A DNA stretch of 64,000 nucleotides from Pseudanabaena sp. UWO311 (GTDB taxonomy: Bacteria > Cyanobacteriota > Cyanobacteriia > Pseudanabaenales > Pseudanabaenaceae). Below are positions 1 to 64,000 of this stretch, one piece after another. How positions within the stretch are numbered: the stretch's first letter is position 1; the number at the start of each line of letters is the position of its first letter. The notes under the pieces are model-generated. The model searched no databases and was not told where the DNA came from. It saw nothing but the letters and a program-made list of their open reading frames with translations. The position numbers were made by a program, and so were the translations under genes. The stretch lies in the NCBI RefSeq assembly GCF_006937785.1, contig NZ_SJEE01000003.1:62001-126000 (forward strand), read 5' to 3'.

Positions 1-133
1 TGTTGGCAGGAAGTTGAGGAGTTTGTGCGGCGATCGCTTGGGGGTAGATGCTGACAGCAGCGATCGCTAATGCAAAAATAGCTGTTTTTACCCCTTTTGA
101 GTTTGTGGATTTACTCGGATACAATTTATTCAC
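1..133 (-). CDS. Secreted protein, N-terminal fragment (possible TpsB/ShlB-type transporter)
   Basis: Not in most ORF calls because the window edge cuts it. Reading the minus strand from a GTG at 133 gives MNKLYPSKSTNSK, then a hydrophobic stretch (TAIFALAIAAVSIYPQ) and a cleavage-like AIAAQTPQLPAN. This is a clear Sec signal peptide: basic N-region, hydrophobic core, AxA site. AGGA lies about 10 bases upstream of the GTG. Only 44 codons are visible. It is divergent from the five exoprotein genes. TpsB outer-membrane transporters in cyanobacteria often sit next to TpsA genes and begin with a signal peptide and a Pro/Gln-rich stretch, so a TpsB identity is a reasonable guess but is not shown by these residues. 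Confidence 0.6.
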   Translation of the reverse strand, partial: MNKLYPSKSTNSKGVKTAIFALAIAAVSIYPQAIAAQTPQLPAN

Positions 134-720
134 AATAATTTATTCCTGAAGCCAAAAAACCTGTTGGTGGATAATTTAACAGATTTGATTCAAAATTTGA
201 GTAGAAACTTTAAAATTATTTTTTAGAGTAAAAATTAACGTGATTAATAGCAAGATTCAAATATCTAATTATCTAGGCATAATTAAATATAAAGCTCAAA
301 AGCTTGTGGCAAAATCTATTCGTACACTGCAAGTTGCCTGATTTTTCTAATAACATACTGATATTAATTTGCTCGAATCATTTGATCGAATCGTTAATGC
401 ATTGTATTTTTACTATCCAAACTAATATATACATTGTTTAAAATATTTTTCATCAGATTTTATGCGTAGATTAACTAAATATTCAAAGTAGTTTGATTGT
501 CATGAATTACTAATTTAATTAAAATAGTTTTAAAATTCGTCAAGAAATTCCGCCATTTTAAAAGTTTTTCAACTTAGAAACTATTTAAGAGTTGATGTTA
601 TGCAGAACGAAAATGATGAATCTCTTGCTGCTAGCGAAGCAGGGCAATCACGGGGATTGTCCCTATCTGAATAATTCATTTCTTGTACACACAAGTCTGT
701 CTGTCTTCGTTTCGAGCTAT

Positions 721-802
721 TTAGCCCCCTAAATCCCCCAATTCTGGGGGACTTTGAAGGGATTTTATTTTCTTGTTCCCCCAGAATTGGGGGCTAGGGG
801 GC
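721..802. repeat. Inverted repeat with C-run/G-run arms
   Basis: The left arm (AGCCCCCTAAATCCCCCAAT) is mirrored by a right arm (CCAGAATTGGGGGCTAGGGG), with an internal CCCCCAATTCTGGGGG palindrome. Elements of this look are scattered through many cyanobacterial genomes. It lies in the 1.09 kb gap between the left-edge gene and exoprotein A. The remainder of that gap (134-720) is AT-rich and shows me no gene. Confidence 0.6.
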
Positions 803-815
803 GATTATTGGATGT

Positions 816-872
816 GTTAGGCGACAGCCGTAACGCATCAATCCTATCTGTGGTGCGTTACGCTGCGCTAAC
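816..872. repeat. Inverted repeat, GTTAGGCG...GTAACGC family
   Basis: GTTAGGCGACAGCCGTAACG (816-835) pairs imperfectly with GGTGCGTTACGCTGCGCTAAC (852-872). This resembles the dispersed GGTGCGTTACG-type repeats of cyanobacteria. It is the second of three repeat elements stacked upstream of exoprotein A. Confidence 0.5.
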
Positions 873-1037
873 TCACCCTACGCAAGAATTGTGAGTTATT
901 AAATACACGATCTTGGTCAATTTATAGGCTTTTTCGATCTTATTGATTTCATCTAAAGTGTGATATTTTAGAACAATTAATATTTCTGAACTATTTGGGC
1001 GAGTAGTCAGAAGGTTGTTGCGTAACTTTGTTTAAGT

Positions 1038-1187
1038 TAGGACTTACGCAAATAAACCAAGAACTCAAGTTCTTGGCTAAAAGCTCAAGTCCACTGAAGT
1101 GGACTACAGAATACTGTTAATTAACCCGTTTCAACAGGTTTGAGCTTTTAGCCCGCACTTGAGTGCAGGGCTACTGCGTAAGTCCTA
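1038..1187. mobile_element. MITE-like element with 13-bp terminal inverted repeats
   Basis: The ends are TAGGACTTACGCA (1038-1050) and its exact reverse complement TGCGTAAGTCCTA (1175-1187). The 150-bp interior has no ORF and contains short inverted pieces such as AACTCAAGTTCTTGG and CCACTGAAGTGG. The same termini bound a 93-bp element at 28415-28507, which supports a non-autonomous transposable element mobilised in trans. It ends only 34 bases before the exoprotein A start codon, so the promoter of that gene must lie in or just upstream of the element. Confidence 0.65.
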
Positions 1188-1221
1188 TAGGTGTTGTTAC
1201 TAAGTTTAGGGATTGCAAACC

Positions 1222-4200
1222 ATGAAACGAGCTTTTCGCCATATCTGTTTGTCCTGTGCCTGTGCTTTGAGCTGTCTCTCTGCGGCATTTTCGGCTTCAG
1301 CGCAGATCGTTCCTGATGCGACTTTGCCTGTAAATTCCACCGTGACAACGACGGGGCAAGTTCATACGATTAATGGCGGTACTGCGGTTGGTGTTAATCT
1401 CTATCATAGTTTTCAAGATTTTTCGGTTCCGACGAATAACACGGCGCATTTTAATAATGCTGCTCAGGTTCAGAATGTGTTGTCGCGGGTGACGGGGAAT
1501 TCTGTTTCTAATATTGATGGGTTGATTAAGGCGAATGGGAATGCGAACTTATATTTGCTTAATCCCAATGGGATTGCGTTTGGGGCAAATGCGAAGTTAG
1601 AGATTGGTGGTACTTTTGTTGGTTCTACGGCGAATAGTTTTAAGTTTACTGATGGTAGCGAGTTTAGTGCGACAAATCCTCAGGCTCCGCCTTTGTTGAC
1701 GATGAGTGTTACGCCTGGGGTGCAGTATGGGGTTAGTAATCAGGGGGCGACGATCAGCAATTTGGGTAATCTCTCGACGGGGCAGGATTTGGTTTTGAAT
1801 GCGGATAAGTTGGATTTGCAGGGGAGTTTGCAAGCTGGGAGAGATTTGACGTTTCAGGCTCAGGACTCGGTGAAGATTCGGGATACTGTTAGTACTCCAT
1901 TTTGGGCTGTGGCGGGTCGCGATCTGCTGGTGCAGGGTAATCAATCTGTTGATATTTTTACTTTGAATAATGTCAATAGTGGGTTTTGGTCGGGTGGCAA
2001 TATGGTGTTGCGATCGGATAATCCCATCTTAGGCGATGCTCATTTCTTTGCTGGTAGTAATTTTAATGTTGAGAACTTAAATGGAACTTCTGGTAAATTA
2101 CTTAGCCCTAATGACCCAGTTATTTTAGCAAGTGGGGATGTGATTTTGGGTGACTATACAGGGGCTTCTTTGCATATATTGGCGGGGGGGGGGGTCACGC
2201 TGGGGAATATCACGATCAATAATGTTGGGGTTGATGTTAATACTACGATCAACCCTAGTAATACAAATCTATTTAATGCGACGAAAAGGTATGCGGATTT
2301 AGCGGATTTTAATTTGACGGAATATCAGGCGATCAAAAATAGTGATGGGACAGTTAAGGAGGTTGTGCCAGTTGCGGTTCCGATGAGGATTAATGGGAGT
2401 ACGCAGGCAACTTTGGATGTGCGATCGGGAGTGGATTGGTCGCAGTTGGGAGGTTTGCCGACTACACCCATATTGGGCACAGTGGCTCCTTCTGTTGTTA
2501 CCTATCCCATTCCTGCTTCTGGCAGGGCAGATATTACGATGAATGGGAAAATTCGGGTGAGCCAACCCAGTGGTTTGGTGTTGTTGACCAATCAGTTTAA
2601 TCCAAATACTTTATCAGGAGAAATTTCTGCTATTCGTGCAACAAGATTTGATCCTGAAAATGGGATTCCTTTAATTTATGTAATTGATACCAGCACGGAT
2701 GTTGTGGGGGCAGATGGAGGAGATATTAGAATCTATGGGAGAGGTGACATCTCATTTACCCTCTCGAGATTGGACTCGGGTTCGGGAGGCAAAGGTGGAG
2801 CAATTTCTTTATCTACAAATACTGGAAATATCTCACTTAACCACTCACTTTTGCGCTCGCCTGGCAGGAATGGTGGAGCAATTTCTTTTTCCACCAATAC
2901 TGGTGATATCTCACTACTTGGCGAAAAAAATATTGGAAGATTTTCTTCTGTCACCTCGTACTTGGACTCGTCCACGTTCTCGTCGGATTCGTCCTCTGGC
3001 AATTCAGGGAATGGCGGAGCAATTTCTTTTTTCACCAATACTGGTGATATCTCACTTAAATACTCGAGATTGAGTTCGTACTCAATCTCGACCTCAATCT
3101 CGAGTACGAATCTTTCCGGCAATTCAGGGGATGGCGGAGCAATTTCTTTCTCCACCAATACTGGTGATATCTCACTTAACTCGTCTCAATTGGACTCGTA
3201 CTCGAACTCAAGATCTGGCAACCCAGGGAATGGTGGAGCAATTTCTTTTTCCGCCAATACTGGTATCTCACTTACCTCCTCGATCTTGAACTCGAGCTCG
3301 AGTTCGGACTCTGGCAAACCAAGGAATGGCGGAACAATTTCTTTTTCCGCCAATACTGATATCTCACTTACCTCCTCGATCTTGGATTCGAGTTCGATCT
3401 CATACCTTGCAGGCAATACAGGGAATAGCGGAGCAATTTCTTTTTTCACCAATACTGGTGATATTACTTTCAACGACTTGACATCTTTCGCTAACTCTAT
3501 CTCTTACGACGTATACTTGAACACTTTATACTCTACCTCTCCCTATAAAGGTGGTACTTCAGGGAATGGCGGAGCAATTTCTCTTACTACAAATACTGGT
3601 AATATTTTTTTCAATAACTATTCTTCTTACTCTTTCTCGTACTCTGTATCAGGCAATTCGGGCTCTGGTGGGAATATATTTATCTCTGCTCCGAAGGGCA
3701 GCCTAATCGGTTCTTCTGGCATATCTTCTCTAAATTCTTTTTCCTTGTCAGAGCTCAATCAAACTAGTGGTAATGGCGGTAATATTGCCCTAGCAGCAAA
3801 AACTCAAATAAGTGGACTGGAACTCCTTACTCAATCTTCTAGTGAACAAGCAGGGATAGTACAAATCAGCGGATTGGGAGATCTTTATCTTAATAATCTC
3901 AAAGTCATTACCAGTAAGACGATAAGTCTTACTTTACCTCCTCCCCTCAATAAAACATTTACCTTTGAGGTTGGAAAAAGTGGACGTTCAGGAGATGTAA
4001 CAGTTACAGGAGTGGGCAGCTTCACCTTTGACAAAACCACTATCAACAGCATCACCCAAGGAAGCGATCCTGCTGGCAATATTTCCATCACTAGCCCCAG
4101 CACTGTCACCTTTCAAAACAATAGCCAAATCCTAAGCAGCACCAACAACAGTGGCTTAGCAGGAAGCGTCACAATCAACGCCGCCAAAGCGATCTCAATC

Positions 4201-6252
4201 CTAGACAAAAGCGAACTCAACGCCCAAACCACCGCCGCAGGCAAAGCAGGCAACATCACCATCAATACCCCACTCCTAAATCTTGATGGCACAGCCCAAA
4301 TCACCACCACCGCCACAGCAGCATCCACCAACACCGATGGCGGCGGTAGCATCACCCTCAATGCCTCCACCATGAACCTCTTCGGCACAGTCGGCATCTT
4401 CGCCGAAACCCAAGGAGTCGCCCCCGCAGGAATCCTCAAACTCAATCCCTATAGCAACGACTCAAACCTCAATATCGCCCTAGCCAACAACTCCGCCATC
4501 TCCGCCTCGACAACCGCAAGTGGCAACGGCGGTGACTTAAGCCTCACCGCACCACAATCAATTAACGTCGCAGGCAACGGCAAACTCGCTGTCGAAACAT
4601 CAGGAACAGGTAAAGCAGGAAACATTAGCTTCACCACATCACAACTAACCCTCACCGATGGAGTCTTAGTTTCAGCATCTACATCAGGAAAAGGAACAGC
4701 AGGCGACATCTTTGTTAAAGCAAATAACTTCAACATCACCAACGGCGCAAGAATTGAAACCGCAACCTCAAATAGTGGTAACTCAGGCAACATTGACGTG
4801 AGAGTCGTCGATCAATTCAATCTCACAGGCTCAAAAACAGGTTTATTTGCAAATACCTTGACTGGCTCCTCTGGTGCAGGTGGCAATATCTTTATTGACC
4901 CACAAGCAGTTACCCTCCGCGATGGAGCGCAAATCGCCGTTGGCAGCCTTGGCACTGGCATTGGTGGTAACATCACCCTAATATCCAATTTCCTTAGTCT
5001 CCTCAACAGTTCCTCCATCACCGCCGAAACCGCCAGCACCAACGGCGGCAACATCACCCTCAACATCCCTAACTTACTACTACTTCGCTACGCCAGCAAT
5101 ATCAGCACCACCGCAGGCACAGCCCTCGCAGGCGGCAACGGTGGCAACATCAACATTACTGCTGGATTCATCGTCGGAGTCAAAGGCGAAAACAGCGACA
5201 TCTTTGCTAACGCATTTAGGGGAAATGGCGGTAACGTCAATATCACTACTAACGGTATTTACGGCTTGGAATTTCGTCCACTCTTGACTGGTTTTAGCGA
5301 TATCACCGCCAGTTCTCAATTTGGTTTACAAGGAAGCGTCCTCGTAACCACCCCAGGCATCGATCCCAGTCGCGGACTAACCACCTTACCCCTCAACCTC
5401 GCCGACCCATCCAAACAAGTCAATCAAAGCTGTGTAATTGGAGGAAAACTCGCAAACCGCAACAATAGCTTTACGATTTCTGGTAAAGGAGGAGTACCCA
5501 AGAGTCCCAGTGATGCAGCATCTAGCAATCAGGCTCTAGTAGAACTATCTGATCCCGTCGCTAGCAGCATCAGTCAAACCCCCACCATAGAACAAAAAAC
5601 AGAAATAACGCCAGAGACACCCACCCGCTTAGTAGAAGCAAATACAATAATTCGTCGCAATGGCACAATAGAATTAGTCTCAGCTTCTGCACCTCTCAGT
5701 CCCGCCATACCTCAGCTTGCCTGTCCATTAAGTAGTAATAATGATGCAATTATTGCCACTAAAACCAAAAGTCTTGCTCTCAGCGATGGAGAAACTCCCT
5801 CAAACATATTTACCCTAGAGAATGAAAAGACAGGATTATTTGCTGTTGATATAAATCCAGTAAATAACTTAAACTTCACCCTAGACGATGAAAAGACAGG
5901 ACTATTTGCTGCTGATATAAATACAGTTAATAACTTTACTCTAGAAGAAGAAAAGATAGGACTATTTGCCAGTGCAGATAGTAATGGCAACAACATCGCT
6001 CTAGAAGCTGACAAGCTCTTCACCCTAGAAGAAGAAAAGATAGGACTATTTGCTCAAAACTTAACAGACAAAAACAACAACACTCTCATAAACTCATCAT
6101 ATGTTCTCATCCAATACGGAGATGGCATTTCAGTCATTAGCCAAGATCTTAGTTTCAGTGGTGACATTCTCCAATTTGCCAATAACCTTACCCTTCGTGA
6201 CAAAGATTTCATTACACCCGCAAACTTTAATAGAGTCAATATCCCAGCCTAA
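1222..6252 (+). CDS. Two-partner-secretion exoprotein A (filamentous haemagglutinin N-terminal domain)
   Basis: Large secreted beta-helix protein, 1676 residues from the ATG at 1222. I prefer this to the in-frame TTG at 1213 because the paralogues all start with MK(R/L) and TTAGGGA lies about 10 bases upstream. Residues 1-27 are a signal peptide ending SASA. Residues 28-165 are the TPS/haemagglutination domain (PF05860 type) with [33 protein letters not shown] and [13 protein letters not shown]. The body is Gly/Asn/Ser-rich beta-helix repeats, including a tandem [15 protein letters not shown] block with serine-rich spacers. A conserved C-terminal region follows ([43 protein letters not shown]). 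After the usual end motif IPQLAC there is an extra tail with four EK(T/I)GLFA repeats. An 11-G run at 2184-2194 could switch the frame. First of five paralogues; role as adhesin or surface filament is family inference. Confidence 0.93.
2184..2194 (+). repeat. Poly-G tract (11 G) inside exoprotein A
   Basis: An uninterrupted run of 11 G encodes part of LAGGGVTLG. The paralogue E has only 6 G at the matching place (about 20513-20518, LAGGSVTLG). The reading frame is intact at this length; a gain or loss of one G would shift it. Confidence 0.9.
2790..3640 (+). repeat. Tandem degenerate minisatellite in exoprotein A
   Basis: About eight in-frame copies of a unit that begins near GGAATGGCGGAGCAATTTC and encodes [17 protein letters not shown], separated by serine-rich spacers of variable length. 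The DNA identity between units is high enough to allow unequal recombination. Units begin near 2795, 2868, 3010, 3130, 3230, 3325, 3425 and 3562. Confidence 0.75.
5809..6054 (+). repeat. C-terminal EK(T/I)GLFA repeats of exoprotein A
   Basis: Four copies of FTLxxEK(T/I)GLFA, spaced 20-28 residues apart, lie after the conserved IPQLAC motif. Exoprotein B has three copies; C, D and E have none. Confidence 0.8.
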
Positions 6253-6290
6253 TGCTCCGCTAAGACAGCCAGATCCTAACTAGAAAAACC

Positions 6291-9200
6291 ATGAAACGAG
6301 CCCTTCGCCATATTTGTTTATCCTGTGCCTGTGCATTAGGTTGTCTCTCTGCTGCATTTTCAGCTTCAGCACAGATCGTTCCTGACGCGACTTTGCCTGT
6401 AAATTCGACAGTGACGACGACGGGACAAGTTCATACGATTAATGGCGGTACTACAGTTGGCGTTAATCTCTATCATAGTTTTCAAGACTTCTCGGTTCCG
6501 ACGAATAACACGGCGCATTTTAATAATGCTCTGCAGGTTCAGAATGTGTTGACGCGGGTGACGGGTAATTCTGTTTCTAATATTGATGGTTTGATTAAGG
6601 CGAATGGGAATGCGAATTTATATTTGCTTAATCCGAATGGGATTGCGTTTGGGGCTAATGCGAAGTTAGATATTGGTGGTACTTTTGTTGGGAGTACTGC
6701 CAGCAGTTTTAAGTTTGCTGACGGTAGTGAGTTTAGCGCGACAAATCCGCAGGCTCCGCCTTTGCTGACGATGAGTGTTACGGCTGGGGTGCAGTATGGG
6801 AATAGTAATCAGGGGGCGACGATTAGTAATTTGGGTAATCTGTCGGCGGGTCAGGATTTGGTTTTGAATGCTAATAGGTTGGATTTGCAGGGGACTTTGC
6901 AGGCTGGTAGAGATTTGACTTTGCAAGCTCAGGATTCGGTGAAGATTCGGGATAGTGTGGCTAGTCCGTTTGTAGCAAATTCTGGGAGAGATTTGACGAT
7001 TCAGGGAGATCGAGATGTTGATGTCTTTGCTCTCAATAATCCTTTGACGCAGATTTTGAGTGGTAGACATTTAAGCCTAGTAGGTGATGGGGTTATTTCT
7101 GGGGATGCTCACTTTTTAAGTGGTGGTAATCTTTCTTTTTTGACGATTACTGGAGGAGTGGCTAATTTTGTTAGTAAGTACGACCCGATTATTTATGCAA
7201 ATGGTAATGTGACATTTGGTAACTATACGGGGGCGGCGCTGAAGGTGGAGGCGACGGGTAGTATTCAAACGGGTGGTATTCGGATTACAAGACCAGATTG
7301 TCAAGCGGGAACGGTGGGGTGTGTTGGCGGTATTCCCAGTACCGATCCAGATTTTATAACTTTAACAACTCTTCCTTCGGTGATTTTGAGGGCAGGGGTT
7401 GCTTCTGCTTCTCCTAATTTAGGGAGTTCAGATGGAAGTATTACTTTTGGTTGGATTGATACTTCTAGTATTACTGGTAATGGTGGTGCGATCGAACTCT
7501 CAGCGAAGGGCGAAATCACTAATACTGGCTCATTTGTATCACCAAGTTTTGCAGATATGATTTTAGGGTCATATTCAGACATTGTTAAAGGTAATGGAGG
7601 AAGGATCTCTTTAACGTCGAATTTCGGTAACATTACTCTCCAAGGAGGAGATACGAACTCGTCATCGAGATCGCCAAGCGATTCAGGAAATGGAGGGTCG
7701 ATTTCTTTCTCCGCCAATAACGGTAATATTACCTTAACTAACTCAGGTATCAACTCATTCTCGCGTATGAGCAATATTGGATTTGCAGGGAATGGAGGAG
7801 CAATTTCTATTACTTCAAATTATGGAAATGTTTCATTAGTTAACTCTTCCTTGGACTCATCCTCAGCCGCATTTTTTGGCGGTTCAGAAAATGGAGGAGC
7901 TATTTCTATAACTTCAAATTCTGGAAATATCTCACTAGTTAACTCTTCCTTGAACTCTTTCTCGTTAGCAGGGACTGGCGATTTTGGGAATGGAGGAATT
8001 CCTTTTACAGCAGATTCAGGGAACGGGGGATCAATTTCCATGACTTCAATTTATGGGAATATCTCACTAAATAACTCGTTATCGAACTCTTTCTCGGTTG
8101 CACGGAATGGTTCTGCAAAAGAGGGAGGAAGCATTTTTTCCTCTGCTATCAATGGCTATATATCAGGTATAGGTTCTTCTTCTCTAAATTCTTTTTCAGT
8201 CACCATTAGTGGTAAAAGCAGTGCTGGAGGCAACGTTACACTAGAATCTAAAACTCTAATAAGTAACATTGAGATTTTTACCCAATCATCCACTGAGGTA
8301 GCAGGTACGGTGAAAATTAACGGATTAGGAGATCTGACTATTACGAACCTTAATGTTATTACGAGTAAGACGATAAACGTTAAAAATCCGCTCTATAGCC
8401 CGAGTCGCCCGATCTCACGAAACAATTTGCCTGTAATTGGCTTCCCACTTGGTCGAAGCGGAAGATCTGGAGATGTAATTATTACTGGGTTGGGCAATCT
8501 CACTTTTGACAGAAGTTCGATCAATGCTGTAACCCAAGGAAGTGATCCTGCTGGCAATGTTTTTATAGCTAGCCCCAGTACTATTACCTTTCAAAACAAT
8601 AGCCAAATCCTAAGCAGCACCAACAACAGTGGCTTAGCAGGAAGCGTTACCATCAATGCCGCCAAAGCGATCTCAATCCTAGACAAAAGCGAACTCAACG
8701 CCCAAACCACAAATGCAGGCAAAGCAGGCAACATCACCATCAACACCCCCCTACTAAACCTAGATGGAACAGCCAAAATTACTACCACCGCCACATCCAC
8801 ATCCACCAACACCGATGGTGGCGGCAGCATTACCCTCAACGCCACCACCATGAATCTCTTCGGTACAGTCGGCATCTTCGCCGAAACCCAAGGAGTCGCC
8901 CCCGCAGGTATCCTCAAACTCAATCCCTACAGCAACGACCTAAACCTCAAAATCGCCCTAGCCAACAACTCCGCCATCTCCGCCTCGACAACCGCTAGCG
9001 GCAACGGCGGCGACTTAATCCTCACCGCACCACAATCAATTAACGTCGCAGGCAACGGCAAACTCGCCGTCGAAACATCAGGCACAGGCAAAGCAGGAAA
9101 CATTAGCTTCACCACCTCACAGCTAACCCTCACCGATGGAGTCCTAGTTTCGGCATCTACTACTGGACTAGGCAAAGCAGGAGACATCTTGGTTAGAGCC

Positions 9201-10622
9201 AATAACTTCACAATCTCCAATGGCGCAAAAATCCAAACTACTACCTCTAGTAGTGGTGACTCAGGCACCATTGATGTGAGAGTCGCCGATAACTTCACCC
9301 TTGCAGGAACAACAACAGGCTTGTTTGCTGATACAGTTAAAAACTCCACAGGCAAAGGAGGTAATATCTTCATCGATCCGCAGTTAGTACTCCTGAAAGA
9401 TGGAGCCAAAATCGCTGTAGGTAGTCTTGGTACAGGCATCGGCGGCAACATCACCATCATCTCTAACCTCCTCACCCTCCTCAACAATTCCTCCATCACC
9501 GCCGAGACCGCCAGTACCAACGGCGGTAACATCACCCTCAATATCCCCGCAGTTCTACTACTACGCTACGGCAGCCAGATCAGTACCACCGCAGGCACAG
9601 CTCTATCAGGCGGCAACGGCGGCAATATCACCATCAACGCAGGATTCATCGTCGGAGTCAAAGGCGAAAACAGCGATATCTTTGCTAACGCCTTTACAGG
9701 CAATGGCGGTAACGTCAACATCACCACTAACGGCATCTATGGACTAGAGTTCCGTCCCAGTCTGACCACGCTTAGCGATATCACGGCAAGTTCTCAATTT
9801 GGTTTACAAGGGAGCGTCCTCGTGACTACTCCTGGCATCGATCCCAGTCGCGGACTAACCACCTTACCCCTTAACCTCGCCGATCCATCAAAACAAGTCA
9901 ATCAAAGTTGTGCGATCGGAGGCAAACTAGCGAACCGCAACAATAGCTTTACGATTTCTGGTAAGGGAGGAGTACCCAAGAGTCCCAGTGATGGAGTATC
10001 TAGCACGCAGTCACTAGTAGAGCTATCAGATCCAGTACCTATCAGCATTAGTCAAGTCTCAACCACAGAGCAGAAACTAGAAGCAACTTCAGAGACACCC
10101 ACCCGATTAGTCGAGGCAAATACAATAGTTCGTCGCAATGGCACTCTAGAACTAGTCTCAGCTTCTACTCCTCTCAGTCCCGCTATACCTCAGCTTGCCT
10201 GTCCATTAAGTCGTAATAATGATGCAATTATTGCCACGAAAACCAAAAGTCTTACTCTCAGCAATGGAGAAACTCCCTCAAACATATTTACCCTAGAGAA
10301 TGAAAAGACAGGATTATTTGCCATTGATATAAATCCAGTTAATAACTTAAACTTCACCCTAGACGATGAAAAGACAGGACTATTTGCTAGTGCAGATAGT
10401 AACGGCGACATCGAGCCAAAGGCTCTCAAGATCTTCACCCTAGAACAAGAAACGATAGGACTATTTGCTGTAGAGCAAAACTCAACAGAACAACAGCCAG
10501 AAATAACTTCAGAGATTCCCATCCGCTTGGTCGAGGCGAATATGATTCGCACTGGCACAATTGAGTTCGTCTCAGCTTATGCACCTCTCAGTCCTGCTAT
10601 ACCTCAACTTGCCAATCAGTAA
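6291..10622 (+). CDS. Two-partner-secretion exoprotein B
   Basis: 1443-residue paralogue of exoprotein A, starting 38 bases after it at an ATG preceded by AGAAAAACC. It has the same signal peptide (ending SASA), TPS domain ([23 protein letters not shown]), Gly/Asn-rich beta-helix body and conserved C-terminal region ([32 protein letters not shown]). The middle (about 7600-8100) carries GNGG(A/S)IS repeats alternating with serine-rich spacers. Beyond IPQLAC it has three EK(T/I)GLFA-type repeats, and then a second degenerate copy of the terminal cassette (RLVEAN...[10 protein letters not shown]) in which the conserved cysteine is replaced by asparagine. Predicted to be exported by a TpsB partner; adhesin or filament role is inferred from the family. 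Confidence 0.93.
7600..8100 (+). repeat. Tandem GNGG-serine repeats in exoprotein B
   Basis: Several imperfect in-frame copies of a unit encoding GNGG(A/S)IS(I/F)(T/S)(S/A)N(Y/S/N)GN(V/I)(S/T)L followed by serine-rich linkers, analogous to the block in exoprotein A but with different spacers. Confidence 0.65.
10287..10469 (+). repeat. C-terminal GLFA repeats of exoprotein B
   Basis: Three copies of FTLxx(E)(K/T)(T/I)GLFA, closely matching the tail of exoprotein A at the DNA level for the first two copies and then diverging. Confidence 0.75.
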
Positions 10623-10693
10623 TAATAATTAGTAACATTGCGTAATTTTATTTGTGAAACGTTTAATATAAAGTCCTTGTCAAGTGATGAACT
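10623..10693 (+). repeat. Inter-exoprotein spacer, copy 1
   Basis: The 71-base gap between B and C is nearly the same as the gaps at 14884-14964 and 19480-19550: shared AATTAGTAACATTGCGTAAT, then a GTGAA(A/G)CGTTTAA(C/T)ATAAAG stretch and CAAGTGATG just before the start codon. TTGCGT followed about 18 bases later by TTTAAC/TAACAT could be a weak promoter for each gene; that is speculative. It marks the spacer as part of the duplicated unit. Confidence 0.7.
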
Positions 10694-12415
10694 ATGAAAC
10701 TACCGCGTCGCCACATTTGTTTATCCTGTGCCTGTGCTTTGAGCTATTTCTCTGCGGCGTTTTCGGTTTCAGCACAGATCATTCCTGATGCGACTTTGCC
10801 TGTCAACTCGGTAGTGACGACGACGGGACAAGTTCATACGATTAATGGCGGTACTACAGTTGGCGTTAATCTCTATCATAGCTTTCAGGACTTTTCGGTT
10901 CCGACAAATAACACAGCGCATTTTAATAATGCTGTGCAGGTTCAGAATGTGTTGACGCGGGTGACGGGTAATTCTGTTTCTAATATTGATGGGTTGATTA
11001 AGGCGAATGGGAATGCGAATTTGTATTTGCTTAATCCGAATGGGATCGCATTTGGGGCAAATGCGAAGTTAGATATTGGTGGGACTTTTGTTGGTTCTAC
11101 GGCGAATAGTTTTAAGTTTGTTGATGGTAGTGAGTTTAGTGCGACTAATCCTCAGGCTCCGCCATTGTTGACGATGAGTATTACGCCTGGGGTGCAGTAT
11201 GGGACTAGCAATCAAGGGGCGACAATTAGTAATTTGGGTAATCTGTCGGCAGGGCAGGATTTAGTTTTGAATGCGGATAAGTTGGATTTGCAGGGGACTT
11301 TGCGATCGGGGAGAGATTTGACGCTGCAAGCGCAGGATTCGGTGAAGATTCGCGATTCTTTGACCAGTCCCTTTGTGGCAAGGGCTGGTGGAAGTTTGCT
11401 AATACAGGGCGATCGCAATGTCGAAATGAACGTATTGGCGAATCCGAATAGTAGTTTGTTTGCTGGTGGAAACGTAGTTTTGCGATCGGCGAATCCCATT
11501 AATATTGATGCTCATTGGAGTGGTGGTGGAGATTTTCGAGTAGAAAAGTTAGATGGAAGGCTTGGTGATATTTACAGTTTGAACGATCCGATCTTTCAAT
11601 ATAGCGGAGACGTTAATTTTGGGGGGTACAGTGGTACTTCTTTACAAATTCTTGCAGGCGGTAGCGTTACGACTGGAGCAATTCGGATTACTGGGGCTGG
11701 TGCGGCTTTTAATAACAGCACAGTTGCGATTTCTAATGGATCGACTTTAATTGTTGATGGCATAAACAATCCAGTGCTAGATATTCGGGCGGGCGTTTTG
11801 CCTAGTGGGTTCTTTTCTAGTCCTGCGGTGACTACAACTGGCACTCCAACGAGTGCAAATATTTCTATTGGTTCGATCTCGATTGATAACTCCTTGGCGG
11901 GTTCTAATGGACTAGTCTTTTTGACGAATCAGTTTGCGCCTAATGCCGCTCTAGCAGGCAACATATTAGTAGGGGCGATAAATACAAATAATTCATTTGG
12001 GAATGCTGGATCGGTGGTAATAGACTCCAAAGGAGATATTTCGTCCAGCAATCAAATAAATACTTCTTCTAATGCTCTAAATGCGGGAGCTGTATCATTA
12101 ACAGCTAATGGGAAAGTGGATTTTGCTAGTGGATTAGGTATATATACTGCGGTCTCTGGAGTGGGAAACGGAGGGAATATAAACATTAATGCTTCATCAG
12201 TATCTCTCACTGACGGTAGTCTATTGGATGCTACTTCTTTTGGATCGGGGAATGGTGGAAATATCACTATTAATGCCACCGATCTATTTCAAATCACGAA
12301 CAATACATTCGGATTTACAGGACTTTTAAGCCCCGCACAACCATCATCAACAGGCAATGGTGGCAACATTATAATTAATGCAAACACTGTATCTTTACAA
12401 AGTAGTCTGTCGTAA
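10694..12415 (+). pseudogene. Two-partner-secretion exoprotein C, N-terminal part of a frameshifted gene
   Basis: 573 residues with signal peptide (ending SVSA), complete TPS domain ([21 protein letters not shown]) and the first beta-helix repeats. It stops abruptly at TAA 12413-12415, where the paralogues continue. The downstream reading frame (open from 12406) continues the same repeat pattern to 14883 with all paralogue C-terminal motifs, so a single frameshift near 12400-12412 separates the two parts. Compared with neighbouring repeat units, the join is about three residues short, which suggests a small deletion not divisible by three. As written, the product would lack the conserved C-terminus. 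Sequencing error or a phase-variable state are alternatives; no canonical slippery heptamer is visible. Confidence 0.85.
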
Positions 12416-12462
12416 CATTTGGTCAGGGAAATGCGGGAACCGTCACGATTAATGCAAACTCA

Positions 12463-14883
12463 GTGACTTTTACTGGTGGCGCTCAAATCCAAACTCAGAC
12501 ATGGAGCACCGGAAATGCAGGAGCCGTCACTATCAATGCTACAGATAGCGTATCATTCTCTGGGAGAAGCCCATTTGGGTTTCCTACTCTTATTGATGCC
12601 AATAATGATGGTGGATTTTCTGGGAATGCAGCTAGTATCAACATCAACGCAAAATCATTGTCAGTAACTGATGGAGCATTGCTAATTGCTGCTACACAAG
12701 GAGGAGGTAATGCGGGAAGCATCAATATCAATGTGACCGATTCAGTTTTATTTTCTGGCATTAATGGTTTTAATCGTTTAAGTAGTAGTGCATTCACCTC
12801 TGTATTTCTTAATAGAATTGGCAATTCTGGAGATATAAACATCAATGCAAAATCTGTAACTATAGAGAATGGCGCACAATTAAATGCTTCTATATATGGA
12901 ACGGGAAGTGCGGGAAATATTAAGATTAATGCAAGCGATCGCGTTCTGTTTTCTGGCGCAAACTCAATTGCCGCAACCAATGTAGGTGGTTCGGTTTTCC
13001 CTGGAGGAGGGCTTACGGCTCAACCTGTAGGAAGTATTGGTAACACAGGAACAGCAATTGGTAACGGTGGGAATATATTCATTAACGCACCATCAGTATC
13101 TGTAACGGATGGCGCTCAATTGCAAGCATTTACATTTGGAACTGGTAATGCAGGAAATATCTCCATTACAGCTGCTGACTCAGTTTTGTTCTCTGGAAGA
13201 GATAATAATGGAAATTTAAGTGGTACATACAGCATGGTGGGTTTTATCAATGTACCAACTGCGATCGGCAATGGGGGTAATGTAAATGTGAATGCAAACT
13301 CTCTAGCCGTGTTAAATGGAGCTCAACTGCTTGCTTCTACATTTGGGACGGGGAATGCAGGTAATATCAATATCAATGCTGCGAATTCAGTTTTACTAGC
13401 TGGTACAAATACTGCTGCAATTAGCTCAGTTGGCAGTAGTAATGCACCAATAGGTATAGGCAATGGGGGCAATGTGAATATTAAAGCAAATACTATTAAT
13501 GTAAAGGATGGTGCTCAATTGCAAACCTCAACATTTGGAATAGGAAATGCAGGAAGTATCAATATTAGTGCTATCGATTCAGTTGTGTTCTCTGGGGCAA
13601 ACACCCTTACAAATAGTACTGTTGGAAGTCCAAATGTTTTAACTACTAAAGGTAACGGTGGCAATATTAATGTTAATGCGAACTCTTTATCTGTAACAGA
13701 TGGCGCAGTACTAATAAATTCAACATGGGGACAAGGGAATGCAGGGAATATAACTATTAATGCTACTGATTCAATTCTGTTATCTGGTTCAGGTAATGAA
13801 TTTAATGGTATATCTAGTTTTGTGAATCCGAGCGCAATTGGTAATGGAGGAAATGTAAATATTACTACTAAAACCTTGACAATGCTGAACGGAAGTCAAA
13901 TTTCCACATCTACAGCTAGTAGTGGCAATGCAGGCAGCATAAATCTTTTCCTTACTCAATCTCTAATGCTCGATGGTGTTGGTACATCAATTAACGCTGC
14001 TACAGCAAATTTACCAAGCTCTACAGGTAATGGAGGCAGTATCTTCATCGATCCGCAAAACGTAACCCTTCAAAATGGAGCGGGGATTTTTACCAGTAGT
14101 TTCGGTTCTGGCATTGGAGGAAATATCACTATATTTTCTAATAATCTTTCTCTTTACAACAGTTCTTTTCTTAAGGCTGAAACTGCTAGCGCGAATGGAG
14201 GAAACATCAACTTAAATATCCCCGCACTTCTACTCCTAAGGTACGCTAGCAGAATCAGTACCACCGCTGGCAATTCCCTCGCAGGTGGCAACGGCGGTAA
14301 CATCAACATCAATGCTGGTTTTATCATCGGAATCAAAGACGAAAATAGCGATATCTTTGCCAATGCCTTTACAGGGAATGGCGGCAACATCAACATCAAC
14401 ACTAATATCATCTTCGGACTGAAGTTCCGCCCCAAACTCACTCCCTTTAGCGATATCGTCGCTAGTTCTCAATTTGGTTTACAAGGTAGCGTCCTCGTGA
14501 CAACACCAGGACTCGATCCCAGTCGCGGACTCACTACACTTCCCCTCAACCTCGCCGATCCATCCAAACAAGTCAATCAAAGCTGTGTAATAGGAGGTAA
14601 ATTAGCGAACCGCAACAATAGCTTTACTATTTCTGGAAAAGGAGGAGTACCCAAGAGTCCCAGTGATGGAGTATCTAGCACGCAGTCTCTAGTAGAACTA
14701 TCTGACCCCGTAGCTAGCAGCATTAGCCAAGCGACGAAAACAGAACAAAAACCAGAAATGACCCCAGAAACTCCCACCCGATTAGTAGAGGCAAATACAA
14801 TAGTTCGTCGCAATGGTAATCTAGAATTAGTCTTAGCATCTGCTCCTCTCAGTCCCGCCATACCTCAGCTTGCCTGTCAGTAA
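12463..14883 (+). pseudogene. Two-partner-secretion exoprotein C, C-terminal part
   Basis: 806-residue continuation of exoprotein C in a different frame. The first possible start is a GTG at 12463, but the frame is open back to 12406, and no signal peptide or ribosome site is present, so independent expression is unlikely. It consists of regular 60-75 residue modules (GNGGN(V/I)N(V/I)NA(N/K)S, DGAQL, STFGTGNAGNI, NSVLLAG), then the shared C-terminal region ([33 protein letters not shown]) and the terminal motif IPQLACQ. Its last several hundred bases are almost identical to those of exoprotein D, pointing to recent gene conversion or duplication. Confidence 0.85.
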
Positions 14884-14964
14884 TAATAATTAGTAACATT
14901 GCGTAATTTTATTAGTGAAGCGTTTAACATAAAGTTCTTGCCAAGTGATGCCAAGTGATGAGTC
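14884..14964 (+). repeat. Inter-exoprotein spacer, copy 2
   Basis: Same spacer as between D and E, except for an extra tandem copy of the 10-mer CCAAGTGATG at 14941-14960, which lengthens the gap to 81 bases. Confidence 0.8.
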
Positions 14965-17900
14965 ATGAAACTACCCATTCGTCATATTTGTTTATCCTGT
15001 ACCTGTGCTTTGAGCTATTTCTCTGCTGCGTTTTCGGCTTCAGCACAAATCGTTCCTGATGCGACTTTGCCTGTAAATTCGACAGTGACGACGACGGGAC
15101 TAGTTCATACGATCAATAATGGTACGACGGTTGGCGTTAACCTCTATCACAGTTTTCAAGACTTCTCAGTTCCGACGAATAACACGGCGCATTTTAATAA
15201 TGCTGCACAGGTTCAGAATGTGTTGACGCGGGTGACGGGTAATTCTGTTTCTAATATTGATGGGTTGATTAAGGCGAATGGTAACGCGAATTTATATTTG
15301 CTTAATCCAAATGGGATTGCGTTTGGTGCTAATGCGAAGTTAGATATTGGTGGAACTTTTGTTGGTTCTACGGCGAATAGTTTTAAGTTTACTGATGGTA
15401 GTGAGTTTAGCGCGACAAATCCACAGGCTCCGCCTTTGTTAACGATGACTGTTACGCCTGGGGTGCAATATAGTAGTGCTAACCCTGCACCAATAACCAA
15501 TGCGGGAAATTTGATCGTCGGACAAGACCTGACGCTTTCAGGAGGGAGTGTTACGAGTTCAGGTGCTCTCTCAGCGCCGCAGGGAAATATTCTGGTGGAG
15601 GCGATCGCAGGAGATATACAGATTAGAGAAGCGATTGCCCAAACCGCAACTTTCACGGCAAGCCACAATCTACAACTGACTGAAAGCCAGATCGGAACAT
15701 ATGGCGATTTGAATCTAATCGCAAAAGAGGCGATTATCGTTCGCGATAGCAATACTAGACCTTTTGTGGCGTTGTCAGGAGGCAATCTAACTGTTCAAGG
15801 CGATCGCCTTATAGATATCTTTGCACTAAAACACGATTTGAGTGGCTTTTATGCAGGTAACAACCTGTTGTTGCGCTCTGAGAATCCTGTTATTGGTGAT
15901 GCCCATTATTACACAGGTGGCAATTTCAAAATCGAGCAGTTAAATGGACGGCTAGGCAATCTAAATAGTCCCAACGATCCGATTGTTCGCTCTGCTGGCG
16001 ATGTGACTTTTGGTATTTATGTAGGAAGTTCCCTCCATGTCATTGCTGGAGGAAAGATTAACATCGATACGATCTTTATAACTGGTACAGATACCACCAA
16101 TACCACAATCAATCCAACCCGAACGCCCAACCTAGCCAATGTTACGCTCTCGAACGGCAAAACGCTGGTCATTAATGGGAGTACGAAGCCAACAGTTGAC
16201 ATTCGAGCAGGAGTTAATCCTGCAAATATAGGTACATCAGGCATCATAGGTGCAATTAGCACAAACTTTTTTAGTTGTGTATTTTTTGGGGCGAACTGTT
16301 TCTACAATAATTATCCATCTCCTACACTCCCACCGAGTACGATTCAATCTAATACTGGGAGTGGAATCACCATCGGTGATATTAGGATTGACAGCCCTAA
16401 CGGAATCGTTTTACTAACGAATAATTATCAGCCCAATCTGGCTTTGGCAAGGGGAGATATTACCATCACTGGAACAGGTGGTTTGGGTTATACGGGTATT
16501 GATGTGTCGAGTAATATCAGTAATGGCGGCTCTATATTCATCGATTCAAGATGGAATATTAAATCAGATAAAATCATCGATACATCTTCGACTGCACCCT
16601 TGGGCAATGGTGGCAGCATAACCTTACTCGCCAACAACAATATTAGCTTTGGCAACAATGCAATTATTACGTCATCAGCGTCCAATTTAAGCGGAGAGAT
16701 CAATCTTAAGGCAAATGGAGCAATATCAGGGCAAGGACTAAGCATAGATAGTACAAGCACTGCATCTGCGATCGCTGGTAATAGTGGTGACATTAATATC
16801 GCGGCAGCATCGCTATCGCTGCAAAAATCCCCTATTAATCCTTCTATAATATTTTCTGGGACTTTAGGAGCAGCTAAAGCTGGCAACATCAGTCTAAATA
16901 TTACTGGAAGTGTAATGCTTGATGGCTTTGTGAATAGTGCCCCAACTCAGATTATCAGCCAAGTCGCCCAAAATGCTACAGGTAATGGCGGATTGATCAA
17001 AGTGTATGCGGGAAATCTCAAACTTCAGAATGGAGCACAGATAAATGCCTTAACAGCAGGCTTGGGCAATTCGGGAGATATTGAAATTTTAGCCAATTCT
17101 ATCAATATAGACGGTATCGGTAGTGCGATAAATAACCAAGTGTTTCCGACTGCAAATGCTAATGGAGGGAAAATTACTCTAAATCTTGATTCTCTAAATG
17201 TAACCAATCAAGGACAGATTAGTTCTACTACTTTTGGTCGTGGAAATTCTGGCGACCTTAGCATTTTCGCCACGGGTGACATAATCTTTGATAGCAGTTT
17301 GGCAAATGCCTCAATCAATCTTGGCGCAATAGGCAAGGGTGGAGACATATTTTTGTCTGCAAATAGCTTGAAATTGCTGAATGGGGGATTACTCAGTTCA
17401 TCAGTGTTTGGCAATGGTTCTGGGGGCAAAATCACAGTTCAAGCGGATACAGTTTTCTTGAGTGGTACGGGAGTAATTTTTGGCAAACCCTCGCAAAGTG
17501 CGATCGCCACAAATGTACAAACAAATGCGGCGATCGGCAATGCTGGGGATATCAATCTGAGTAGTCGTATACTTCATCTTAGCAATAGGGCTTATATTGA
17601 AGCTGCCACTAATGGTCGCGGCAATTCAGGGGATATTAATATTCGTGCTAGTGAACTTGTGTCCGCCATCAACAACAGTACTATAAGCAACGTTATTGGC
17701 AATACTGGCAATGGTAAGGGCGGCAGTCTCAACATTTTCTCTCCGTCAATAACCATTAGCGATCGCTCCAGAGTAAGTGCTTATACTGAAGGGATTGGGG
17801 ATTCAGGCAATATCAACTTTTTTACTCAATCTCTCTCTCTGTCAAGCAATTCTGCACTTCAAGCCTTTACTGGAGGGACTGGTAAAGCAGGAAATATTGC

Positions 17901-19479
17901 GATTTCACCACTCAAAAACTTCTTCAACCCGAATAATGTGGTCAAAATAGAGAGGAGTTCTGTTTCTGTAGGTGTCGAAAGGAATGGTAAAGGGAATGCA
18001 GGAAACCTCTCGATCCTTGCAACCTCTTTGCAATTGCTAGATGGCGCTCAAATTGGAGCGAATATATTTGGGCAAGGAGATGGCGGACAGATCGTAATTC
18101 AAGCTGATAGCATTACGATAGATGGACTGAGATCGGTGTCTGAACAAAATTTCTTTAGCAGTATTGGTACGGCGGTACAAACCAATGCGATCGGCAATGC
18201 TGGAACTATTGATATCAAGACTCGTACCCTTAACCTTTTAAATGGAGCTTTCATTACCTCGGAGTCAAGGGGCTCTGGTAATGCTGGCAAAGTCGAAATT
18301 CTTGCCAGTGATTCGATTTTCTTAAATAATGGAAGTGTTTTTAGCAACGTAACGTCTACAAGTCAAGGCAATGGTGGCGATCTGAAGCTGTTCACTAATG
18401 ACTTTCAGATGACAAATCAATCAGTTTTGAATGCATCAACTGCCAGTGCTAGTAAAGGCGGAGACATTAAGGTCACTGCTAATCTATTGGGAATTTCTAG
18501 TGGCGCGAAGTTGATAACTAACACTTCTAGTAGTGGAGCAGCAGGTAATATTTCGCTATTCCTCAAAGATCTACTTAAAGTCGATGGAAATGATAGTGGT
18601 ATTTTTGCGGGTGCTGAAGCTAATTCTACTGGTGAAAGTGGAGCAATTTTTATCGATCCATCTTTTGTAACTATAACAAACGGTGCAAAGATTTCTGTAA
18701 GCAGTCTAGGCAAAGGAGATAGTGGCAGTATTCAGATTATTGCTGGCTTGCTATCTCTCGATAATAAAGCCCAGATCATTGCAGAAACGGCTAATGGCAG
18801 AGGGGGCAACATTCTTTTGCAGATGCAAGACTTACTCTTGTTAAGAAAGGGTAGCTCAATCAGTGCCACTGCTGCAAATGATGGTAACGGTGGTAACATC
18901 AACATCACTGCAGGATTCATCGTCGGAGTCAAAGGCGAAAACAGCGATATCTTTGCTAACGCATTTAGGGGAAATGGCGGTAACGTCAACATCACTACTA
19001 ATGGTATCTATGGACTAGAGTTCCGTCCCAGTCTAACCACTTTTAGCGACATCACCGCCAGTTCTCAATTTGGTTTACAAGGAAGCGTCCTCGTAACTAC
19101 CCCAGGGATCGATCCCAGTCGCGGACTAACCACCTTACCGCTCAACCTCGCCGATCCATCCAAACAAGTCAATCAAAGCTGTGTAATTGGAGGTAAATTA
19201 GCGAACCGCAACAATAGCTTTACTATTTCTGGAAAAGGAGGAGTACCCAAGAGTCCCAGTGATGGAGTATCTAGCACGCAGTCTCTAGTAGAACTATCTG
19301 ACCCCGTAGCTAGCAGCATTAGCCAAGCGACGAAAACAGAACAAAAACCAGAAATGACCCCAGAGACACCCACCCGATTAGTAGAGGCAAATACAATAGT
19401 TCGTCGCAATGGTAATCTAGAATTAGTCTCAGCATCTGCTCCTCTCAGTCCCGCCATACCTCAGCTTGCCTGTCAGTAA
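14965..19479 (+). CDS. Two-partner-secretion exoprotein D
   Basis: 1504-residue intact paralogue. The signal peptide (ending SASA) and TPS domain match the others up to GVQY. It then diverges: ITNAGNLIVGQDLTLSGGSV and QIREAIAQTATFTASHNLQL replace the segment shared by A, B, C and E, which makes this the most divergent family member in the subdomain after the TPS domain. The body has GNGG/GNSGDI modules without the serine-rich minisatellite. The C-terminal region rejoins the family consensus at [19 protein letters not shown] and ends IPQLACQ. The last several hundred bases plus the downstream spacer are nearly identical to C. Presumed exported adhesin or filament. Confidence 0.93.
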   Translation: MKLPIRHICLSCTCALSYFSAAFSASAQIVPDATLPVNSTVTTTGLVHTINNGTTVGVNLYHSFQDFSVPTNNTAHFNNAAQVQNVLTRVTGNSVSNIDGLIKANGNANLYLLNPNGIAFGANAKLDIGGTFVGSTANSFKFTDGSEFSATNPQAPPLLTMTVTPGVQYSSANPAPITNAGNLIVGQDLTLSGGSVTSSGALSAPQGNILVEAIAGDIQIREAIAQTATFTASHNLQLTESQIGTYGDLNLIAKEAIIVRDSNTRPFVALSGGNLTVQGDRLIDIFALKHDLSGFYAGNNLLLRSENPVIGDAHYYTGGNFKIEQLNGRLGNLNSPNDPIVRSAGDVTFGIYVGSSLHVIAGGKINIDTIFITGTDTTNTTINPTRTPNLANVTLSNGKTLVINGSTKPTVDIRAGVNPANIGTSGIIGAISTNFFSCVFFGANCFYNNYPSPTLPPSTIQSNTGSGITIGDIRIDSPNGIVLLTNNYQPNLALARGDITITGTGGLGYTGIDVSSNISNGGSIFIDSRWNIKSDKIIDTSSTAPLGNGGSITLLANNNISFGNNAIITSSASNLSGEINLKANGAISGQGLSIDSTSTASAIAGNSGDINIAAASLSLQKSPINPSIIFSGTLGAAKAGNISLNITGSVMLDGFVNSAPTQIISQVAQNATGNGGLIKVYAGNLKLQNGAQINALTAGLGNSGDIEILANSINIDGIGSAINNQVFPTANANGGKITLNLDSLNVTNQGQISSTTFGRGNSGDLSIFATGDIIFDSSLANASINLGAIGKGGDIFLSANSLKLLNGGLLSSSVFGNGSGGKITVQADTVFLSGTGVIFGKPSQSAIATNVQTNAAIGNAGDINLSSRILHLSNRAYIEAATNGRGNSGDINIRASELVSAINNSTISNVIGNTGNGKGGSLNIFSPSITISDRSRVSAYTEGIGDSGNINFFTQSLSLSSNSALQAFTGGTGKAGNIAISPLKNFFNPNNVVKIERSSVSVGVERNGKGNAGNLSILATSLQLLDGAQIGANIFGQGDGGQIVIQADSITIDGLRSVSEQNFFSSIGTAVQTNAIGNAGTIDIKTRTLNLLNGAFITSESRGSGNAGKVEILASDSIFLNNGSVFSNVTSTSQGNGGDLKLFTNDFQMTNQSVLNASTASASKGGDIKVTANLLGISSGAKLITNTSSSGAAGNISLFLKDLLKVDGNDSGIFAGAEANSTGESGAIFIDPSFVTITNGAKISVSSLGKGDSGSIQIIAGLLSLDNKAQIIAETANGRGGNILLQMQDLLLLRKGSSISATAANDGNGGNINITAGFIVGVKGENSDIFANAFRGNGGNVNITTNGIYGLEFRPSLTTFSDITASSQFGLQGSVLVTTPGIDPSRGLTTLPLNLADPSKQVNQSCVIGGKLANRNNSFTISGKGGVPKSPSDGVSSTQSLVELSDPVASSISQATKTEQKPEMTPETPTRLVEANTIVRRNGNLELVSASAPLSPAIPQLACQ

Positions 19480-19550
19480 TAATAATTAGTAACATTGCGT
19501 AATTTTATTAGTGAAGCGTTTAACATAAAGTTCTTGCCAAGTGATGAGCT
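19480..19550 (+). repeat. Inter-exoprotein spacer, copy 3
   Basis: 71 bases, virtually identical to the spacer after C apart from the single CCAAGTGATG copy. Shows that gene plus spacer was the unit of duplication. Confidence 0.8.
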
Positions 19551-22500
19551 ATGAAACTACCCCGTCGCTATATTTGTTTATCCTGTGCCTGTGCTTTGAG
19601 CTATTTCTCTGCTGCACTCTCGGCTTCAGCACAGATTGTTCCTGATGCGACTTTGCCTATAAATTCTACAGTGACGACGACGGGGCAAGTTCATACGATT
19701 GATGGCGGTACGACGAGTGGCGTTAATCTCTATCACAGTTTTCAAGACTTCTCGGTTCCGACGAATAACACGGCGCATTTTAATAATGCTGCACAGGTTC
19801 AGAATGTGTTGACGAGGGTGACGGGTAATTCTGTTTCTAATATTGATGGGTTGATTAAGGCGAATGGGAATGCGAATTTATATTTGCTGAATCCAAATGG
19901 GATCGCGTTTGGGGCTAATGCGAAGTTAGATATTGGTGGTACTTTTGTTGGTTCTACGGCGAATAGTTTTAAGTTTACTGATGGTAGCGAGTTTAGTGCG
20001 ACAAATCCTCAGGCTCCGCCTTTGTTGACGATAGATATTACTCCTGGGGTGCAGTATGGGACTAGTAATCAGGGGGCGACGATTAGCAATTTTGGTAATT
20101 TGTCGGCGGGTCAGGATTTGGGTTTGAATGCGGATAGGTTGGGTTTGCAGGGGGCTTTGCGATCGGGGAGAGATTTGACGCTGCAAGCTCAGGACTCGGT
20201 GAAGATTCGGGATACTGTGACAACTCCATTTTGGGCTGTGGCGGGTCGCGATTTGCTGGTGCAGGGAAATCAATCTGTTGATATTTTTACTCTGAATAAT
20301 GTCAATAGTGGGTTTTGGTCGGGTGGGAATATGGTGTTGCGATCGCAGAATCCTGTAATTGGAGACGCTCATTTCTATGCTGGTCGAGATTTGAAAATTG
20401 AAAAGTTGGATGGAAGCGTTGGTAATTTACTTAGTCCTAACGATCCAATAATTTTGGCGAGTGGTAATGTGACTTTCGGAGACTATACAGGGGCTTCGCT
20501 CCATATTTTAGCGGGGGGAAGTGTGACTCTCGGTTTTGTCACGATTGATAGTACTGGAACACAAGATACGACTATCAATCCAAATAATCCATCCCCGTTT
20601 TTGGCGAGCCTAGCCACATTTACTTGGACTGACTACAAAGCTGTACTAAATAGTGATGGATCGGTTAAGGAAGTTATACCAGTTCAGACTCCTATTACGA
20701 TTGATGGTAGTACTCAGGCGACTTTGGATGTACGTGCTGGAGTGGATTGGTCGCTGTTGGGTGGTTTGCCGACTAGTCCAATAATTTTTGTGGCAATCAC
20801 ACCTGATCCTACCTATTCCAGTCCTCCAGTCAGTGCAGATATTACTGTGTTTGGTCAAATCGTTCGACCAAGTGGATTAGTTTTGTTGACTAACCAATTC
20901 AGCCCCAATACTCTAAACGGCACGATCTTCGCTGGAGTAGATACTAGTACATCAGTTGCAGAGGCAAACGGAGGGGATATTCGAGTCTATGGACGGGGAG
21001 ATATTATGGTTTCTTCAAATTCGTCCTCTATCGCAGATACTGGCAATGCAGGGAATGGAGGAACAATTTCTGTGGTTTCCAACTTTGGTAATATCACGAC
21101 AGCAGGATTTTTTGGATTGGAATCGTCTTCTGGCTCTTACACTGGCACTACGGGAAATGGAGGAACCATTTCCTTAGCTTCCAACTTTGGCAATATTACA
21201 TTAGCTCCTTATTCGTATTTGCTGGTGAATTCTGGCACTGCGGGAAATGGAGGGACAATCTCTCTGGTCTCCAACTTTGGTAATATCACGTTAGATGATA
21301 GTTCGAAATTGATTTCATCCTCCGACGCGGGATTTTATCGTTGGCGAAGTTTTAATGATCCAGTATATGTTTATAGCGGCTATGCTGTGGATTCAGGGAA
21401 TGGAGGCACAATTTTCTTAGCTTCTAACTCAGGTGATATCAAGATGAATGGCGGTACCGAATTTTTTTCCGCGCAATTAAATTCTTCCTCGAAAAATGGA
21501 TATAATAGTAGGAATGGGGGACTAATTTCTATCGCATCCAACTCAGGCAATATAATAGGCTCTTATACATCGATTGACTCGTCATCGCAAACGTCCTTTG
21601 GAAATACTGGGAATGGAGGGGCTATTTCCTTAGCCTCCAACTCAGGCAATATTATCATGACAGGAAGTTTTTTAGGATTGGCGAACTCGTCATCGAAAAC
21701 GGATTCTGGAAATGCTGGGAATGGAGGCGCGATTTCCCTATCCTCCAATTCAGGTGATATTATCATAGCAGGATATTTATTTGCAACCTCATCATCAAAC
21801 GGAAATACTGGGGATGGAGGGGCTATTTCCTTAATCTCCAATTCTGGCAATATCAAACTGAATGATTTTACAATCTTGGATTCTTCCACTCTATCCTACG
21901 GTACAGGTAATATAGGAGGTGGAGGGGCAATTTCTCTAGTTTCCAATTCGGGGAATATTATACTGGATGATATAAACTTGATCTCGACTTCGGAATCGGG
22001 AAATGGCATTGATGGGAATGGAGGAGCAATTTCCTTAACTACCTACTCTGGCGATATTACTACGTTTAGTTCATACTTGGCCTCGTACTCAATTGGCACG
22101 GCAAACGGAGGTGAGATCTCCTTAACTTCTTACTCTGGTAATATTACGTTGGGTAGAGATTCTATCTTGTACTCAGGCTCTTTGGGGTCAGGAAATAGTG
22201 GAATAATAACTTTAGCCTCCACCTTCGGCAATATTACGTTAGGCGAATATTCTAGCTTGGATTCGTATTCTTTATCAAACGGCTTGGATTATGCAGGGAA
22301 TGGTGGAACAATTTTCGTAACCTCCAACTACGGTAATATTACGTTAAATAATTCGTCCTTGAAATCTTTTTCGTACTCGGATTCTGGTAATGCTGGGAAT
22401 GGAGGATCAATATTCCTCTCTGCCCCCAATGGCAACATTAGCAGTTTCCCCGACAGATCTTCAGTATATTCTTTTACAGTGTCTTTAGCTGGTCTAACAA

Positions 22501-24638
22501 GTGGTAATGGCGGTAACATTACATTAGAAGCAAAATCCGTAATGAGTAATCTGGAGTTTTTTACCCAATCCTCTTCTGCGACAGCAGGTATATTCAAAAT
22601 CAACGGGTTAGGAAATTTAGCTATCACCAATTTTCAGATTAGCACAAGTAAGGAAGTAACTATCAAAGTTAATTTCGGAGATATTACCTTTGATACTGGT
22701 GAAATTGGTAGATCGGGGGACGTAGATATTATAGGATTAGGGAGCCTCGCCTTTGACAATACCCTCATCAATACTGCCACACAAGGAACAGATCCTGCTG
22801 GCAATATTTCCATCACTAGCCCCAGTTTCGTAACCTTCCAAAACAATAGTCAAATCCTTAGTAACAGCAATAACATAGGGAATGCTGGAAGTATTACAGT
22901 TAAAGCAGATCAAGGCATCACACTCAAAGACAATAGTCAAATAACTGCCACAACTAATGGACAAGGCAAAGCAGGAGATATTCTGCTTAATTCCCCTGTA
23001 CTAACAATTACAGGCGGTTCGCAAGTATTAGCAGAAACCAATAACGATGGAGTAGGGGGCAGCATTACTGTCAATGCTCCAACATCCGTTAATCTGATAC
23101 GTATCCTAGATGCCTTCCCAGTACTCTCTGTCCAAACCAGTAAAGCAGGTAAAGCAGGTAACATTCTCATTAATACGCCCACTCTCAACCTCTCAGATCA
23201 AGCAAGAATCACTGCCACCGCCACCGCTACTTCCACTAATACCGAAGGAGGCGGAAGCATCACGCTTAATGCATCGACTATGAATCTCTTTGGCACAGTC
23301 GGAGTATTTGCCGAAACCCAAGGAATCGCGCCCGCAGGCACACTCTTTCTCAATCCCTACAGTAAAGATACAGCACTCAGTCTTGCTCTCACTCTCAACT
23401 CCCAGATTTCTGCATCAACATCAGGACAAGGTAATGGTGGCAACTTATTCGTCACCGCCCCGCAATCGATTAATGTTTTAGGCAGTGGCAAACTTGCTGT
23501 TGAGACATCAGGAATAGGCAACGCAGGAAACATCAGCTTTTCCACCCAAAACCTCACCCTCACTGATGGAGTCTTAGTTTCTGCTTCCACTGCAGGAACA
23601 GGGAAAGCAGGAGATATCTCTGTTAAAGCCAATAACTTCACACTTTCTAATGGATCTAAAATTCTAACCACAACATCTGGGGTTGGTAACTCAGGCACAA
23701 TTAAAGTAAATGTCGCGAATAACATCATTCTCCAAGGTAACGGCACAGGTTTATTTTCTGACACCGTCAAAGGCTCAAGCGGTAATGGTGGCAATATTAA
23801 TATCGATCCACAGCTTGTAATTCTGAAAGATGGAGCAAAAATCGCTGTTGGCAGCCTTGGCACAGGCATCGGCGGCAACATTGATATAATTTCCAATTAC
23901 CTCACTCTCCTCAACGGTTCCTCTATCACCGCCGAAACCGCCAGCACCGATGGAGGCAACCTCAACCTCAACATCCCCGCAGTTCTACTCCTCCGCTACG
24001 GCAGCCAAATCAGCACCACCGCAGGCACAGCCAACGCAGGCGGCAACGGCGGCAATATCAACATCACTGCTGGATTCATCGTTGGAGTCAAAGGCGAAGA
24101 TAGCGATATCTTTGCTAACGCATTTAGGGGAAATGGCGGTAACGTCAACATCACTACTAATGGTATCTATGGACTAGAGTTCCGTCCGAGTCTGACTTCT
24201 TTTAGCGATATCACGGCAAGTTCCCAATTTGGTTTACAAGGGAGCGTCCTCGTGACCACCCCAGGCATCGATCCCAGTCGCGGACTAACCACATTACCCC
24301 TCAACCTCGCCGACCCATCCAAACAAGTCAATCAAAGCTGTGTCATTGGAGGCAAACTAGCAAATCGCAACAATAGCTTTACCATCTCTGGAAAAGGAGG
24401 AGTACCCAAGAGTCCCAGTGATGCAGCATCTAGCAATCAGGTTCTAGTAGAGCTATCAGATCCAGTAACTAGCAGCATCAGTCAAACCAATACAACAGAA
24501 CAAAAAACAGAAGCAACTCCAGAGACACCTACCCGATTAGTAGAAGCAAATACAATAATTCGTCGCAATGGTTCAATAGAGTTAGTCTCAGCCTTTGCTC
24601 CCCTCAGTCCTGCTATACCTCAACTTGCCTGTCAGTAA
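19551..24638 (+). CDS. Two-partner-secretion exoprotein E
   Basis: 1695-residue paralogue, the longest of the five. Signal peptide (ending SASA), TPS domain, and then a segment closest to exoprotein A ([45 protein letters not shown]). The middle is a long run of GNGG(T/A)IS(L/V)(A/V)SN(F/S)GNI units with serine-rich linkers. The C-terminal region is the family consensus ending IPQLACQ, with no GLFA tail. The stop codon is only 18 bases before the CHAT protein start, so the two are probably co-transcribed. Exported surface protein by family inference. Confidence 0.93.
21048..22420 (+). repeat. Tandem GNGG-serine repeats in exoprotein E
   Basis: More than a dozen imperfect in-frame units encoding GNGG(T/A)IS(L/F)xSNxGNI(T/I/K)L followed by serine-rich linkers. 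It is the longest such array in the cluster; its units differ in length, which fits repeated gain and loss. Confidence 0.7.
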
Positions 24639-24656
24639 CAACAAAAGAGAAAAACT

Positions 24657-27467
24657 ATGTCACTTTGGAAATCCATCTTAAAGATAAAACTCAAAATCGG
24701 TAAGTTCCTAGGCTATGCCAGCATCGCAACCTGCACAACCCTACTAGCAATACTCGCAGGATGGAACCCTCAACCAAGTATCGCCAACCCTGCCCAAAAC
24801 TCCCCAAAAGTCATGACAGATATTGTGATGACCACCTCATCAACAAATCCATCAGCACTAATTGAAACAGGCAAACAACAATACCAAAACGGACAATACA
24901 CGATCGCGATCGCCACATGGCAGCAAGCCCTTGATATATACACAAAACAAAGCGATCGCCTCAATCAAGCAGTTGCTTTCAACAATTTAGCCCTAGCCTA
25001 TCAACAACTAGGTCAATGGACAGAAGCAAATCAGGCGATTGCCAATAGTTTAAAAATTCTGCAAGCCGATCCCCAACAGCTAAAACTACTTGCCCAAGCC
25101 CAAAATATCCAAGGCAACATCCAACTCGCCCAAGGTCAAGCTCAAGCCGCACTCACCACTTGGCAAAAAGCAACCGCAACCTACGAGCAAATTGGCGACA
25201 AAGACGGAGCCATCCGCAGCAGGATTAATCAAAGTCAAGCCATGCGATCGCTAGGTTTATATCCCAAGGCAAAAGAAACCCTCACCCAAATCCTCAAAGA
25301 TAACCTCGACTCAACGTCAAAAGAGAAACTCGCCCAAATACTCAGCGATCGCCTCAAGCAATTAATAACAAATCGCCCTGACGCAACTATTTTAGACAGC
25401 GAAAAAGAAAATAGCATTAGCGATTTCATCCAAGTACTCAAAGACACCCCCGACTCAGCTCTTAAAGCTTCCCTACTTTTGAACCTCGGCGATACCCTCC
25501 AACTCAACAGCGATCTCCCAGAAGCATTGCAAGCCTTAGAAAACAGCATTGCGATCGCGCAGAAATTAAACAATACGCCAACCCTTGCTGAAGCCCTCCT
25601 CAGTATCGGTAATATCGCCAAAAGCCAAATAAAAGATGAGAATCTCAACGATCCCATCGAGAAACAGAGCGATCGGCAACAACTAATTGCGCAAGCGACT
25701 AGTAAATATCAGCAAGCAGTGAGTTTAGCCATCTCACCACTCCAAAAAGTCCAAGTACAGCTCAACCAATTACAACTCCAGATTGCAGTAAAGCAAATTG
25801 ATACAGCGCGACTATTAGCAGCCGAGCTCCAATCTGAACTACCCAAAATTTCGCCTAGCCATGACGCGATCTACGCAAGAATCAACTTTGTCCAAAGTTG
25901 GCTCAAACTCAATCTAACTGCCAAAGATCTCGAAGTCGCCGATCAAATAATCGCCGTCGCCGCCCAACAAGCCAGAGACATGGGCAATCCTAGAGCTGAA
26001 TCTTATGCGATCGGTTATCAGGGACATCTCGCCGAACAAAAACAACTGCTTACAGAAGCCCAAAGATATACCGAAAAAGCCCTCGTCATCGCTCAAACCA
26101 ATAATGCCTCCGACATCTCCTATCAATGGCAATGGCAACTCGGACGATTGCTAGCTGCTAAAGGTGAGACTAAACAAGCGATCGTTGCCTATAGCGAAGC
26201 TGTCAGCACGCTTACTTCCATTCGGGGCGAGCTCGTATCTAGTAACGCAGACGTTCAATTTTCTTTTAGTGAAAGTATTGAGCCAGTCTATCGACAGCTT
26301 GTAACATTGCTCCTGACCCATGACAAAGACAAAGAAGTCAGTCAAGACAATCTCAAAGAGGCTCGTAAAGTAATCGAGTCACTGCAACTAGCGGAATTAG
26401 ATAACTTCTTTAAAGAAGCCTGTCTTACAGGTAAATCCACGCAAATTGATGAAGTTGATCGTCAAGCAGCCGTTGTTTACCCAATTATTCTGCCCGAAAG
26501 TATCGAAGTTGTGATTTCTCTCCCAGACAAAGAGCGGACTTTACTTCACAAAACCTCAAGGATTGCTCAGAAAGATCTTGAAATCCTTTTGGGTAACCTT
26601 CGACAAAAACTAAGCCGTACCGCCCTTGAGTCTGGAACTAAAAAAGCCTCTCAGGAAGTCTACGATCTCCTGCTTGGAAAAGAAATAGAAGCAAAACTCA
26701 AGGAAAAAGATATCAAAACCTTGGCATTTGTTCTTGATGGATCTCTGAGAAACTTACCAATGGCTATCCTTTACGACGGTAATCAATACTTGATTGAAAA
26801 ATACAATCTCGCCCTTACCCCTGGATTACAACTCCTCGATCCTCGTCCGTTAAAACGCCAAAAGTTAGAAGTATTCGTCGGTGGAGTAAGCGAGGAAACC
26901 CAGAAATTTAATGCATTACCAAATGTCGAGAATGAGTTGAAACAGATATCGTCGATCGTGAGCACTCAACCACCGCTTCTTAATCAGAGCTTCACTAGTC
27001 TAGCAATCCAAAATCAAATAAGTCTAATTCCCTATAGAGTCGTTCATTTAGCTACTCATGGACAATTTAGTTCTGATCTCAATGAAACCTATGTGTTGAC
27101 ATGGGACGATCGCCTTGATGTCAGGGAACTTGGAGAACTACTGCAAACTAAAGCCCAAGATAGTAGAGTTCCCATTGAACTATTAGTTCTTAGTGCCTGT
27201 AAAACTGCGAAAGGAGATAAACGCGCTGCTTTAGGATTAGCAGGAATGGCAATCCGTTCGGGAGCGAGGAGTACGATCGCTAGCTTATGGTCTGTGGAGG
27301 ATAGTGCAACAGCTAAATTTATGGAAATTTTTTATCAGGAACTAGCAAAAACTGGAACGACGAAGGCTGACGCTTTACGCAACGCCCAGATTAGCCTTCT
27401 CAAGAATTCTTCGTTTAGGCATCCGTTTTATTGGTCGCCTTTCGTTTTAATTGGGAACTGGTTATGA
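24657..27467 (+). CDS. TPR-CHAT domain protein (caspase-like peptidase)
   Basis: 936 residues. A hydrophobic N-terminal segment (about 19-38) suggests export or membrane anchoring. Residues about 60-520 are helical TPR repeats (YQNGQYTIAIATWQQALDIY, AFNNLALAYQQLGQWTEA). The C-terminal third is a CHAT domain, a clan CD cysteine-peptidase fold related to caspases and separase: HLATHG with catalytic His 801 and LVLSACKTA with catalytic Cys 848, then the usual LAGMAIRSGARSTIASLW and a HPFYWSPFVLIGNW terminus. Both catalytic residues are present. It follows the exoprotein genes by 18 bases. CHAT-TPR proteins near TPS exoproteins are a recurrent cyanobacterial arrangement; a role in processing or sensing the exoproteins is inference. 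Confidence 0.93.
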   Translation: MSLWKSILKIKLKIGKFLGYASIATCTTLLAILAGWNPQPSIANPAQNSPKVMTDIVMTTSSTNPSALIETGKQQYQNGQYTIAIATWQQALDIYTKQSDRLNQAVAFNNLALAYQQLGQWTEANQAIANSLKILQADPQQLKLLAQAQNIQGNIQLAQGQAQAALTTWQKATATYEQIGDKDGAIRSRINQSQAMRSLGLYPKAKETLTQILKDNLDSTSKEKLAQILSDRLKQLITNRPDATILDSEKENSISDFIQVLKDTPDSALKASLLLNLGDTLQLNSDLPEALQALENSIAIAQKLNNTPTLAEALLSIGNIAKSQIKDENLNDPIEKQSDRQQLIAQATSKYQQAVSLAISPLQKVQVQLNQLQLQIAVKQIDTARLLAAELQSELPKISPSHDAIYARINFVQSWLKLNLTAKDLEVADQIIAVAAQQARDMGNPRAESYAIGYQGHLAEQKQLLTEAQRYTEKALVIAQTNNASDISYQWQWQLGRLLAAKGETKQAIVAYSEAVSTLTSIRGELVSSNADVQFSFSESIEPVYRQLVTLLLTHDKDKEVSQDNLKEARKVIESLQLAELDNFFKEACLTGKSTQIDEVDRQAAVVYPIILPESIEVVISLPDKERTLLHKTSRIAQKDLEILLGNLRQKLSRTALESGTKKASQEVYDLLLGKEIEAKLKEKDIKTLAFVLDGSLRNLPMAILYDGNQYLIEKYNLALTPGLQLLDPRPLKRQKLEVFVGGVSEETQKFNALPNVENELKQISSIVSTQPPLLNQSFTSLAIQNQISLIPYRVVHLATHGQFSSDLNETYVLTWDDRLDVRELGELLQTKAQDSRVPIELLVLSACKTAKGDKRAALGLAGMAIRSGARSTIASLWSVEDSATAKFMEIFYQELAKTGTTKADALRNAQISLLKNSSFRHPFYWSPFVLIGNWL

Positions 27468-27511
27468 TTTAAATCGTCAATTTCTTAAGGCATCTAATAG
27501 CAATTTTTATT

Positions 27512-28417
27512 ATGAAGCCGATTTTGGTGTTTATATCGGCTAAGAAAACAACTACTAAAAATATTATGTCCCCCAAATCTTTTTATTATTACTTTTCGCC
27601 CTTAGCGATCGCAATGTTCTCGCAGTCTCTTATTTTCTCTATCTCTTTATCAGACATTCAAGCTCAGCCTGAGCAAAAAAACAAAACACCAATTCAAACA
27701 TCTGGAAGTGGAACTCAAAGAGTATTTCAACCTGTAGGAGATCCTGAACCATCGCCTACTAGAGGGGGTGGAACAAGAGGTTTATTTCAACCCGTTGGCG
27801 ATCCTGAACCAACTACTACTTTAGGAGGTGGAAGACGTGGTGATGGCAAATGCCCTAAGGATCGTGTACAGCCTACAAATGGTCTATCTAAAGAGTCTTT
27901 GGAGCAACAGTTAAGTCCATTACTACCGATTAAAAAGTTTGGACTCACCTACTCAGCTAACCCAAGACTTTATGCCTATATTCCGAAAACCTCAGCGATC
28001 GCAGTTGTCTTTACCCTTGAGAGTAAGGGGGAGGGAATTGAGCAAAAGAGGGTAGACCTTACAAATTCACCCAGCATTGTCAGCGTTAAGTTTGATACCC
28101 CATTAGCGATTGGGCAAGATTACAAGTGGTTGGTGTCTGTAGTTTGTGAGATTCCCGATCCTGAAGATAATTTCTCTGAAGGAATTGTTCACCGCATCAA
28201 GCCAAGTCCAGATGTGATTGGGAAGTTGGCAAAAGCCAAAGAAAGCGATCGTATTGATCTATATGCTAAGTCTGGGATTTGGTATGAAGCTCTGGATAGT
28301 CTGGTGAAATTGCGCTTTGCCAGCCCCAACGATCCCGAACTTAGATCTATTTGGCAAAATTTACTCAAGTCATCGGGTTTGGAATCTCTAGCAAACAGCC
28401 CTATCAAAAATTATTAG
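27512..28417 (+). CDS. DUF928 family secreted protein
   Basis: 301 residues from the ATG at 27512; an in-frame ATG at 27566 gives a shorter signal region and is an alternative. A hydrophobic segment (PLAIAMFSQSLIFSISL) is followed by AQPEQ. Then come two copies of a Gly-rich repeat (FQPVGDPEP) and a DUF928-type domain (AVVFTLES, GQDYKWLVSVVCEI, DLYAKSGIWYEALDSLVKLR). It is 44 bases downstream of the CHAT gene and likely in the same transcript; DUF928 proteins are common companions of CHAT/TPS loci. Function unknown. The stop codon TAG is supplied by the first three bases of a MITE terminal repeat, so the original C-terminus may have been altered. Confidence 0.85.
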   Translation: MKPILVFISAKKTTTKNIMSPKSFYYYFSPLAIAMFSQSLIFSISLSDIQAQPEQKNKTPIQTSGSGTQRVFQPVGDPEPSPTRGGGTRGLFQPVGDPEPTTTLGGGRRGDGKCPKDRVQPTNGLSKESLEQQLSPLLPIKKFGLTYSANPRLYAYIPKTSAIAVVFTLESKGEGIEQKRVDLTNSPSIVSVKFDTPLAIGQDYKWLVSVVCEIPDPEDNFSEGIVHRIKPSPDVIGKLAKAKESDRIDLYAKSGIWYEALDSLVKLRFASPNDPELRSIWQNLLKSSGLESLANSPIKNY

Positions 28418-28507
28418 GACTTACGCAAAAATGGCTTAAAATCTGCATTTCATCGTAGGGGCAATTCATGAATTGCCCCTACATTTCGTTCTTTTGCGTA
28501 AGTCCTA
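28415..28507. mobile_element. Short MITE-like element, same ends as 1038-1187
   Basis: TAGGACTTACGCA (28415-28427) and TGCGTAAGTCCTA (28495-28507) are a perfect 13-bp inverted repeat. The core has an internal palindrome (GTAGGGGCAATTC / GAATTGCCCCTAC). The left TAG is the stop codon of the DUF928 gene. Confidence 0.7.
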
Positions 28508-28607
28508 ATACCAAAGCACAAAATGGCGTAGCCATTTTGTGCTTTTAAAACCCTTACAGGGTTTGGTTTTTAATTCACAAAAGTGTAGCCACACTTTTGT
28601 GAATTGG
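28508..28607. repeat. Composite palindromic repeat, copy 1
   Basis: Two perfect hairpins (arms AAAGCACAAAATGGC and AATTCACAAAAGTGT) flank a conserved centre (AACCCTTACAGGGTTTGG). An inverted, partly decayed copy is at 55222-55322 and a half copy is near 44883-44947. It lies between the convergent DUF928 and ABC1 genes and may also terminate transcription. Confidence 0.7.
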
Positions 28608-28622
28608 GATAACTATCCTTAA

Positions 28623-30314
28623 TTACTGTTCAGCAATATTATCAATTTTTTCACGGATTGATAGCTGGACTAGAGCGCGAATTAGCGAAAATCCACAGAA
28701 AAAAGCACCTGTAAAGGCAGCGATCGCCCAGCCAGCATAAGCAGTAGTACCAATTAATAGTACGGCTCCAACTAAAGCCAAGAAGCCTGTTAGACAGGCA
28801 TAGATTAAAGCTTTAACAGCAATGTTAATTCTTTTGAGAGTGCGATCGCTTTCGGAAGACTTGACCTGAATCATCAACTCGCCACGCTCGATTCTCTCTT
28901 CCAACCGTTCTAATAAAATTTCCATGCGACTGGGCTTATTGAGTTGATAAATCAGAAAATCTTTTGCTTGTTGAGCCAATGCTCCTAAAGTATTACCCCG
29001 ACCTTTAGTCAGCACAATGCTTTTCACAAAGGGCTGGGCAGCGGTGGTAAAGTTATATTCTGGATCGAGAATTCTGGCAATCCCGTCAAGAGTGGTGAGG
29101 GACTTGAGGAGATAGGTCATTTGGGGAGGCAAACGGAAAGGTTGCTTCTCGAATATGGCTACCACTTCACCTTTAATTTGCTCGAACTCATAGATATTCA
29201 CTGGTCTTTCGGTGAAACGATCTAACACAAATTTTAACATTCGTTTAATCGGACTCATATCCGCGATCGGTTCGATAAACCCCATGCTCAGCAGGCTGTC
29301 AACAACTTCGTTGGTATCTTTACGCAGCACCGCAAAGAAAGTCTTCACCATTTGATCCTTTGCCATAGTTTTGACTTCTGCCATCATGCCGTAGTCATAG
29401 AAAATCAAACTTCCACTAGGACTAACAGCTAAATTGCCAGGGTGGGGATCGGCATGAAAGAAGCCATCTTGGAGCAGTTGTTTGAGATAACAACATATTC
29501 CTAATTGATTAATTTCTTTGGGATTCAATCCACAAGCTTCTAAGGCTTGGCGATCGTCTATTTTGATGCCAGGAACATACTCTAAGGTCAAAACCACTGA
29601 AGTGGAATAGTCCCAATAAATTTTTGGGATAACAATGCGCGGATAGCCTTCAAAATTTTTGCGAAAGCGATCGGCATTACCTCCTTCGATCGCATAATCA
29701 ATTTCTTGATAAAGAATAGTGAAAAATTCTTGATAAATTCCTTCTAGATTGTATTTGCGTGTCCAAGCAAAATAGCGGCGAAATACTTTGAGAAGTTTAC
29801 CAACCGCAAGTAAATCAAGGTCGAATAGTTTTTTTAACCCCGGACGTTGGACTTTGACGACAACCTCTTCGCCACTATATAAAGTAGCTCGATGTACTTG
29901 CCCAAGGCTAGCGGCTGCAAGAGGAATTTCGTCAAAGTCTCGATAAATCGCATAAAGAGATTTTCCGAGTTCGAGTTCGATAATATCTCTGGCTTCTTTG
30001 GCGCTGAATGCTGGCACTTTGTCCTGAAGTTGCGCCAAAGTACTAATGTATTCGGGTGGCAACAAATCGACGCGAGTGGATAGGGATTGACCGATTTTGA
30101 TAAATGTTGGTCCTAGTTCGAGCATATTGCGAACTAACCATTCCGCTCTTTTGCTGCGCGTCCGTGATGTATTGTCTTGCCAAAATTTATCCCACCATAT
30201 AAAAAACAGGAATGTAAACGCAGCTAAGAATACCTCACGTTGACGGGCTAGTGAAGAACTTTTGCTTCTTTGCCAGCGTAGCTTTTTGTATGGTAATTGG
30301 GCGATCGCAGACAT
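28623..30314 (-). CDS. ABC1/UbiB (AarF) family atypical kinase
   Basis: 563 residues, usual length for the cyanobacterial and plastid ABC1K family. It has the signature KIGQSLSTR (KxGQ) near residue 75, the P-loop-like and lysine region KVQRPGLK (about 153), EIDYAIEGGNADRF, hinge LEYVPGIKI, the catalytic ADPHPGNLA (about 287) and the metal site IFYDYGMMAE (about 304). Two hydrophobic segments near residues 500-550 suggest C-terminal membrane anchoring. Family members act in prenylquinone metabolism and membrane stress; exact substrate unknown. Transcribed alone, divergent from the coiled-coil gene across 335 bases (30315-30649) in which I see no other feature. Confidence 0.93.
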   Translation of the reverse strand: MSAIAQLPYKKLRWQRSKSSSLARQREVFLAAFTFLFFIWWDKFWQDNTSRTRSKRAEWLVRNMLELGPTFIKIGQSLSTRVDLLPPEYISTLAQLQDKVPAFSAKEARDIIELELGKSLYAIYRDFDEIPLAAASLGQVHRATLYSGEEVVVKVQRPGLKKLFDLDLLAVGKLLKVFRRYFAWTRKYNLEGIYQEFFTILYQEIDYAIEGGNADRFRKNFEGYPRIVIPKIYWDYSTSVVLTLEYVPGIKIDDRQALEACGLNPKEINQLGICCYLKQLLQDGFFHADPHPGNLAVSPSGSLIFYDYGMMAEVKTMAKDQMVKTFFAVLRKDTNEVVDSLLSMGFIEPIADMSPIKRMLKFVLDRFTERPVNIYEFEQIKGEVVAIFEKQPFRLPPQMTYLLKSLTTLDGIARILDPEYNFTTAAQPFVKSIVLTKGRGNTLGALAQQAKDFLIYQLNKPSRMEILLERLEERIERGELMIQVKSSESDRTLKRINIAVKALIYACLTGFLALVGAVLLIGTTAYAGWAIAAFTGAFFCGFSLIRALVQLSIREKIDNIAEQ

Positions 30315-30649
30315 ATTTTGCTAATAGTAGCTATGCCAACTAGCATTGCTTTGTTTATATTACCCAATTAATGCCGAAAATGTAGAGTTAGAGCAAAGCA
30401 TTGCTAGCACTGTTCTCAAAAGACAGCAAAAATGGCAAGACTTTGCTATGGTTATTTGTATTGGCGATCGCCAGAAACATTATGCATATTGAGCTTTTCA
30501 CATTGTCCTTGCCAATGTAAAAAACTCAAGCCAAAATCAGTAGAGGTTTTATGGTTTTCAAGTTGTCGTAGATAATTTGAAAACATTGATATGTAAATCC
30601 TTGGGCTAAAACTTTAATATTTTTTCAAATCATTCCTAGAGGTAACCTA

Positions 30650-31333
30650 ATGGGTGAAATCACCAGAGATGAGATCCGCGAACGTTTAGGCAATATTGAT
30701 CAAATTCGCGATATCATTTTCGGCGCACATTTGCGCGAATACACGAGTCGGTTAGATAAGGCTGAGTCGGATATTGCAGCTATGCAGCAAGATGTCCGTG
30801 ATCGCCTTAGCGACTTAAAGTCAGTTTTAGCAAGTGAGTTAAGAGCTGCGGTCGAGTCCATTGATAAGCGACTAAAATCGATTAGTGCATCAACTCAAGA
30901 AGAAACCGCTGACCTTCGTCAACAGTTTGATCGCATTAACCGCAAGTTTACCAGTAGTATTGAAACTCTTGATGAGACTGTTGAGGCTCAGCGGGTATCG
31001 CTACGGGAAGAACTCGCCCAAACTAGAGATAATTTGCAAAATGATAATCGTGAACTACGATCGCTAGTTTTAGAAGAGCTAGACCGTCATTTCTCGATTC
31101 TTCGTGAAGACAAGCTCTCCAAAGACGATATGGCCGAGTTGCTATTTGAGCTAGGTATGAGACTCAAAGGTTCTGAGTTTGTCCCTGAGCTACGCGAGGC
31201 GGCTGAAGAAAAGGTCGAAGAGAAGTATGAGCGGGTGAGTATCCTCGATTCTGCGCCAAAAGTCTCAACTAGTGCGGAGTCAACTAGCCCTGCAACTAGA
31301 ACTACATCACGCACTTCTAAAGCCAAGCCATAA
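30650..31333 (+). CDS. Conserved coiled-coil protein, unknown function
   Basis: 227 residues, acidic, no signal peptide or membrane segment. Nearly all of residues 20-155 have heptad-like charged/hydrophobic spacing (RLDKAESDIAAMQQDV, LRQQFDRINRKF, LRDNL-type segments), predicting a long coiled coil. A short conserved domain follows (LSKDDMAELLFELGMRLKG), then a Ser/Thr-rich tail. The ATG is preceded by AGAGGTAA. I do not recognise a characterised family. A terminator follows at once (31353-31395). It precedes the OmpA/GTPase pair but is separated from it by two hairpins. Confidence 0.8.
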   Translation: MGEITRDEIRERLGNIDQIRDIIFGAHLREYTSRLDKAESDIAAMQQDVRDRLSDLKSVLASELRAAVESIDKRLKSISASTQEETADLRQQFDRINRKFTSSIETLDETVEAQRVSLREELAQTRDNLQNDNRELRSLVLEELDRHFSILREDKLSKDDMAELLFELGMRLKGSEFVPELREAAEEKVEEKYERVSILDSAPKVSTSAESTSPATRTTSRTSKAKP

Positions 31334-31352
31334 ATTCCATAAAAAGTAAACG

Positions 31353-31395
31353 CAAATGCAAAACAAGGGTCTTCAGAGCCTTTTTTTGCATTTGT
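31353..31395 (+). terminator. Rho-independent terminator after coiled-coil gene
   Basis: The outer arms CAAATGCAAAA and TTTTGCATTTG enclose AGGGTCTTCAGAGCCT and a T run, 20 bases after the stop codon. Confidence 0.75.
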
Positions 31396-31404
31396 GATAT
31401 GGCG

Positions 31405-31455
31405 AACCCAAATAAATAAAGGCGGCGCTTTGCTCCGCCCTTATTTATTTGGGTT
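31405..31455. repeat. Long intergenic hairpin, GGCGGCGCTTTG core
   Basis: Arms AACCCAAATAAATAA and TTATTTATTTGGGTT are perfectly complementary around a GGCGG...CCGCC core. Member of the variable-arm hairpin family described in the findings. Confidence 0.75.
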
Positions 31456-31518
31456 TTATGTTCTAAGCAAAACTTTCATTGCTATAGTACAAAAATACTG
31501 TCATTGTGCAAAAGTAGT

Positions 31519-34404
31519 ATGTCAGAGCAAAAAGAAGAGCAACAGGGTAACTTCCAGAATAAAGCGCTCAGTGATGTTGAGAAGTTTTTACTCCTGCTCT
31601 CCGATCTAAATATTATTGACTCTGAAAAACCTAAAAATCTTCAAAATCTGCAACGCATAGATGATTCAGGGCTATTAAATATTGAGCATAAAGATGATAA
31701 ATATATAGACATTAAGTCTAGTAAGTCCATCTCCAGACGATTGGAGATCGATCAGGAATTGTCAGCTCAGTCGAAACCTAAATATTTAGATAGGAAATCT
31801 TTAGATGTAGAGCGATCGCCAAATGGACAGAACTCATTGGCTAAGCCCATACAAAAATCTCCAGATGAAGATTTTTTAGATATAGCGCGATCGCCTTCTA
31901 TATACCCTTTCCCTAGTCTGTTAGATGAGCTACCATTTTTAAGAGACATTCAGCCTGCTAATTTAAATGGGTTTGATCAGAATCATGATAAAGATCGACA
32001 TCATGAAAATTTAAATCGCTCAAATCATAATGACAATGTAATCTTAGAAAAAATTGAATCCTCGACAACGGAAGAAGTAGAGACGGTAAATCTTATCCAA
32101 GAGCTTCTTTTTGGCAGTGAAAATGACCAGGTTTCATCTTCACAGATTTCTCAAATAGCATCATTGCAAACCCCTCAGAAAAAATCTCAATCCATTACTC
32201 AATTATCTTCTCAAGCGACTTCTCAGAATCCATCTCCATCTGTCACTGCTCCTAGATCCCAATCACATTCACAAAACAATGATTTAGAAGAATTATCAGA
32301 GGAGGATGATAAAGCAATTCATATGTTACAGGATATTCTGGTTGTTCCAGAGCTAGAAGACTTACGAAACTTCAAAATTGCAGTTGAGCAAAAGCTGGGA
32401 ATAGTCGAAAGTCAGGTTAATAATCCTGCAATCATGAACAAAATTGAAGGGTTGGAAAGTTTATTGCAAAATGCTTCTCGCCGACTTTCAGTAATGGATG
32501 ATGAACAGAGCAATATTCCAATGGAGATTGATAAGGTTAGCGATCGCGTTGCTCAGTTAGAAAATCAAATTAATGAACCAGCAGAATTAGTTCAGCTTTT
32601 GTTGCCAATTATTGCTGAGTTGCTCAGCATCAAAGCAGATCAGGCTAGAGAAGAGATGTGTCAGGCGATAACGCCAATTATTGCTGAGGTGATTTTTGAG
32701 CGATCGCAACTAGATCGATTGTCCATGAGCCATGCGATCGCCGATCTTTTGCCGAATGCGATTAGTGAACAAATTCGTAGTAACCCTGAGCAAATTGCTA
32801 AAGCGCTTGGACCAGAAGTTGGCGCAGCAATTCGCGAACAAATAAGACTTGATCGTGATGAAATCGTTGATGCGCTTGCGCCAGAAATGGGCGCGGCCAT
32901 TAAGCAACAGATTGTGCTTGAACGTGATGCAATGGTTGACGCGCTCTATCCAGTAATTGGAAATACGATCGCTAAATATTTCGCTGAAGCAATTCGTTCG
33001 ATCAATCAAAAAGTTGAGCAGACTTTCAGTGTAGAAGGAGTACAACGAAAAATCCGCGCCAAAATGCAAGGTGTTTCTGAAGCCGAATTAATTCTCAAAG
33101 AATCTGTCCCTTTTGAAATTCAAGCCATCTTCCTGATCCACAATCTTTCGGGATTAGTAATGATTGACATCCAAAAAAGTGACCTTGATGATTTAATCGA
33201 TCCCATTGACTCAGATATGCTAGCAGGGATGTTAACAGCGATTCGGAGCTTTGCTAATGAATGCATGTCCAGATCGGAAAGTACGACAGAACTTGATGCG
33301 ATTAACTACAGTGGCTCCAAAATATTGCTAGAAGTTGCGGGATATTGCTATCTTGCGGTAATCATTCGGGGAGAACCTGACTCAGCCTTAGTAAACAAGA
33401 TTCGCGATGTATTTGGGCGGATTGTGCAAGTCTATGGCGATCGCTTTAAAGAGTTCGACGGCGATCCCAGTATGGTTCCAATGGAGGCTGAAATTGAACT
33501 CAAGACCTTAATGGAATTTGAACATGCTAAAAAATCCAAACAATCACCCAAAACTTTGATTTTTATGAGCTTAGGCATACTTGCTTTAATTTTGGTGCCA
33601 ATAGGAATTTTTCAATATCAATCTAATCGCGATCGCCAACTTGAAGCTAAAGTTTTAGAAGCCTTAACCAGTACGCCCGAACTTGCCGTCTATCGGCTTA
33701 ATGTTGCTGCCGATGGCGATCGGCTGAAATTAACAGGCAAATTGCCAAATCAAAATTTACGCGATCGCGCCCTCCAAGTAGCGATCTCTGCCTCAAAAGC
33801 AGAAATAGCAAACGGTAAGATTAACAATAATATCTATACCGTCAATATCCCGCCCGACCCTGAACTCGTGGCGAACGAAGTCCAGCGGCTTACTAAAGCC
33901 CTAAACTACACTCAGGGGGTGAATATCCAGAGCCAGTTTAAAGATGGGCAAGTAACAATTACTGGACAGATTGAACAGCCGAGCATGATGCCAAAAATTA
34001 CGCAGGCTTTTACTAAAATTGCAGGAATTAATATAGTTAGTAATGGTGTTACGATCTTGACTCCAAAGCTGTCAACACGTATCTACTTTCCCTTGTGGGT
34101 GACAACACTCGAACCATCTGACAACGAAAAGCTAATAGAGGTTAAGTCGTTTCTCGATCTTTACCCAGATTACAATATTAAGATTTTTGTCAAAAATGAT
34201 AATATTGGCGATCCCTCCATCAACTATCAATTAGGGATGAAACGATCTCAAACGGTTCGAGCTGCGCTATTACAAAAAGGCGTAAATGCTAAACGTTTAC
34301 ATATTTCTGGGATAATAGATACATCTACTCATCAACCCTCTGACCAAATGTTAAGATGGGTAGAATTTCAGCCGATTCTAAAGCCAATGTCCGTATCTAA
34401 TTAA
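31519..34404 (+). CDS. Membrane protein: roadblock-like cytosolic region, one TM, BON-like and OmpA-like C-terminus
   Basis: 961 residues from the ATG at 31519, preferred over an in-frame TTG at 31504. Residues 1-260 are polar and low complexity (Ser/Gln/Asp-rich), followed by coiled-coil segments. Residues about 400-500 hold repeated helical units (ALGPEVGAAIREQIRLDRDE, ALAPEMGAAIKQQIVLERDA). Residues about 535-670 (AIFLIHNLSGLVMIDI, DSDMLAGMLTAIRSFANECM, GYCYLAVIIRGEPD) resemble a roadblock/longin-type sensory fold. A single membrane span lies at about 678-700. Then two BON-like repeats and an OmpA-like segment (NYQLGMKRSQTVRAALLQKG). The expected topology is N-inside with the OmpA part outside, reaching peptidoglycan. 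The stop codon abuts the next gene, a small GTPase. Domain calls beyond the TM and OmpA parts are tentative. Confidence 0.8.
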   Translation: MSEQKEEQQGNFQNKALSDVEKFLLLLSDLNIIDSEKPKNLQNLQRIDDSGLLNIEHKDDKYIDIKSSKSISRRLEIDQELSAQSKPKYLDRKSLDVERSPNGQNSLAKPIQKSPDEDFLDIARSPSIYPFPSLLDELPFLRDIQPANLNGFDQNHDKDRHHENLNRSNHNDNVILEKIESSTTEEVETVNLIQELLFGSENDQVSSSQISQIASLQTPQKKSQSITQLSSQATSQNPSPSVTAPRSQSHSQNNDLEELSEEDDKAIHMLQDILVVPELEDLRNFKIAVEQKLGIVESQVNNPAIMNKIEGLESLLQNASRRLSVMDDEQSNIPMEIDKVSDRVAQLENQINEPAELVQLLLPIIAELLSIKADQAREEMCQAITPIIAEVIFERSQLDRLSMSHAIADLLPNAISEQIRSNPEQIAKALGPEVGAAIREQIRLDRDEIVDALAPEMGAAIKQQIVLERDAMVDALYPVIGNTIAKYFAEAIRSINQKVEQTFSVEGVQRKIRAKMQGVSEAELILKESVPFEIQAIFLIHNLSGLVMIDIQKSDLDDLIDPIDSDMLAGMLTAIRSFANECMSRSESTTELDAINYSGSKILLEVAGYCYLAVIIRGEPDSALVNKIRDVFGRIVQVYGDRFKEFDGDPSMVPMEAEIELKTLMEFEHAKKSKQSPKTLIFMSLGILALILVPIGIFQYQSNRDRQLEAKVLEALTSTPELAVYRLNVAADGDRLKLTGKLPNQNLRDRALQVAISASKAEIANGKINNNIYTVNIPPDPELVANEVQRLTKALNYTQGVNIQSQFKDGQVTITGQIEQPSMMPKITQAFTKIAGINIVSNGVTILTPKLSTRIYFPLWVTTLEPSDNEKLIEVKSFLDLYPDYNIKIFVKNDNIGDPSINYQLGMKRSQTVRAALLQKGVNAKRLHISGIIDTSTHQPSDQMLRWVEFQPILKPMSVSN

Positions 34405-34959
34405 ATGCATTCTCCTGCAAAAGTAGTTTCTCAAAAAATATGTCTTATCGGTGATTTTGGCGTTGGCAAAACCAGCCTAATTCGTCAGTTTGTCGATCGT
34501 CAATTTAGTGATAAATACTTGTCTACTGTTGGCGTAAAAATCTCTCGCAAGTTAGTGTCTATTAATAACTTGTCTGATAACACGCCAGTAGATTTAAAAC
34601 AATTGCAATTGATTGTCTGGGATATTGAAGGGAGTACAAGATTTAAGGCGATCGCTCCTAGCTACCTACAGGGAGCAAAAGGAGCCCTAATAGTTGGGGA
34701 TGTAACAAGGCAATCAAGTATGCAAAGCCTCAAAGATCATGTGCAACTTTTTCAATCAATAAATCCCACATCTAGTGTAATTATTTCATTAAATAAAGTT
34801 GATTTGATTGATAAAAATGAAAGAGAGAATCTATTGCACTCTATCCCAACTGAATTCGCTAATCTCAACATACCTATATATATAACTTCCGCTAAAACAG
34901 GTGAAGGTGTAGATGAAACATTCCAAAAACTAGCTCGTCAAATGCTAATGCTAGAATAG
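34405..34959 (+). CDS. Ras/Rab-like small GTPase
   Basis: 184 residues, the size of a stand-alone small GTPase. Motifs: P-loop GDFGVGKT (16-23), switch I threonine in LSTVGVK (Thr 41), G3 WDIEGS (72-77), G4 NKVD (130-133), G5 SAK (162-164). In G3 the residue matching the catalytic Gln of Ras (Q61) is Ser 77, so intrinsic hydrolysis is probably weak and a partner would be needed. There is no C-terminal prenylation motif. The ATG follows directly after the TAA of the OmpA/roadblock-like protein with no gap, so the two are translationally linked and likely work together. Compare MglA/MglB-type bacterial GTPase-roadblock pairs; the specific pathway is unknown. Confidence 0.92.
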   Translation: MHSPAKVVSQKICLIGDFGVGKTSLIRQFVDRQFSDKYLSTVGVKISRKLVSINNLSDNTPVDLKQLQLIVWDIEGSTRFKAIAPSYLQGAKGALIVGDVTRQSSMQSLKDHVQLFQSINPTSSVIISLNKVDLIDKNERENLLHSIPTEFANLNIPIYITSAKTGEGVDETFQKLARQMLMLE

Positions 34960-35050
34960 GTTAATCTCTGCTGTTAAATATTTGTAATTCTATGATTAAA
35001 AATATGTTTGGCAAATAACAATTCGGTATTCTTTTACATCATGAGCTGCT

Positions 35051-37531
35051 ATGAAACAGTCACAACTTCTCAAAAAACTTCTCACTGCTTCAGAGCGATC
35101 GTTCATTATGGTTGATCGCCAGCTTCTGATTACTGATACTTCATTCGGAGCCGAGCGATTTTCTGAGTATCCCTACGAGCCATTGCTAAATAAGGATATT
35201 CGGAATGCATTTCCAGAAACAATTGGTTTAGAAGAATCTTTTAATAGTATTTGGCTTAACCAAGCTACTAGTTTTACGATTAAAGGGATTTGTCGTTCTA
35301 CTAATCCCAATAAACCTCTCTATTTTGATTTTTATATCATCGGAACAAATGAATTAGAAGAGGCAGATAAAAATATCATCATCTGTATTGAAGATGTCAC
35401 AGATATAATGATCATGTCTCAAGCATTAATGCAAAGGGCAAATGAGTCTGATTTAATGGCTAATGCCTTGCAAAGATCAAATGAATATATTGATAAAATC
35501 ATTTCTGCAATGGCAGATGCGTTGATAGTTACTGATCATCAAGGCAGAATTAAAACTGTAAATCCTGCGGCTATCAATTTATTTGGTTATACCCAAAAAG
35601 AGCTAATTGATCGTTCGATTTCTTCATTATTTAAAAATCCCAATCAACTAGAGTTAATTCATCAAAGTCATCTTGAAAATCAATCTGTTAGTGAACAATC
35701 TCTAGATAGCGATCGCTATTTTACAAACCTTGAAATATTATGCGTATCGAAAAACAAAGAAGAGATTTTGATCGCATTTTCTTGCTCAACTATACAAAAC
35801 CAACAAATCGAATACAGTATTGAATCAAATGACAGCTTTGTTTATGTTGGTCGTGATATTACAGAACTAAAACGTAAAGAACAAGAGTTATTAGCTGCCA
35901 GACAATTTGCCGAGCAATCTGCCAAAGCTAAAAGTATCTTCTTGGCAAATATGAGTCATGAAATTCGCACTCCCATGAATGGTGTTTTGGGAATGACCGA
36001 CCTATTGCTTGGTACATCTTTAGATGACCACCAGCAGGACTTTGTCGAAAATATTCGACTGAGTGGCAATCTATTACTCAGTTTGATTAATCGTATTTTG
36101 GATTTATCAAAGTTAGAAGAAGGTGAATTGGAATTAGAAAATTCGCCATTTAATTTAGAGCAATGCATAGAAGAAATCCTTGAACTTTTTGCTTTGCAAG
36201 TGCATAATCATGGATTGGAACTTAATGCCTGTTTTGAAGAAGGTTTACCTAATTTCCTAATGGCTGATACGGTTAGATTTCGCCAAATCATGATGAATTT
36301 AATTGGTAATGCCGTTAAGTTTACTACTGAAGGTGAAATCATTGTGCAAGTCGAACGCGATCGCGCTTTTGAGCAGACTTTAACAATGTCACAACCTCAA
36401 ATCTATTTACGGTTCTCTGTTATCGATACAGGTATTGGCATTGATCCCGCTAATCAGAACAAGCTTTTTAAACCATTTTCGCAAGTTGATACTTCCACCC
36501 ATCGTCGTTTTGGTGGAACTGGATTAGGATTAGCGATTAGTCGTCAGTTAGTGGAGTTAATGCAAGGCGAGATTGGTGTATCCAGTCCAGTGATAGATGG
36601 AAAAGGTACTTGTTTTTGGTTCAGAATTCCTTTTACTCTTCAGCCACCCCAAGATCAGGAATTTTTGAATTATGATTCGCAAGCTTTAAGTAATCGAAAT
36701 ATTTTAGTGATTTCATCAAATAAACATTCTCGCTACACAATTCGTCATTACCTCACTAAACTAGTTGCAGAAATTTATGAAGCATCAAATATTAGTGAAG
36801 CGCTCGCTTATTTGAACTCAAAAAAGCAAGTTGATGTAGCATTAATCGATTGGAGTTTAACTGGTTTTAATGGATCGCAATTAGTTAAACAAATTCATGG
36901 GATAGAGAACTTTGCCGACTTACCCCTTATAGCGGTGTTAACTGCAAATCGTCAAGGTGAAATCGAAACAGTTATTAATCAAGGTTTTTGTGGATATGTG
37001 ACAAAACCTTTCAAACAGCAACGATTATTAAAAGCAGTATTTTTGTCTTTGGGAATTGATCTTCCTGCTTTTGTAAATGATTCACTTTCTTCTAGTACAG
37101 TTGTTCCTGATCTTCGTAATAATTCTAAAGAGAAAGGTGGCTTAGAAAAGTTCAAAAACTTAAAAGTTCTATTGGCTGAAGACAATATTGTTAATCAGAA
37201 AGTTATAATGACGTATCTATCTCAACTAGGCTGTCAAGCAGAACTCGCTGAAAATGGAGAACAGGTATTGCAGTTAATGCAGACTAAAGATTACGACGTT
37301 GTTTTGATGGATTGTCAGATGCCTTTATTGGATGGATATGCAACTACTGAGAGCATTCGCCAACTCGAAGCTACTGCTGAATTATCTAAGCATGTCGTGA
37401 TCATCGCGATGACCGCTAATGCTTTTACAGAAGATCGTGATCGCTGTTTAGCAGTCGGAATGGATGATTTTCTGAGTAAACCGATCCGCAGGCAACAACT
37501 TAAGGAGACTCTTGAAAATTGGATTAGGTAA
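35051..37531 (+). CDS. Hybrid histidine kinase with PAS domains and two receiver domains
   Basis: 826 residues, no membrane span, so cytosolic. Residues 1-120 are PAS-like; a clear PAS follows at about 145-275 (ADALIVTDHQGRIKTVNPAA, LFGYTQKEL). HisKA has FLANMSHEIRTPMNG with phospho-His 303. HATPase_c has N box NLIGNAVKF (about 416), DTGIGID (about 459) and GGTGLGLAIS (about 488). Receiver 1 (about 550-670) keeps an Asp in ALIDWSLTG and the TKP lysine but lacks the usual acidic pair, reading ISSNK, so it may be a weak or pseudo-receiver. Receiver 2 (about 703-822) is canonical: LLAEDN, VLMDCQMPLLDG with Asp about 753, SKP. It lies 91 bases after the GTPase and 12 bases before cobK; whether it serves the GTPase system is open. 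Confidence 0.93.
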   Translation: MKQSQLLKKLLTASERSFIMVDRQLLITDTSFGAERFSEYPYEPLLNKDIRNAFPETIGLEESFNSIWLNQATSFTIKGICRSTNPNKPLYFDFYIIGTNELEEADKNIIICIEDVTDIMIMSQALMQRANESDLMANALQRSNEYIDKIISAMADALIVTDHQGRIKTVNPAAINLFGYTQKELIDRSISSLFKNPNQLELIHQSHLENQSVSEQSLDSDRYFTNLEILCVSKNKEEILIAFSCSTIQNQQIEYSIESNDSFVYVGRDITELKRKEQELLAARQFAEQSAKAKSIFLANMSHEIRTPMNGVLGMTDLLLGTSLDDHQQDFVENIRLSGNLLLSLINRILDLSKLEEGELELENSPFNLEQCIEEILELFALQVHNHGLELNACFEEGLPNFLMADTVRFRQIMMNLIGNAVKFTTEGEIIVQVERDRAFEQTLTMSQPQIYLRFSVIDTGIGIDPANQNKLFKPFSQVDTSTHRRFGGTGLGLAISRQLVELMQGEIGVSSPVIDGKGTCFWFRIPFTLQPPQDQEFLNYDSQALSNRNILVISSNKHSRYTIRHYLTKLVAEIYEASNISEALAYLNSKKQVDVALIDWSLTGFNGSQLVKQIHGIENFADLPLIAVLTANRQGEIETVINQGFCGYVTKPFKQQRLLKAVFLSLGIDLPAFVNDSLSSSTVVPDLRNNSKEKGGLEKFKNLKVLLAEDNIVNQKVIMTYLSQLGCQAELAENGEQVLQLMQTKDYDVVLMDCQMPLLDGYATTESIRQLEATAELSKHVVIIAMTANAFTEDRDRCLAVGMDDFLSKPIRRQQLKETLENWIR

Positions 37532-37543
37532 GCATCGGCTATC

Positions 37544-38311
37544 ATGAAAAAAGTTCTCATTTTAGGTGGCACTGGTGATGCTGTTAAACTTGCTGCGAAA
37601 CTGGCAACCATTCCCGAAATAGCAATAATTAGTTCTCTTGCGGGACGCACCAAAAAGCCCTCAGCCCTGGTTGGGGAAGTTCGTATCGGCGGATTTGGAG
37701 GAGCGGATGGATTAGCTAACTTCTTGAAAGAAAATGCTATAGATTTCCTGATCGATGCAACGCATCCCTGTGCGGGGCAAATCACCATGAATGGCGCGAT
37801 CGCAGTCAAAGCAGCTAACATTCCCCATCTCATGCTCGTTCGTCCACAATGGGAGAGAGTATCTGGCGATAATTGGATTGAAGTGGAAAGTGTGGCAGCA
37901 GCAGCTCAAGCTATTCCTGCATCTATAAATCGAGTATTTATTACATCAGGGAGACAACAACTAGAGCCATTTTTACAGCGATCGCAATTTCATCCAGAAA
38001 CTTGGTATTTAATGCGCTCCATCGATCCTCCTGACATTGAATTACCCAATAGTGAAGTACTACTTGAGCGAGGGCCATTTAGTTTAGAACAAGAACGCCA
38101 TTTATTGCGAAAATATCAGATTCAAGCGATTGTAAGTAAAAATAGTGGTGGTGATGCGACCTATGCCAAAATTATCGCCGCGAGAGAATTAGGAATTCCG
38201 ATTATTATGGTACAGCGTCCTGTAATGCCCGAAGGCGAAAAGGCAACAAGTATTGAAGCAACGATCTCATGGTTGAATCTAAAAACCTCAAAATTAGGTG
38301 GCGCTAAATAG
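37544..38311 (+). CDS. cobK: Cobalt-precorrin-6A reductase
   Basis: 255 residues, normal for CobK/CbiJ. It reduces precorrin-6A (or the cobalt form) with NADPH in cobalamin biosynthesis. Motifs: N-terminal LILGGTGDAVKLA, SSLAGRT, VRIGGFGGADGL, IDATHPCAGQITMNGA, RVFITSGRQQLEPF, LERGPFSLEQE, SKNSGGDATYAKI and the end VQRPVMPEG. It starts 12 bases after the hybrid kinase stop codon, so it may ride on that transcript. A hairpin overlaps its stop region. It is next to hemH and ho1, forming a small tetrapyrrole cluster. Confidence 0.93.
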   Translation: MKKVLILGGTGDAVKLAAKLATIPEIAIISSLAGRTKKPSALVGEVRIGGFGGADGLANFLKENAIDFLIDATHPCAGQITMNGAIAVKAANIPHLMLVRPQWERVSGDNWIEVESVAAAAQAIPASINRVFITSGRQQLEPFLQRSQFHPETWYLMRSIDPPDIELPNSEVLLERGPFSLEQERHLLRKYQIQAIVSKNSGGDATYAKIIAARELGIPIIMVQRPVMPEGEKATSIEATISWLNLKTSKLGGAK

Positions 38312-38349
38312 GTGAGAATGAGCGGCGCTTTGCGCCGACCATTCTCACC
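38311..38349. terminator. Hairpin at the end of cobK
   Basis: GGTGAGAATG and CATTCTCACC are perfect arms around CGGCGCTTTGCGCCG. It begins at the last base of the cobK stop codon. There is no strong T run, so termination is likely but not certain. The rest of the 319-base gap up to hemH shows nothing else I can name. Confidence 0.6.
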
Positions 38350-38630
38350 ATATAAATCCTTTCCTTTTTGGGACTAGCCAAAATTAGTCTCATAAATGAG
38401 AATTATTAGCTTTTCTCAAAATCAATGCTCACAGCATTTTTCAATCAAAACAGAATCAATAAACCTTTGAAAGCATTGCATTGAAACACTTTCAAAAATT
38501 TATTGTGGTTCGTCAGCTCGGAAATTGCTGTAATATCTGGATAAAATGGTATAACGTTCCTGACGCTAGCTATAATTAGTGAAACTTGATCTTAATGATA
38601 AATAAATTTTAAAGGGATATAACGATTGAC

Positions 38631-39782
38631 ATGGGGCGATTAGGCGTTTTACTTCTGAACCTCGGTGGACCCGACAAACTAGAGGATGTCCGCCCATTTT
38701 TGTATAACTTATTTTCTGATCCAGAAATTATTCGTTTGCCTTCGCCTTTACTGCAAGCACCTTTGGCTTGGCTAATCTCGACCCTGCGCTTTAAAAAATC
38801 TCAGGAAAACTACAAAAAAATTGGCGGTGGTTCTCCGCTACGGCGCATTACTGAAGCTCAAGGACAAGCATTAAAAGCCCAGCTTCAGCAAAATGGTCAC
38901 GATGTTAATGTCTATATCGGAATGCGTTACTGGAATCCTTTCACGGAAGAAGCGATCGCCCAAATTAAACGGGACAAAATCGAAGAATTAGTCATTTTGC
39001 CTCTGTATCCTCAATTTTCAATTAGTACCACAGGTTCTAGCTTTAGATTACTAAATCGCATTTGGCTACGAGATCCAGAATTACAAAAAATTAAATATAC
39101 AGTTGTGCCTTCTTGGTACGACAATGCAGGCTATCTGCAAGCAATGTCAAATCTGATAGCCACCAAGCTTGATCAAGTTAAAAATCCTAGTGAAGCTTAT
39201 ATATTCTTTAGTGCCCACGGTGTACCTGTCAGCTACATCAAAGAAGCAGGCGATCCTTATCAAAAAGAGATCGAAACTTGCGCGGCTCTAATCATGCAAA
39301 AACTTAATCGCGCCAATCCCTACAAGCTTGCCTACCAAAGCCGCGTTGGCCCCGTCGAATGGTTACAACCATATACAGATGTGGCGATCGTCGAGCTTGC
39401 TGAGCAAGGCGTAAAAGAATTGGTAGTAGTACCCATCAGTTTTGTGTCTGAGCATATCGAAACCCTCGAAGAAATCGATATGGAATACCGCGAAATTGCT
39501 GAACATGCTGGGATTGAGACTTTTGCAAGAGTTCCTGCTCCTGATACTGACCCGATTTTTATTCAAGCTTTGGCTGATGTTGTGACAAAAGCTTTAAGCG
39601 ATCGCCCCATTACCTTTGCTGAAACTATCCAACCTCAAAAGGACACTAAACTCTATCCTCAAGAGCGTTGGGAATGGGGAATGACCCAATCCGCAGAAGT
39701 ATGGAATGGACGCTTAGCAATGCTAGGTTTCCTGATCTTGCTACTAGAGCTATGGCTAGGACGAGGAATGTTGGTGCAATAG
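38631..39782 (+). CDS. hemH: Ferrochelatase with C-terminal chlorophyll-binding tail
   Basis: 383 residues. Inserts Fe(II) into protoporphyrin IX to make heme, at the thylakoid or plasma membrane. Motifs: [49 protein letters not shown], the FSAHGVP histidine signature, [11 protein letters not shown] and [14 protein letters not shown]. After a linker, the tail [20 protein letters not shown] plus a hydrophobic helix is the CAB/LHC-like motif typical of cyanobacterial and plastid FeCH; in Synechocystis this motif links heme and chlorophyll synthesis. Convergent with ho1 through a bidirectional hairpin. Confidence 0.96.
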
Positions 39783-39837
39783 CAAACCCAAAAAGAAAAG
39801 CGCCCGCGTAGCGGGCGCTTTTCTTTTTGGGTTTGCT
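39781..39837. terminator. Bidirectional terminator hairpin between hemH and ho1
   Basis: A perfect 27-bp stem: AGCAAACCCAAAAAGAAAAG plus CGCCCGC, loop GTA, and the exact complement. A/T-rich outer arms give U-rich tails in both directions. It overlaps the hemH stop codon. Confidence 0.85.
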
Positions 39838-39842
39838 AAAAG

Positions 39843-40580
39843 CTAACTAGCTGCTTTAGTTTCACGACGGACAGAGCCATTCTCTTTTGGCTCGCCCTTG
39901 ATCTTGGTGAGTAGTGAATTCCAACCAAACTTGGTCAAAGCCACAAACCAGTTCCCTTCTAACTCACGGAACATTGCCATATTCATATGAAATGAAGCAT
40001 TAGCTTCATCAACAATGCGTTCGGCTGTGGCAGCATCTACAGGCAAGGTGTCAAGAGCTTCGCGATAGCGCTTTTTGAATTCACCATGGTTACGAATGTC
40101 ATCAAATTCATAGAAAGCTGTTCCCTTGTCGTCTTGTAAACCCATTGCCTCTTTAGCAATTTTCTTCAGGATCTGACCGCCTGAAAGATCGCCCATATAG
40201 CGAGTATAAGCATGAGCAACCAATAGTACAGGGTCATTAGCCGAAATCTCGCGGATACGAGCAAGATATTTCTCACAAGCAGGGGTAGGCTTAAACTCTT
40301 CGCGCCAATTGGAGCCAAAGTAGAACAACATATCAAGTTCTAGACTCTTTTCACGCCATAGTTCGCGGTAATAAAGCTTACTAAGAACTGGATCGTTTTT
40401 ATGAACTTCAAACTCAGCCTCAATCGCCTTATAAACAAAATAAAGGTTTCCCACAAGTCTGCTGTAGGAGGTTTTGTCAACCACACCTTTTAAAAAGCAT
40501 TTGATAAAATCGGTACTCTCTGCTGCTGAATGAGATTTTTGTGTGCCTACACGCAAGAGTGTCGCTAAACCTTGACTCAT
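39843..40580 (-). CDS. ho1: Heme oxygenase (biliverdin-forming)
   Basis: 245 residues, typical of cyanobacterial HO1. Cleaves heme with ferredoxin as reductant to biliverdin IX-alpha, iron and CO, the first step to phycobilins. The proximal heme ligand is His 17 in RVGTQKSHSAAES. Other motifs: YSRLVGNLYFVYKAIE, HAYTRYMGDLSGGQILKKIA and the conserved C-terminal helix AFHMN-like ASFHMNMAMFRELEG. Convergent with hemH, so heme production and heme breakdown sit side by side. The 388 bases upstream (40581-40968), shared divergently with ndhC, must hold both promoters; I see no clear operator there. Confidence 0.95.
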   Translation of the reverse strand: MSQGLATLLRVGTQKSHSAAESTDFIKCFLKGVVDKTSYSRLVGNLYFVYKAIEAEFEVHKNDPVLSKLYYRELWREKSLELDMLFYFGSNWREEFKPTPACEKYLARIREISANDPVLLVAHAYTRYMGDLSGGQILKKIAKEAMGLQDDKGTAFYEFDDIRNHGEFKKRYREALDTLPVDAATAERIVDEANASFHMNMAMFRELEGNWFVALTKFGWNSLLTKIKGEPKENGSVRRETKAAS

Positions 40581-40968
40581 GAGATCTCCTAAATTTTTTT
40601 AATTATTTTTAATTTAAAGTGACGTGATTGCTCATATTAGGCAGTGCTTTGCACTACTTCACATGAATTTAAAATTAGTAGTAAAAACAGCAATAAAAAT
40701 GATTCAAGAAATATATGCTGGGATAAATTAATCCAGATAATTGCAGGTGAATCAAAAAACTGCGATCGCAGCTAAAGCCTCAAAATCAACAGCATTTGAC
40801 ATAAGTTTCAATTATATAAGCCAAGCCATAGAAAAATTTCTAGTCTGTAACAAATTTTCATCTACCATCCCTCCCATATAATGTACCTAGGATCTCCTAA
40901 TGAGTAGAAGAGCTAAGGTTCATTACAAATTAGATTTTAGTCAAGCTAGCTTGAAGAGGTAATAAATT

Positions 40969-41328
40969 TTGGTTTTAAGCGGATACGAATACTTACTGGT
41001 ATTCATCATTGTTTGTACGCTAGTCCCACTATCAGGGCTAGGACTGTCTGCTCTGTTAAGCCCAAAACAGTCAGGAGCCGCAGGTCGTACCACCTACGAA
41101 TCAGGCTGTGAACCCATTGGGGGAGCTTGGATACAGTTTAATATTCGTTATTATATGTTCGCACTTGCCTTCGTTATATTTGACGTAGAAACGGTATTTC
41201 TATACCCTTGGGCAGTTGCATTTAGTAAACTAGGCTTGCTTGCCTTTGTGGAAGCACTTATTTTTATTAGTATTCTCGTGTTAGGTCTAGTCTACGCTTG
41301 GAGAAAAGGAGCCTTAGAATGGTCATGA
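40969..41328 (+). CDS. ndhC: NAD(P)H-quinone oxidoreductase subunit 3 (NdhC)
   Basis: 119 residues, three membrane spans, part of the membrane arm of thylakoid NDH-1 used in respiration and cyclic electron flow. Matches the family from SGYEYLLVF through [34 protein letters not shown] and [12 protein letters not shown]. The start is a TTG at 40969; the family N-terminus aligns here and AGAGGT lies about 8 bases upstream. First of the ndhC-ndhK-ndhJ operon; it overlaps ndhK. Confidence 0.96.
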
Positions 41329-42065
41329 AATCCGAAAATGTTAGTTTGGACTTTAGTATCGAAGAACAAACTCAACGACTTATCAATCCTGCGGCAACTC
41401 CTCAAGTTACCCAAGACTTATCGAATAATGTCGTTTTAACAACTCTCAATGACCTCTATAACTGGTCAAGAATGTCTAGCCTATGGCCAATGCTCTATGG
41501 CACAAGCTGTTGCTTCATTGAGTTTGCAGCAATGATTGGCTCCAGATTTGACTTCGATCGCTTTGGACTATTGCCCCGTTCTAGCCCTCGCCAAGCTGAC
41601 CTGATCATTACCGCAGGTACAGTCACTATGAAAATGGCACCAGCGCTGGTTCGTCTCTATGAACAAATGCAAGAACCGAAATATGTAATTGCCATGGGCG
41701 CTTGCACAATTACGGGCGGCATGTTTAGCACCGATTCTTACACGACAGTTCGTGGTGTTGACAAGCTGATCCCTGTGGATGTGTATATCCCAGGCTGCCC
41801 TCCTCGCCCTGAAGCGATTATGGATGCAATTATCAAATTGCGGAAAAAGATTGGTACTGAAGGATTCAACGAAAGAGCCAATCTTAATCGTACTCATCGC
41901 TACTATGCCGTTAAGCATGAAATGAAGGTAGTAAGTCCAATCTTGACTGGACAATACCTAGAAATGCCTAGCCGTATGGCTCCACCTAAGGAATTGGTGG
42001 AATCTGGAATTCCTTTACCCGCTTTGCAAATGGCTCAGAAGGAGGTAGAAACCGTTGGCAGATAA
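41319..42065 (+). CDS. ndhK: NAD(P)H-quinone oxidoreductase subunit K (NdhK)
   Basis: 248 residues from the ATG at 41319, which has AAAGGAG 8 bases upstream; an ATG at 41325 is also possible. The N2 4Fe-4S cluster ligands are visible: Cys 64 and 65 in GTSCCFIEF, Cys 129 in MGACTITGG and Cys 160 in [10 protein letters not shown]. Part of the NDH-1 hydrophilic arm. The start overlaps the end of ndhC, and its end overlaps ndhJ by 11 bases, as expected for a coupled operon. Confidence 0.96.
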
Positions 42066-42591
42066 TCAAGAAAATCAAGAAGCAGCCTTAGCTACTACCG
42101 AAGTAACTGCGCCAGTTTCGCAATGGTTAACTAGCAATGGCTTTGAACATGAGTTTTTGGGGCTGGATAAGCAAGGTGTACCAATTCTAAAAATCGATCG
42201 CCAGTTTCTTCTGCCTTTCTCAACAGCGCTATATGCCTATGGCTTTAACTACATGATGTGTCAATGTGGTTATGATGCTGGCGCTGGTGATAGTTTGGTG
42301 AGTATGTACCATCTCGCTAAGCTGACTGATGAGGGCATTAATAAAAGCGATCGCTTAGAAGAAGTCCGCATCAAAGTATTTCTCCCGCGTACCGATCCGC
42401 GTTGTCCATCGGTCTACTGGATCTGGAAAACTGCTGATTGGCAAGAGCGCGAAACCTTCGATATGTATGGCATCATCTACGAAGGTCATCCTAATCTCAA
42501 GCGGATTTTGATGCCTGAAGACTGGATCGGCTATCCGATGCGAAAGGATTACGTCACCCCAGACTTTTACGAGTTACAAGACGCATACTAA
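42055..42591 (+). CDS. ndhJ: NAD(P)H-quinone oxidoreductase subunit J (NdhJ)
   Basis: 178 residues, usual length. The start is a TTG at 42055 with a strong GGAGGT about 8 bases upstream, inside the end of ndhK. It has the 30-kDa subunit signature RVFLPRTDP-like [19 protein letters not shown] and [20 protein letters not shown], then GYPMRKDY. Part of the NDH-1 hydrophilic arm. A classical terminator follows. Confidence 0.96.
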
Positions 42592-42593
42592 CC

Positions 42594-42620
42594 AAAAAAG
42601 CACCCATTGGGTGCTTTTTT
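42594..42620 (+). terminator. Rho-independent terminator of ndhCKJ
   Basis: AAAAAAGCACCC, short loop, GGGTGCTTTTTT, three bases after the ndhJ stop codon. Confidence 0.9.
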
Positions 42621-42659
42621 TATCTAAATCAAGTTGCTAGACAGAGATTCTCATATAAA

Positions 42660-42754
42660 AATCGGTTTTTTGAAAGCCTGCCGAGGGTGGGCTTTCAAAA
42701 AACCGATTGTGTTGTTTCCAGCGCCAAAGTCGCTGGAAACAACACAATCGGTTT
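42660..42754. repeat. Two overlapping, mutually exclusive hairpins
   Basis: Hairpin 1 pairs ATCGGTTTTTTGAAAGCC with GGCTTTCAAAAAACCGAT (42661-42708). Hairpin 2 pairs ACCGATTGTGTTGTTTCCAG with its complement ending at about 42754. The segment AACCGAT is used by both, so only one can form completely. Located between the convergent ndhJ and HAD genes. Confidence 0.7.
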
Positions 42755-42775
42755 CATAATTAGAATTGCTGGTTG

Positions 42776-43537
42776 CTAGATTTGCTGTAGCAATAATTTT
42801 GCCAGTTCGGCGAAGCCTAAAAACTCTGATGCTTGAGTAACATACTTTGGGAGATGAGTCATTTTGTCTTGATAGTGCAAGATATTGGCAACTCCCACAG
42901 ACAGAGGGAACTTGTCAGGATCAAACATTGCCTCATCGTTGGGGCTATCTCCAACAGTTAGAACTTGATACTGATTGAACTCTGGGAAATAGCGCCCTAA
43001 TATTTTTGTTAAACCTATTGCCTTATCTTGATGCGCGAGTTTGAGATGACATTGGACAGTACTGTAGGTAAAGCCTAAACTCATTTCGTGACATTGCCCT
43101 GCGATCGCACTAATCTCATCGGCAGCTAAATCACCCACATCAAAAGTCCAATCGGTAATACGGAACTGATTATCAGAAGATATTTTTAGATTAGAAAATC
43201 TATTTTTAATCTGACAGAAAGCATTCTCCAATAGAAGGCGATGTTCAGTTAGGTCAGGAATATCAGAAAGCAAATCTTGCTTACCATCTGGCTGCAAATA
43301 GAGTCCACCATTCTCAGCGATCGCTGCCGTGACGGGGAGATAATTAACTAAAGCGCTGACCCATCCCGCTGAACGACCAGTTACCAAAAAAACTTTAATT
43401 CCTGATGACTGTAGATCAAGGAGAGTATCGATGAAATTTGGAACAAATTTACCATTCTGGGTAAGAGTACCATCGACATCAGAAGCAATCAAACGAATGT
43501 TTGATAGGTCAGCTTGATTGAGATTTAATAGATTCAT
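42776..43537 (-). CDS. HAD-superfamily hydrolase, Cof/SPP-like
   Basis: 253 residues from the ATG at 43537; a TTG at 43570 would add 11 residues without a better ribosome site. HAD motifs: I DVDGTLT (nucleophile Asp), II FLVTGRSAGW, III lysine in HQDKAIGL, IV VGDSPNDEAMF. The cap domain fits the Cof/sucrose-phosphate-phosphatase type, so a sugar phosphate or similar small phosphate ester is a likely substrate; which one cannot be told. Single gene, convergent with ndhJ. Confidence 0.88.
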   Translation of the reverse strand: MNLLNLNQADLSNIRLIASDVDGTLTQNGKFVPNFIDTLLDLQSSGIKVFLVTGRSAGWVSALVNYLPVTAAIAENGGLYLQPDGKQDLLSDIPDLTEHRLLLENAFCQIKNRFSNLKISSDNQFRITDWTFDVGDLAADEISAIAGQCHEMSLGFTYSTVQCHLKLAHQDKAIGLTKILGRYFPEFNQYQVLTVGDSPNDEAMFDPDKFPLSVGVANILHYQDKMTHLPKYVTQASEFLGFAELAKLLLQQI

Positions 43538-43753
43538 AAAGCTTGGTCGGTTAGCATTAATAATTATCAAGGCATTGGGTAATGCGATCGCTAATTTTTG
43601 GGGATGCTGGCATTTGACATAGGTTTATGACAGCGTACCGTCCGTCTTAGGTAGTAATTTTGGCTGTGTATCGAACAAGCTTAGGGTTGATATAATTTAG
43701 AGAACCGCATAGCTAGTAAATAATGAATATTTACAGTTAGGGAATGAGTAAAG

Positions 43754-44593
43754 ATGAAACTTTACATCTGGCGATCTCTATTCCATTTGCCTGTATTGGG
43801 CTTGGCGACAATCTTCCTTGTTGCAATTAGTTGGTGTGTGCCAAATGCAGCGAAATCAAAGGATAGTAGTTCTTATGGTTTAGGCATAGTTCAAAATCGA
43901 TATTATGAAAGAGGAACAGTCAGATGTGCAAATTTAGGCAACCTAGTTGCTGTGGATCTTTTAGCTCCTATTGATGGGGCAAGAACACTTGCAGCACGTC
44001 CAACTTTCTATTGGTATATCGACCATAAATCACAAAATGAAGTAAAAAATGAGAAAAGCTTTTATATAGATTTCATTTTGAGAGAAGGTTTTGGTTTTAA
44101 TGCTAAATCAATTTTTAGATCGCGCTCGGTAGATATTCTTAAAGATAAGTCTGGACTATATAGGTTTACACTGCCTCCCAATTCTCCTAGTTTGGAGATC
44201 AGTAAAACTTACTCTTGGCATATTCGCTATGTGCAAGCTAATAGTGAATATGAAGACTTAAATAGTAGTAATCAAATTGACACTAAAGCAATTGTCAAGC
44301 GGGAAAGTAACTCATCAGTAATCGAGCGAGTAAAAGAAGCTTCAACAAATCTAGAAAAGGCGAGAATCTTTGCGGAAAATCTCTATTGGTATGATGCTCT
44401 AGATGAATATACTCAATGGATTGATTCAAATCCTAATGACATGCAAGCTTCTAGTGAGCGACTGTCAATGTTAGAGCAAATAATAGAAAGAAATCCTAGG
44501 CTGAAATGTATTGGCAAATACAACGTAAACAATTCAAGCTTGATTAATTCTAAACAATCAACACCACAAATCATGAAATTGCAATCTCCATAA
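43754..44593 (+). CDS. DUF928-like secreted protein
   Basis: 279 residues. The N-terminal hydrophobic segment (LPVLGLATIFLVAISW) followed by VPNAAKSKD is a signal peptide or anchor. The body shows the DUF928 pattern: LLAPIDGARTLAARPTFYWY, ISKTYSWHIRYVQ, and a C-terminal helical part (ARIFAENLYWYDALDEYTQW). It is a distant relative of the DUF928 protein at 27512 but not next to any exoprotein. AGGGA lies upstream of the ATG. Function unknown; DUF928 proteins are presumed envelope-associated. Confidence 0.8.
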   Translation: MKLYIWRSLFHLPVLGLATIFLVAISWCVPNAAKSKDSSSYGLGIVQNRYYERGTVRCANLGNLVAVDLLAPIDGARTLAARPTFYWYIDHKSQNEVKNEKSFYIDFILREGFGFNAKSIFRSRSVDILKDKSGLYRFTLPPNSPSLEISKTYSWHIRYVQANSEYEDLNSSNQIDTKAIVKRESNSSVIERVKEASTNLEKARIFAENLYWYDALDEYTQWIDSNPNDMQASSERLSMLEQIIERNPRLKCIGKYNVNNSSLINSKQSTPQIMKLQSP

Positions 44594-44629
44594 CTATAAT
44601 GACAATGCAAGATATAGCTAGGAAAAATC

Positions 44630-44682
44630 AAAGCCCAAAAAATAGTGGCGGCGCTTCGAGCCGCTACTATTTTTTGGGCTTT
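44630..44682. repeat. Long hairpin after the DUF928-like gene
   Basis: Arms AAAGCCCAAAAAATAGTGGC (with one interruption) and the complement around GGCGCTTCGAGCC. Member of the variable-arm hairpin family; likely terminates the upstream gene. Confidence 0.75.
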
Positions 44683-44788
44683 ATGCCTTACGCAACGCTT
44701 ACATTGCTACAGTAAGTAAAAAACTCTTCCTATAAAAAATCTACTGGTTCGGATTTGGGTGTAAAGCGCTGTAATTGCAATCCTAAAT

Positions 44789-44828
44789 TATTAAAAAAAG
44801 CGCACCTGAGTGCGCTTTTTTTTAATAA
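44789..44828. terminator. Bidirectional terminator
   Basis: TTATTAAAAAAAGCGCAC, loop CTGA, GTGCGCTTTTTTTTAATAA. Strong stem with A/T tails on both sides, between the convergent DUF928-like and ComFB genes. Confidence 0.85.
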
Positions 44829-44882
44829 TAAGCACCCCAAAAAGAGATGATTTATATCTATTCGCCTAGCACTTCAGCGAAT

Positions 44883-44947
44883 AAAAAACAAACCCAGTAA
44901 GGTTTTGAGATTCAAGAAATTGCGTTGCCATTTCTTGAATTGGTATT
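44883..44947. repeat. Composite palindromic repeat, half copy
   Basis: AAAAAACAAACCCAGTAAGG matches the conserved centre of the repeats at 28508 and 55222. It is followed by a palindrome with a different arm (ATTCAAGAAAT / ATTTCTTGAATT) and the shared TTGGTAT end. The arm differs in sequence from the other copies yet is still self-complementary. Confidence 0.6.
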
Positions 44948-45992
44948 ATGGAGTGTATGGATAGTTATAATCGCTGCGCTTACGCCAGTCCATTTCATTA
45001 TTGACAACTTTAAGTAAACATTCTTCAACGATAAATGGTGCATTGCGCCAATTGATATCATCGCGATGCAAGATCCAACTTAGTTGCTCCAATGATTCTT
45101 CTAGCTCCGCTTCAAAACGGGCTAAAGGCAAAGGAACTTTTTCAATATTTGGAGCCTCTACGCAAACAGCGATCGCCTCTTTGAGAGCTGCAACTACCTC
45201 TTTACCGTAAACTTCTCGCGCTCTCAGTCTTAAAGATTTGTAGCCTTTTTCTGAAGTTGCATACATGGGAGGGAGCCGATTTAATACATAGGCAGTTGCT
45301 TCACCGAGATCCACTGTTTCCGCGATCGCAGGATGTAATTTTTGAACTTGATGGTAAGCAAGAGACAGTACTAATTTTTCTAATACATTACTGAATTGAT
45401 AATTAACATCCACCATGTAAGTCTGAAAATCTCTAGCTTTTTGCTGATCTTTGCTTGGATTGACTGAAGTTTGAACCTGTCTACCTTTCCAAGAAATCTC
45501 AGGTTGCTTACGCTCAAAAGCTGTTTCATCTCCTCCAGCTGCTGCTTCTCGTCTACCTGTAACCAAGTAGGTATTACTTACAGCACTTTTGAGCTTAACT
45601 GTCAGCAAGGCATTCTCTAGAGCCGTGGGAATATCCTTCCAAGATGCATTTTCTGCGCCTAAGATTTGCTGGAGTGCCGCAAGGGAACGTGCATGACTGG
45701 CGACCTCTTGCGATGGTAGAGGTCTTGAGTCTCTTAATGCATCAGGCTTAACACTGACTAGTGCTCGTCGAACTGCGGATTCAATTTGCGATCGCATTTC
45801 GGTTGTAGCTTTTTTGCGTTGTCTTAGCCAACCTAATTTTGATGTTGCGTACATCGGTGGTAAGCGGTTTAACGCATAGGCTGCAACTTCGCTTAAGTTA
45901 ATCTGATCGCGGCGGTATTGGGGTAAATGAGAAATTTGTAAGTCAATTTCTGCAATTACCAATTCCTCTATTGCATTTTTGCAACTTTGCAT
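44946..45992 (-). CDS. Tandem ComFB-domain protein
   Basis: 348 residues from the ATG at 45992, with GGGACGG upstream; the TTG at 46007 is an alternative. Two ComFB-type (PF10719) domains, about residues 1-90 and 200-290, each with the hallmark Y(A/V)LNRLPPMYATS preceded by a helix (AIEELVIAEIDLQI; VLEKLVLSLAYHQV). Each domain is followed by a short region (GAENASWKDIPTALENALL; HRDDINWRNAPFIVEECLL) that is also duplicated, so the whole protein is an internal duplication. Cyanobacterial ComFB proteins have been reported to bind cyclic dinucleotides and affect motility and natural competence; a receptor role here is inference. Confidence 0.85.
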   Translation of the reverse strand: MQSCKNAIEELVIAEIDLQISHLPQYRRDQINLSEVAAYALNRLPPMYATSKLGWLRQRKKATTEMRSQIESAVRRALVSVKPDALRDSRPLPSQEVASHARSLAALQQILGAENASWKDIPTALENALLTVKLKSAVSNTYLVTGRREAAAGGDETAFERKQPEISWKGRQVQTSVNPSKDQQKARDFQTYMVDVNYQFSNVLEKLVLSLAYHQVQKLHPAIAETVDLGEATAYVLNRLPPMYATSEKGYKSLRLRAREVYGKEVVAALKEAIAVCVEAPNIEKVPLPLARFEAELEESLEQLSWILHRDDINWRNAPFIVEECLLKVVNNEMDWRKRSDYNYPYTP

Positions 45993-46150
45993 ATCAAGCC
46001 GTCCCAAACCTAATATGAAATTGAAGTGTTTCTAAGGTTAAAAAATATCAGTTTAGACTAAATTGCAGATTTTTTGGAATTGCAGATTAATCAAAATTAA
46101 AATGATTAAGACATTATAGCAATGGACTCAGTAGGTAGTCGTAATTAAAT

Positions 46151-46210
46151 ATAAAGCCCAAAAAACTGTGCTGCCCGCGCAGCGGATTAGCACAGTTTTT
46201 TGGGCTTTAT
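46151..46210. repeat. Long hairpin between ComFB and LPA1/Rep27-like genes
   Basis: ATAAAGCCCAAAAAACTGTG CT pairs with AGCACAGTTTTTTGGGCTTTAT around a GC-rich core. Variable-arm hairpin family member; likely terminator for the gene at 46225-46476. Confidence 0.75.
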
Positions 46211-46224
46211 TTATGCCGAGGTAC

Positions 46225-46476
46225 TTACTTTGATTTTTTGCTCCGATCAATTCGATATAGCCATAGCATTAAAGCTAAAACCCCAATCTGCAAGGCAAAG
46301 TTTCCCAAATTTGACTCTAGGTCACCATTTCCAGCAATTAATCTTGCAAAAAAAACAACCGCACCAATAAATCCTGAGCCTGCAAGGGTCATATAGATAA
46401 ATAGGCGGAGACCACGATATGGGGATTTGGCTTCACGCCTAAGACGCTCGTATTGTTCAGGATTTAGTTTAGACAC
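46225..46476 (-). CDS. DUF3493 / LPA1-Rep27-like small membrane protein
   Basis: 83 residues with two membrane spans (LRLFIYMTLAGSGFIGAVVF and FALQIGVLALMLWLYRI) and a conserved N-terminus (YERLRREAKSPYRGLR). It fits the DUF3493 family, whose plant and algal relatives (LPA1/Rep27) assist photosystem II assembly and repair. In the cyanobacterium a similar role is plausible but inferred. Downstream of pgl on the same strand, separated by a hairpin. Confidence 0.82.
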   Translation of the reverse strand: MSKLNPEQYERLRREAKSPYRGLRLFIYMTLAGSGFIGAVVFFARLIAGNGDLESNLGNFALQIGVLALMLWLYRIDRSKKSK

Positions 46477-46492
46477 GATTTTATTGTTATTT

Positions 46493-46523
46493 ATAAAGGT
46501 GATCGCGAAGCGATCACCTTTAT
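46493..46523. terminator. Hairpin between pgl and the DUF3493 gene
   Basis: ATAAAGGTGATCGC, loop GAA, and the exact complement GCGATCACCTTTAT, directly after the pgl stop codon. Confidence 0.7.
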
Positions 46524-46524
46524 A

Positions 46525-47235
46525 TTATTTTGATTTCATCGCCGTGCGATCGCATAGCCAGATCGTATTCCCTGTGATCAATCGTGATGGATATTGATTG
46601 ATATCGCCTTTGGGCGCTAACACCGCAGTTAAAGCTTTTGCTTTCGCAGCTCCTTCGATCATGAAAATAATCTCTTTAGACTGATTAATCAAAGGCACGG
46701 TCATCGTGATCCGAGGTTGTCCATCTTTTTCGCCGACGGTTACAAGACGATCAATAACTTTGAGTGCCTTAGTATGTGGAAATAACGAAGCTGTATGCCC
46801 ATCATCACCCATTCCTAGCAACATCAAATCAAATTGAGGAATTTCTCCCGTACTCACACCGAAAAATTCTTGAATATGCTGCTCGTATTTTGCCGCCGCG
46901 ATCGCAGGATCATTAGCATCAGTGGGGACTGCATGAATATTTGACGCAGGAATTGCTACGCGATCAAGCCATGCGGTACGAGTCATACCTTCATTACTTT
47001 GAGGATCGCTAACAGGTACATAGCGCTCATCTCCCCAGAAAACATGTACCTTTGACCAGTCCCATTCTTTATTTGCTAAAAGTTCATACAAGACGCGAGG
47101 TGTGCTACCACCTGCGGCGACAATAGTAAATCTTTGACTTTTAGCGATCGCTTCATCATAGGCAAGCTGGCACAATAACAGCGCTCTTGAGGTGATTTCA
47201 GCGCGATCGTTCCAAATTTCTACCTGTCTAGCCAT
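46525..47235 (-). CDS. pgl: 6-phosphogluconolactonase
   Basis: 236 residues. Hydrolyses 6-phosphogluconolactone in the oxidative pentose phosphate pathway, the main route of glucose breakdown in the dark in cyanobacteria. Motifs: TIVAAGGSTPRVLYELL, VHVFWGDERYVP, SNEGMTR, LLGMGDDGHTASLFPHT and ITMTVPLINQSKEI. Cytosolic, normal length. Start at ATG 47235. Confidence 0.94.
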   Translation of the reverse strand: MARQVEIWNDRAEITSRALLLCQLAYDEAIAKSQRFTIVAAGGSTPRVLYELLANKEWDWSKVHVFWGDERYVPVSDPQSNEGMTRTAWLDRVAIPASNIHAVPTDANDPAIAAAKYEQHIQEFFGVSTGEIPQFDLMLLGMGDDGHTASLFPHTKALKVIDRLVTVGEKDGQPRITMTVPLINQSKEIIFMIEGAAKAKALTAVLAPKGDINQYPSRLITGNTIWLCDRTAMKSK

Positions 47236-47344
47236 AAAAAATACCTCTGTTGCGAATGAATAATGAGAATGAACTAATGATGCGTTTTGTATATTTTTTT
47301 ATAAATATCGGTTTGAACAATATCAATCAATTGCAGCAATTATG

Positions 47345-47399
47345 AAACCAATTTTGAGGATTTCAGACCCTATATGGCTGAAATCCTCAAAATTGGTTT
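47345..47399. repeat. Long hairpin upstream of pgl
   Basis: AAACCAATTTTGAGGATTTC AG and its exact complement enclose an 11-base loop. It lies between the divergent pgl and the small gene at 47522, which is unusual because no transcript ends there. Confidence 0.7.
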
Positions 47400-47521
47400 T
47401 GATGAATCAATCCTGAGAGAGGTGTCATTTATTTCATTTTGTGTGATTTTTAACAATACTAACGAGCAAATGTACTAACCTATAAAATGTTAGAACAATA
47501 TTAAGGTTAAGGTAAATCGTC

Positions 47522-47731
47522 ATGACACCTGCTATCATACGCCTCTTCTGGGACTCAGTCAGTCAAGCACAGCCAAATCTACTCTTAAATCTTGATGATG
47601 ATGGCCTGATGAGTTGGTTGGTTGATCAAGTCCAGCAGCGCTCTTCACTCGACTCCCACCAACAAAATGACCTCAGCAATTACATTAGTAATCGCTTGCC
47701 CTTAATTCGGGAAATGGCATATCAGAACTAG
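47522..47731 (+). CDS. Small conserved protein, unknown function
   Basis: 69 residues, soluble and helical: IIRLFWDSVSQAQPNLLLNL, DDDGLMSWLVDQV, DLSNYISNRLPLIREMA. ATG with AAGGTTAAGG upstream. It looks like one of the short proteins found in many cyanobacteria, but I cannot name a function. The 268 bases after it (up to asnS) contain no other gene I can see. Confidence 0.7.
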   Translation: MTPAIIRLFWDSVSQAQPNLLLNLDDDGLMSWLVDQVQQRSSLDSHQQNDLSNYISNRLPLIREMAYQN

Positions 47732-47999
47732 GCTGCTCGACGGTTGGACTCTTTAAATTTGGTTTAAATTTTAATATTTTATTTAGATTTTGACTATGCT
47801 TTATCAATTTTCACGGATTATGACCTGATCATTGAAGAGGCAAAACCATAAATATTTGGGGGATTTTTCTAGAGGGGGAAACAAGGTTTTTGACGATCCT
47901 ATGCTCCAAAATGTTAGGATACTTGCCTGAGCTATATGATTGCTGATTTCATAGCTCTGCCAACTATTCATAGATATTTCTAGCGATTATTTCTAGCAT

Positions 48000-49400
48000 A
48001 TGGTATCTCCAAGAATTATTGACCTATTGCGTAGCGGTCAAACTAATGACTCATATATTGTTCGTGGTTGGGTACGGACAAAGCGCGAAGGCAAGGGGAT
48101 ATCCTTCTTAGAAATTAATGATGGATCGTCGCTACAGGGATTACAAATCGTTTTACCACAGACAATTGATGACTACGAAACTCTAGTTAAGCAGATCACT
48201 ACAGGTACATCGATTGAGGTGTCTGGGACTCTAGTCGAGTCTATGGGCAAAGGACAAAGGGTAGAAATGCAAGCGACAGCGATCGCGGTTTTTGGTCTTG
48301 CAGATCCTGAAACCTATCCTTTGCAGAAAAAACGCCACTCCATTGAATTTCTGCGTACGATCGCCCATCTGCGTCCTCGCACGAATATGTTTGGGGCTGT
48401 GTTTCGAGTGCGAAATGCCTGTGCTTTTGCAATTCATAAGTTTTTTCAAGAACGTGGTTTTTTGTGGGTACACACGCCGATTGTCACAGCTAGTGATTGT
48501 GAAGGTGCAGGCGAAATGTTTGGTGTCACCACTTTAGACTTAAATAAAGTTGCGGCAGCGGGTAAACCCATAGATTTTTCGCAAGACTTTTTTGGGAAGC
48601 CAGCATTTTTGACCGTGAGTGGTCAGCTAGAAGCAGAAATTATGGCGAGTGCCTTTTCTAATGTCTATACTTTTGGTCCTACTTTTCGAGCGGAAAACTC
48701 AAATACTTCGCGCCACCTTGCTGAGTTTTGGATGATTGAGCCAGAAGTTGCCTTTTGCGATCTTGAGGGTGATGCTGATCTAGCCGAAGATTTTCTTAAA
48801 TATATTTTTAATTATGTTTTGGAAACCTGTCCCGAAGATATGGAGTTTTTCCAAGAACGGGTAAATGCTCAAGTGATGACCAATGCTCGCAAAATTGTCG
48901 AAGAACAATTTGAGCGAATTACCTATACAGAAGCAATTGCCATTCTCGAAAAGTGTAGCAAAACCTTTGAGTTTCCCGTGTCATGGGGATTAGATCTACA
49001 ATCAGAGCATGAAAGATTTTTAGCTGAAGAGCATTTCCAGAAGCCAGTGATCGTTATGGATTATCCTCTTGGCATCAAAGCTTTTTATATGCGCGTGAAT
49101 GAAGATACTACAAGTGATCGCCAGACTGTAAGAGCTATGGATATTCTTGCCCCAGGAGTGGGTGAAATTATTGGTGGCTCACAAAGAGAAGAGCGTCTTG
49201 ATGTATTGGAAGCTAGAATTCGCAGTGTTGGTCTAAATCCTGAAGACTATTGGTGGTATTTAGATTTACGTCGTTATGGTACTGTCCCTCATGCTGGTTT
49301 TGGACTTGGTTTTGAGCGTTTAGTCCAGTTCATCACAGGCATGGGTAACATTCGCGATGTCATTCCATTTCCCCGTTTCCCTCAAAGTGCAGATTTTTAG
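48000..49400 (+). CDS. asnS: Asparaginyl-tRNA synthetase
   Basis: 466 residues, class IIb. Charges tRNA-Asn. N-terminal OB fold ([22 protein letters not shown]), then the catalytic core: [16 protein letters not shown], motif 2 [21 protein letters not shown]-type segment, [13 protein letters not shown], and motif 3 [12 protein letters not shown]. The motif-2 sequence distinguishes it from AspRS. It ends [15 protein letters not shown], as usual for AsnRS. Monocistronic; convergent with guaD. Confidence 0.96.
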
Positions 49401-49409
49401 CTCTACATA

Positions 49410-49474
49410 AAACCCTAAAAGCAAAAGCAAAGGGAGGCGCGAAGCGCCTCCCTTTGCTTTTGCTTTTAGGGTTT
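49410..49474. terminator. Bidirectional 31-bp hairpin between asnS and guaD
   Basis: AAACCCTAAAAGCAAAAGCA AAGGGAGGCGC, loop GAA, then the exact complement. Variable-arm hairpin family; its right end reaches the guaD stop codon. Confidence 0.85.
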
Positions 49475-50806
49475 CTAAAATTCTGCTTTTTCGCCCATGA
49501 TATAAGTTGCGGCGATCGCACGATCATCACCCATGATGATTGTGGCAAATAGCTGATCGGAAATTTCGGCAAGTGTAGGTAGATTAGCTGAATCAAATGA
49601 CTGATTTCTTAAAGCCATAATTGGCGTTGAGCGTAAATTTAACACGACAAAATCAGCTTCCTTCCCAACTTCAAAATTGCCTAATTTATCCTCAAGACAT
49701 AAGGCTCTTGCCCCGCCCAAAGTAGCCAAAAATAATGCTTGAAAGGCTGAAAGTTTTTGCGATCGCAACTGCGCGACTTGATAGGCTGCGCTAGCGGTGC
49801 GTAACATCGAGAAACTGGTTCCAGCGCCCACATCAGTTCCCAATCCCACTTTTACTGGGGTTTCTAAAGATTTTGCCTTTTCTATTTTAAAGAGTCCACT
49901 ACCCAAAAACAGATTAGATGTTGGACAAAAGGCGATCGCGGATTTCGCTTCTGATAGCCTCGCAAATTCCTGATCTGTAAGCTGAACTCCATGGGCAAAG
50001 ATTGATCTCTCACCAACTAACCCAGCTTGATCATAAACATCTAGGTAACCAGTGCTTTTAGGAAAATCTGCTATAACTGCTTCTACTTCTTTAACATTTT
50101 CTGAAAGATGCGTATGTAAATAAACATCAGGGAACTCCACTAAAAGTTTTTTGATATTAGTTAGTTGTTCAGGTGTCGATGTCAGAGCAAACCTTGGTGT
50201 GACAGCGTAAAGTAGACGATCGCATTTATGCCATTTCTCGATTAATTGCTTAGTTTCTGCATAGGAAGATGTTGCTGTATCGCGCAAAAATTCAGGAGCA
50301 TTCCGATCCATCATCACCTTGCCAGCAATCATTCGCAAATTGCGGCGCTGGGACTCTTCAAAAAAAGCATCTGTCGATTGCGGAAATACTGTCGTAAAAA
50401 CTAGAGCAGTCGTAGTTCCATTTCGTAATAATTCATCAAGAAAGATAGAAGCAATCTCTAAAGCATAATTGCGATCAGCAAACTTCCGTTCTATCGGGAA
50501 TGTATAGGTACTCAGCCATTCTAATAATTGCTCACCATAGGAAGCAATCATCTCTGTTTGTGGAAAGTGGATATGAGTATCGATAAATCCTGAGACAATC
50601 AAGTGCTCACGATAATCTGCGATCGGAATATCTGCATATTTAGTGTATAACTCTTCATAACTACCTATGTCTTTAACTTTGCCATTTTCAACTATCAGCA
50701 ACCCATCGGGGAAGTAGCGAATACAATCAGCTTCTGGAGCATAAAATGGATCGGCGATCGTATCTAGAAAACTGGCTCGGAACCCTTTTATCGTTTGATT
50801 TTGCAT
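49475..50806 (-). CDS. guaD: Guanine deaminase
   Basis: 443 residues, amidohydrolase superfamily. Converts guanine to xanthine and ammonia in purine salvage. Zinc-ligand motifs: IDTHIHFPQ (HxH), HTHLSEN, FAHGVQL and GLGTDVGAG. The guanine-deaminase signature FPQTEMIASYGEQLLEWL and TYTFPIERKF is present, as is FCPTSNLFLGSGLF. Full length. Transcribed alone, convergent with asnS. Confidence 0.94.
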   Translation of the reverse strand: MQNQTIKGFRASFLDTIADPFYAPEADCIRYFPDGLLIVENGKVKDIGSYEELYTKYADIPIADYREHLIVSGFIDTHIHFPQTEMIASYGEQLLEWLSTYTFPIERKFADRNYALEIASIFLDELLRNGTTTALVFTTVFPQSTDAFFEESQRRNLRMIAGKVMMDRNAPEFLRDTATSSYAETKQLIEKWHKCDRLLYAVTPRFALTSTPEQLTNIKKLLVEFPDVYLHTHLSENVKEVEAVIADFPKSTGYLDVYDQAGLVGERSIFAHGVQLTDQEFARLSEAKSAIAFCPTSNLFLGSGLFKIEKAKSLETPVKVGLGTDVGAGTSFSMLRTASAAYQVAQLRSQKLSAFQALFLATLGGARALCLEDKLGNFEVGKEADFVVLNLRSTPIMALRNQSFDSANLPTLAEISDQLFATIIMGDDRAIAATYIMGEKAEF

Positions 50807-50977
50807 AGTTTAGAAAATTGGAACAAGTCAATGAATAAGTTAAAAAAAGCTTTGTTTAACAAGATAAACCTATTTTTCGCTTTTTTTGTCCTTTATCGTA
50901 GTCGCAAAAAGTACAATAAATATTCAAAATTTAGAGGTGCGGTAGAACTATTCCTTGCTCACTTAATAAATAAACAT

Positions 50978-51036
50978 TTCCGAGTGAGAATTGGTGGTGC
51001 GGGGCTTTGCCCCGCACCACCAATTCTCACTCGGAA
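50978..51036. terminator. 28-bp perfect hairpin
   Basis: TTCCGAGTGAGAATTGGTGG TGCGGGGC, loop TTT, and the exact complement. It lies between the RNase D-like gene (ending at 51065) and guaD on the minus strand. Confidence 0.8.
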
Positions 51037-51064
51037 GCGTGAGTAATATCAGTCTAAATTTTTA

Positions 51065-51688
51065 CTAATGGGCAAAAACATCTGCATACCCTAGTAAATC
51101 TAAATACACAAGCGTGGGAATATGTGCAAAACACGCCTTTGCCAAGTCGTAGCGATTCTCTCGAATCAGCATATCAATCAACTTGCGATAAACAGCTAAT
51201 AGATAGCGCACATCATTAGCTGCGTAATGTAGCTGAGCTTCTGAAAGAACTTTGACATTCCCCCAGTCTGAAGATTGTGAAGTTTTATCTAATTCAATTT
51301 TTTCAAGTTCGCGTACCAGTTCCTTTAAGCCATGTTTATCTGTGTATGTTCTCGCGAGCTTGCTAGCGATTTTAGTACAAAAGATTGGATGAGTGGCAAT
51401 GCTGAGATGCGCTTCCAGCATTGCTACATCAAACCTTGCAAAGTGAAAAACTTTAGTAACGTTAGACGATTCAAACAAATATTTGAGATTGGGGGCTTCT
51501 TTAATTCCCTGAGCAATTCGGACTAAGCTTACGGTTTCATCATCATTACAAATTTGGATTAGGCAAAGGCGATCGCGTCTGGGGATCAGCCCCATGGTTT
51601 CAGTATCAACAGCGATCGCTTCACAGCCAAGATATTCTTGAAGAGTCTCAAAATCGATATCGTTATCAAAGATTTTAAAAGCTGGCAT
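51065..51688 (-). CDS. RNase D-like 3'-5' exonuclease (DEDDy)
   Basis: 207 residues, which is the catalytic domain alone; E. coli RNase D has added HRDC domains that are missing here. Active-site motifs: Exo I IAVDTETMGL (Asp 28, Glu 30), Exo II VFHFARFDVAML, Exo III YAANDVRYLL with the Tyr of the DEDDy class. Short forms like this are usual in cyanobacteria. Expected role in 3' trimming of structured RNA. All catalytic residues are present. Confidence 0.9.
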   Translation of the reverse strand: MPAFKIFDNDIDFETLQEYLGCEAIAVDTETMGLIPRRDRLCLIQICNDDETVSLVRIAQGIKEAPNLKYLFESSNVTKVFHFARFDVAMLEAHLSIATHPIFCTKIASKLARTYTDKHGLKELVRELEKIELDKTSQSSDWGNVKVLSEAQLHYAANDVRYLLAVYRKLIDMLIRENRYDLAKACFAHIPTLVYLDLLGYADVFAH

Positions 51689-51801
51689 CTTAGTTTTTGG
51701 GTTAGATTCTTAAATTGTCTCTAGCATTTATACAGCTTTTGCAAAACAAAATTCAGTAATTCTCATTATAAAAGTTGTTTTTGATATAGCAACGCTAGAT
51801 A

Positions 51802-51842
51802 GTTCGTGAGACTATTCCTTCTTGGGGCATAGTCTCACGAAC
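51802..51842. repeat. Intergenic hairpin
   Basis: GTTCGTGAGACTAT and ATAGTCTCACGAAC are perfect arms around a 13-base loop, about 110 bases upstream of the RNase D-like gene. Confidence 0.7.
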
Positions 51843-52604
51843 CATTTAATCCCATAGATGAATTAAAATTGTTATATTTCAAGTCAGCTGCCTATAAAAT
51901 TTAATCAAGATAATCAGACTTACTGCCGAGCATAATTTCATTAGGTAATACTGACCAAATCAGTGATCTTTTTTAGAGATGGCATAAATCTAAAGATGCT
52001 AATCCTACAAATCTAGATTTAGCAAGATGCAGAACTTTTTAAATACGCTATTTGTAGAATTGACAAATTATGACTTTAAAGCAAGAATAAGCAGTCTTCA
52101 TGCATATTTTGATTTTTAGATTATTTCTATAAATGAATTTAGCGAGCAATTCTTAAAATAAGCGTTTAGTATCATGACTCTATTTTACAAAGCTTATATA
52201 ATAAAATCTGTCTCAGACCAATAATATTGAGTAAAAACTCTTATTGTTTAAAACAGTGCTAATCAGAGTCTAATACAAGCAACACTGAATCAATAAGGTT
52301 TTTAGGCAGCTCAGTATCTGGGAAACAAACATCTCATACCCATATGAGATTCGTTAAATATTTATGTAGACATCGCTAAAAACTTTGCATATAGTTAAAA
52401 GCTCTGCAAAGGATTGTCTGTTCTTGTATCTGGTAAGTCTGTTTGTAGACTTCCGTAACTACTTGGACAGTTGACCTTTTTAACCAAATTAACACTCTAC
52501 TTGGCTAGAAAAACTTCTAAGTAACAATAAGTTGTTTACAGAAGTCATACTTAGAATAATTTTTTTGTTGAGTAGTAAGTAGGCACAATTAAATATAGAA
52601 CTAC

Positions 52605-52643
52605 AGAACCTTTGCTGCCTGCTACGCAGGAGGCAAAGGTTCT
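52605..52643. repeat. Intergenic hairpin upstream of the orphan gene
   Basis: AGAACCTTTGC and GCAAAGGTTCT outer arms, with a CCTGC...GCAGG inner stem. Preceded by AATTAAATATA, a flank also seen before the hairpin at 46151 and at 288-298. Confidence 0.7.
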
Positions 52644-52728
52644 AGATCTGGATTTTAACTATGGTTACCTATTATTTAGTCAATTTTGAAATTTAAGATT
52701 TTTTGCTTTTGTTCAAGAAAATATTGAT

Positions 52729-54096
52729 ATGGCACAGTTTTACAATCAACATCAATCAAACCGATTTTCTGAACAAGTTACCGATATAACTGCGGGTAGC
52801 ATTGAAAAAGCTCAGCATCATATCTATAATTTCTTTTTAGAAATTATCAAGCGTTATGACTCTGAAGTAATTTTAAATCAATTTGAAAAACTATTTATTA
52901 AGTATGAAGAAATTGATAATATTAGCGCTTATTATGCCTTAGGTGAAATCATATTTCACAATAAAGAAGGTGAGTTTAAGTATACTCTTCTACGCTGTTG
53001 CTATATTCTTAATAATAATTGGGCAATCAACGGAAATATTAGTGCTTGTCAAAAATTAGTTGATCTTTTTTTAGCAGATTCAATTGGCATTCCTACGAGA
53101 ATTTACAAATTAAAAAAGCTAAGGCAGTGGTTACAAAGCTTTGCTCAATCTGACGAATATAGTACTTTGCGATCGCTGTCAGGTAGACCTGGAGTTCGCA
53201 AAATCTATCATAACTGGAGTGAGCGCTTCTCTTCTTATCTATTGATATCTGAATATGCTGATTCAAGAAAACCACTAGAACAACGCCAATATGCAGAGAA
53301 CTTATCTCGCAAGATCAAAAAACAATTTAAGTTTGATCTTGCTATGTATACCGCTCGTCTTGATTCAAAATCAGGTGCAAATCCTCAACGTCAAAATCCA
53401 ACTAATTTAGGGGATGGCGTTTTACTTTTAATTAAGAGAGTGCTGAATAAGCAGGGTAATGATAACTATCGAAAAGCAGCTAGAAGTCTTTACGAGCATT
53501 CGCAAAATATAACTTTCGTAGAATTTAAGTCCAGATTACTCGCATATTTAGGTATATCACAAGATGACTTAGAAATATCTGAAGTATTTCGTTTGACGGT
53601 TGTACAGAAATTAAAACATTTCCAAGAACATCGTGATAATGAGTTAATGACTCTTAGCTTATTGTTAGTAACTTGCAATCGAGTTTTACAGTATCTATTA
53701 TTAAGTGAACGTCGTCAGCCATCTGAATTTTTACAATTGTCACTAGAATATGATAATTTCCTCAATCCCATAATTTTATTGCTAAAAATTGTGCTAATTC
53801 AGCCGCATATTCGCTTTTATTTAGAAGGCTATATTGCTGAATTAATCAAGTTTTATAGTGTCTATGAAGAAACTGAATGTCAAGCATTCATTAATTTTCT
53901 TGATGTATTAAATGTGACACTAGCAATTTTTGATGAGGATACGGACTATAGCTTGGTTAAAATGAAAAATATTGAGAATGATTTAACTGATATTAATTTA
54001 GATAACTATCGTGTTTTTTCCCAATTAAAGAGGATCGTAGATAGAGGTAAGAAACCAGTTGATCAAGACAATATAACCGAAACTTTAAATTTTTAA
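52729..54096 (+). CDS. Helical protein of unknown function
   Basis: 455 residues, no signal peptide and no membrane span. Sequence is strongly alpha-helical, rich in Leu, Ile, Tyr and charged residues, e.g. AQHHIYNFFLEIIKRYDSEV, LRQWLQSFAQSDEYSTLRSL, LILLLKIVLIQPHIRFYLEG. A central segment (NPTNLGDGVLLLIKRVLNKQ) looks conserved. It could be a solenoid scaffold, but I recognise no family. It has no close neighbours on its strand: 1 kb of empty sequence upstream, and a convergent hydrolase downstream through a hairpin that contains its stop codon. Confidence 0.75.
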   Translation: MAQFYNQHQSNRFSEQVTDITAGSIEKAQHHIYNFFLEIIKRYDSEVILNQFEKLFIKYEEIDNISAYYALGEIIFHNKEGEFKYTLLRCCYILNNNWAINGNISACQKLVDLFLADSIGIPTRIYKLKKLRQWLQSFAQSDEYSTLRSLSGRPGVRKIYHNWSERFSSYLLISEYADSRKPLEQRQYAENLSRKIKKQFKFDLAMYTARLDSKSGANPQRQNPTNLGDGVLLLIKRVLNKQGNDNYRKAARSLYEHSQNITFVEFKSRLLAYLGISQDDLEISEVFRLTVVQKLKHFQEHRDNELMTLSLLLVTCNRVLQYLLLSERRQPSEFLQLSLEYDNFLNPIILLLKIVLIQPHIRFYLEGYIAELIKFYSVYEETECQAFINFLDVLNVTLAIFDEDTDYSLVKMKNIENDLTDINLDNYRVFSQLKRIVDRGKKPVDQDNITETLNF

Positions 54097-54149
54097 ACCA
54101 ATAAAGGTCTCTCTCCCAGCGTAGCTGGGAGAGAGACCTTTATTGGTTT
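54095..54149. terminator. Bidirectional hairpin that overlaps both convergent stop codons
   Basis: AAACCAATAAAGGTCTCTCT CCCAGC, loop GTA, and the exact complement. It begins inside the TAA of the upstream gene (54094-54096) and ends on the stop codon of the hydrolase (54149-54151). Confidence 0.85.
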
Positions 54150-55192
54150 TACGCTAAGGATTCTATCCATTCAAAAATACGGTTCCATGCCCACCATCGA
54201 TCGCGATCGCCATATTGGTGCTGGCATGTTTTACTACTGACATAGCCGACATGACCACCATGTTCTGTAACCATAAGTTTAATAGCAGGATTATCTTCAG
54301 CGATTTTTTCTAAATCGGGAATGATCGATGGGTCAAACATCGGGTCATCCGCCGCATAGAGAATAAAGGTTGGCTTTTGCAAATGCGGCATGAAATATAA
54401 CGGACAACTTGCATCGTAATATTCCTCTACGGAGTCAAATCCTAATTTGGCGATCGTTAATTCATTATCAAATCCCCAAATGCTATTTGCTCTCTCCACT
54501 GCCTCGCGATCGATTGCTTCAGGATGCATTTTCGCCATGCCACGTCCGAGCTTTTTTAATTCACGTGCGATCGCCTTTTCGAGAAATCGCCCCAGTTCAT
54601 CTTTGACCAAATAAGTAAGCGAGCGATTGGAGTCAACACTAGGACAGATTACCGCCCCACCCGCAATATCAGTGGATGTAATTTCGAGATCACTTCCCCA
54701 TTCAGCGATCGATTCTCCCGCCTTAATTCCCCATAAAGCCAATTGCCCTCCGAGGGAATAACCCATTAGCCAAAAGGGTGCTGGACAGCCTAGTTGTTTA
54801 GCCGTATTGGCGATACGAATAAAATCTTCACCTTCATATAGTCCATCGGAGGTCAGTGCTGGCGAAAGCTCGGCAGTTTTGCCATGCGCTCGCCAATCAA
54901 ATAAAACTATTGCGTATCCTTTGGCAAAAGCTTTGCGACCCAAAATTTTCAGAAACCATTGATTATCTAAATCACCTGTAATTCCATAGGTTCCAACTAT
55001 TGTGCCCTTAGCATTTTGAGGAATTGCATATTTCCCAAAGATGGGAACTCCCTGTGCACCAATAAATATATGCTCTTGATAGATGGGTTCTGGTTCTACC
55101 GTGAAATTTTCCCACTTTTTACTGATCCGCAGAGCCGTATAAAGAGTCATTAGCAATCCATTTTTTAGATGCCAAGGCGGAGTGTAGAACAT
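54149..55192 (-). CDS. Alpha/beta hydrolase (YheT/EMB8-like)
   Basis: 347 residues. Catalytic triad visible: nucleophile Ser in MGYSLGGQLAL, acid in YAADDPMFDP, and His in TEHGGHVGYVS. The HGGHxG ending and DDP motif fit the YheT/EMB8 branch of esterase-like hydrolases. The N-terminal part has VGTYGITGDLDNQW instead of the usual HGLxG oxyanion stretch, which is a small oddity. Substrate unknown; a lipid or ester is likely for the family. Confidence 0.87.
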   Translation of the reverse strand: MFYTPPWHLKNGLLMTLYTALRISKKWENFTVEPEPIYQEHIFIGAQGVPIFGKYAIPQNAKGTIVGTYGITGDLDNQWFLKILGRKAFAKGYAIVLFDWRAHGKTAELSPALTSDGLYEGEDFIRIANTAKQLGCPAPFWLMGYSLGGQLALWGIKAGESIAEWGSDLEITSTDIAGGAVICPSVDSNRSLTYLVKDELGRFLEKAIARELKKLGRGMAKMHPEAIDREAVERANSIWGFDNELTIAKLGFDSVEEYYDASCPLYFMPHLQKPTFILYAADDPMFDPSIIPDLEKIAEDNPAIKLMVTEHGGHVGYVSSKTCQHQYGDRDRWWAWNRIFEWIESLA

Positions 55193-55221
55193 ACGAAAAA
55201 TTTCCTATTTGCATTTCTTTA

Positions 55222-55322
55222 TACCAATTCACAAAAGTGTGACAACACTTCTGTGAATTAAAAACCAAACCCTGTAAGGGTTTTAAAAACACAAAATGGC
55301 TGCGCTACTTTGTGTTTTGGTA
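55222..55322. repeat. Composite palindromic repeat, copy 2 (inverted)
   Basis: Reverse complement of the 28508-28607 element with a few changes: one arm now reads GGCTGCGCTACTTTGTG and no longer pairs perfectly. The centre AACCAAACCCTGTAAGGG is conserved. Located between the hydrolase start and the tRNA-Ser terminator. Confidence 0.7.
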
Positions 55323-55372
55323 TTACTACTATATCTGTTGCTATTTTTAACCCTAATCATGAAGCATTGCTT

Positions 55373-55412
55373 CAAAAATAAATAGGCTCCCGCATTTAGC
55401 AGGAGCCTATTC
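55373..55412 (-). terminator. Terminator of tRNA-Ser
   Basis: Read on the minus strand: AATAGGCTCC, loop, GGAGCCTATT followed by TATTTTT, starting 9 bases after the tRNA 3' end. Confidence 0.8.
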
Positions 55413-55420
55413 TATTACTA

Positions 55421-55507
55421 CGGAGAGAGAGGGATTCGAACCCTCGTTAAAGTTACCCCTAAACAGCATTTCCAGTGCTGCGCCTTCAACCACTCGGCCA
55501 TCTCTCC
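55421..55507 (-). tRNA. tRNA-Ser (anticodon GGA)
   Basis: 87 bases on the minus strand. Acceptor stem GGAGAGA/TCTCTCC with discriminator G; D arm GCCGAGTGGTTGAAGGC; anticodon stem CAGCA/TGCTG with loop CTGGAAA, giving anticodon GGA; long variable arm typical of tRNA-Ser; T arm GAGGGTTCGAATCCCTC. CCA is not encoded. Confidence 0.97.
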
Positions 55508-55627
55508 TCGCTTAACGTGACAAAAAACTCTGTTAAAGTTGTTTGCTCAATCGCGCGGATTTTAATCATACCAAAACATGACACATATGCAAGACTTGTG
55601 ATCGCAAATCTTTGGTTAATTAGCGTA

Positions 55628-56821
55628 ATGCCGCAAATTTTTGTCTTGACCATACTTTTTTACTTCATTCAAACCTATGTCAGCAATCCAGGGATTTCTT
55701 CGCTGGCTCTGTCGATATATCTAAAAGAAACCATTGGTTTGTCAGCAAGTGAGTCTGCTCATTTTGTGGCGATCGCCTTTTTACCTTGGATGATTAAACC
55801 TATTTTTGGCGCGATCGCAGATAGTTTTGTCTTATTTGGCTACAAATTTAAAGGCTACTTTGTGATCTGCTATGGTTTGGCAACTGGATTTTTCTTGTTT
55901 TTAGCTACCCTAAAATCTTATTCACTCCCTGTACTAACCGTAGGTGCATTGTTGATATCTACCTGTATCGCTTTTTCGGATGTACTTGCTGACAAATTTA
56001 TGATTGAAGTTGGCAAGCCAATCGGCAAAACAGGACAACTACAGTCTTTACAGTGGGCGGGGCTGGGGCTAGGTGGTGTAATCACTTCTTATCTGGGCGG
56101 ACAAATTGCTCAACATCAAAATCTCTCTTTCGCGTTTTTAGTTAGCGCTGTTTTGCCTCTAGCAGGAATCGTCGCTGTACTGATTTGGATGCCAGAGACC
56201 AAAGTGAAGTCTGGGACAATTTCTATGCGTCAAAGCTTACATTCGCTTTGGGCGGCATTGCGATCGCCGAGTTTCTTAGCGATCGCTGGTTTTGTATTTT
56301 TGCTTGGGACTATGCCACTACCACCGCTGTTGTATTACCAACGCGATGTACTGAAATTTTCTGAAGACTTTTTTGGCATTTTGGGTGCATTTAGCTTTCT
56401 AGGGGTGGGATTAGGTGCGATCACTTTTGGTATTTGGTTTCGCCAGTTTCATCAGAACACGCTTCTCAAACTGTCTGTGTTTGCTAGTGTACTTTCGGCT
56501 CTTGCGATCGCTTTTATTTTTGACAAAAATAGTGCCATTCTTGTTCAAGTCTTTAGTAATTGTGCTGCTATTATCGCCTTCCTCAGTCTTTCAGAAGTTT
56601 TCGTTCGTTCTTGTCCAGAGATGATTGAAGGTACATTTTATGCTTGCTTTGTTTCTGTTGTAAATCTTGCTGCTACGTTTGGGGCGATTATTGGCGGCTG
56701 GCTCTACGATCAAGGTTTCGCTTTTCTATTGTTAGCGATCGGGGCGGCTTTTTATGGAATTCTGGGCTGGTTTCTGATTCCATTTGTGAACAGGAAAATT
56801 ATCCGCGATCGTTTGCAATAA
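55628..56821 (+). CDS. MFS transporter, BT1 (folate/biopterin transporter) family
   Basis: 397 residues from the ATG at 55628 (MPQIFVLT). The frame stays open upstream into the tRNA-Ser gene, which is not coding; a GTG at 55598 is an alternative. About 11-12 membrane spans. Motifs of the BT1 family: LALSIYLKETIGLSASES, LPWMIKPIFGAIADS, SDVLADKFMIEVGK, QWAGLGLGGV. Cyanobacterial and plastid members carry folates, but specificity differs across the family. Its end overlaps the convergent TPR gene by 23 bases. Confidence 0.88.
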   Translation: MPQIFVLTILFYFIQTYVSNPGISSLALSIYLKETIGLSASESAHFVAIAFLPWMIKPIFGAIADSFVLFGYKFKGYFVICYGLATGFFLFLATLKSYSLPVLTVGALLISTCIAFSDVLADKFMIEVGKPIGKTGQLQSLQWAGLGLGGVITSYLGGQIAQHQNLSFAFLVSAVLPLAGIVAVLIWMPETKVKSGTISMRQSLHSLWAALRSPSFLAIAGFVFLLGTMPLPPLLYYQRDVLKFSEDFFGILGAFSFLGVGLGAITFGIWFRQFHQNTLLKLSVFASVLSALAIAFIFDKNSAILVQVFSNCAAIIAFLSLSEVFVRSCPEMIEGTFYACFVSVVNLAATFGAIIGGWLYDQGFAFLLLAIGAAFYGILGWFLIPFVNRKIIRDRLQ

Positions 56822-58268
56822 ATTCCTTGACAGTTTCGAGATTAAAGAGGTTTCTCATGTTTTTGAATGCTTTCATCAGTAAATCTTGTGCAGATTTAGT
56901 TAAGATTGAGGTAGTCTCTTGAAGTGCTAGTCGCCCATTCGCACTTCGCCAAGGAGGGATCATCATCAAGCCTTTTGCTGCTAAAAATAGCCCGAATAGC
57001 TTGTCCCAGATTCGATCTCGATTCCAGTAAGCATTTGCTAATGCCATTGTCACTATTCCTTTTGTTTCTATACAATCTAGCTCTTTGGCAATCGATTCAG
57101 CTATTTCAAGACATAAATTAGATTCCTTAGTCTGTTTTATATAAGTATGACAAATAGATAGATTAATCGCACATATAACTATGTCTTGTTTAACATCTAG
57201 TTTTCTCAAAATATTTAATGCTTTCTCAAAATAGAAAATAGCATTTTGATATTGCTTAGCGACGAGATAGTAAAATGAACCAATGCTGGCTAATGCTTTG
57301 CCTTCAGCAATCCGATCACCAATCTCACGAGCAATTTCTAAAGCTTCTTGAATACACTCTAAAGCTTTGTCATGGTTTTTAAGCATCATATAACACAGCC
57401 CTAAATTTTGTAGGGCAACATATCTACCATGCTGATCACTAGAATTGCTACAGACATCTAGCGTTTGCTCAAGATATTCCGCAGATCGCTCGTGCTGCCC
57501 TCTCTGAGTGCAAATATAGGCAATACTATTAAGAGATAGGCATTCTAGTTCGTGGTCACCAAATTTTTGAGCGATATTCAGAGATTTTTCTAAGTACTGT
57601 AATCCTGTTTGTCTATTGGAATTACTGCCATTTGTGAAACCTAGATCGACAAAAGTAAACCCAAGATATTGATTGGCATAACCTTCTTGCAATTGGTCAT
57701 CGATTTCAAGAGTAATTTCTAGCTGCTGCTGGTAACATGCGATTGCCTCTAAATGTTTGAACTGAAGCAATTTTAAAGCGCCCAAGCCATTCAATGCTTG
57801 TGCTTCAGCTTGGCGATTGTTGATTTGACGAGCAAGATCCAATTGCTGTTGGAAGTAGTCAAGGGACTTAGCCGAATCACTGAGATAATAGAAAGCCCAG
57901 CCCAAACCACTTAAGCACACTAGATCTTGCTCAGAGTTAACCTTACCCAAAAGGCTTTGGTAGAGTTCGATCTGATCGCGGTAATAGCCCCAGAGCCTTA
58001 ATTTTTCATGGAGTTCCCTATCATTATCTTCGAGTCTAAATGATAAGACTTGACCTGCTTGTTGCCATGCTGAGGCTTCGCGTAGATGATTAAAGACTTG
58101 TAAATATGGATCTATTTTCTCTAGATTACTTGCATCAGCAGGTGGTTCATCTTCACTCGTGAGGAAATATTCGATCGCAATATAATCGTCTAGATACTCG
58201 ATTGGCACTGTATCCAAATCGATCTCTAATGCGGTAAATAGTCTTTTTCCTGCGGTTAAATTAGCCAT
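56799..58268 (-). CDS. TPR protein paired with the STAND NTPase
   Basis: 489 residues from the ATG at 58268; a TTG at 58277 would overlap the upstream gene by 4 bases and is also plausible. At least seven TPR units in the middle (LGWAFYYLSDSAKSLDYFQQ, LEAIACYQQQLEITLEIDDQ, LGLCYMMLKNHDKALECIQE, ALASIGSFYYLVAKQYQNAI). No enzyme motif. Its start lies within a few bases of the STAND gene's stop codon, so they form one translation unit. In many STAND proteins the TPRs are fused to the NTPase as the sensor; here the sensor seems to be a separate polypeptide. Confidence 0.88.
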   Translation of the reverse strand: MANLTAGKRLFTALEIDLDTVPIEYLDDYIAIEYFLTSEDEPPADASNLEKIDPYLQVFNHLREASAWQQAGQVLSFRLEDNDRELHEKLRLWGYYRDQIELYQSLLGKVNSEQDLVCLSGLGWAFYYLSDSAKSLDYFQQQLDLARQINNRQAEAQALNGLGALKLLQFKHLEAIACYQQQLEITLEIDDQLQEGYANQYLGFTFVDLGFTNGSNSNRQTGLQYLEKSLNIAQKFGDHELECLSLNSIAYICTQRGQHERSAEYLEQTLDVCSNSSDQHGRYVALQNLGLCYMMLKNHDKALECIQEALEIAREIGDRIAEGKALASIGSFYYLVAKQYQNAIFYFEKALNILRKLDVKQDIVICAINLSICHTYIKQTKESNLCLEIAESIAKELDCIETKGIVTMALANAYWNRDRIWDKLFGLFLAAKGLMMIPPWRSANGRLALQETTSILTKSAQDLLMKAFKNMRNLFNLETVKEFIANDRG

Positions 58269-58273
58269 TTCTC

Positions 58274-59722
58274 TCAATCAAGCTCCCACTTTTGCAACAA
58301 ATCCTTGCGATGCTCTAGAGCAACACTGCGAATTAAATTATGTAGCCCCAATACGCGATTGCTATTGTGATTTAGTGATTTCTCGACTAAAAAGCGATCG
58401 CACAAATCATCCAAAACTCTCTGTTGCTGTTCTTTAGTATAGACTTCCTGCCTTAATCGCTTGACATAGACTTCTAACTGTCTCAGCCAGCCAGAATCTT
58501 GAACGGGACGGCGATATTTTGCCACTACACAGATCAACAAATAAGCGTCAGCATTTTGTGTTTCTAATCGCCAAAATACTGCCTCTAGCCGTTGTTTGTA
58601 AACCTTAAGCCGAATTTCGCGTGTCAATTTGTGCAATTTCCAATCGTCATCCGCGCCTTCTAATTTAGCACCTGCTTCTGCTTCCGCTAAAGCTGTTTCT
58701 ACTTCTTTAATTTCTCCACCAACATTTTCCCAAAAAGCAACAGCACTTTTCCCAAAGGACTGAACAATATCGCCAATAACTACACGTAATGTCAGAGGAT
58801 GCCCATGATAAACCCTAGCAATTCGTATTAGTAAATCTCTAGACACCGAATCTTCGCTCACATCCAAGCCAGCCTTTTCAAATAGAGCGATCTGATCTTC
58901 ATCAGCCAATCCACCCAAAATTTCTCGGTGATATAGATTTGGATAGCGAGAAGCTAAGGCTTCAACCTTAGTAGGTAAATCCTGCGAAGTAACAATTAAG
59001 GAGCTTTCACAAGATTCTATTGCCAAAAACTTAGCAAAAAACTTTCCCCACCACTCATCCCCAAAATCACCCCAACCATATTCCTCATTCTTGATCAAAA
59101 TCGCTTCTAAGGAATCAATCAACACCAGCACCCGATTTTCTTGTAAGTGCACGATTAATCCATCCAAAATTGCTTTTGGCTGTTTGTCCTCAACCAATTG
59201 GCTAAACCCTAATTCTTCCAACCAGCGCTCTGCACTACTAGCAAAGTCTCTCGGTTTTTCGTCATTATCAAAATTAACTCTCAGTACTTTGGCAAACCGA
59301 CTTTGTACGTCATTAGCAATGCATTCAGACAAAGCGGTTTTACCAATTCCTGTAATCCCCAGCAGCAATAACAATCGATACGATCCACGCAGCTTTTTGG
59401 TCAAGTCACTGATAAGTTGCTTTCGCCCTACCCAGCGATCGTCATAGGCAGTCCAATCTTCGATGCGATCGGGTAAAAGTTCACAGATATTATCCCAATC
59501 TTCTCTCCAATTAGGAATTTCTAAAATATGACAATAGGTCTCAATAGTTTCCCGTTCTACGCCATCGCCATCGTGAAATTTAGTAAAAGTTCCACGATGT
59601 ACGCCACGTTTCTTATTTAAATCTGAGAACCTGTTGATCGAGTCATAGTCTTTCAGTGCTTCTTTAACTAGCCTGAGTCCTATTTTGGTTAGCCTAAATA
59701 ATTTCGATCTATTTTTAGCCAT
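58274..59722 (-). CDS. STAND/NB-ARC NTPase with N-terminal HTH-like domain
   Basis: 482 residues from the ATG at 59722, with AAGGG about 9 bases upstream. The longer frame to 59791 lacks a good start. Residues 10-80 (LTKIGLRLVKEALKDY, RGVHRGTFTKFHDGDGVERE) look like a helix-turn-helix or effector-associated domain. Walker A is GITGIGKT (122-129) and Walker B LVLIDSLE (about 199-206), then a winged-helix-like region (HGHPLTLRVVIGD). C-terminal repeats are absent; the TPR partner gene follows directly. STAND proteins are ligand-triggered switches in regulation, cell death and anti-phage defence; no nuclease or other effector is visible here, so I favour a regulator but cannot decide. Confidence 0.9.
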   Translation of the reverse strand: MAKNRSKLFRLTKIGLRLVKEALKDYDSINRFSDLNKKRGVHRGTFTKFHDGDGVERETIETYCHILEIPNWREDWDNICELLPDRIEDWTAYDDRWVGRKQLISDLTKKLRGSYRLLLLLGITGIGKTALSECIANDVQSRFAKVLRVNFDNDEKPRDFASSAERWLEELGFSQLVEDKQPKAILDGLIVHLQENRVLVLIDSLEAILIKNEEYGWGDFGDEWWGKFFAKFLAIESCESSLIVTSQDLPTKVEALASRYPNLYHREILGGLADEDQIALFEKAGLDVSEDSVSRDLLIRIARVYHGHPLTLRVVIGDIVQSFGKSAVAFWENVGGEIKEVETALAEAEAGAKLEGADDDWKLHKLTREIRLKVYKQRLEAVFWRLETQNADAYLLICVVAKYRRPVQDSGWLRQLEVYVKRLRQEVYTKEQQQRVLDDLCDRFLVEKSLNHNSNRVLGLHNLIRSVALEHRKDLLQKWELD

Positions 59723-59860
59723 CTCACACCCTTTTCGTTTGCAAGATGATAGATCATTTGGGAGCGATCGTACAGTCAAACGTACAAACAACGTACAACT
59801 ATTTGTTTACTTTGAATGCAGTAATCCACAAAATAAATATCAGTAAATTAGGTGTGATTT

Positions 59861-60040
59861 ATGTCAAAAAAGTGTCGTACATGTGGTGGCAAAGGGAAAG
59901 TAAGATGTCCGAAATGTAAAGGTACAGGCAAGGTTGGCAGAAATGGAGACCTATGTGATGTATGCGTAGGACTCTTTTACGTCAGGACAGGTAAAGTTGA
60001 TTGTCAATCCTGCAGGGGTTCTGGTATTTGGGATTCATAG
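59861..60040 (+). CDS. Small DnaJ-type CxxCxGxG zinc-finger protein
   Basis: 59 residues, easily missed because of its length. Four CxxC units: CRTCGGKGKV, CPKCKGTGKV, CDVCVGLFYV (degenerate) and CQSCRGSGIW, enough to bind two zinc ions as in the DnaJ cysteine-rich domain. There is no J domain or other part. ATG with AGGTG about 6 bases upstream. Followed after 30 bases by a two-span membrane protein. Stand-alone proteins of this type often act as thiol or zinc-binding partners in complex assembly; specific role unknown. Confidence 0.85.
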   Translation: MSKKCRTCGGKGKVRCPKCKGTGKVGRNGDLCDVCVGLFYVRTGKVDCQSCRGSGIWDS

Positions 60041-60070
60041 AAACTATATATCTAACTTGGAACGAATGAT

Positions 60071-60328
60071 GTGGAAAATCAAAGAAAGAGTTTTATCAAC
60101 CTTGCGATCGCACTATTTGCTGTAGGGGGATTGAGTTTATTTCTAGCCTCAAAAATGACTTGTATTGTTGGTCAATGCTTCTTTGTTACTCAAGGAGATA
60201 GCATTTTGGACTCAAAAGGAGTAAAGCTGGATAAGACTATTGCTGGATTACTTCAAGCCTCTCCGCCATATATTTTGGGACTCGGTGGAGTGTTTCTACT
60301 AGCAGGACTGCTTAAAACTGACTCATAA
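60071..60328 (+). CDS. Small two-span membrane protein
   Basis: 85 residues starting at GTG 60071, because the ATGs just upstream are in other frames. Two hydrophobic segments (FINLAIALFAVGGLSLFLAS and PPYILGLGGVFLLAGLL) flank a loop with two cysteines (MTCIVGQCFF). No recognised family. GGAACGA lies upstream. It may be co-transcribed with the zinc-finger gene before it and the TPR gene after it. Confidence 0.7.
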   Translation: MENQRKSFINLAIALFAVGGLSLFLASKMTCIVGQCFFVTQGDSILDSKGVKLDKTIAGLLQASPPYILGLGGVFLLAGLLKTDS

Positions 60329-60366
60329 AGAAATATAAAGTTAATCAATCGCCAATTGAAAATCCA

Positions 60367-61320
60367 ATGATAACTAACGATGCATCTGGTTACGTCAATC
60401 GAGGAAAATCGAAGTTTGAGCAAGGAGATATTCACGGCGCGATCAGCGATTATGCTGAAGCCATTCGACTCAACCCAGACTTTGCCAAGGCTTACTTCCA
60501 TCTGGGGGCGGCAAAGGACGATTTAGGAGATAAGCAAGGCGCAATTTCTGATTATAGTGAAGCCATTCGTCTTGAACCTGACGACCCATATATCTACTTC
60601 TTTCGCGGAACAGTAAAGTGTGATTTAGGAGATGCTGAGGGGGCGATTGCTGACTATGACGAAGCCATCCTTCTTTCACCAGAACTTGTTACTGCTTATC
60701 TGTGTCGAGGATTAGCAAAGAATAGCTTAGGAAATAAGCTCGGTTTAATAGATGACTTTACTGAAGTTATCCGTCTCAGACCTGACGATTTTGCGGCTTA
60801 TCATAGGCGTGGGTTAGCAAAGTCGGAATTAGGAGATTATCTAGGCGCGATTGTTGACTTTGCCGAAGCCAGTTGTTTGAGCGGAATCTCGAAATTCAAT
60901 TTAGGAGATAAGCAGGGCGCGATCGCCGACTACGATAAAGCCATCGAATTCAAGCCTGATTTTGCCTACGCCTACTTTAATCGCGGGTTTGCAAAGGAAG
61001 ATTTAGGAGACAAGCTGGGTTCGCTCAACGACTATAACGAAGTAATCCGCCTCAAGCCTGATTTTGCTGACTCATATTATAGACGTGGGTTTGTCAAATC
61101 GGACTTAGGAGATAAGCAGGGCGCGATCTGTGACTATAACGAAGTAATCCGTCTTAAGCCTGATTTTGCCTATGCTTATTTATTGCGTGGAATCGCGAAG
61201 GACGATTTAGGCGATAAGTCCAGAATAACAGACGTTCTTAGAGCAGCCGAACTTTTTAAGATGCAAGGTGATTTGGAAAGCTACAACGATTCGATCAAAT
61301 TGATCGAGCAATTTCAGTGA
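60367..61320 (+). CDS. TPR-repeat protein
   Basis: 317 residues, almost entirely about eight to nine 34-residue TPRs with the consensus AYxxRGxAKxDLGDKQGAIxDY then NEVIRLKPDF. No signal peptide or other domain. At the DNA level the repeats are similar (TTAGGAGATAAGCAGGGCGC recurs about every 102 bases), indicating recent internal amplification. One unit near residues 172-185 is shortened. Expected to be a protein-interaction scaffold; partner unknown. Confidence 0.88.
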   Translation: MITNDASGYVNRGKSKFEQGDIHGAISDYAEAIRLNPDFAKAYFHLGAAKDDLGDKQGAISDYSEAIRLEPDDPYIYFFRGTVKCDLGDAEGAIADYDEAILLSPELVTAYLCRGLAKNSLGNKLGLIDDFTEVIRLRPDDFAAYHRRGLAKSELGDYLGAIVDFAEASCLSGISKFNLGDKQGAIADYDKAIEFKPDFAYAYFNRGFAKEDLGDKLGSLNDYNEVIRLKPDFADSYYRRGFVKSDLGDKQGAICDYNEVIRLKPDFAYAYLLRGIAKDDLGDKSRITDVLRAAELFKMQGDLESYNDSIKLIEQFQ

Positions 61321-61396
61321 TCGGAGCAATCGCCAACGACTATTTGTTAATAAGCAAGTAGTGGTAAGAAATAAATTAATAATAGGAGATTAAAAC

Positions 61397-61627
61397 ATGG
61401 TTACAGTTATGGTAATTCATCAAAGTAGTGGCACGCCGAATAAAGGGGAACGAGTAGCTATTGGGATTGACGGCTTTTTTTCTGGTGGAATAACAAAAGA
61501 TCAATTAACAGACAGCAGAGGAGAAGCCCATTTCGCTGATGTCGAGCCTTGCAACGGGCGGATTTTTGTAAGTGGCCAAACAGCTTATACAGGAAGAATC
61601 GAAGGTCGCGTTATTGTCTATATTTAG
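61397..61627 (+). CDS. Small beta-strand protein (regulatory-like fold)
   Basis: 76 residues. A good ribosome site (AGGAG) lies 8 bases before the ATG. Alternating hydrophobic pattern and motifs such as VMVIHQSSGTPNKGERVAIG, LTDSRGEAHFADVEP and GRIEGRVIVYI suggest a beta-sandwich like the carboxypeptidase-regulatory/transthyretin type. No catalytic motif. Unknown function. Confidence 0.72.
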   Translation: MVTVMVIHQSSGTPNKGERVAIGIDGFFSGGITKDQLTDSRGEAHFADVEPCNGRIFVSGQTAYTGRIEGRVIVYI

Positions 61628-61792
61628 AGCTTGTTCTCGTTGGTATAGACTGATTCCAGCAATATAGATTCAATATTCCAACGATACATCTCGTCAAATG
61701 CTCCTTAATACAATGGATGAAAGCCGAGAAACACAGCACTTTATCAACATTTATATTGCATCGTCCAAGTTCATTATATAGCAAGAATTTTT

Positions 61793-62665
61793 ATGAGAAT
61801 GTTAGCTGTTTTAGCTGCGATTTGTTTAACGCTCTCTAGCTGTGGACCTTCACAACAGGAATTAGAGAGTAAACGTGCGGAGGCTCAAGCACAAAGAGAA
61901 GCTCAAAGGCTAAACCTGACCAATGCCATAAAAAGTTCTCAGGCGTTTCCTGGAGTCTTTGTTGACAATAAGTCTGGGCAATCTTATGCTTTTAATATCC
62001 GCTTCACTTACTTTGATGAAAATACAGGATTTATAGTTGGAGAGATGTGGTGGTCACAAAGTGGTGTTGTTAAACAAATTGAAGGATTATTTCTTGACCA
62101 AATGCTGACTTTCCAAACAACTCAGATTTTATCCAATGGAGGTGGAACAGATTCAAGCCTAGGACATATTTATACTTTTAATGTTGCAGACAATAATCAA
62201 ATACAAGGAAGTTGGAAACGAATTTATAGAATACCGTTAAGTGGTTTACTTGGCGATAGTGGTGCTAAGGAAGAGATTAACGGAAGCGTATCATTTAGTA
62301 TTGGAAATAATCAAGGGCAGAAATTAGGAAATATCTTAACTCAAATATCCAGTCCATCTAACAGCAGTAGCTTACTGTCCTACTGTAGTGGAGGTTCTGC
62401 CAGACGGAATATAACTGGCTGGGGGAATAAAAATTTTGAATCTATTTGTAATGACGTAAAAACTAAGTTTGCCGCTCTAAACGAGTCAATTGAAGCTATG
62501 CAGAACGGATACTATTCGGCAGATTCTTCAAATACCTTAACAGTTATTTGTGCAGGTAAAGCTATTACTACGGTAAGCGGTATAGGTGCACAAGTATTTA
62601 ACATTAGTAATGTGGACAAGGCTGGACCATGCGTCTACAAGGTAGTTCAAGTTAATCTAAATTAG
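61793..62665 (+). CDS. Lipoprotein of unknown function
   Basis: 290 residues; an ATG at 61799 is an alternative start. N-terminus MRMLAVLAAICLTLSSCGPS has a lipobox (LSSC, Cys 17), so it is lipidated and envelope-anchored. A short charged helix follows (ESKRAEAQAQREAQRLNLTN), then a beta-rich domain with two Cys-containing regions (LLSYCSGGSARRN, ESICNDV, TVICAGKAI, GPCVYKV). No family recognised. 165 bases after the small beta protein. Confidence 0.78.
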   Translation: MRMLAVLAAICLTLSSCGPSQQELESKRAEAQAQREAQRLNLTNAIKSSQAFPGVFVDNKSGQSYAFNIRFTYFDENTGFIVGEMWWSQSGVVKQIEGLFLDQMLTFQTTQILSNGGGTDSSLGHIYTFNVADNNQIQGSWKRIYRIPLSGLLGDSGAKEEINGSVSFSIGNNQGQKLGNILTQISSPSNSSSLLSYCSGGSARRNITGWGNKNFESICNDVKTKFAALNESIEAMQNGYYSADSSNTLTVICAGKAITTVSGIGAQVFNISNVDKAGPCVYKVVQVNLN

Positions 62666-62745
62666 CGTTGTATTCATAGGATAAGGGGATTCATTCAAGC
62701 GATCGCAATTTCATATTTGCACTAACTTTTGTAACGATCGCTGCA

Positions 62746-63606
62746 TTATACATCATCAGGATTAATGCCCAGCGATCTGAGCTTTTCGGCAAGACGTTCA
62801 GCTTTTTGCTCTGCTTCTTGTTTGGCAAGACGCTCTTGAGTAGCAATTAAACGCTCTTGATCTGCGATCGCAGTTTGTTGATTTGCGATCGCCTCAGCAT
62901 CTAATCGCGCCTGTTTTTCCGCGATCGCCCTTTCATCACCCGTCAACAATAAATTGCCCGACTCATCCCACCAGCGCAACCAAGACACACCATTCTCTAA
63001 TATCAACCCAAGTTCCACACCCATTGGCGCGATCTCATAATGTCCGCGATCATTAGGCAGCATTTTGACATAGCGACTATCCAGCAAATGATAAGCCTCA
63101 AGATTGTCTCTAAATCCGTCAAAAATCACATAAAAGGGAATCCGAATCGCTTGCTCGTAAACCCAGAATTTCCCAGCTTTTTCAGTCTCACTAGGTGGCG
63201 TTGTATCTCGTTCTTCTGATCCATTACCAGAGACAAATTCGATCGCAATTAAGGGCGCGACAAATTCTTTCCACAGTACATAAGAACGACGATATTCGCC
63301 ATCGAGAAGCGGCGATACATTCGGCACATAAAACCAGTCTGGTGCTTCGGCTCCTTTTTCGGGTGGCTCCATCATTCGCCAGTAAATGCCGCTATCTTGA
63401 CCAATGCAGTAACGTCCATCGGAATGTAGTTTTTCTAAAACTGGTGCGATCGAGCTAGTTAAAACAATACTTTGTGGGTGTTCTTGAAAATTTTTCACAA
63501 AGGTTCCGTCTGAGTCTGGGAGTTGCTTATGGTCGGGGAGACTGATTTTAGCCTCTTGAACGGGTTGGGGAGCAGTCGGCTTGAGTAGAGTTTGAGTGCT
63601 TTCCAT
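62746..63606 (-). CDS. Uma2-family (DUF820) PD-(D/E)XK-fold protein with C-terminal coiled coil
   Basis: 286 residues. Uma2 motifs: EAPDWFYVPNV, LIAIEFVSGNGSEERD, GKFWVYEQAIRIPFYVIFDG, MGVELGLILENGVSWLRWWD. This fold is a restriction-endonuclease-like domain found in large numbers in cyanobacteria; activity is mostly untested. The C-terminal 55 residues are an Ala/Gln/Glu-rich coiled coil (EKQARLDAEAIANQQTAIAD), and the DNA there contains several HIP1 octamers. Convergent with the lipoprotein gene. Confidence 0.87.
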   Translation of the reverse strand: MESTQTLLKPTAPQPVQEAKISLPDHKQLPDSDGTFVKNFQEHPQSIVLTSSIAPVLEKLHSDGRYCIGQDSGIYWRMMEPPEKGAEAPDWFYVPNVSPLLDGEYRRSYVLWKEFVAPLIAIEFVSGNGSEERDTTPPSETEKAGKFWVYEQAIRIPFYVIFDGFRDNLEAYHLLDSRYVKMLPNDRGHYEIAPMGVELGLILENGVSWLRWWDESGNLLLTGDERAIAEKQARLDAEAIANQQTAIADQERLIATQERLAKQEAEQKAERLAEKLRSLGINPDDV

Positions 63607-63648
63607 AGTAACCCTGAGAGATACGTTGGCTTAATTTTAGCATGGGAT

Positions 63649-63689
63649 ATAGTCAGGGGTACTGGGCTTTGCCTCGTCCCCCTGACTAT
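63649..63689. repeat. Intergenic hairpin
   Basis: ATAGTCAGGGG and CCCCTGACTAT arms (one bulged C) with a GGGCTTTGCC core. It lies between the Uma2 gene's start and the stop of the right-edge gene, so it is placed to end the latter. Confidence 0.6.
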
Positions 63690-63717
63690 TCACTGAAATT
63701 GAGTGCCAAACCAAAAA

Positions 63718-64000
63718 CTAGAACCCTCGTACATCTTGCGGTAAAAATGCGCGATCGCTTGGTAACATCGCCACAGGTTCTGTAAGGGTAAATTCTCCTT
63801 TCACAATCCAGCCCTTAAGGGTTTTGGCAGCTTCTTCGGATAAATGTAAACTAGCTAATGGTGCAGTACGAACTGTTGAACCTGAGATCGTAATTTTGCC
63901 AGACTTGAGTTGAGCATAGGTAACAGACCCAAAAATAGGGCGTACTCGTCTCGGAATCGAGAAGTCAATTACAGGTGCGACTAACTCTTCATCTAAAACA
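63718..64000 (-). CDS. Homocysteine biosynthesis protein (DUF39/HcyBio), C-terminal fragment
   Basis: Reading the minus strand from the right edge to TAG at 63718-63720 gives 93 residues without a stop: LDEELVAPVIDFSIPRRVRP, IFGSVTYAQLKSGKITISGS, VRTAPLASLHLSEEAAKTLK, GWIVKGEFTLTEPVAMLPSD, RAFLPQDVRGF. This matches my memory of the C-terminus of cyanobacterial DUF39 proteins, which act in sulfide incorporation to homocysteine in methanogens and other anaerobes. The role in cyanobacteria is unclear. The N-terminal part lies outside the window. Confidence 0.72.
   Translation of the reverse strand, partial: VLDEELVAPVIDFSIPRRVRPIFGSVTYAQLKSGKITISGSTVRTAPLASLHLSEEAAKTLKGWIVKGEFTLTEPVAMLPSDRAFLPQDVRGF

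Follow-up and report, generated by a model that had tools for sequence, protein, structure and literature searches.

An uninterrupted run of eleven guanines in a TpsA exoprotein gene of Pseudanabaena sp. UWO311: a probable young frameshift hotspot that would resemble fhaB if it slips

Introduction

The closest described counterpart of the locus presented here is fhaB of Bordetella pertussis, a gene of the TpsA family with a run of ten Gs at nt 1078–1087. Slippage of this run is a proven switch that shuts off FHA: variants with nine or eleven Gs truncate the protein, and mixtures of tract lengths were found in 49 of 49 isolates (PMC7446907), while an FHA-negative isolate carries mainly the G11 form (PMC6537726). 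The number of Gs at this position is 10 in B. pertussis versus 3 and 2 in sister species (PMC1891110), so the absence of a tract from relatives would not, by itself, refute a switch. Homopolymeric G tracts in genes for surface proteins are also found in Campylobacter, Neisseria, and Helicobacter, where they occur as sets with observed variation. In Vibrio cholerae O1, poly-A tracts lie within the surface-antigen genes wbeL and manA; the tract of wbeL was identical in 37 of 37 strains examined, and the switching of manA is reversible (PMC3441752). The indel rate of such runs climbs with their length in mutS-deficient Vibrio (PMC5854121). No homopolymer switch of a cyanobacterium was found in the open-licence literature.

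A preliminary description of DNA from Pseudanabaena sp. UWO311 proposed a poly-G run inside an exoprotein gene as a candidate phase-variation switch. Here we compare this run with the described systems, with the homologous site in other cyanobacteria, and with chance expectation.

Results and Discussion

The exoprotein cluster

The window, by which we mean the whole 64-kb stretch of DNA that was analysed, belongs to contig C27; the genome measures 5.21 Mb and is assembled in 61 contigs. Five large TpsA-type exoprotein genes, A to E, are arranged in tandem on its forward strand, head to tail, each with an N-terminal TPS domain. Gene A (1222–6252, with its ATG at 1222) codes for 1676 aa; its TPS domain, at about aa 27–216, was identified by a profile match to PF05860 (E = 1.4e-46), and its N-terminus looks signal-like, as judged by eye only. 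It is followed by B (6291–10622), which is its closest C-terminal paralogue (69% identity over A aa 583–1617), by C (10694–14883), by D (14965–19479), and by E (19551–24638). On the same strand, a TPR-CHAT gene (24657–27467) begins 18 bp past E, with which it probably forms one transcription unit, and a gene for a DUF928 protein (27512–28417) lies 44 bp past the TPR-CHAT gene. As expected for TpsA proteins, a TpsB transporter is encoded nearby: on the reverse strand, a divergent gene for a protein with POTRA_2 and ShlB domains begins at position 133 of the window, so that its 5' end occupies positions 1–133, and extends to the left of the window as far as contig C27 position 60385. The promoter scan gave nothing above shuffles. 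Because no Rho above the cut-off was found in the genome, we would expect a slip in A to have little polarity on the downstream genes B–E.

The N-terminal part of gene A is closest to that of E, whereas its C-terminal part is closest to that of B, and the TPS regions of A–E are homogenised to about codon 220 (to about 260 in the pair of A and E, less far in D), beyond which they diverge sharply, as after gene conversion. Within both A and B, the GC skew and the choice of Gly and Ala codons flip, from a G-rich first 1.2 kb with GGG and GCG to a later C-rich part with GGC and GCC. The poly-G tract was considered as a recombination junction or conversion boundary, and this was rejected, as the homogenisation of the paralogues ends about 60 codons upstream of it.

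The tract and its reading frame

Eleven uninterrupted Gs were counted in the window sequence at 2184–2194, on the forward strand and in frame, at nt 963–973 of the coding sequence of exoprotein A. This agrees exactly with the preliminary description, which had placed a G11 about 960 bases into an exoprotein gene, past the TPS domain. The codons are GCG GGG GGG GGG GTC, corresponding to A321-G322-G323-G324-V325. The tract is the only homopolymer of at least nine bases in the window, and the second-longest G run has six.

The early truncation that had been claimed for a one-base slip was confirmed by computation: exoprotein A has 1676 codons with G11, whereas with G12 it ends after 333 and with G10 after 359. 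Among the G lengths tested, 8, 11, and 14 alone preserve the 1676-codon frame, and 11 gives the exact codon count of the homologues. The product of a +1 or −1 change would consist of the signal peptide and the TPS domain, with the remainder of the beta-helix gone. Downstream of the tract, the comparison of A with B over codons 940–1500 gave a dN of 0.079 and a dS of 0.50, which shows purifying selection 3' of the tract; the functional state throughout this period has therefore been the full-length frame.

The homologous site and the origin of the tract

Cyanobacterial TpsA proteins with the filamentous haemagglutinin N-terminal domain belong to the same family as exoprotein A and have the same A-G-G-x-V turn past the TPS domain. 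At this site, A-G-G-S-V or something close to it is encoded in most relatives, and in all homologues examined the run is, unlike in gene A, interrupted, with 2–7 Gs in a row; paralogue E has the six Gs that had been described for its matching codons. More than seven Gs were not seen at the homologous site in any of the homologues examined (25 other Pseudanabaena genomes searched, 53 cyanobacterial loci), and a degenerate pattern of the site with at least eight Gs matches only 1 of 38 genomes of the order, that of Pseudanabaena sp. UWO311. A search for near-identical copies at 80% identity or more found none in plasmids or in one genome per species.

The codon count of the tract matches that of homologues in which the third residue is Ser, which makes an expansion improbable and points to a Ser-to-Gly substitution as the main source of the tract. 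The alignment thus suggests that a change from Ser (AGY) to Gly (GGG), mainly by base substitution, completed the tract. This change is unique among the homologues seen, which leaves room for selection.

Codon usage around the site favours such runs. Over its first 1260 nt, gene A uses GGG for 19 of the 40 Gly residues outside the tract and also makes heavy use of GCG, while the rest of the gene differs. When synonymous codons were re-drawn for the first 420 residues according to local usage, a run of G11 or longer appeared in 5% of 20000 simulations; this figure, and the codon-bias argument with it, hinges on the use of the local codon table, as the whole-gene table gave 0.06%. With the Ser of the homologues at the site, the value was 0%.

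In a structure model of residues 28–420, the three Gly residues (model residues 295–297) lie between two strands of the beta-helix, with a pLDDT of about 94–97 around the tract and low confidence before model residue 148. Judging from this model, Gly in place of Ser would be easily tolerated at the turn. A PDB profile search with the tract region gave a chance match only. In another genome of the comparison (G004, locus L074:7286), an orthologous exoprotein gene has a run of eight Gs that does not fall on the tract site but some 60 codons further upstream, as would be expected if GGG-rich coding alone makes such runs.

Poly-G in the genome and mismatch repair

When the window was shuffled 100 times with its dinucleotides preserved, a G11 never appeared, and Markov models of order 1–3 expect 0.003–0.015 G11 per window strand. 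For both strands of 5.2 Mb, however, the same models extrapolate to about 0.4–2.4, and the genome has two. The count is thus within the extrapolation, and what is surprising in the window is not so in the genome as a whole: the tract is striking in gene A, yet there is no genome-wide excess of G11. The second G11 lies in intergenic repeat-like DNA, at a distance of 18 bases from the end of a contig, and the four G9 runs of the genome lie within ordinary genes, close to the start of a gene, or between genes. We rejected the idea of a poly-G-rich genome because the number of G9 words is inside the range of the genus, a range that leaves aside the draft genomes G021 and G023. Both are inflated by poly-G, a large share of which sits close to the ends of contigs, in the manner of two-colour sequencing artefacts.

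The mismatch-repair proteins MutS1 and MutL are intact in the genome, so a hypermutable genome lacking this repair was rejected as well. Slippage rates should consequently be lower, though long runs still mutate more.

Comparison with phase-variable genes and evaluation of alternatives

The tract of gene A and that of fhaB have much in common. Both are runs of 10–11 Gs located roughly 1 kb after the start of a TpsA coding sequence (963–973 here, 1078–1087 in fhaB), in both the gain or the loss of a single base cuts the protein short at an early point, and in both the tract is short or absent in sister species. On paper, then, gene A would work like fhaB if its tract slips. The differences are that fhaB has shown length mixtures within isolates together with correlated loss of the protein, whereas gene A is known from an assembly alone, and that the host here is a free-living cyanobacterium in which gene A belongs to a cluster of five. 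The other systems are more distant. As in Campylobacter, Neisseria, and Helicobacter, the candidate slipping element is homopolymeric G in the gene of a surface protein, but the two G11 and four G9 of this genome give no sign of a set. As in wbeL and manA of V. cholerae O1, the homopolymer lies within a gene for a surface antigen and a one-base slip truncates the product; the wbeL tract, however, is poly-A and conserved across strains, while that of gene A is poly-G and read from one strain.

The reading that we prefer, with a probability of roughly two in three, is that the tract is a frameshift hotspot of recent origin, restricted to this species and fhaB-like if it slips, in an exoprotein gene that is being maintained, and that it arose mainly by substitution and is not a conserved contingency repeat. 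According to this reading, a TpsA gene would have gained an uninterrupted G11 in one species, at codons for a tight turn of the beta-helix (A-G-G-S-V to A-G-G-G-V), mainly by base substitution in a region where GGG and GCG codons were already favoured. At this length, polymerase slippage would make +1 and −1 changes more frequent than elsewhere; each such change would lead to the 333- or 359-residue product and remove exoprotein A from the surface of that cell, and a second slip could restore the full-length protein. The preliminary proposal of a phase-variation switch is supported in part. Its mechanism has a precedent within the TpsA family, in fhaB, but the tract is private to the species among those examined, one Ser-to-Gly change with the GGG and GCG bias explains it, the genome is not enriched in poly-G, and the mismatch-repair genes are intact.

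A stronger version of the proposal is that the tract is a selected contingency locus, kept long because reversible on/off expression of exoprotein A pays, for example in adhesion or in recognition by phages or grazers. The tract is indeed the longest G run of the cluster, it lies in a surface gene past the TPS domain, both other frames truncate, and the parallel with the G10 of fhaB points the same way; moreover, since several paralogues share the TPS region, the loss of one could be tolerated. We nevertheless consider a selected locus unlikely, given that the tract is not conserved in any relative examined, that one amino-acid change and codon bias explain its origin, that the genome has no poly-G set like those of Campylobacter or Neisseria, that mismatch-repair genes are present, and that copy C broke by a different route. 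That poly-G slippage turns a giant TPS exoprotein of a cyanobacterium on and off, as an evolutionary parallel to fhaB of B. pertussis, is likewise unlikely. If this were true, it would be the first homopolymer switch in cyanobacteria known to us, and it would extend poly-G phase variation beyond host-associated pathogens to a free-living phototroph, with one protein family hit twice at nearly the same place. If the tract does not switch, ordinary codon bias can create a long homopolymer in a surface gene, which calls for caution with scans for phase variation that use tract length only.

Two further explanations appear still less probable than selection for switching. A sequencing or assembly artefact, with a true run that is shorter or longer, could be suspected because the assembly is a draft of 61 contigs and because poly-G abounds in G021 and G023 of the same genus, to a large part close to the ends of contigs; here, however, the tract is about 64 kb inside a 271-kb contig, its flanks align to the homologues without gaps, and eleven Gs, one of the three frame-keeping lengths among those tested, match the homologous codon count. 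An action at the RNA level, by transcriptional slippage or a G-quadruplex, would yield both the full and the truncated product from unchanged DNA. The tract and the following bases form a candidate G-quadruplex on the forward strand at 2184–2205 (G11-TCACGCT-GGGG, that is, G11-N7-G4), the sole canonical quadruplex pattern in the window, and the predicted RNA folding energy of 120 nt went from −32.4 to −44.6 kcal/mol once quadruplexes were allowed. Against this improbable alternative, the quadruplex is a prediction only, any G11 followed by GGGG would score, and the pattern is not conserved in homologues.

The frameshift in copy C and other long runs

The frameshift that had been claimed for copy C was found: the gene is broken at about 12383–12412, into pieces at 10694–12415 and 12463–14883. 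The break has no homopolymer, and so lends no support to slippage; a slipped homopolymer in C was rejected for this reason. Each half can still be aligned well with the paralogues, from which it follows that the break is probably recent.

Another G11 of the genus was observed in a helicase-like gene whose reading frame breaks at the tract (G011:C174:16108–16118; L041, L141). Two orthologues of 93% identity (L142, L143) lack the run, with only G4 at this place, and compared with them the stretch has 2 nt more. This is the only hint of a slip in the genus, and it may equally reflect a sequencing error. In the UWO311 genome (G000), the second G11 (C59:18–28) and one of the G9 runs (C11:136–144) are both near contig starts, in similar intergenic stretches where the G run is followed by inverted-repeat-like sequence, perhaps a small mobile repeat.

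Follow-up and report, generated by a model that had tools for sequence, protein, structure and literature searches.

Predicted longin-type and PAS domains in a Group 1 Rup GTPase operon of the cyanobacterium Pseudanabaena sp. UWO311

The Group 1 Rup systems were described from sequence in 2014 by Wuichet and Sogaard-Andersen, with cyanobacterial members included (PMC4316618). Group 1 Rup is also reported for Bacteroidetes, Chloroflexi and gammaproteobacteria. In the available text of that paper, each unit comprises a coiled-coil protein, a DUF-TM-OmpA protein, a GTPase and a signalling output protein. The GTPase is under 240 amino acids long and has the G3 Asp and no G3 Gln, and the N-terminal region of the output protein, a histidine kinase (HK) or a c-di-GMP enzyme, contains an invariant Gln, which the authors propose as the supplied residue (PMC4316618). 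The same text describes these GTPases as very similar to eukaryotic Rab, Ran, Ras and Rho proteins and, as of 2014, reports no experimentally characterised member.

In eukaryotes, Rab regulators of the longin class (TRAPP subunits, Mon1-Ccz1, DENN and Fuzzy-Inturned) combine a longin fold with a Rab/Ras-like GTPase, as is predicted for the locus discussed here. Longin domains control the nucleotide state of Rabs. Unlike these regulators, the protein under study is bacterial and tethered to the envelope by a transmembrane segment and an OmpA-like domain, it has no sequence match to them, and any exchange activity is putative. MglA/MglB and the actinobacterial conservons (CvnA-D) likewise pair a small GTPase with a longin/roadblock-class protein and two-component signalling. 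MglB is a separate protein with no known membrane anchor, and it is a Roadblock/LC7 protein, whereas the domain described below has no PF03259 match. The YfiBNR system of Pseudomonas aeruginosa has, to our knowledge, neither a GTPase nor a longin domain. It also ties an OmpA-like envelope protein to cytosolic second-messenger control (PMC2837407, PMC4655355). That protein is an outer-membrane lipoprotein, unlike the one considered here.

The window, a 64,000-nucleotide stretch of the Pseudanabaena sp. UWO311 genome, contains a four-gene unit on the forward strand. The first gene (30650-31333) encodes a 227-residue cytoplasmic protein with homologues upstream of the longin gene at other loci, called as coiled-coil from its sequence and Pfam-type matches; it is part of the unit and lies outside the region that the original prediction covered. 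The second (31519-34404) encodes a 961-residue membrane protein with a longin-type domain, a transmembrane segment, a BON domain and an OmpA-like end, identified by open reading frame calls, Pfam and NCBIfam models and a structural match to YiaD. Its reading frame runs from an ATG at 31519 to a TAA at 34402-34404, with an in-frame TTG a further 15 bases upstream. The third gene, encoding the 184-residue Ras-like GTPase (34405-34959), begins with an ATG immediately after that TAA, and the fourth, encoding an 826-residue hybrid histidine kinase (35051-37531), starts 91 bases farther on; the touching stop and start codons and the following kinase gene had been predicted, and the coordinates agree. 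No Rfam match was found between 30000 and 38000.

With all four described genes present, this operon is a member of the Group 1 Rup systems, sharing with them the GTPase traits, the coiled-coil protein, the domain-TM-OmpA protein and the Gln-bearing output protein. The original prediction knew of no described system with this layout in cyanobacteria; since the identical four-gene order appears in the available text of the 2014 paper (PMC4316618), the layout cannot be presented as new. That text gives the membrane-protein domain no function and leaves the output N-terminus unnamed, whereas longin and PAS folds are predicted for them here; the outputs are also extended here to adenylate/guanylate (A/G) cyclases and a PP2C phosphatase, and distal outputs are found. 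No longin domain is named for Rup systems in the available text of PMC4316618 or of papers citing it.

The membrane protein has one strong hydrophobic peak (Kyte-Doolittle 19-residue maximum of 2.73, from residue 680), which places a transmembrane segment at about residues 675-703 (33541-33627); the minor peaks reach 1.53 at residue 355 and 1.42 at residue 598. Ahead of this segment, conserved helices at residues 470-532 (32926-33114), seen in alignments A1 and A2 and in the AlphaFold2 (AF2) model, directly precede the longin core. Beyond it, the BON model PF04972 (2.8e-10) matches two stretches, the better of which covers residues 705-756 (33631-33786). An OmpA-like domain follows at residues 862-931 (34102-34311); its PF00691 match (E 5.4e-06) scores 27.1 bits, just below the cut-off of 27.2, and the NCBIfam YiaD and Pal models also match this end (E 1e-10 and 4e-07), both far below their cut-offs. 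The Pfam matches and the hydrophobicity profile thus agree with the predicted order of a cytosolic region, a single membrane span, a BON domain and an OmpA-like end. The Asp and Arg positions of the OmpA-like pocket, which we take to be the diaminopimelate ligands of OmpA domains, are both present in the window protein; among homologues, Arg is kept in 81 of 81 and Asp in only 50 of 81.

Residues 533-669 (33115-33525) are predicted, from an AF2 model searched with Foldseek and VIA-align, to adopt a longin fold. In the available text of PMC10933270, longin topology is a five-stranded sheet in which a helix links strand 2 to strand 3 and a pair of helices forms the C-terminal end; the model has this arrangement (two strands, a helix, three strands and two helices), with extra N-terminal helices as well. 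Its confidence is middling (pLDDT 76.5, pTM 0.66), the underlying cyanobacterial alignment being shallow (Neff 2.4), and pLDDT falls to 57-65 at the junction of alpha-1 and beta-3. The best VIA-align match is Sec22b (1ifq_A), with a Z of 13.4 over 126 residues at 2.8 A, and the best 50 entries are mostly longins and longin-like subunits (Z 9.8-13.4, 100-139 residues); the best Foldseek E is 3.7e-4.

At the level of sequence, the fold leaves little trace. The window's domain has no match to longin profiles or to Roadblock/LC7 (PF03259) at E up to 5. Among 69 family members, a single longin profile match (PF19036, E 0.014) appears among the 25 of 33 matched families listed, and in another set of 30 members one matches a longin profile (E 0.0014), with PF03259 absent from the 22 families matched. 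A profile search against PDB sequences returned just chance matches resembling coiled coils, none better than E 0.049. It is conceivable, though improbable, that the cytosolic domain has a new alpha-beta fold or one of the PAS/GAF type, rendered by the model as a longin. The shallow alignment, the weak junction and the silent profiles would suit such a case, but longins and longin-like subunits dominate the best 50 structural matches, with no PAS domain among them (in a list limited to 50 entries, a missing fold carries no weight as evidence), and the hhalign comparison with roadblocks, though weak (probability 2.5%, pairwise E 0.018), is in register. An hhalign comparison of the longin with the PAS profile yields a 14-column helix match alone (E 0.032). 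The Roadblock/LC7 (MglB) architecture used for comparison has one helix at the N-terminus and one at the C-terminus; the model has helices ahead of strand 1 and two helices after strand 5. By its structural matches and profile comparisons, the domain looks more like a longin. The original prediction of a roadblock/longin-like region at residues 535-670 thus stands as to the class of fold predicted by AF2, Foldseek and VIA-align, whereas membership of Roadblock/LC7 by sequence was rejected, given no PF03259 match at E up to 5 for the window's domain and the weak hhalign result.

The GTPase matches the Ras family (PF00071, 5.7e-29), with Rab-1B as its best PDB match (5.7e-22), and its motifs are a P-loop GDFGVGKT, STVG, the G3 motif WDIEGS, NKVD and TSAK. 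As predicted, Ser occupies the catalytic Gln position of G3, where the Asp is kept. A G3 residue other than Gln is found in 72 of 78 GTPases compared: position 61 is Ser in 44, His in 24, Gln in 6, Asn in 2, and Arg and Lys in one each. Position 12 is Phe, as in the window, in 74 and Tyr in the other 4. The genome's only two Roadblock/LC7 matches are on contig C38, and the window is on C27, so this GTPase is not coupled to an MglB gene; these standalone roadblock proteins, which sit beside another GTPase, were rejected as Rup partners. Also against them as partners, eight listed Rup genomes (G002, G008, G024, G033, G039, G045, G062 and G066) have no PF03259 match in a sample of 117 genomes, in which a further 64 genomes, not named individually, also have none.

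The missing Gln had been likened to the MglA/MglB case, in which a roadblock protein assists hydrolysis. This analogy is weak. MglA keeps its Gln (GTPGQ in Groups 2-5) and, in the available text of PMC4316618, MglB acts by positioning the Gln and Arg that belong to MglA itself, so MglB would be no substitute for a missing Gln. A GAP role for the longin domain, in which its dimer reorders Rup residues or lends a Gln, the wall-bound end tunes this activity and the PAS domain serves solely as effector, is nevertheless a serious, if doubtful, alternative. Longin and roadblock domains share a mode of GTPase binding, as the available text of PMC3521125 and PMC10933270 has it, and the longin gene adjoins the GTPase gene. 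Alpha-1 is the most conserved of the three core helices, with 12 of 20 positions at least 90% conserved; alpha-2 reaches this level at 1 of 23 positions, and the domain as a whole at 43 of 134. Residue 552 of the core is Gln in all 69 rows of the main cyanobacterial group. Alignment A2 comprises the window and 68 of the 80 named loci, 12 having been dropped at 93% identity or more and L081 reinstated. The Gln at residue 552 is missing, however, from L029 and L030, two divergent proteins of cyanobacteria, and, by eye, from the rhizobial ones, though their GTPases also lack the G3 Gln, and the Phe or Tyr at position 12 in 78 of 78 GTPases and the 72 without a Gln of their own to position likewise count against a role like that of MglB.

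The output protein is ordered PAS, PAS, HisKA, HATPase and two receivers. Its N-terminus with the exit helix (35051-35497) is predicted to be a PAS fold (AF2 pLDDT 85.3, pTM 0.72), with structural matches to PAS, LOV and PYP domains (Foldseek E 6.9e-06, VIA Z up to 10.8); the Pfam PAS_9 model matches 17 of 67 members weakly and the window's own output protein not at all, and an hhalign comparison of the PAS with roadblocks found nothing. Gln128, in the exit helix (codon 35432-35434), is kept in 66 of 67 operonic rows and in 5 of 5 further outputs, as well as in all 13 distal copies that are readable over the helix, out of 14 fetched from 18. The operonic rows (alignment A3) are the window and 66 outputs; of the 74 found after the GTPase in 80 loci, L087, L088 and L091 were excluded at the start, and thinning at 92% identity brought the remaining 71 down to 66. 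We assume that Gln128 is the invariant Gln of the logo published in PMC4316618. The same dedicated PAS domain fronts kinases, A/G cyclases, GGDEF proteins and one PP2C.

The GTPase/longin pair is conserved far beyond chance. At the 80 named loci, the closest of 297 relatives, the GTPase gene comes next downstream of the longin gene in 77, with gaps of -44 to 468 bases; contact between stop and start (gap 0) occurs in 10 of the 80 and is a local feature. A coiled-coil homologue lies upstream in 70 (1.75 kb upstream in L088), 5 of the other 10 being cut off there, and a PAS-fronted output gene is present in 73. In a set of 244 cyanobacterial genomes, the longin domain is found in 31, the GTPase in 32 and both in 30; the PAS domain occurs in 32, 30 of which also have the GTPase. 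In plasmid records, the longin domain and the GTPase occur in the same 4 of 72,556, three of them rhizobial. The fold and the conservation of the pair beyond this genome were the points on which the original prediction could have failed; with the fold predicted to be of longin/roadblock class and the pair this widespread, it holds on both.

That the genes are merely adjacent, sharing no function and kept in order by descent alone, is very improbable. The loci are mostly cyanobacterial and the Fisher tests ignore relatedness, but Mesorhizobium has the identical four-gene order with another output enzyme (the rhizobial coiled-coil homologue matches at E 1.7e-18), and the split locus of G078 keeps the coiled-coil and longin genes together and the GTPase and PAS genes together. 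The distal PAS outputs also track the GTPase: when copies over 6 kb away from a GTPase or on a different contig are counted as distal, 16 of 18 are in GTPase-bearing genomes, with the reservation that some may adjoin a GTPase across a contig break, that the C3 copy in G167 has a broken frame and that the one in G135 is just past 6 kb.

In a further reading, the longin protein is an effector or localiser, recruited by Rup-GTP or anchoring Rup and the kinase at sites of wall contact, and has no catalytic effect on Rup. Some longin-class proteins do act outside GTPase regulation, in the available text of PMC10933270, and the GTPase-PAS pairs at L125, L127 and L128 have no adjoining longin gene, which shows that the two genes need not lie together. 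However, G033, G045 and G078 carry a longin gene elsewhere in the genome, which leaves only G105, with the GTPase and the PAS domain, as a real absence among these, and the near-complete co-occurrence in the 244 genomes fits either role. We consider this reading unlikely.

The preferred reading, to which we assign a probability of roughly 0.58, is that the longin domain controls the nucleotide state of Rup, that Rup-GTP drives the PAS-fronted output and that the PAS Gln aids hydrolysis. In the steps that we infer for binding, exchange (GEF) and GAP roles, wall sensing and signal direction, a transmembrane regulator would be tethered to peptidoglycan through its OmpA-like end, its longin-type domain facing the cytosol, where it would recruit Rup and set its nucleotide state, most likely as an exchange factor or loading platform. 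Rup-GTP would then bind the dedicated PAS domain that fronts the output protein (in this operon the hybrid histidine kinase) and alter the activity of that protein. Because Gln61 is missing and position 12 is Phe, hydrolysis would probably need help in trans, most plausibly from the conserved Gln in the exit helix of the PAS domain; the effector would then also end the signal. The original prediction suggested that the arrangement could relay cell-wall state or set polarity; wall sensing is a putative role in this reading, and none of the results points to polarity. Several observations count against the preferred reading, besides the middling confidence of the longin model and the Asp of the OmpA-like pocket being kept in only 50 of 81 homologues. 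No GTPase lies within 2 kb at 6 of 37 longin loci, and L080 and L081 have none across more than 5 kb; G195 has the longin and PAS domains and no GTPase, G105 has the GTPase and PAS domain and no longin, and G197 has the PAS domain alone. The PAS Gln is not the sole candidate in the main group, given Gln552 of the longin domain and Gln18 of the coiled-coil protein (68 of 71 rows), and a Gln conserved in a coiled-coil helix may have a structural role, but the Gln common to all subgroups compared is that of the output protein.

What is new here is the longin assignment, the dedicated PAS domain with its conserved Gln, the Phe or Tyr at position 12 and the co-occurrence counts. With the predicted longin domain, Group 1 Rup gains a candidate regulator of the kind that acts on Rabs, and the PAS adaptor is a candidate for both effector and GAP; together they make the Rup mechanism directly testable with purified fragments. 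More tentatively, and with somewhat less than even confidence, bacteria may own a wall-tied pairing of a longin with a Rab-like GTPase, in which one PAS adaptor lends a Gln and feeds interchangeable outputs (histidine kinases, adenylate/guanylate cyclases, diguanylate cyclases and PP2C phosphatases). If so, Asgard archaea and eukaryotes would not be alone in pairing longins with Rab-like GTPases, and Rup systems would be modular receptors, not single pathways. In the available text of the two papers concerned, one proposal traces longins to MglB-type domains (PMC3521125) and another places their differentiation in the ancestors of Asgard archaea (PMC10933270), and the longin assignment, if it holds, therefore bears on the origin of longin-GTPase pairing. 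It would also suggest a possible bacterial route by which the state of the wall could reach several second messengers through one switch.

The window derives from a Pseudanabaena-like cyanobacterium, since Pseudanabaena provides its best named matches. The gene for the membrane protein (31519-34404, 961 aa) ends in a stop codon that touches the start codon of the GTPase gene (34405-34959, 184 aa), and a hybrid histidine kinase (35051-37531) begins 91 bases beyond; open reading frames and Pfam matches confirm this arrangement, as the original prediction had it. A coiled-coil protein gene at 30650-31333, outside the region that prediction covered, is the fourth member of the unit. In Pfam, the membrane protein has a BON match in two stretches and an OmpA match of 27.1 bits against a cut-off of 27.2, the GTPase matches Ras (5.7e-29), and the kinase comprises PAS, HisKA, HATPase and two receiver domains. 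The membrane protein has a single strong hydrophobic span at approximately residues 675-703. The layout had been thought to correspond to no described system. However, it is that of the Group 1 Rup system, whose GTPases were defined by Wuichet and Sogaard-Andersen in 2014 with cyanobacterial members included (PMC4316618), and every Group 1 Rup feature tested was found in the window.

Two other elements occur in the neighborhood. The region separating the coiled-coil gene from the longin gene contains a long hairpin (31405-31455). It is a copy of a palindromic repeat whose 19-base core has 116 sites in the genome (62 + 54, at most two mismatches) versus 0 in a reversed control. Upstream, 19551-27467 encodes two proteins named by eye: a filamentous-haemagglutinin-like repeat protein of 1695 aa and, after it, a TPR protein of 936 aa whose C-terminus is CHAT-like.

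The gene content of the unit is conserved, and its members are conserved together. In the 80 best of 297 loci found with the longin-type domain (residues 533-669 of the membrane protein) and examined for neighbors, the GTPase gene is next downstream in 77, at a gap of -44 to 468 bases, a PAS-fronted output gene follows the GTPase in 73, and a coiled-coil gene lies upstream in 70. Five of the ten loci without the latter are cut off, and in one locus (L105) it is downstream instead. Mesorhizobium has the order coiled coil, longin-OmpA, GTPase, adenylate/guanylate cyclase. Of the three loci without a downstream GTPase, L096 stops after 91 bases, and in L080 and L081 the stretch of more than 5 kb after the longin-OmpA gene encodes no Rup GTPase. 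L081 has a histidine kinase gene of a different type, judged HAMP-like by eye, with a one-base overlap at the start.

In a survey of 244 cyanobacterial genomes including the window's own, in which only the best first-look candidates were scored, the domain occurs in 31 (E <=1e-5), the GTPase in 32 (E <=1e-15) and both in 30 (Fisher value 6e-35, kinship among genomes being ignored). Genome G195 has the domain without the GTPase; the reverse is true of G105 and of G143, where the GTPase lies in a 951-aa frame. The GTPase is at most 2 kb downstream in 31 of 37 domain loci, the other six being one with the output gene between (G229), one split locus (G078) and four longer paralogues. These second longin-OmpA proteins (L121, L122, L123 and G203 C13; frames of 1204-1220 aa) have no adjoining Rup GTPase and come from four genomes, all of family f11; the operon is present in three of these as well. 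Among 72,556 plasmids, domain and GTPase are both found in the same four records, one Nostoc and three rhizobial.

A fold prediction for residues 470-680 with 69 sequences (pLDDT 76.5, pTM 0.66) gives strand-strand-helix-three strands-two helices, with conserved helices in front. Foldseek ranks adaptor sigma subunits, Sec22b, Ragulator/Rag and TRAPP subunits highest (E 3.7e-4 upward, three <=0.001), with the roadblock domains 3kye and MglC 7ct3 in lower rows. VIA-align places Sec22b first (Z 13.4, 126 residues, 2.8 A, 6% identity), followed by TRAPP subunits, Vamp7, Ykt6, Fuzzy and AP sigma. Longin domains lack the N-terminal helix of roadblock and have a second C-terminal helix (PMC10933270). 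The model has that second helix, which the Sec22b alignment covers, but helices also precede the core, and the domain is thus predicted to be longin-type, with roadblock as the remaining alternative. The roadblock/longin-like fold originally guessed is largely right at the level of predicted fold class. Pfam finds no match to the window's domain and only a weak longin family match in 1 of 69 members and 1 of 30 in another set; hhalign against 30 cyanobacterial roadblocks gives a probability of 2.5%, yet in register. By sequence, the domain belongs to neither family. Among the helices of the core, alpha-1 stands out as conserved: conservation of at least 90% is seen at 12/20 of its positions and at 1/23 of those of alpha-2. 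The short helix ahead of strand 1 has 6/9 such positions. The helix before strand 1 (33067-33099, QGVSEAELILK) resembles the PAS exit helix of the kinase (35432-35458, QxANEANLLL); hhalign of the two profiles covers 14 columns only (E 0.032), and the likeness is possibly a shared binding motif, or chance.

In the same genome, contig C38 (~208-211 kb; L119, L120) encodes two tandem, mutually similar Roadblock/LC7 proteins, each with a repeated 173-aa neighbor, adjoined by a protein PATAN-like by eye and a small GTPase whose G3 motif is of the TPGQ type. This is a separate MglA/MglB-type locus.

In the GTPases of the 77 loci and the window (n=78), the position that we take to be 61 in Ras numbering is Ser in 44, His in 24, Gln in 6, Asn in 2, Arg in 1 and Lys in 1. 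Position 12 is Phe in 74 and Tyr in 4, and Phe also occurs there in a divergent cyanobacterial group and in rhizobia. A bulky residue 12 impedes the arginine-finger mechanism of RasGAP. Rap and Rheb do not rely on Gln61; their GAPs bring Asn. The accessible part of PMC4316618 discusses the missing GTPase Gln but not position 12. The divergent subtype (L114-L118, L029, L030, L111, L112) has the G3 motif WDLYGE in L029/L030; in L111/L112, which are rhizobial, the motif is WDLAGE. Its cyanobacterial members have a shorter longin-OmpA protein (589-604 aa), with a 372-376-aa kinase nearby in 3/5 loci; in rhizobia the output is a cyclase.

For kinase residues 1-150, the predicted structure is a PAS domain carrying a long exit helix (pLDDT 85.3; structure matches agree). 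Gln128 and Glu132, both in this helix, are each kept in 66/67 rows and are present in each of the five additional outputs aligned, of which four are divergent; in 13 assessable distal PAS copies, Gln is found in 13 and Glu in 10. Across 20 chosen proteins scanned, the outputs behind the front domain are histidine kinases, A/G cyclases, GGDEF proteins and, in one case, a SpoIIE phosphatase, with only PAS and GAF seen in L064. In L111 and L115, the front domain was recognized through alignment only, the profile search having missed both. The domain lies within 3.5 kb at 24/37 GTPase loci and occurs in 32/244 genomes (E <=1e-15), 30 of which also have the GTPase. Eighteen copies are more than 6 kb from the GTPase or on another contig, although contig breaks may make some look distal (G167 C3 is a broken frame); 16 of these are in genomes with the GTPase and two in genomes without it (G195, G197). 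Since co-occurrence thus reaches beyond adjacency, the PAS domain is likely the point of contact with the GTPase.

In the favored reading, the wall-anchored longin protein would be a platform and exchange factor for Rup, Rup-GTP would carry the signal, and the PAS-fronted enzymes would be effectors whose Gln closes the GTPase cycle; we infer all of these contacts and their rates. Action of the output-protein Gln in trans is put forward as a possibility in PMC4316618, and no Rup gene in that study was coupled to MglB. The main rival is that the longin protein acts as a GAP on Rup. Its core has an invariant Gln in the main group (fragment residue 83, protein residue 552; 69/69 rows), which counts against the PAS Gln, as does Gln18 of the coiled-coil protein (68/71 rows). 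However, Gln552 is replaced in L029, L030 and, by eye, in rhizobia, and Gln18 is replaced in rhizobia, where the coiled-coil protein retains a motif close to IRD[IL][LI]FG; the PAS-helix Gln, unlike the longin Gln, is kept in both groups. MglB works by positioning the intrinsic Gln and Arg of MglA (PMC4316618) and so offers no precedent for supplying an absent Gln. No later Rup work or longin-Rup link was found in the openly accessible literature. As far as these searches reach, the predicted longin assignment and the dedicated PAS adaptor are both new, and both are testable.
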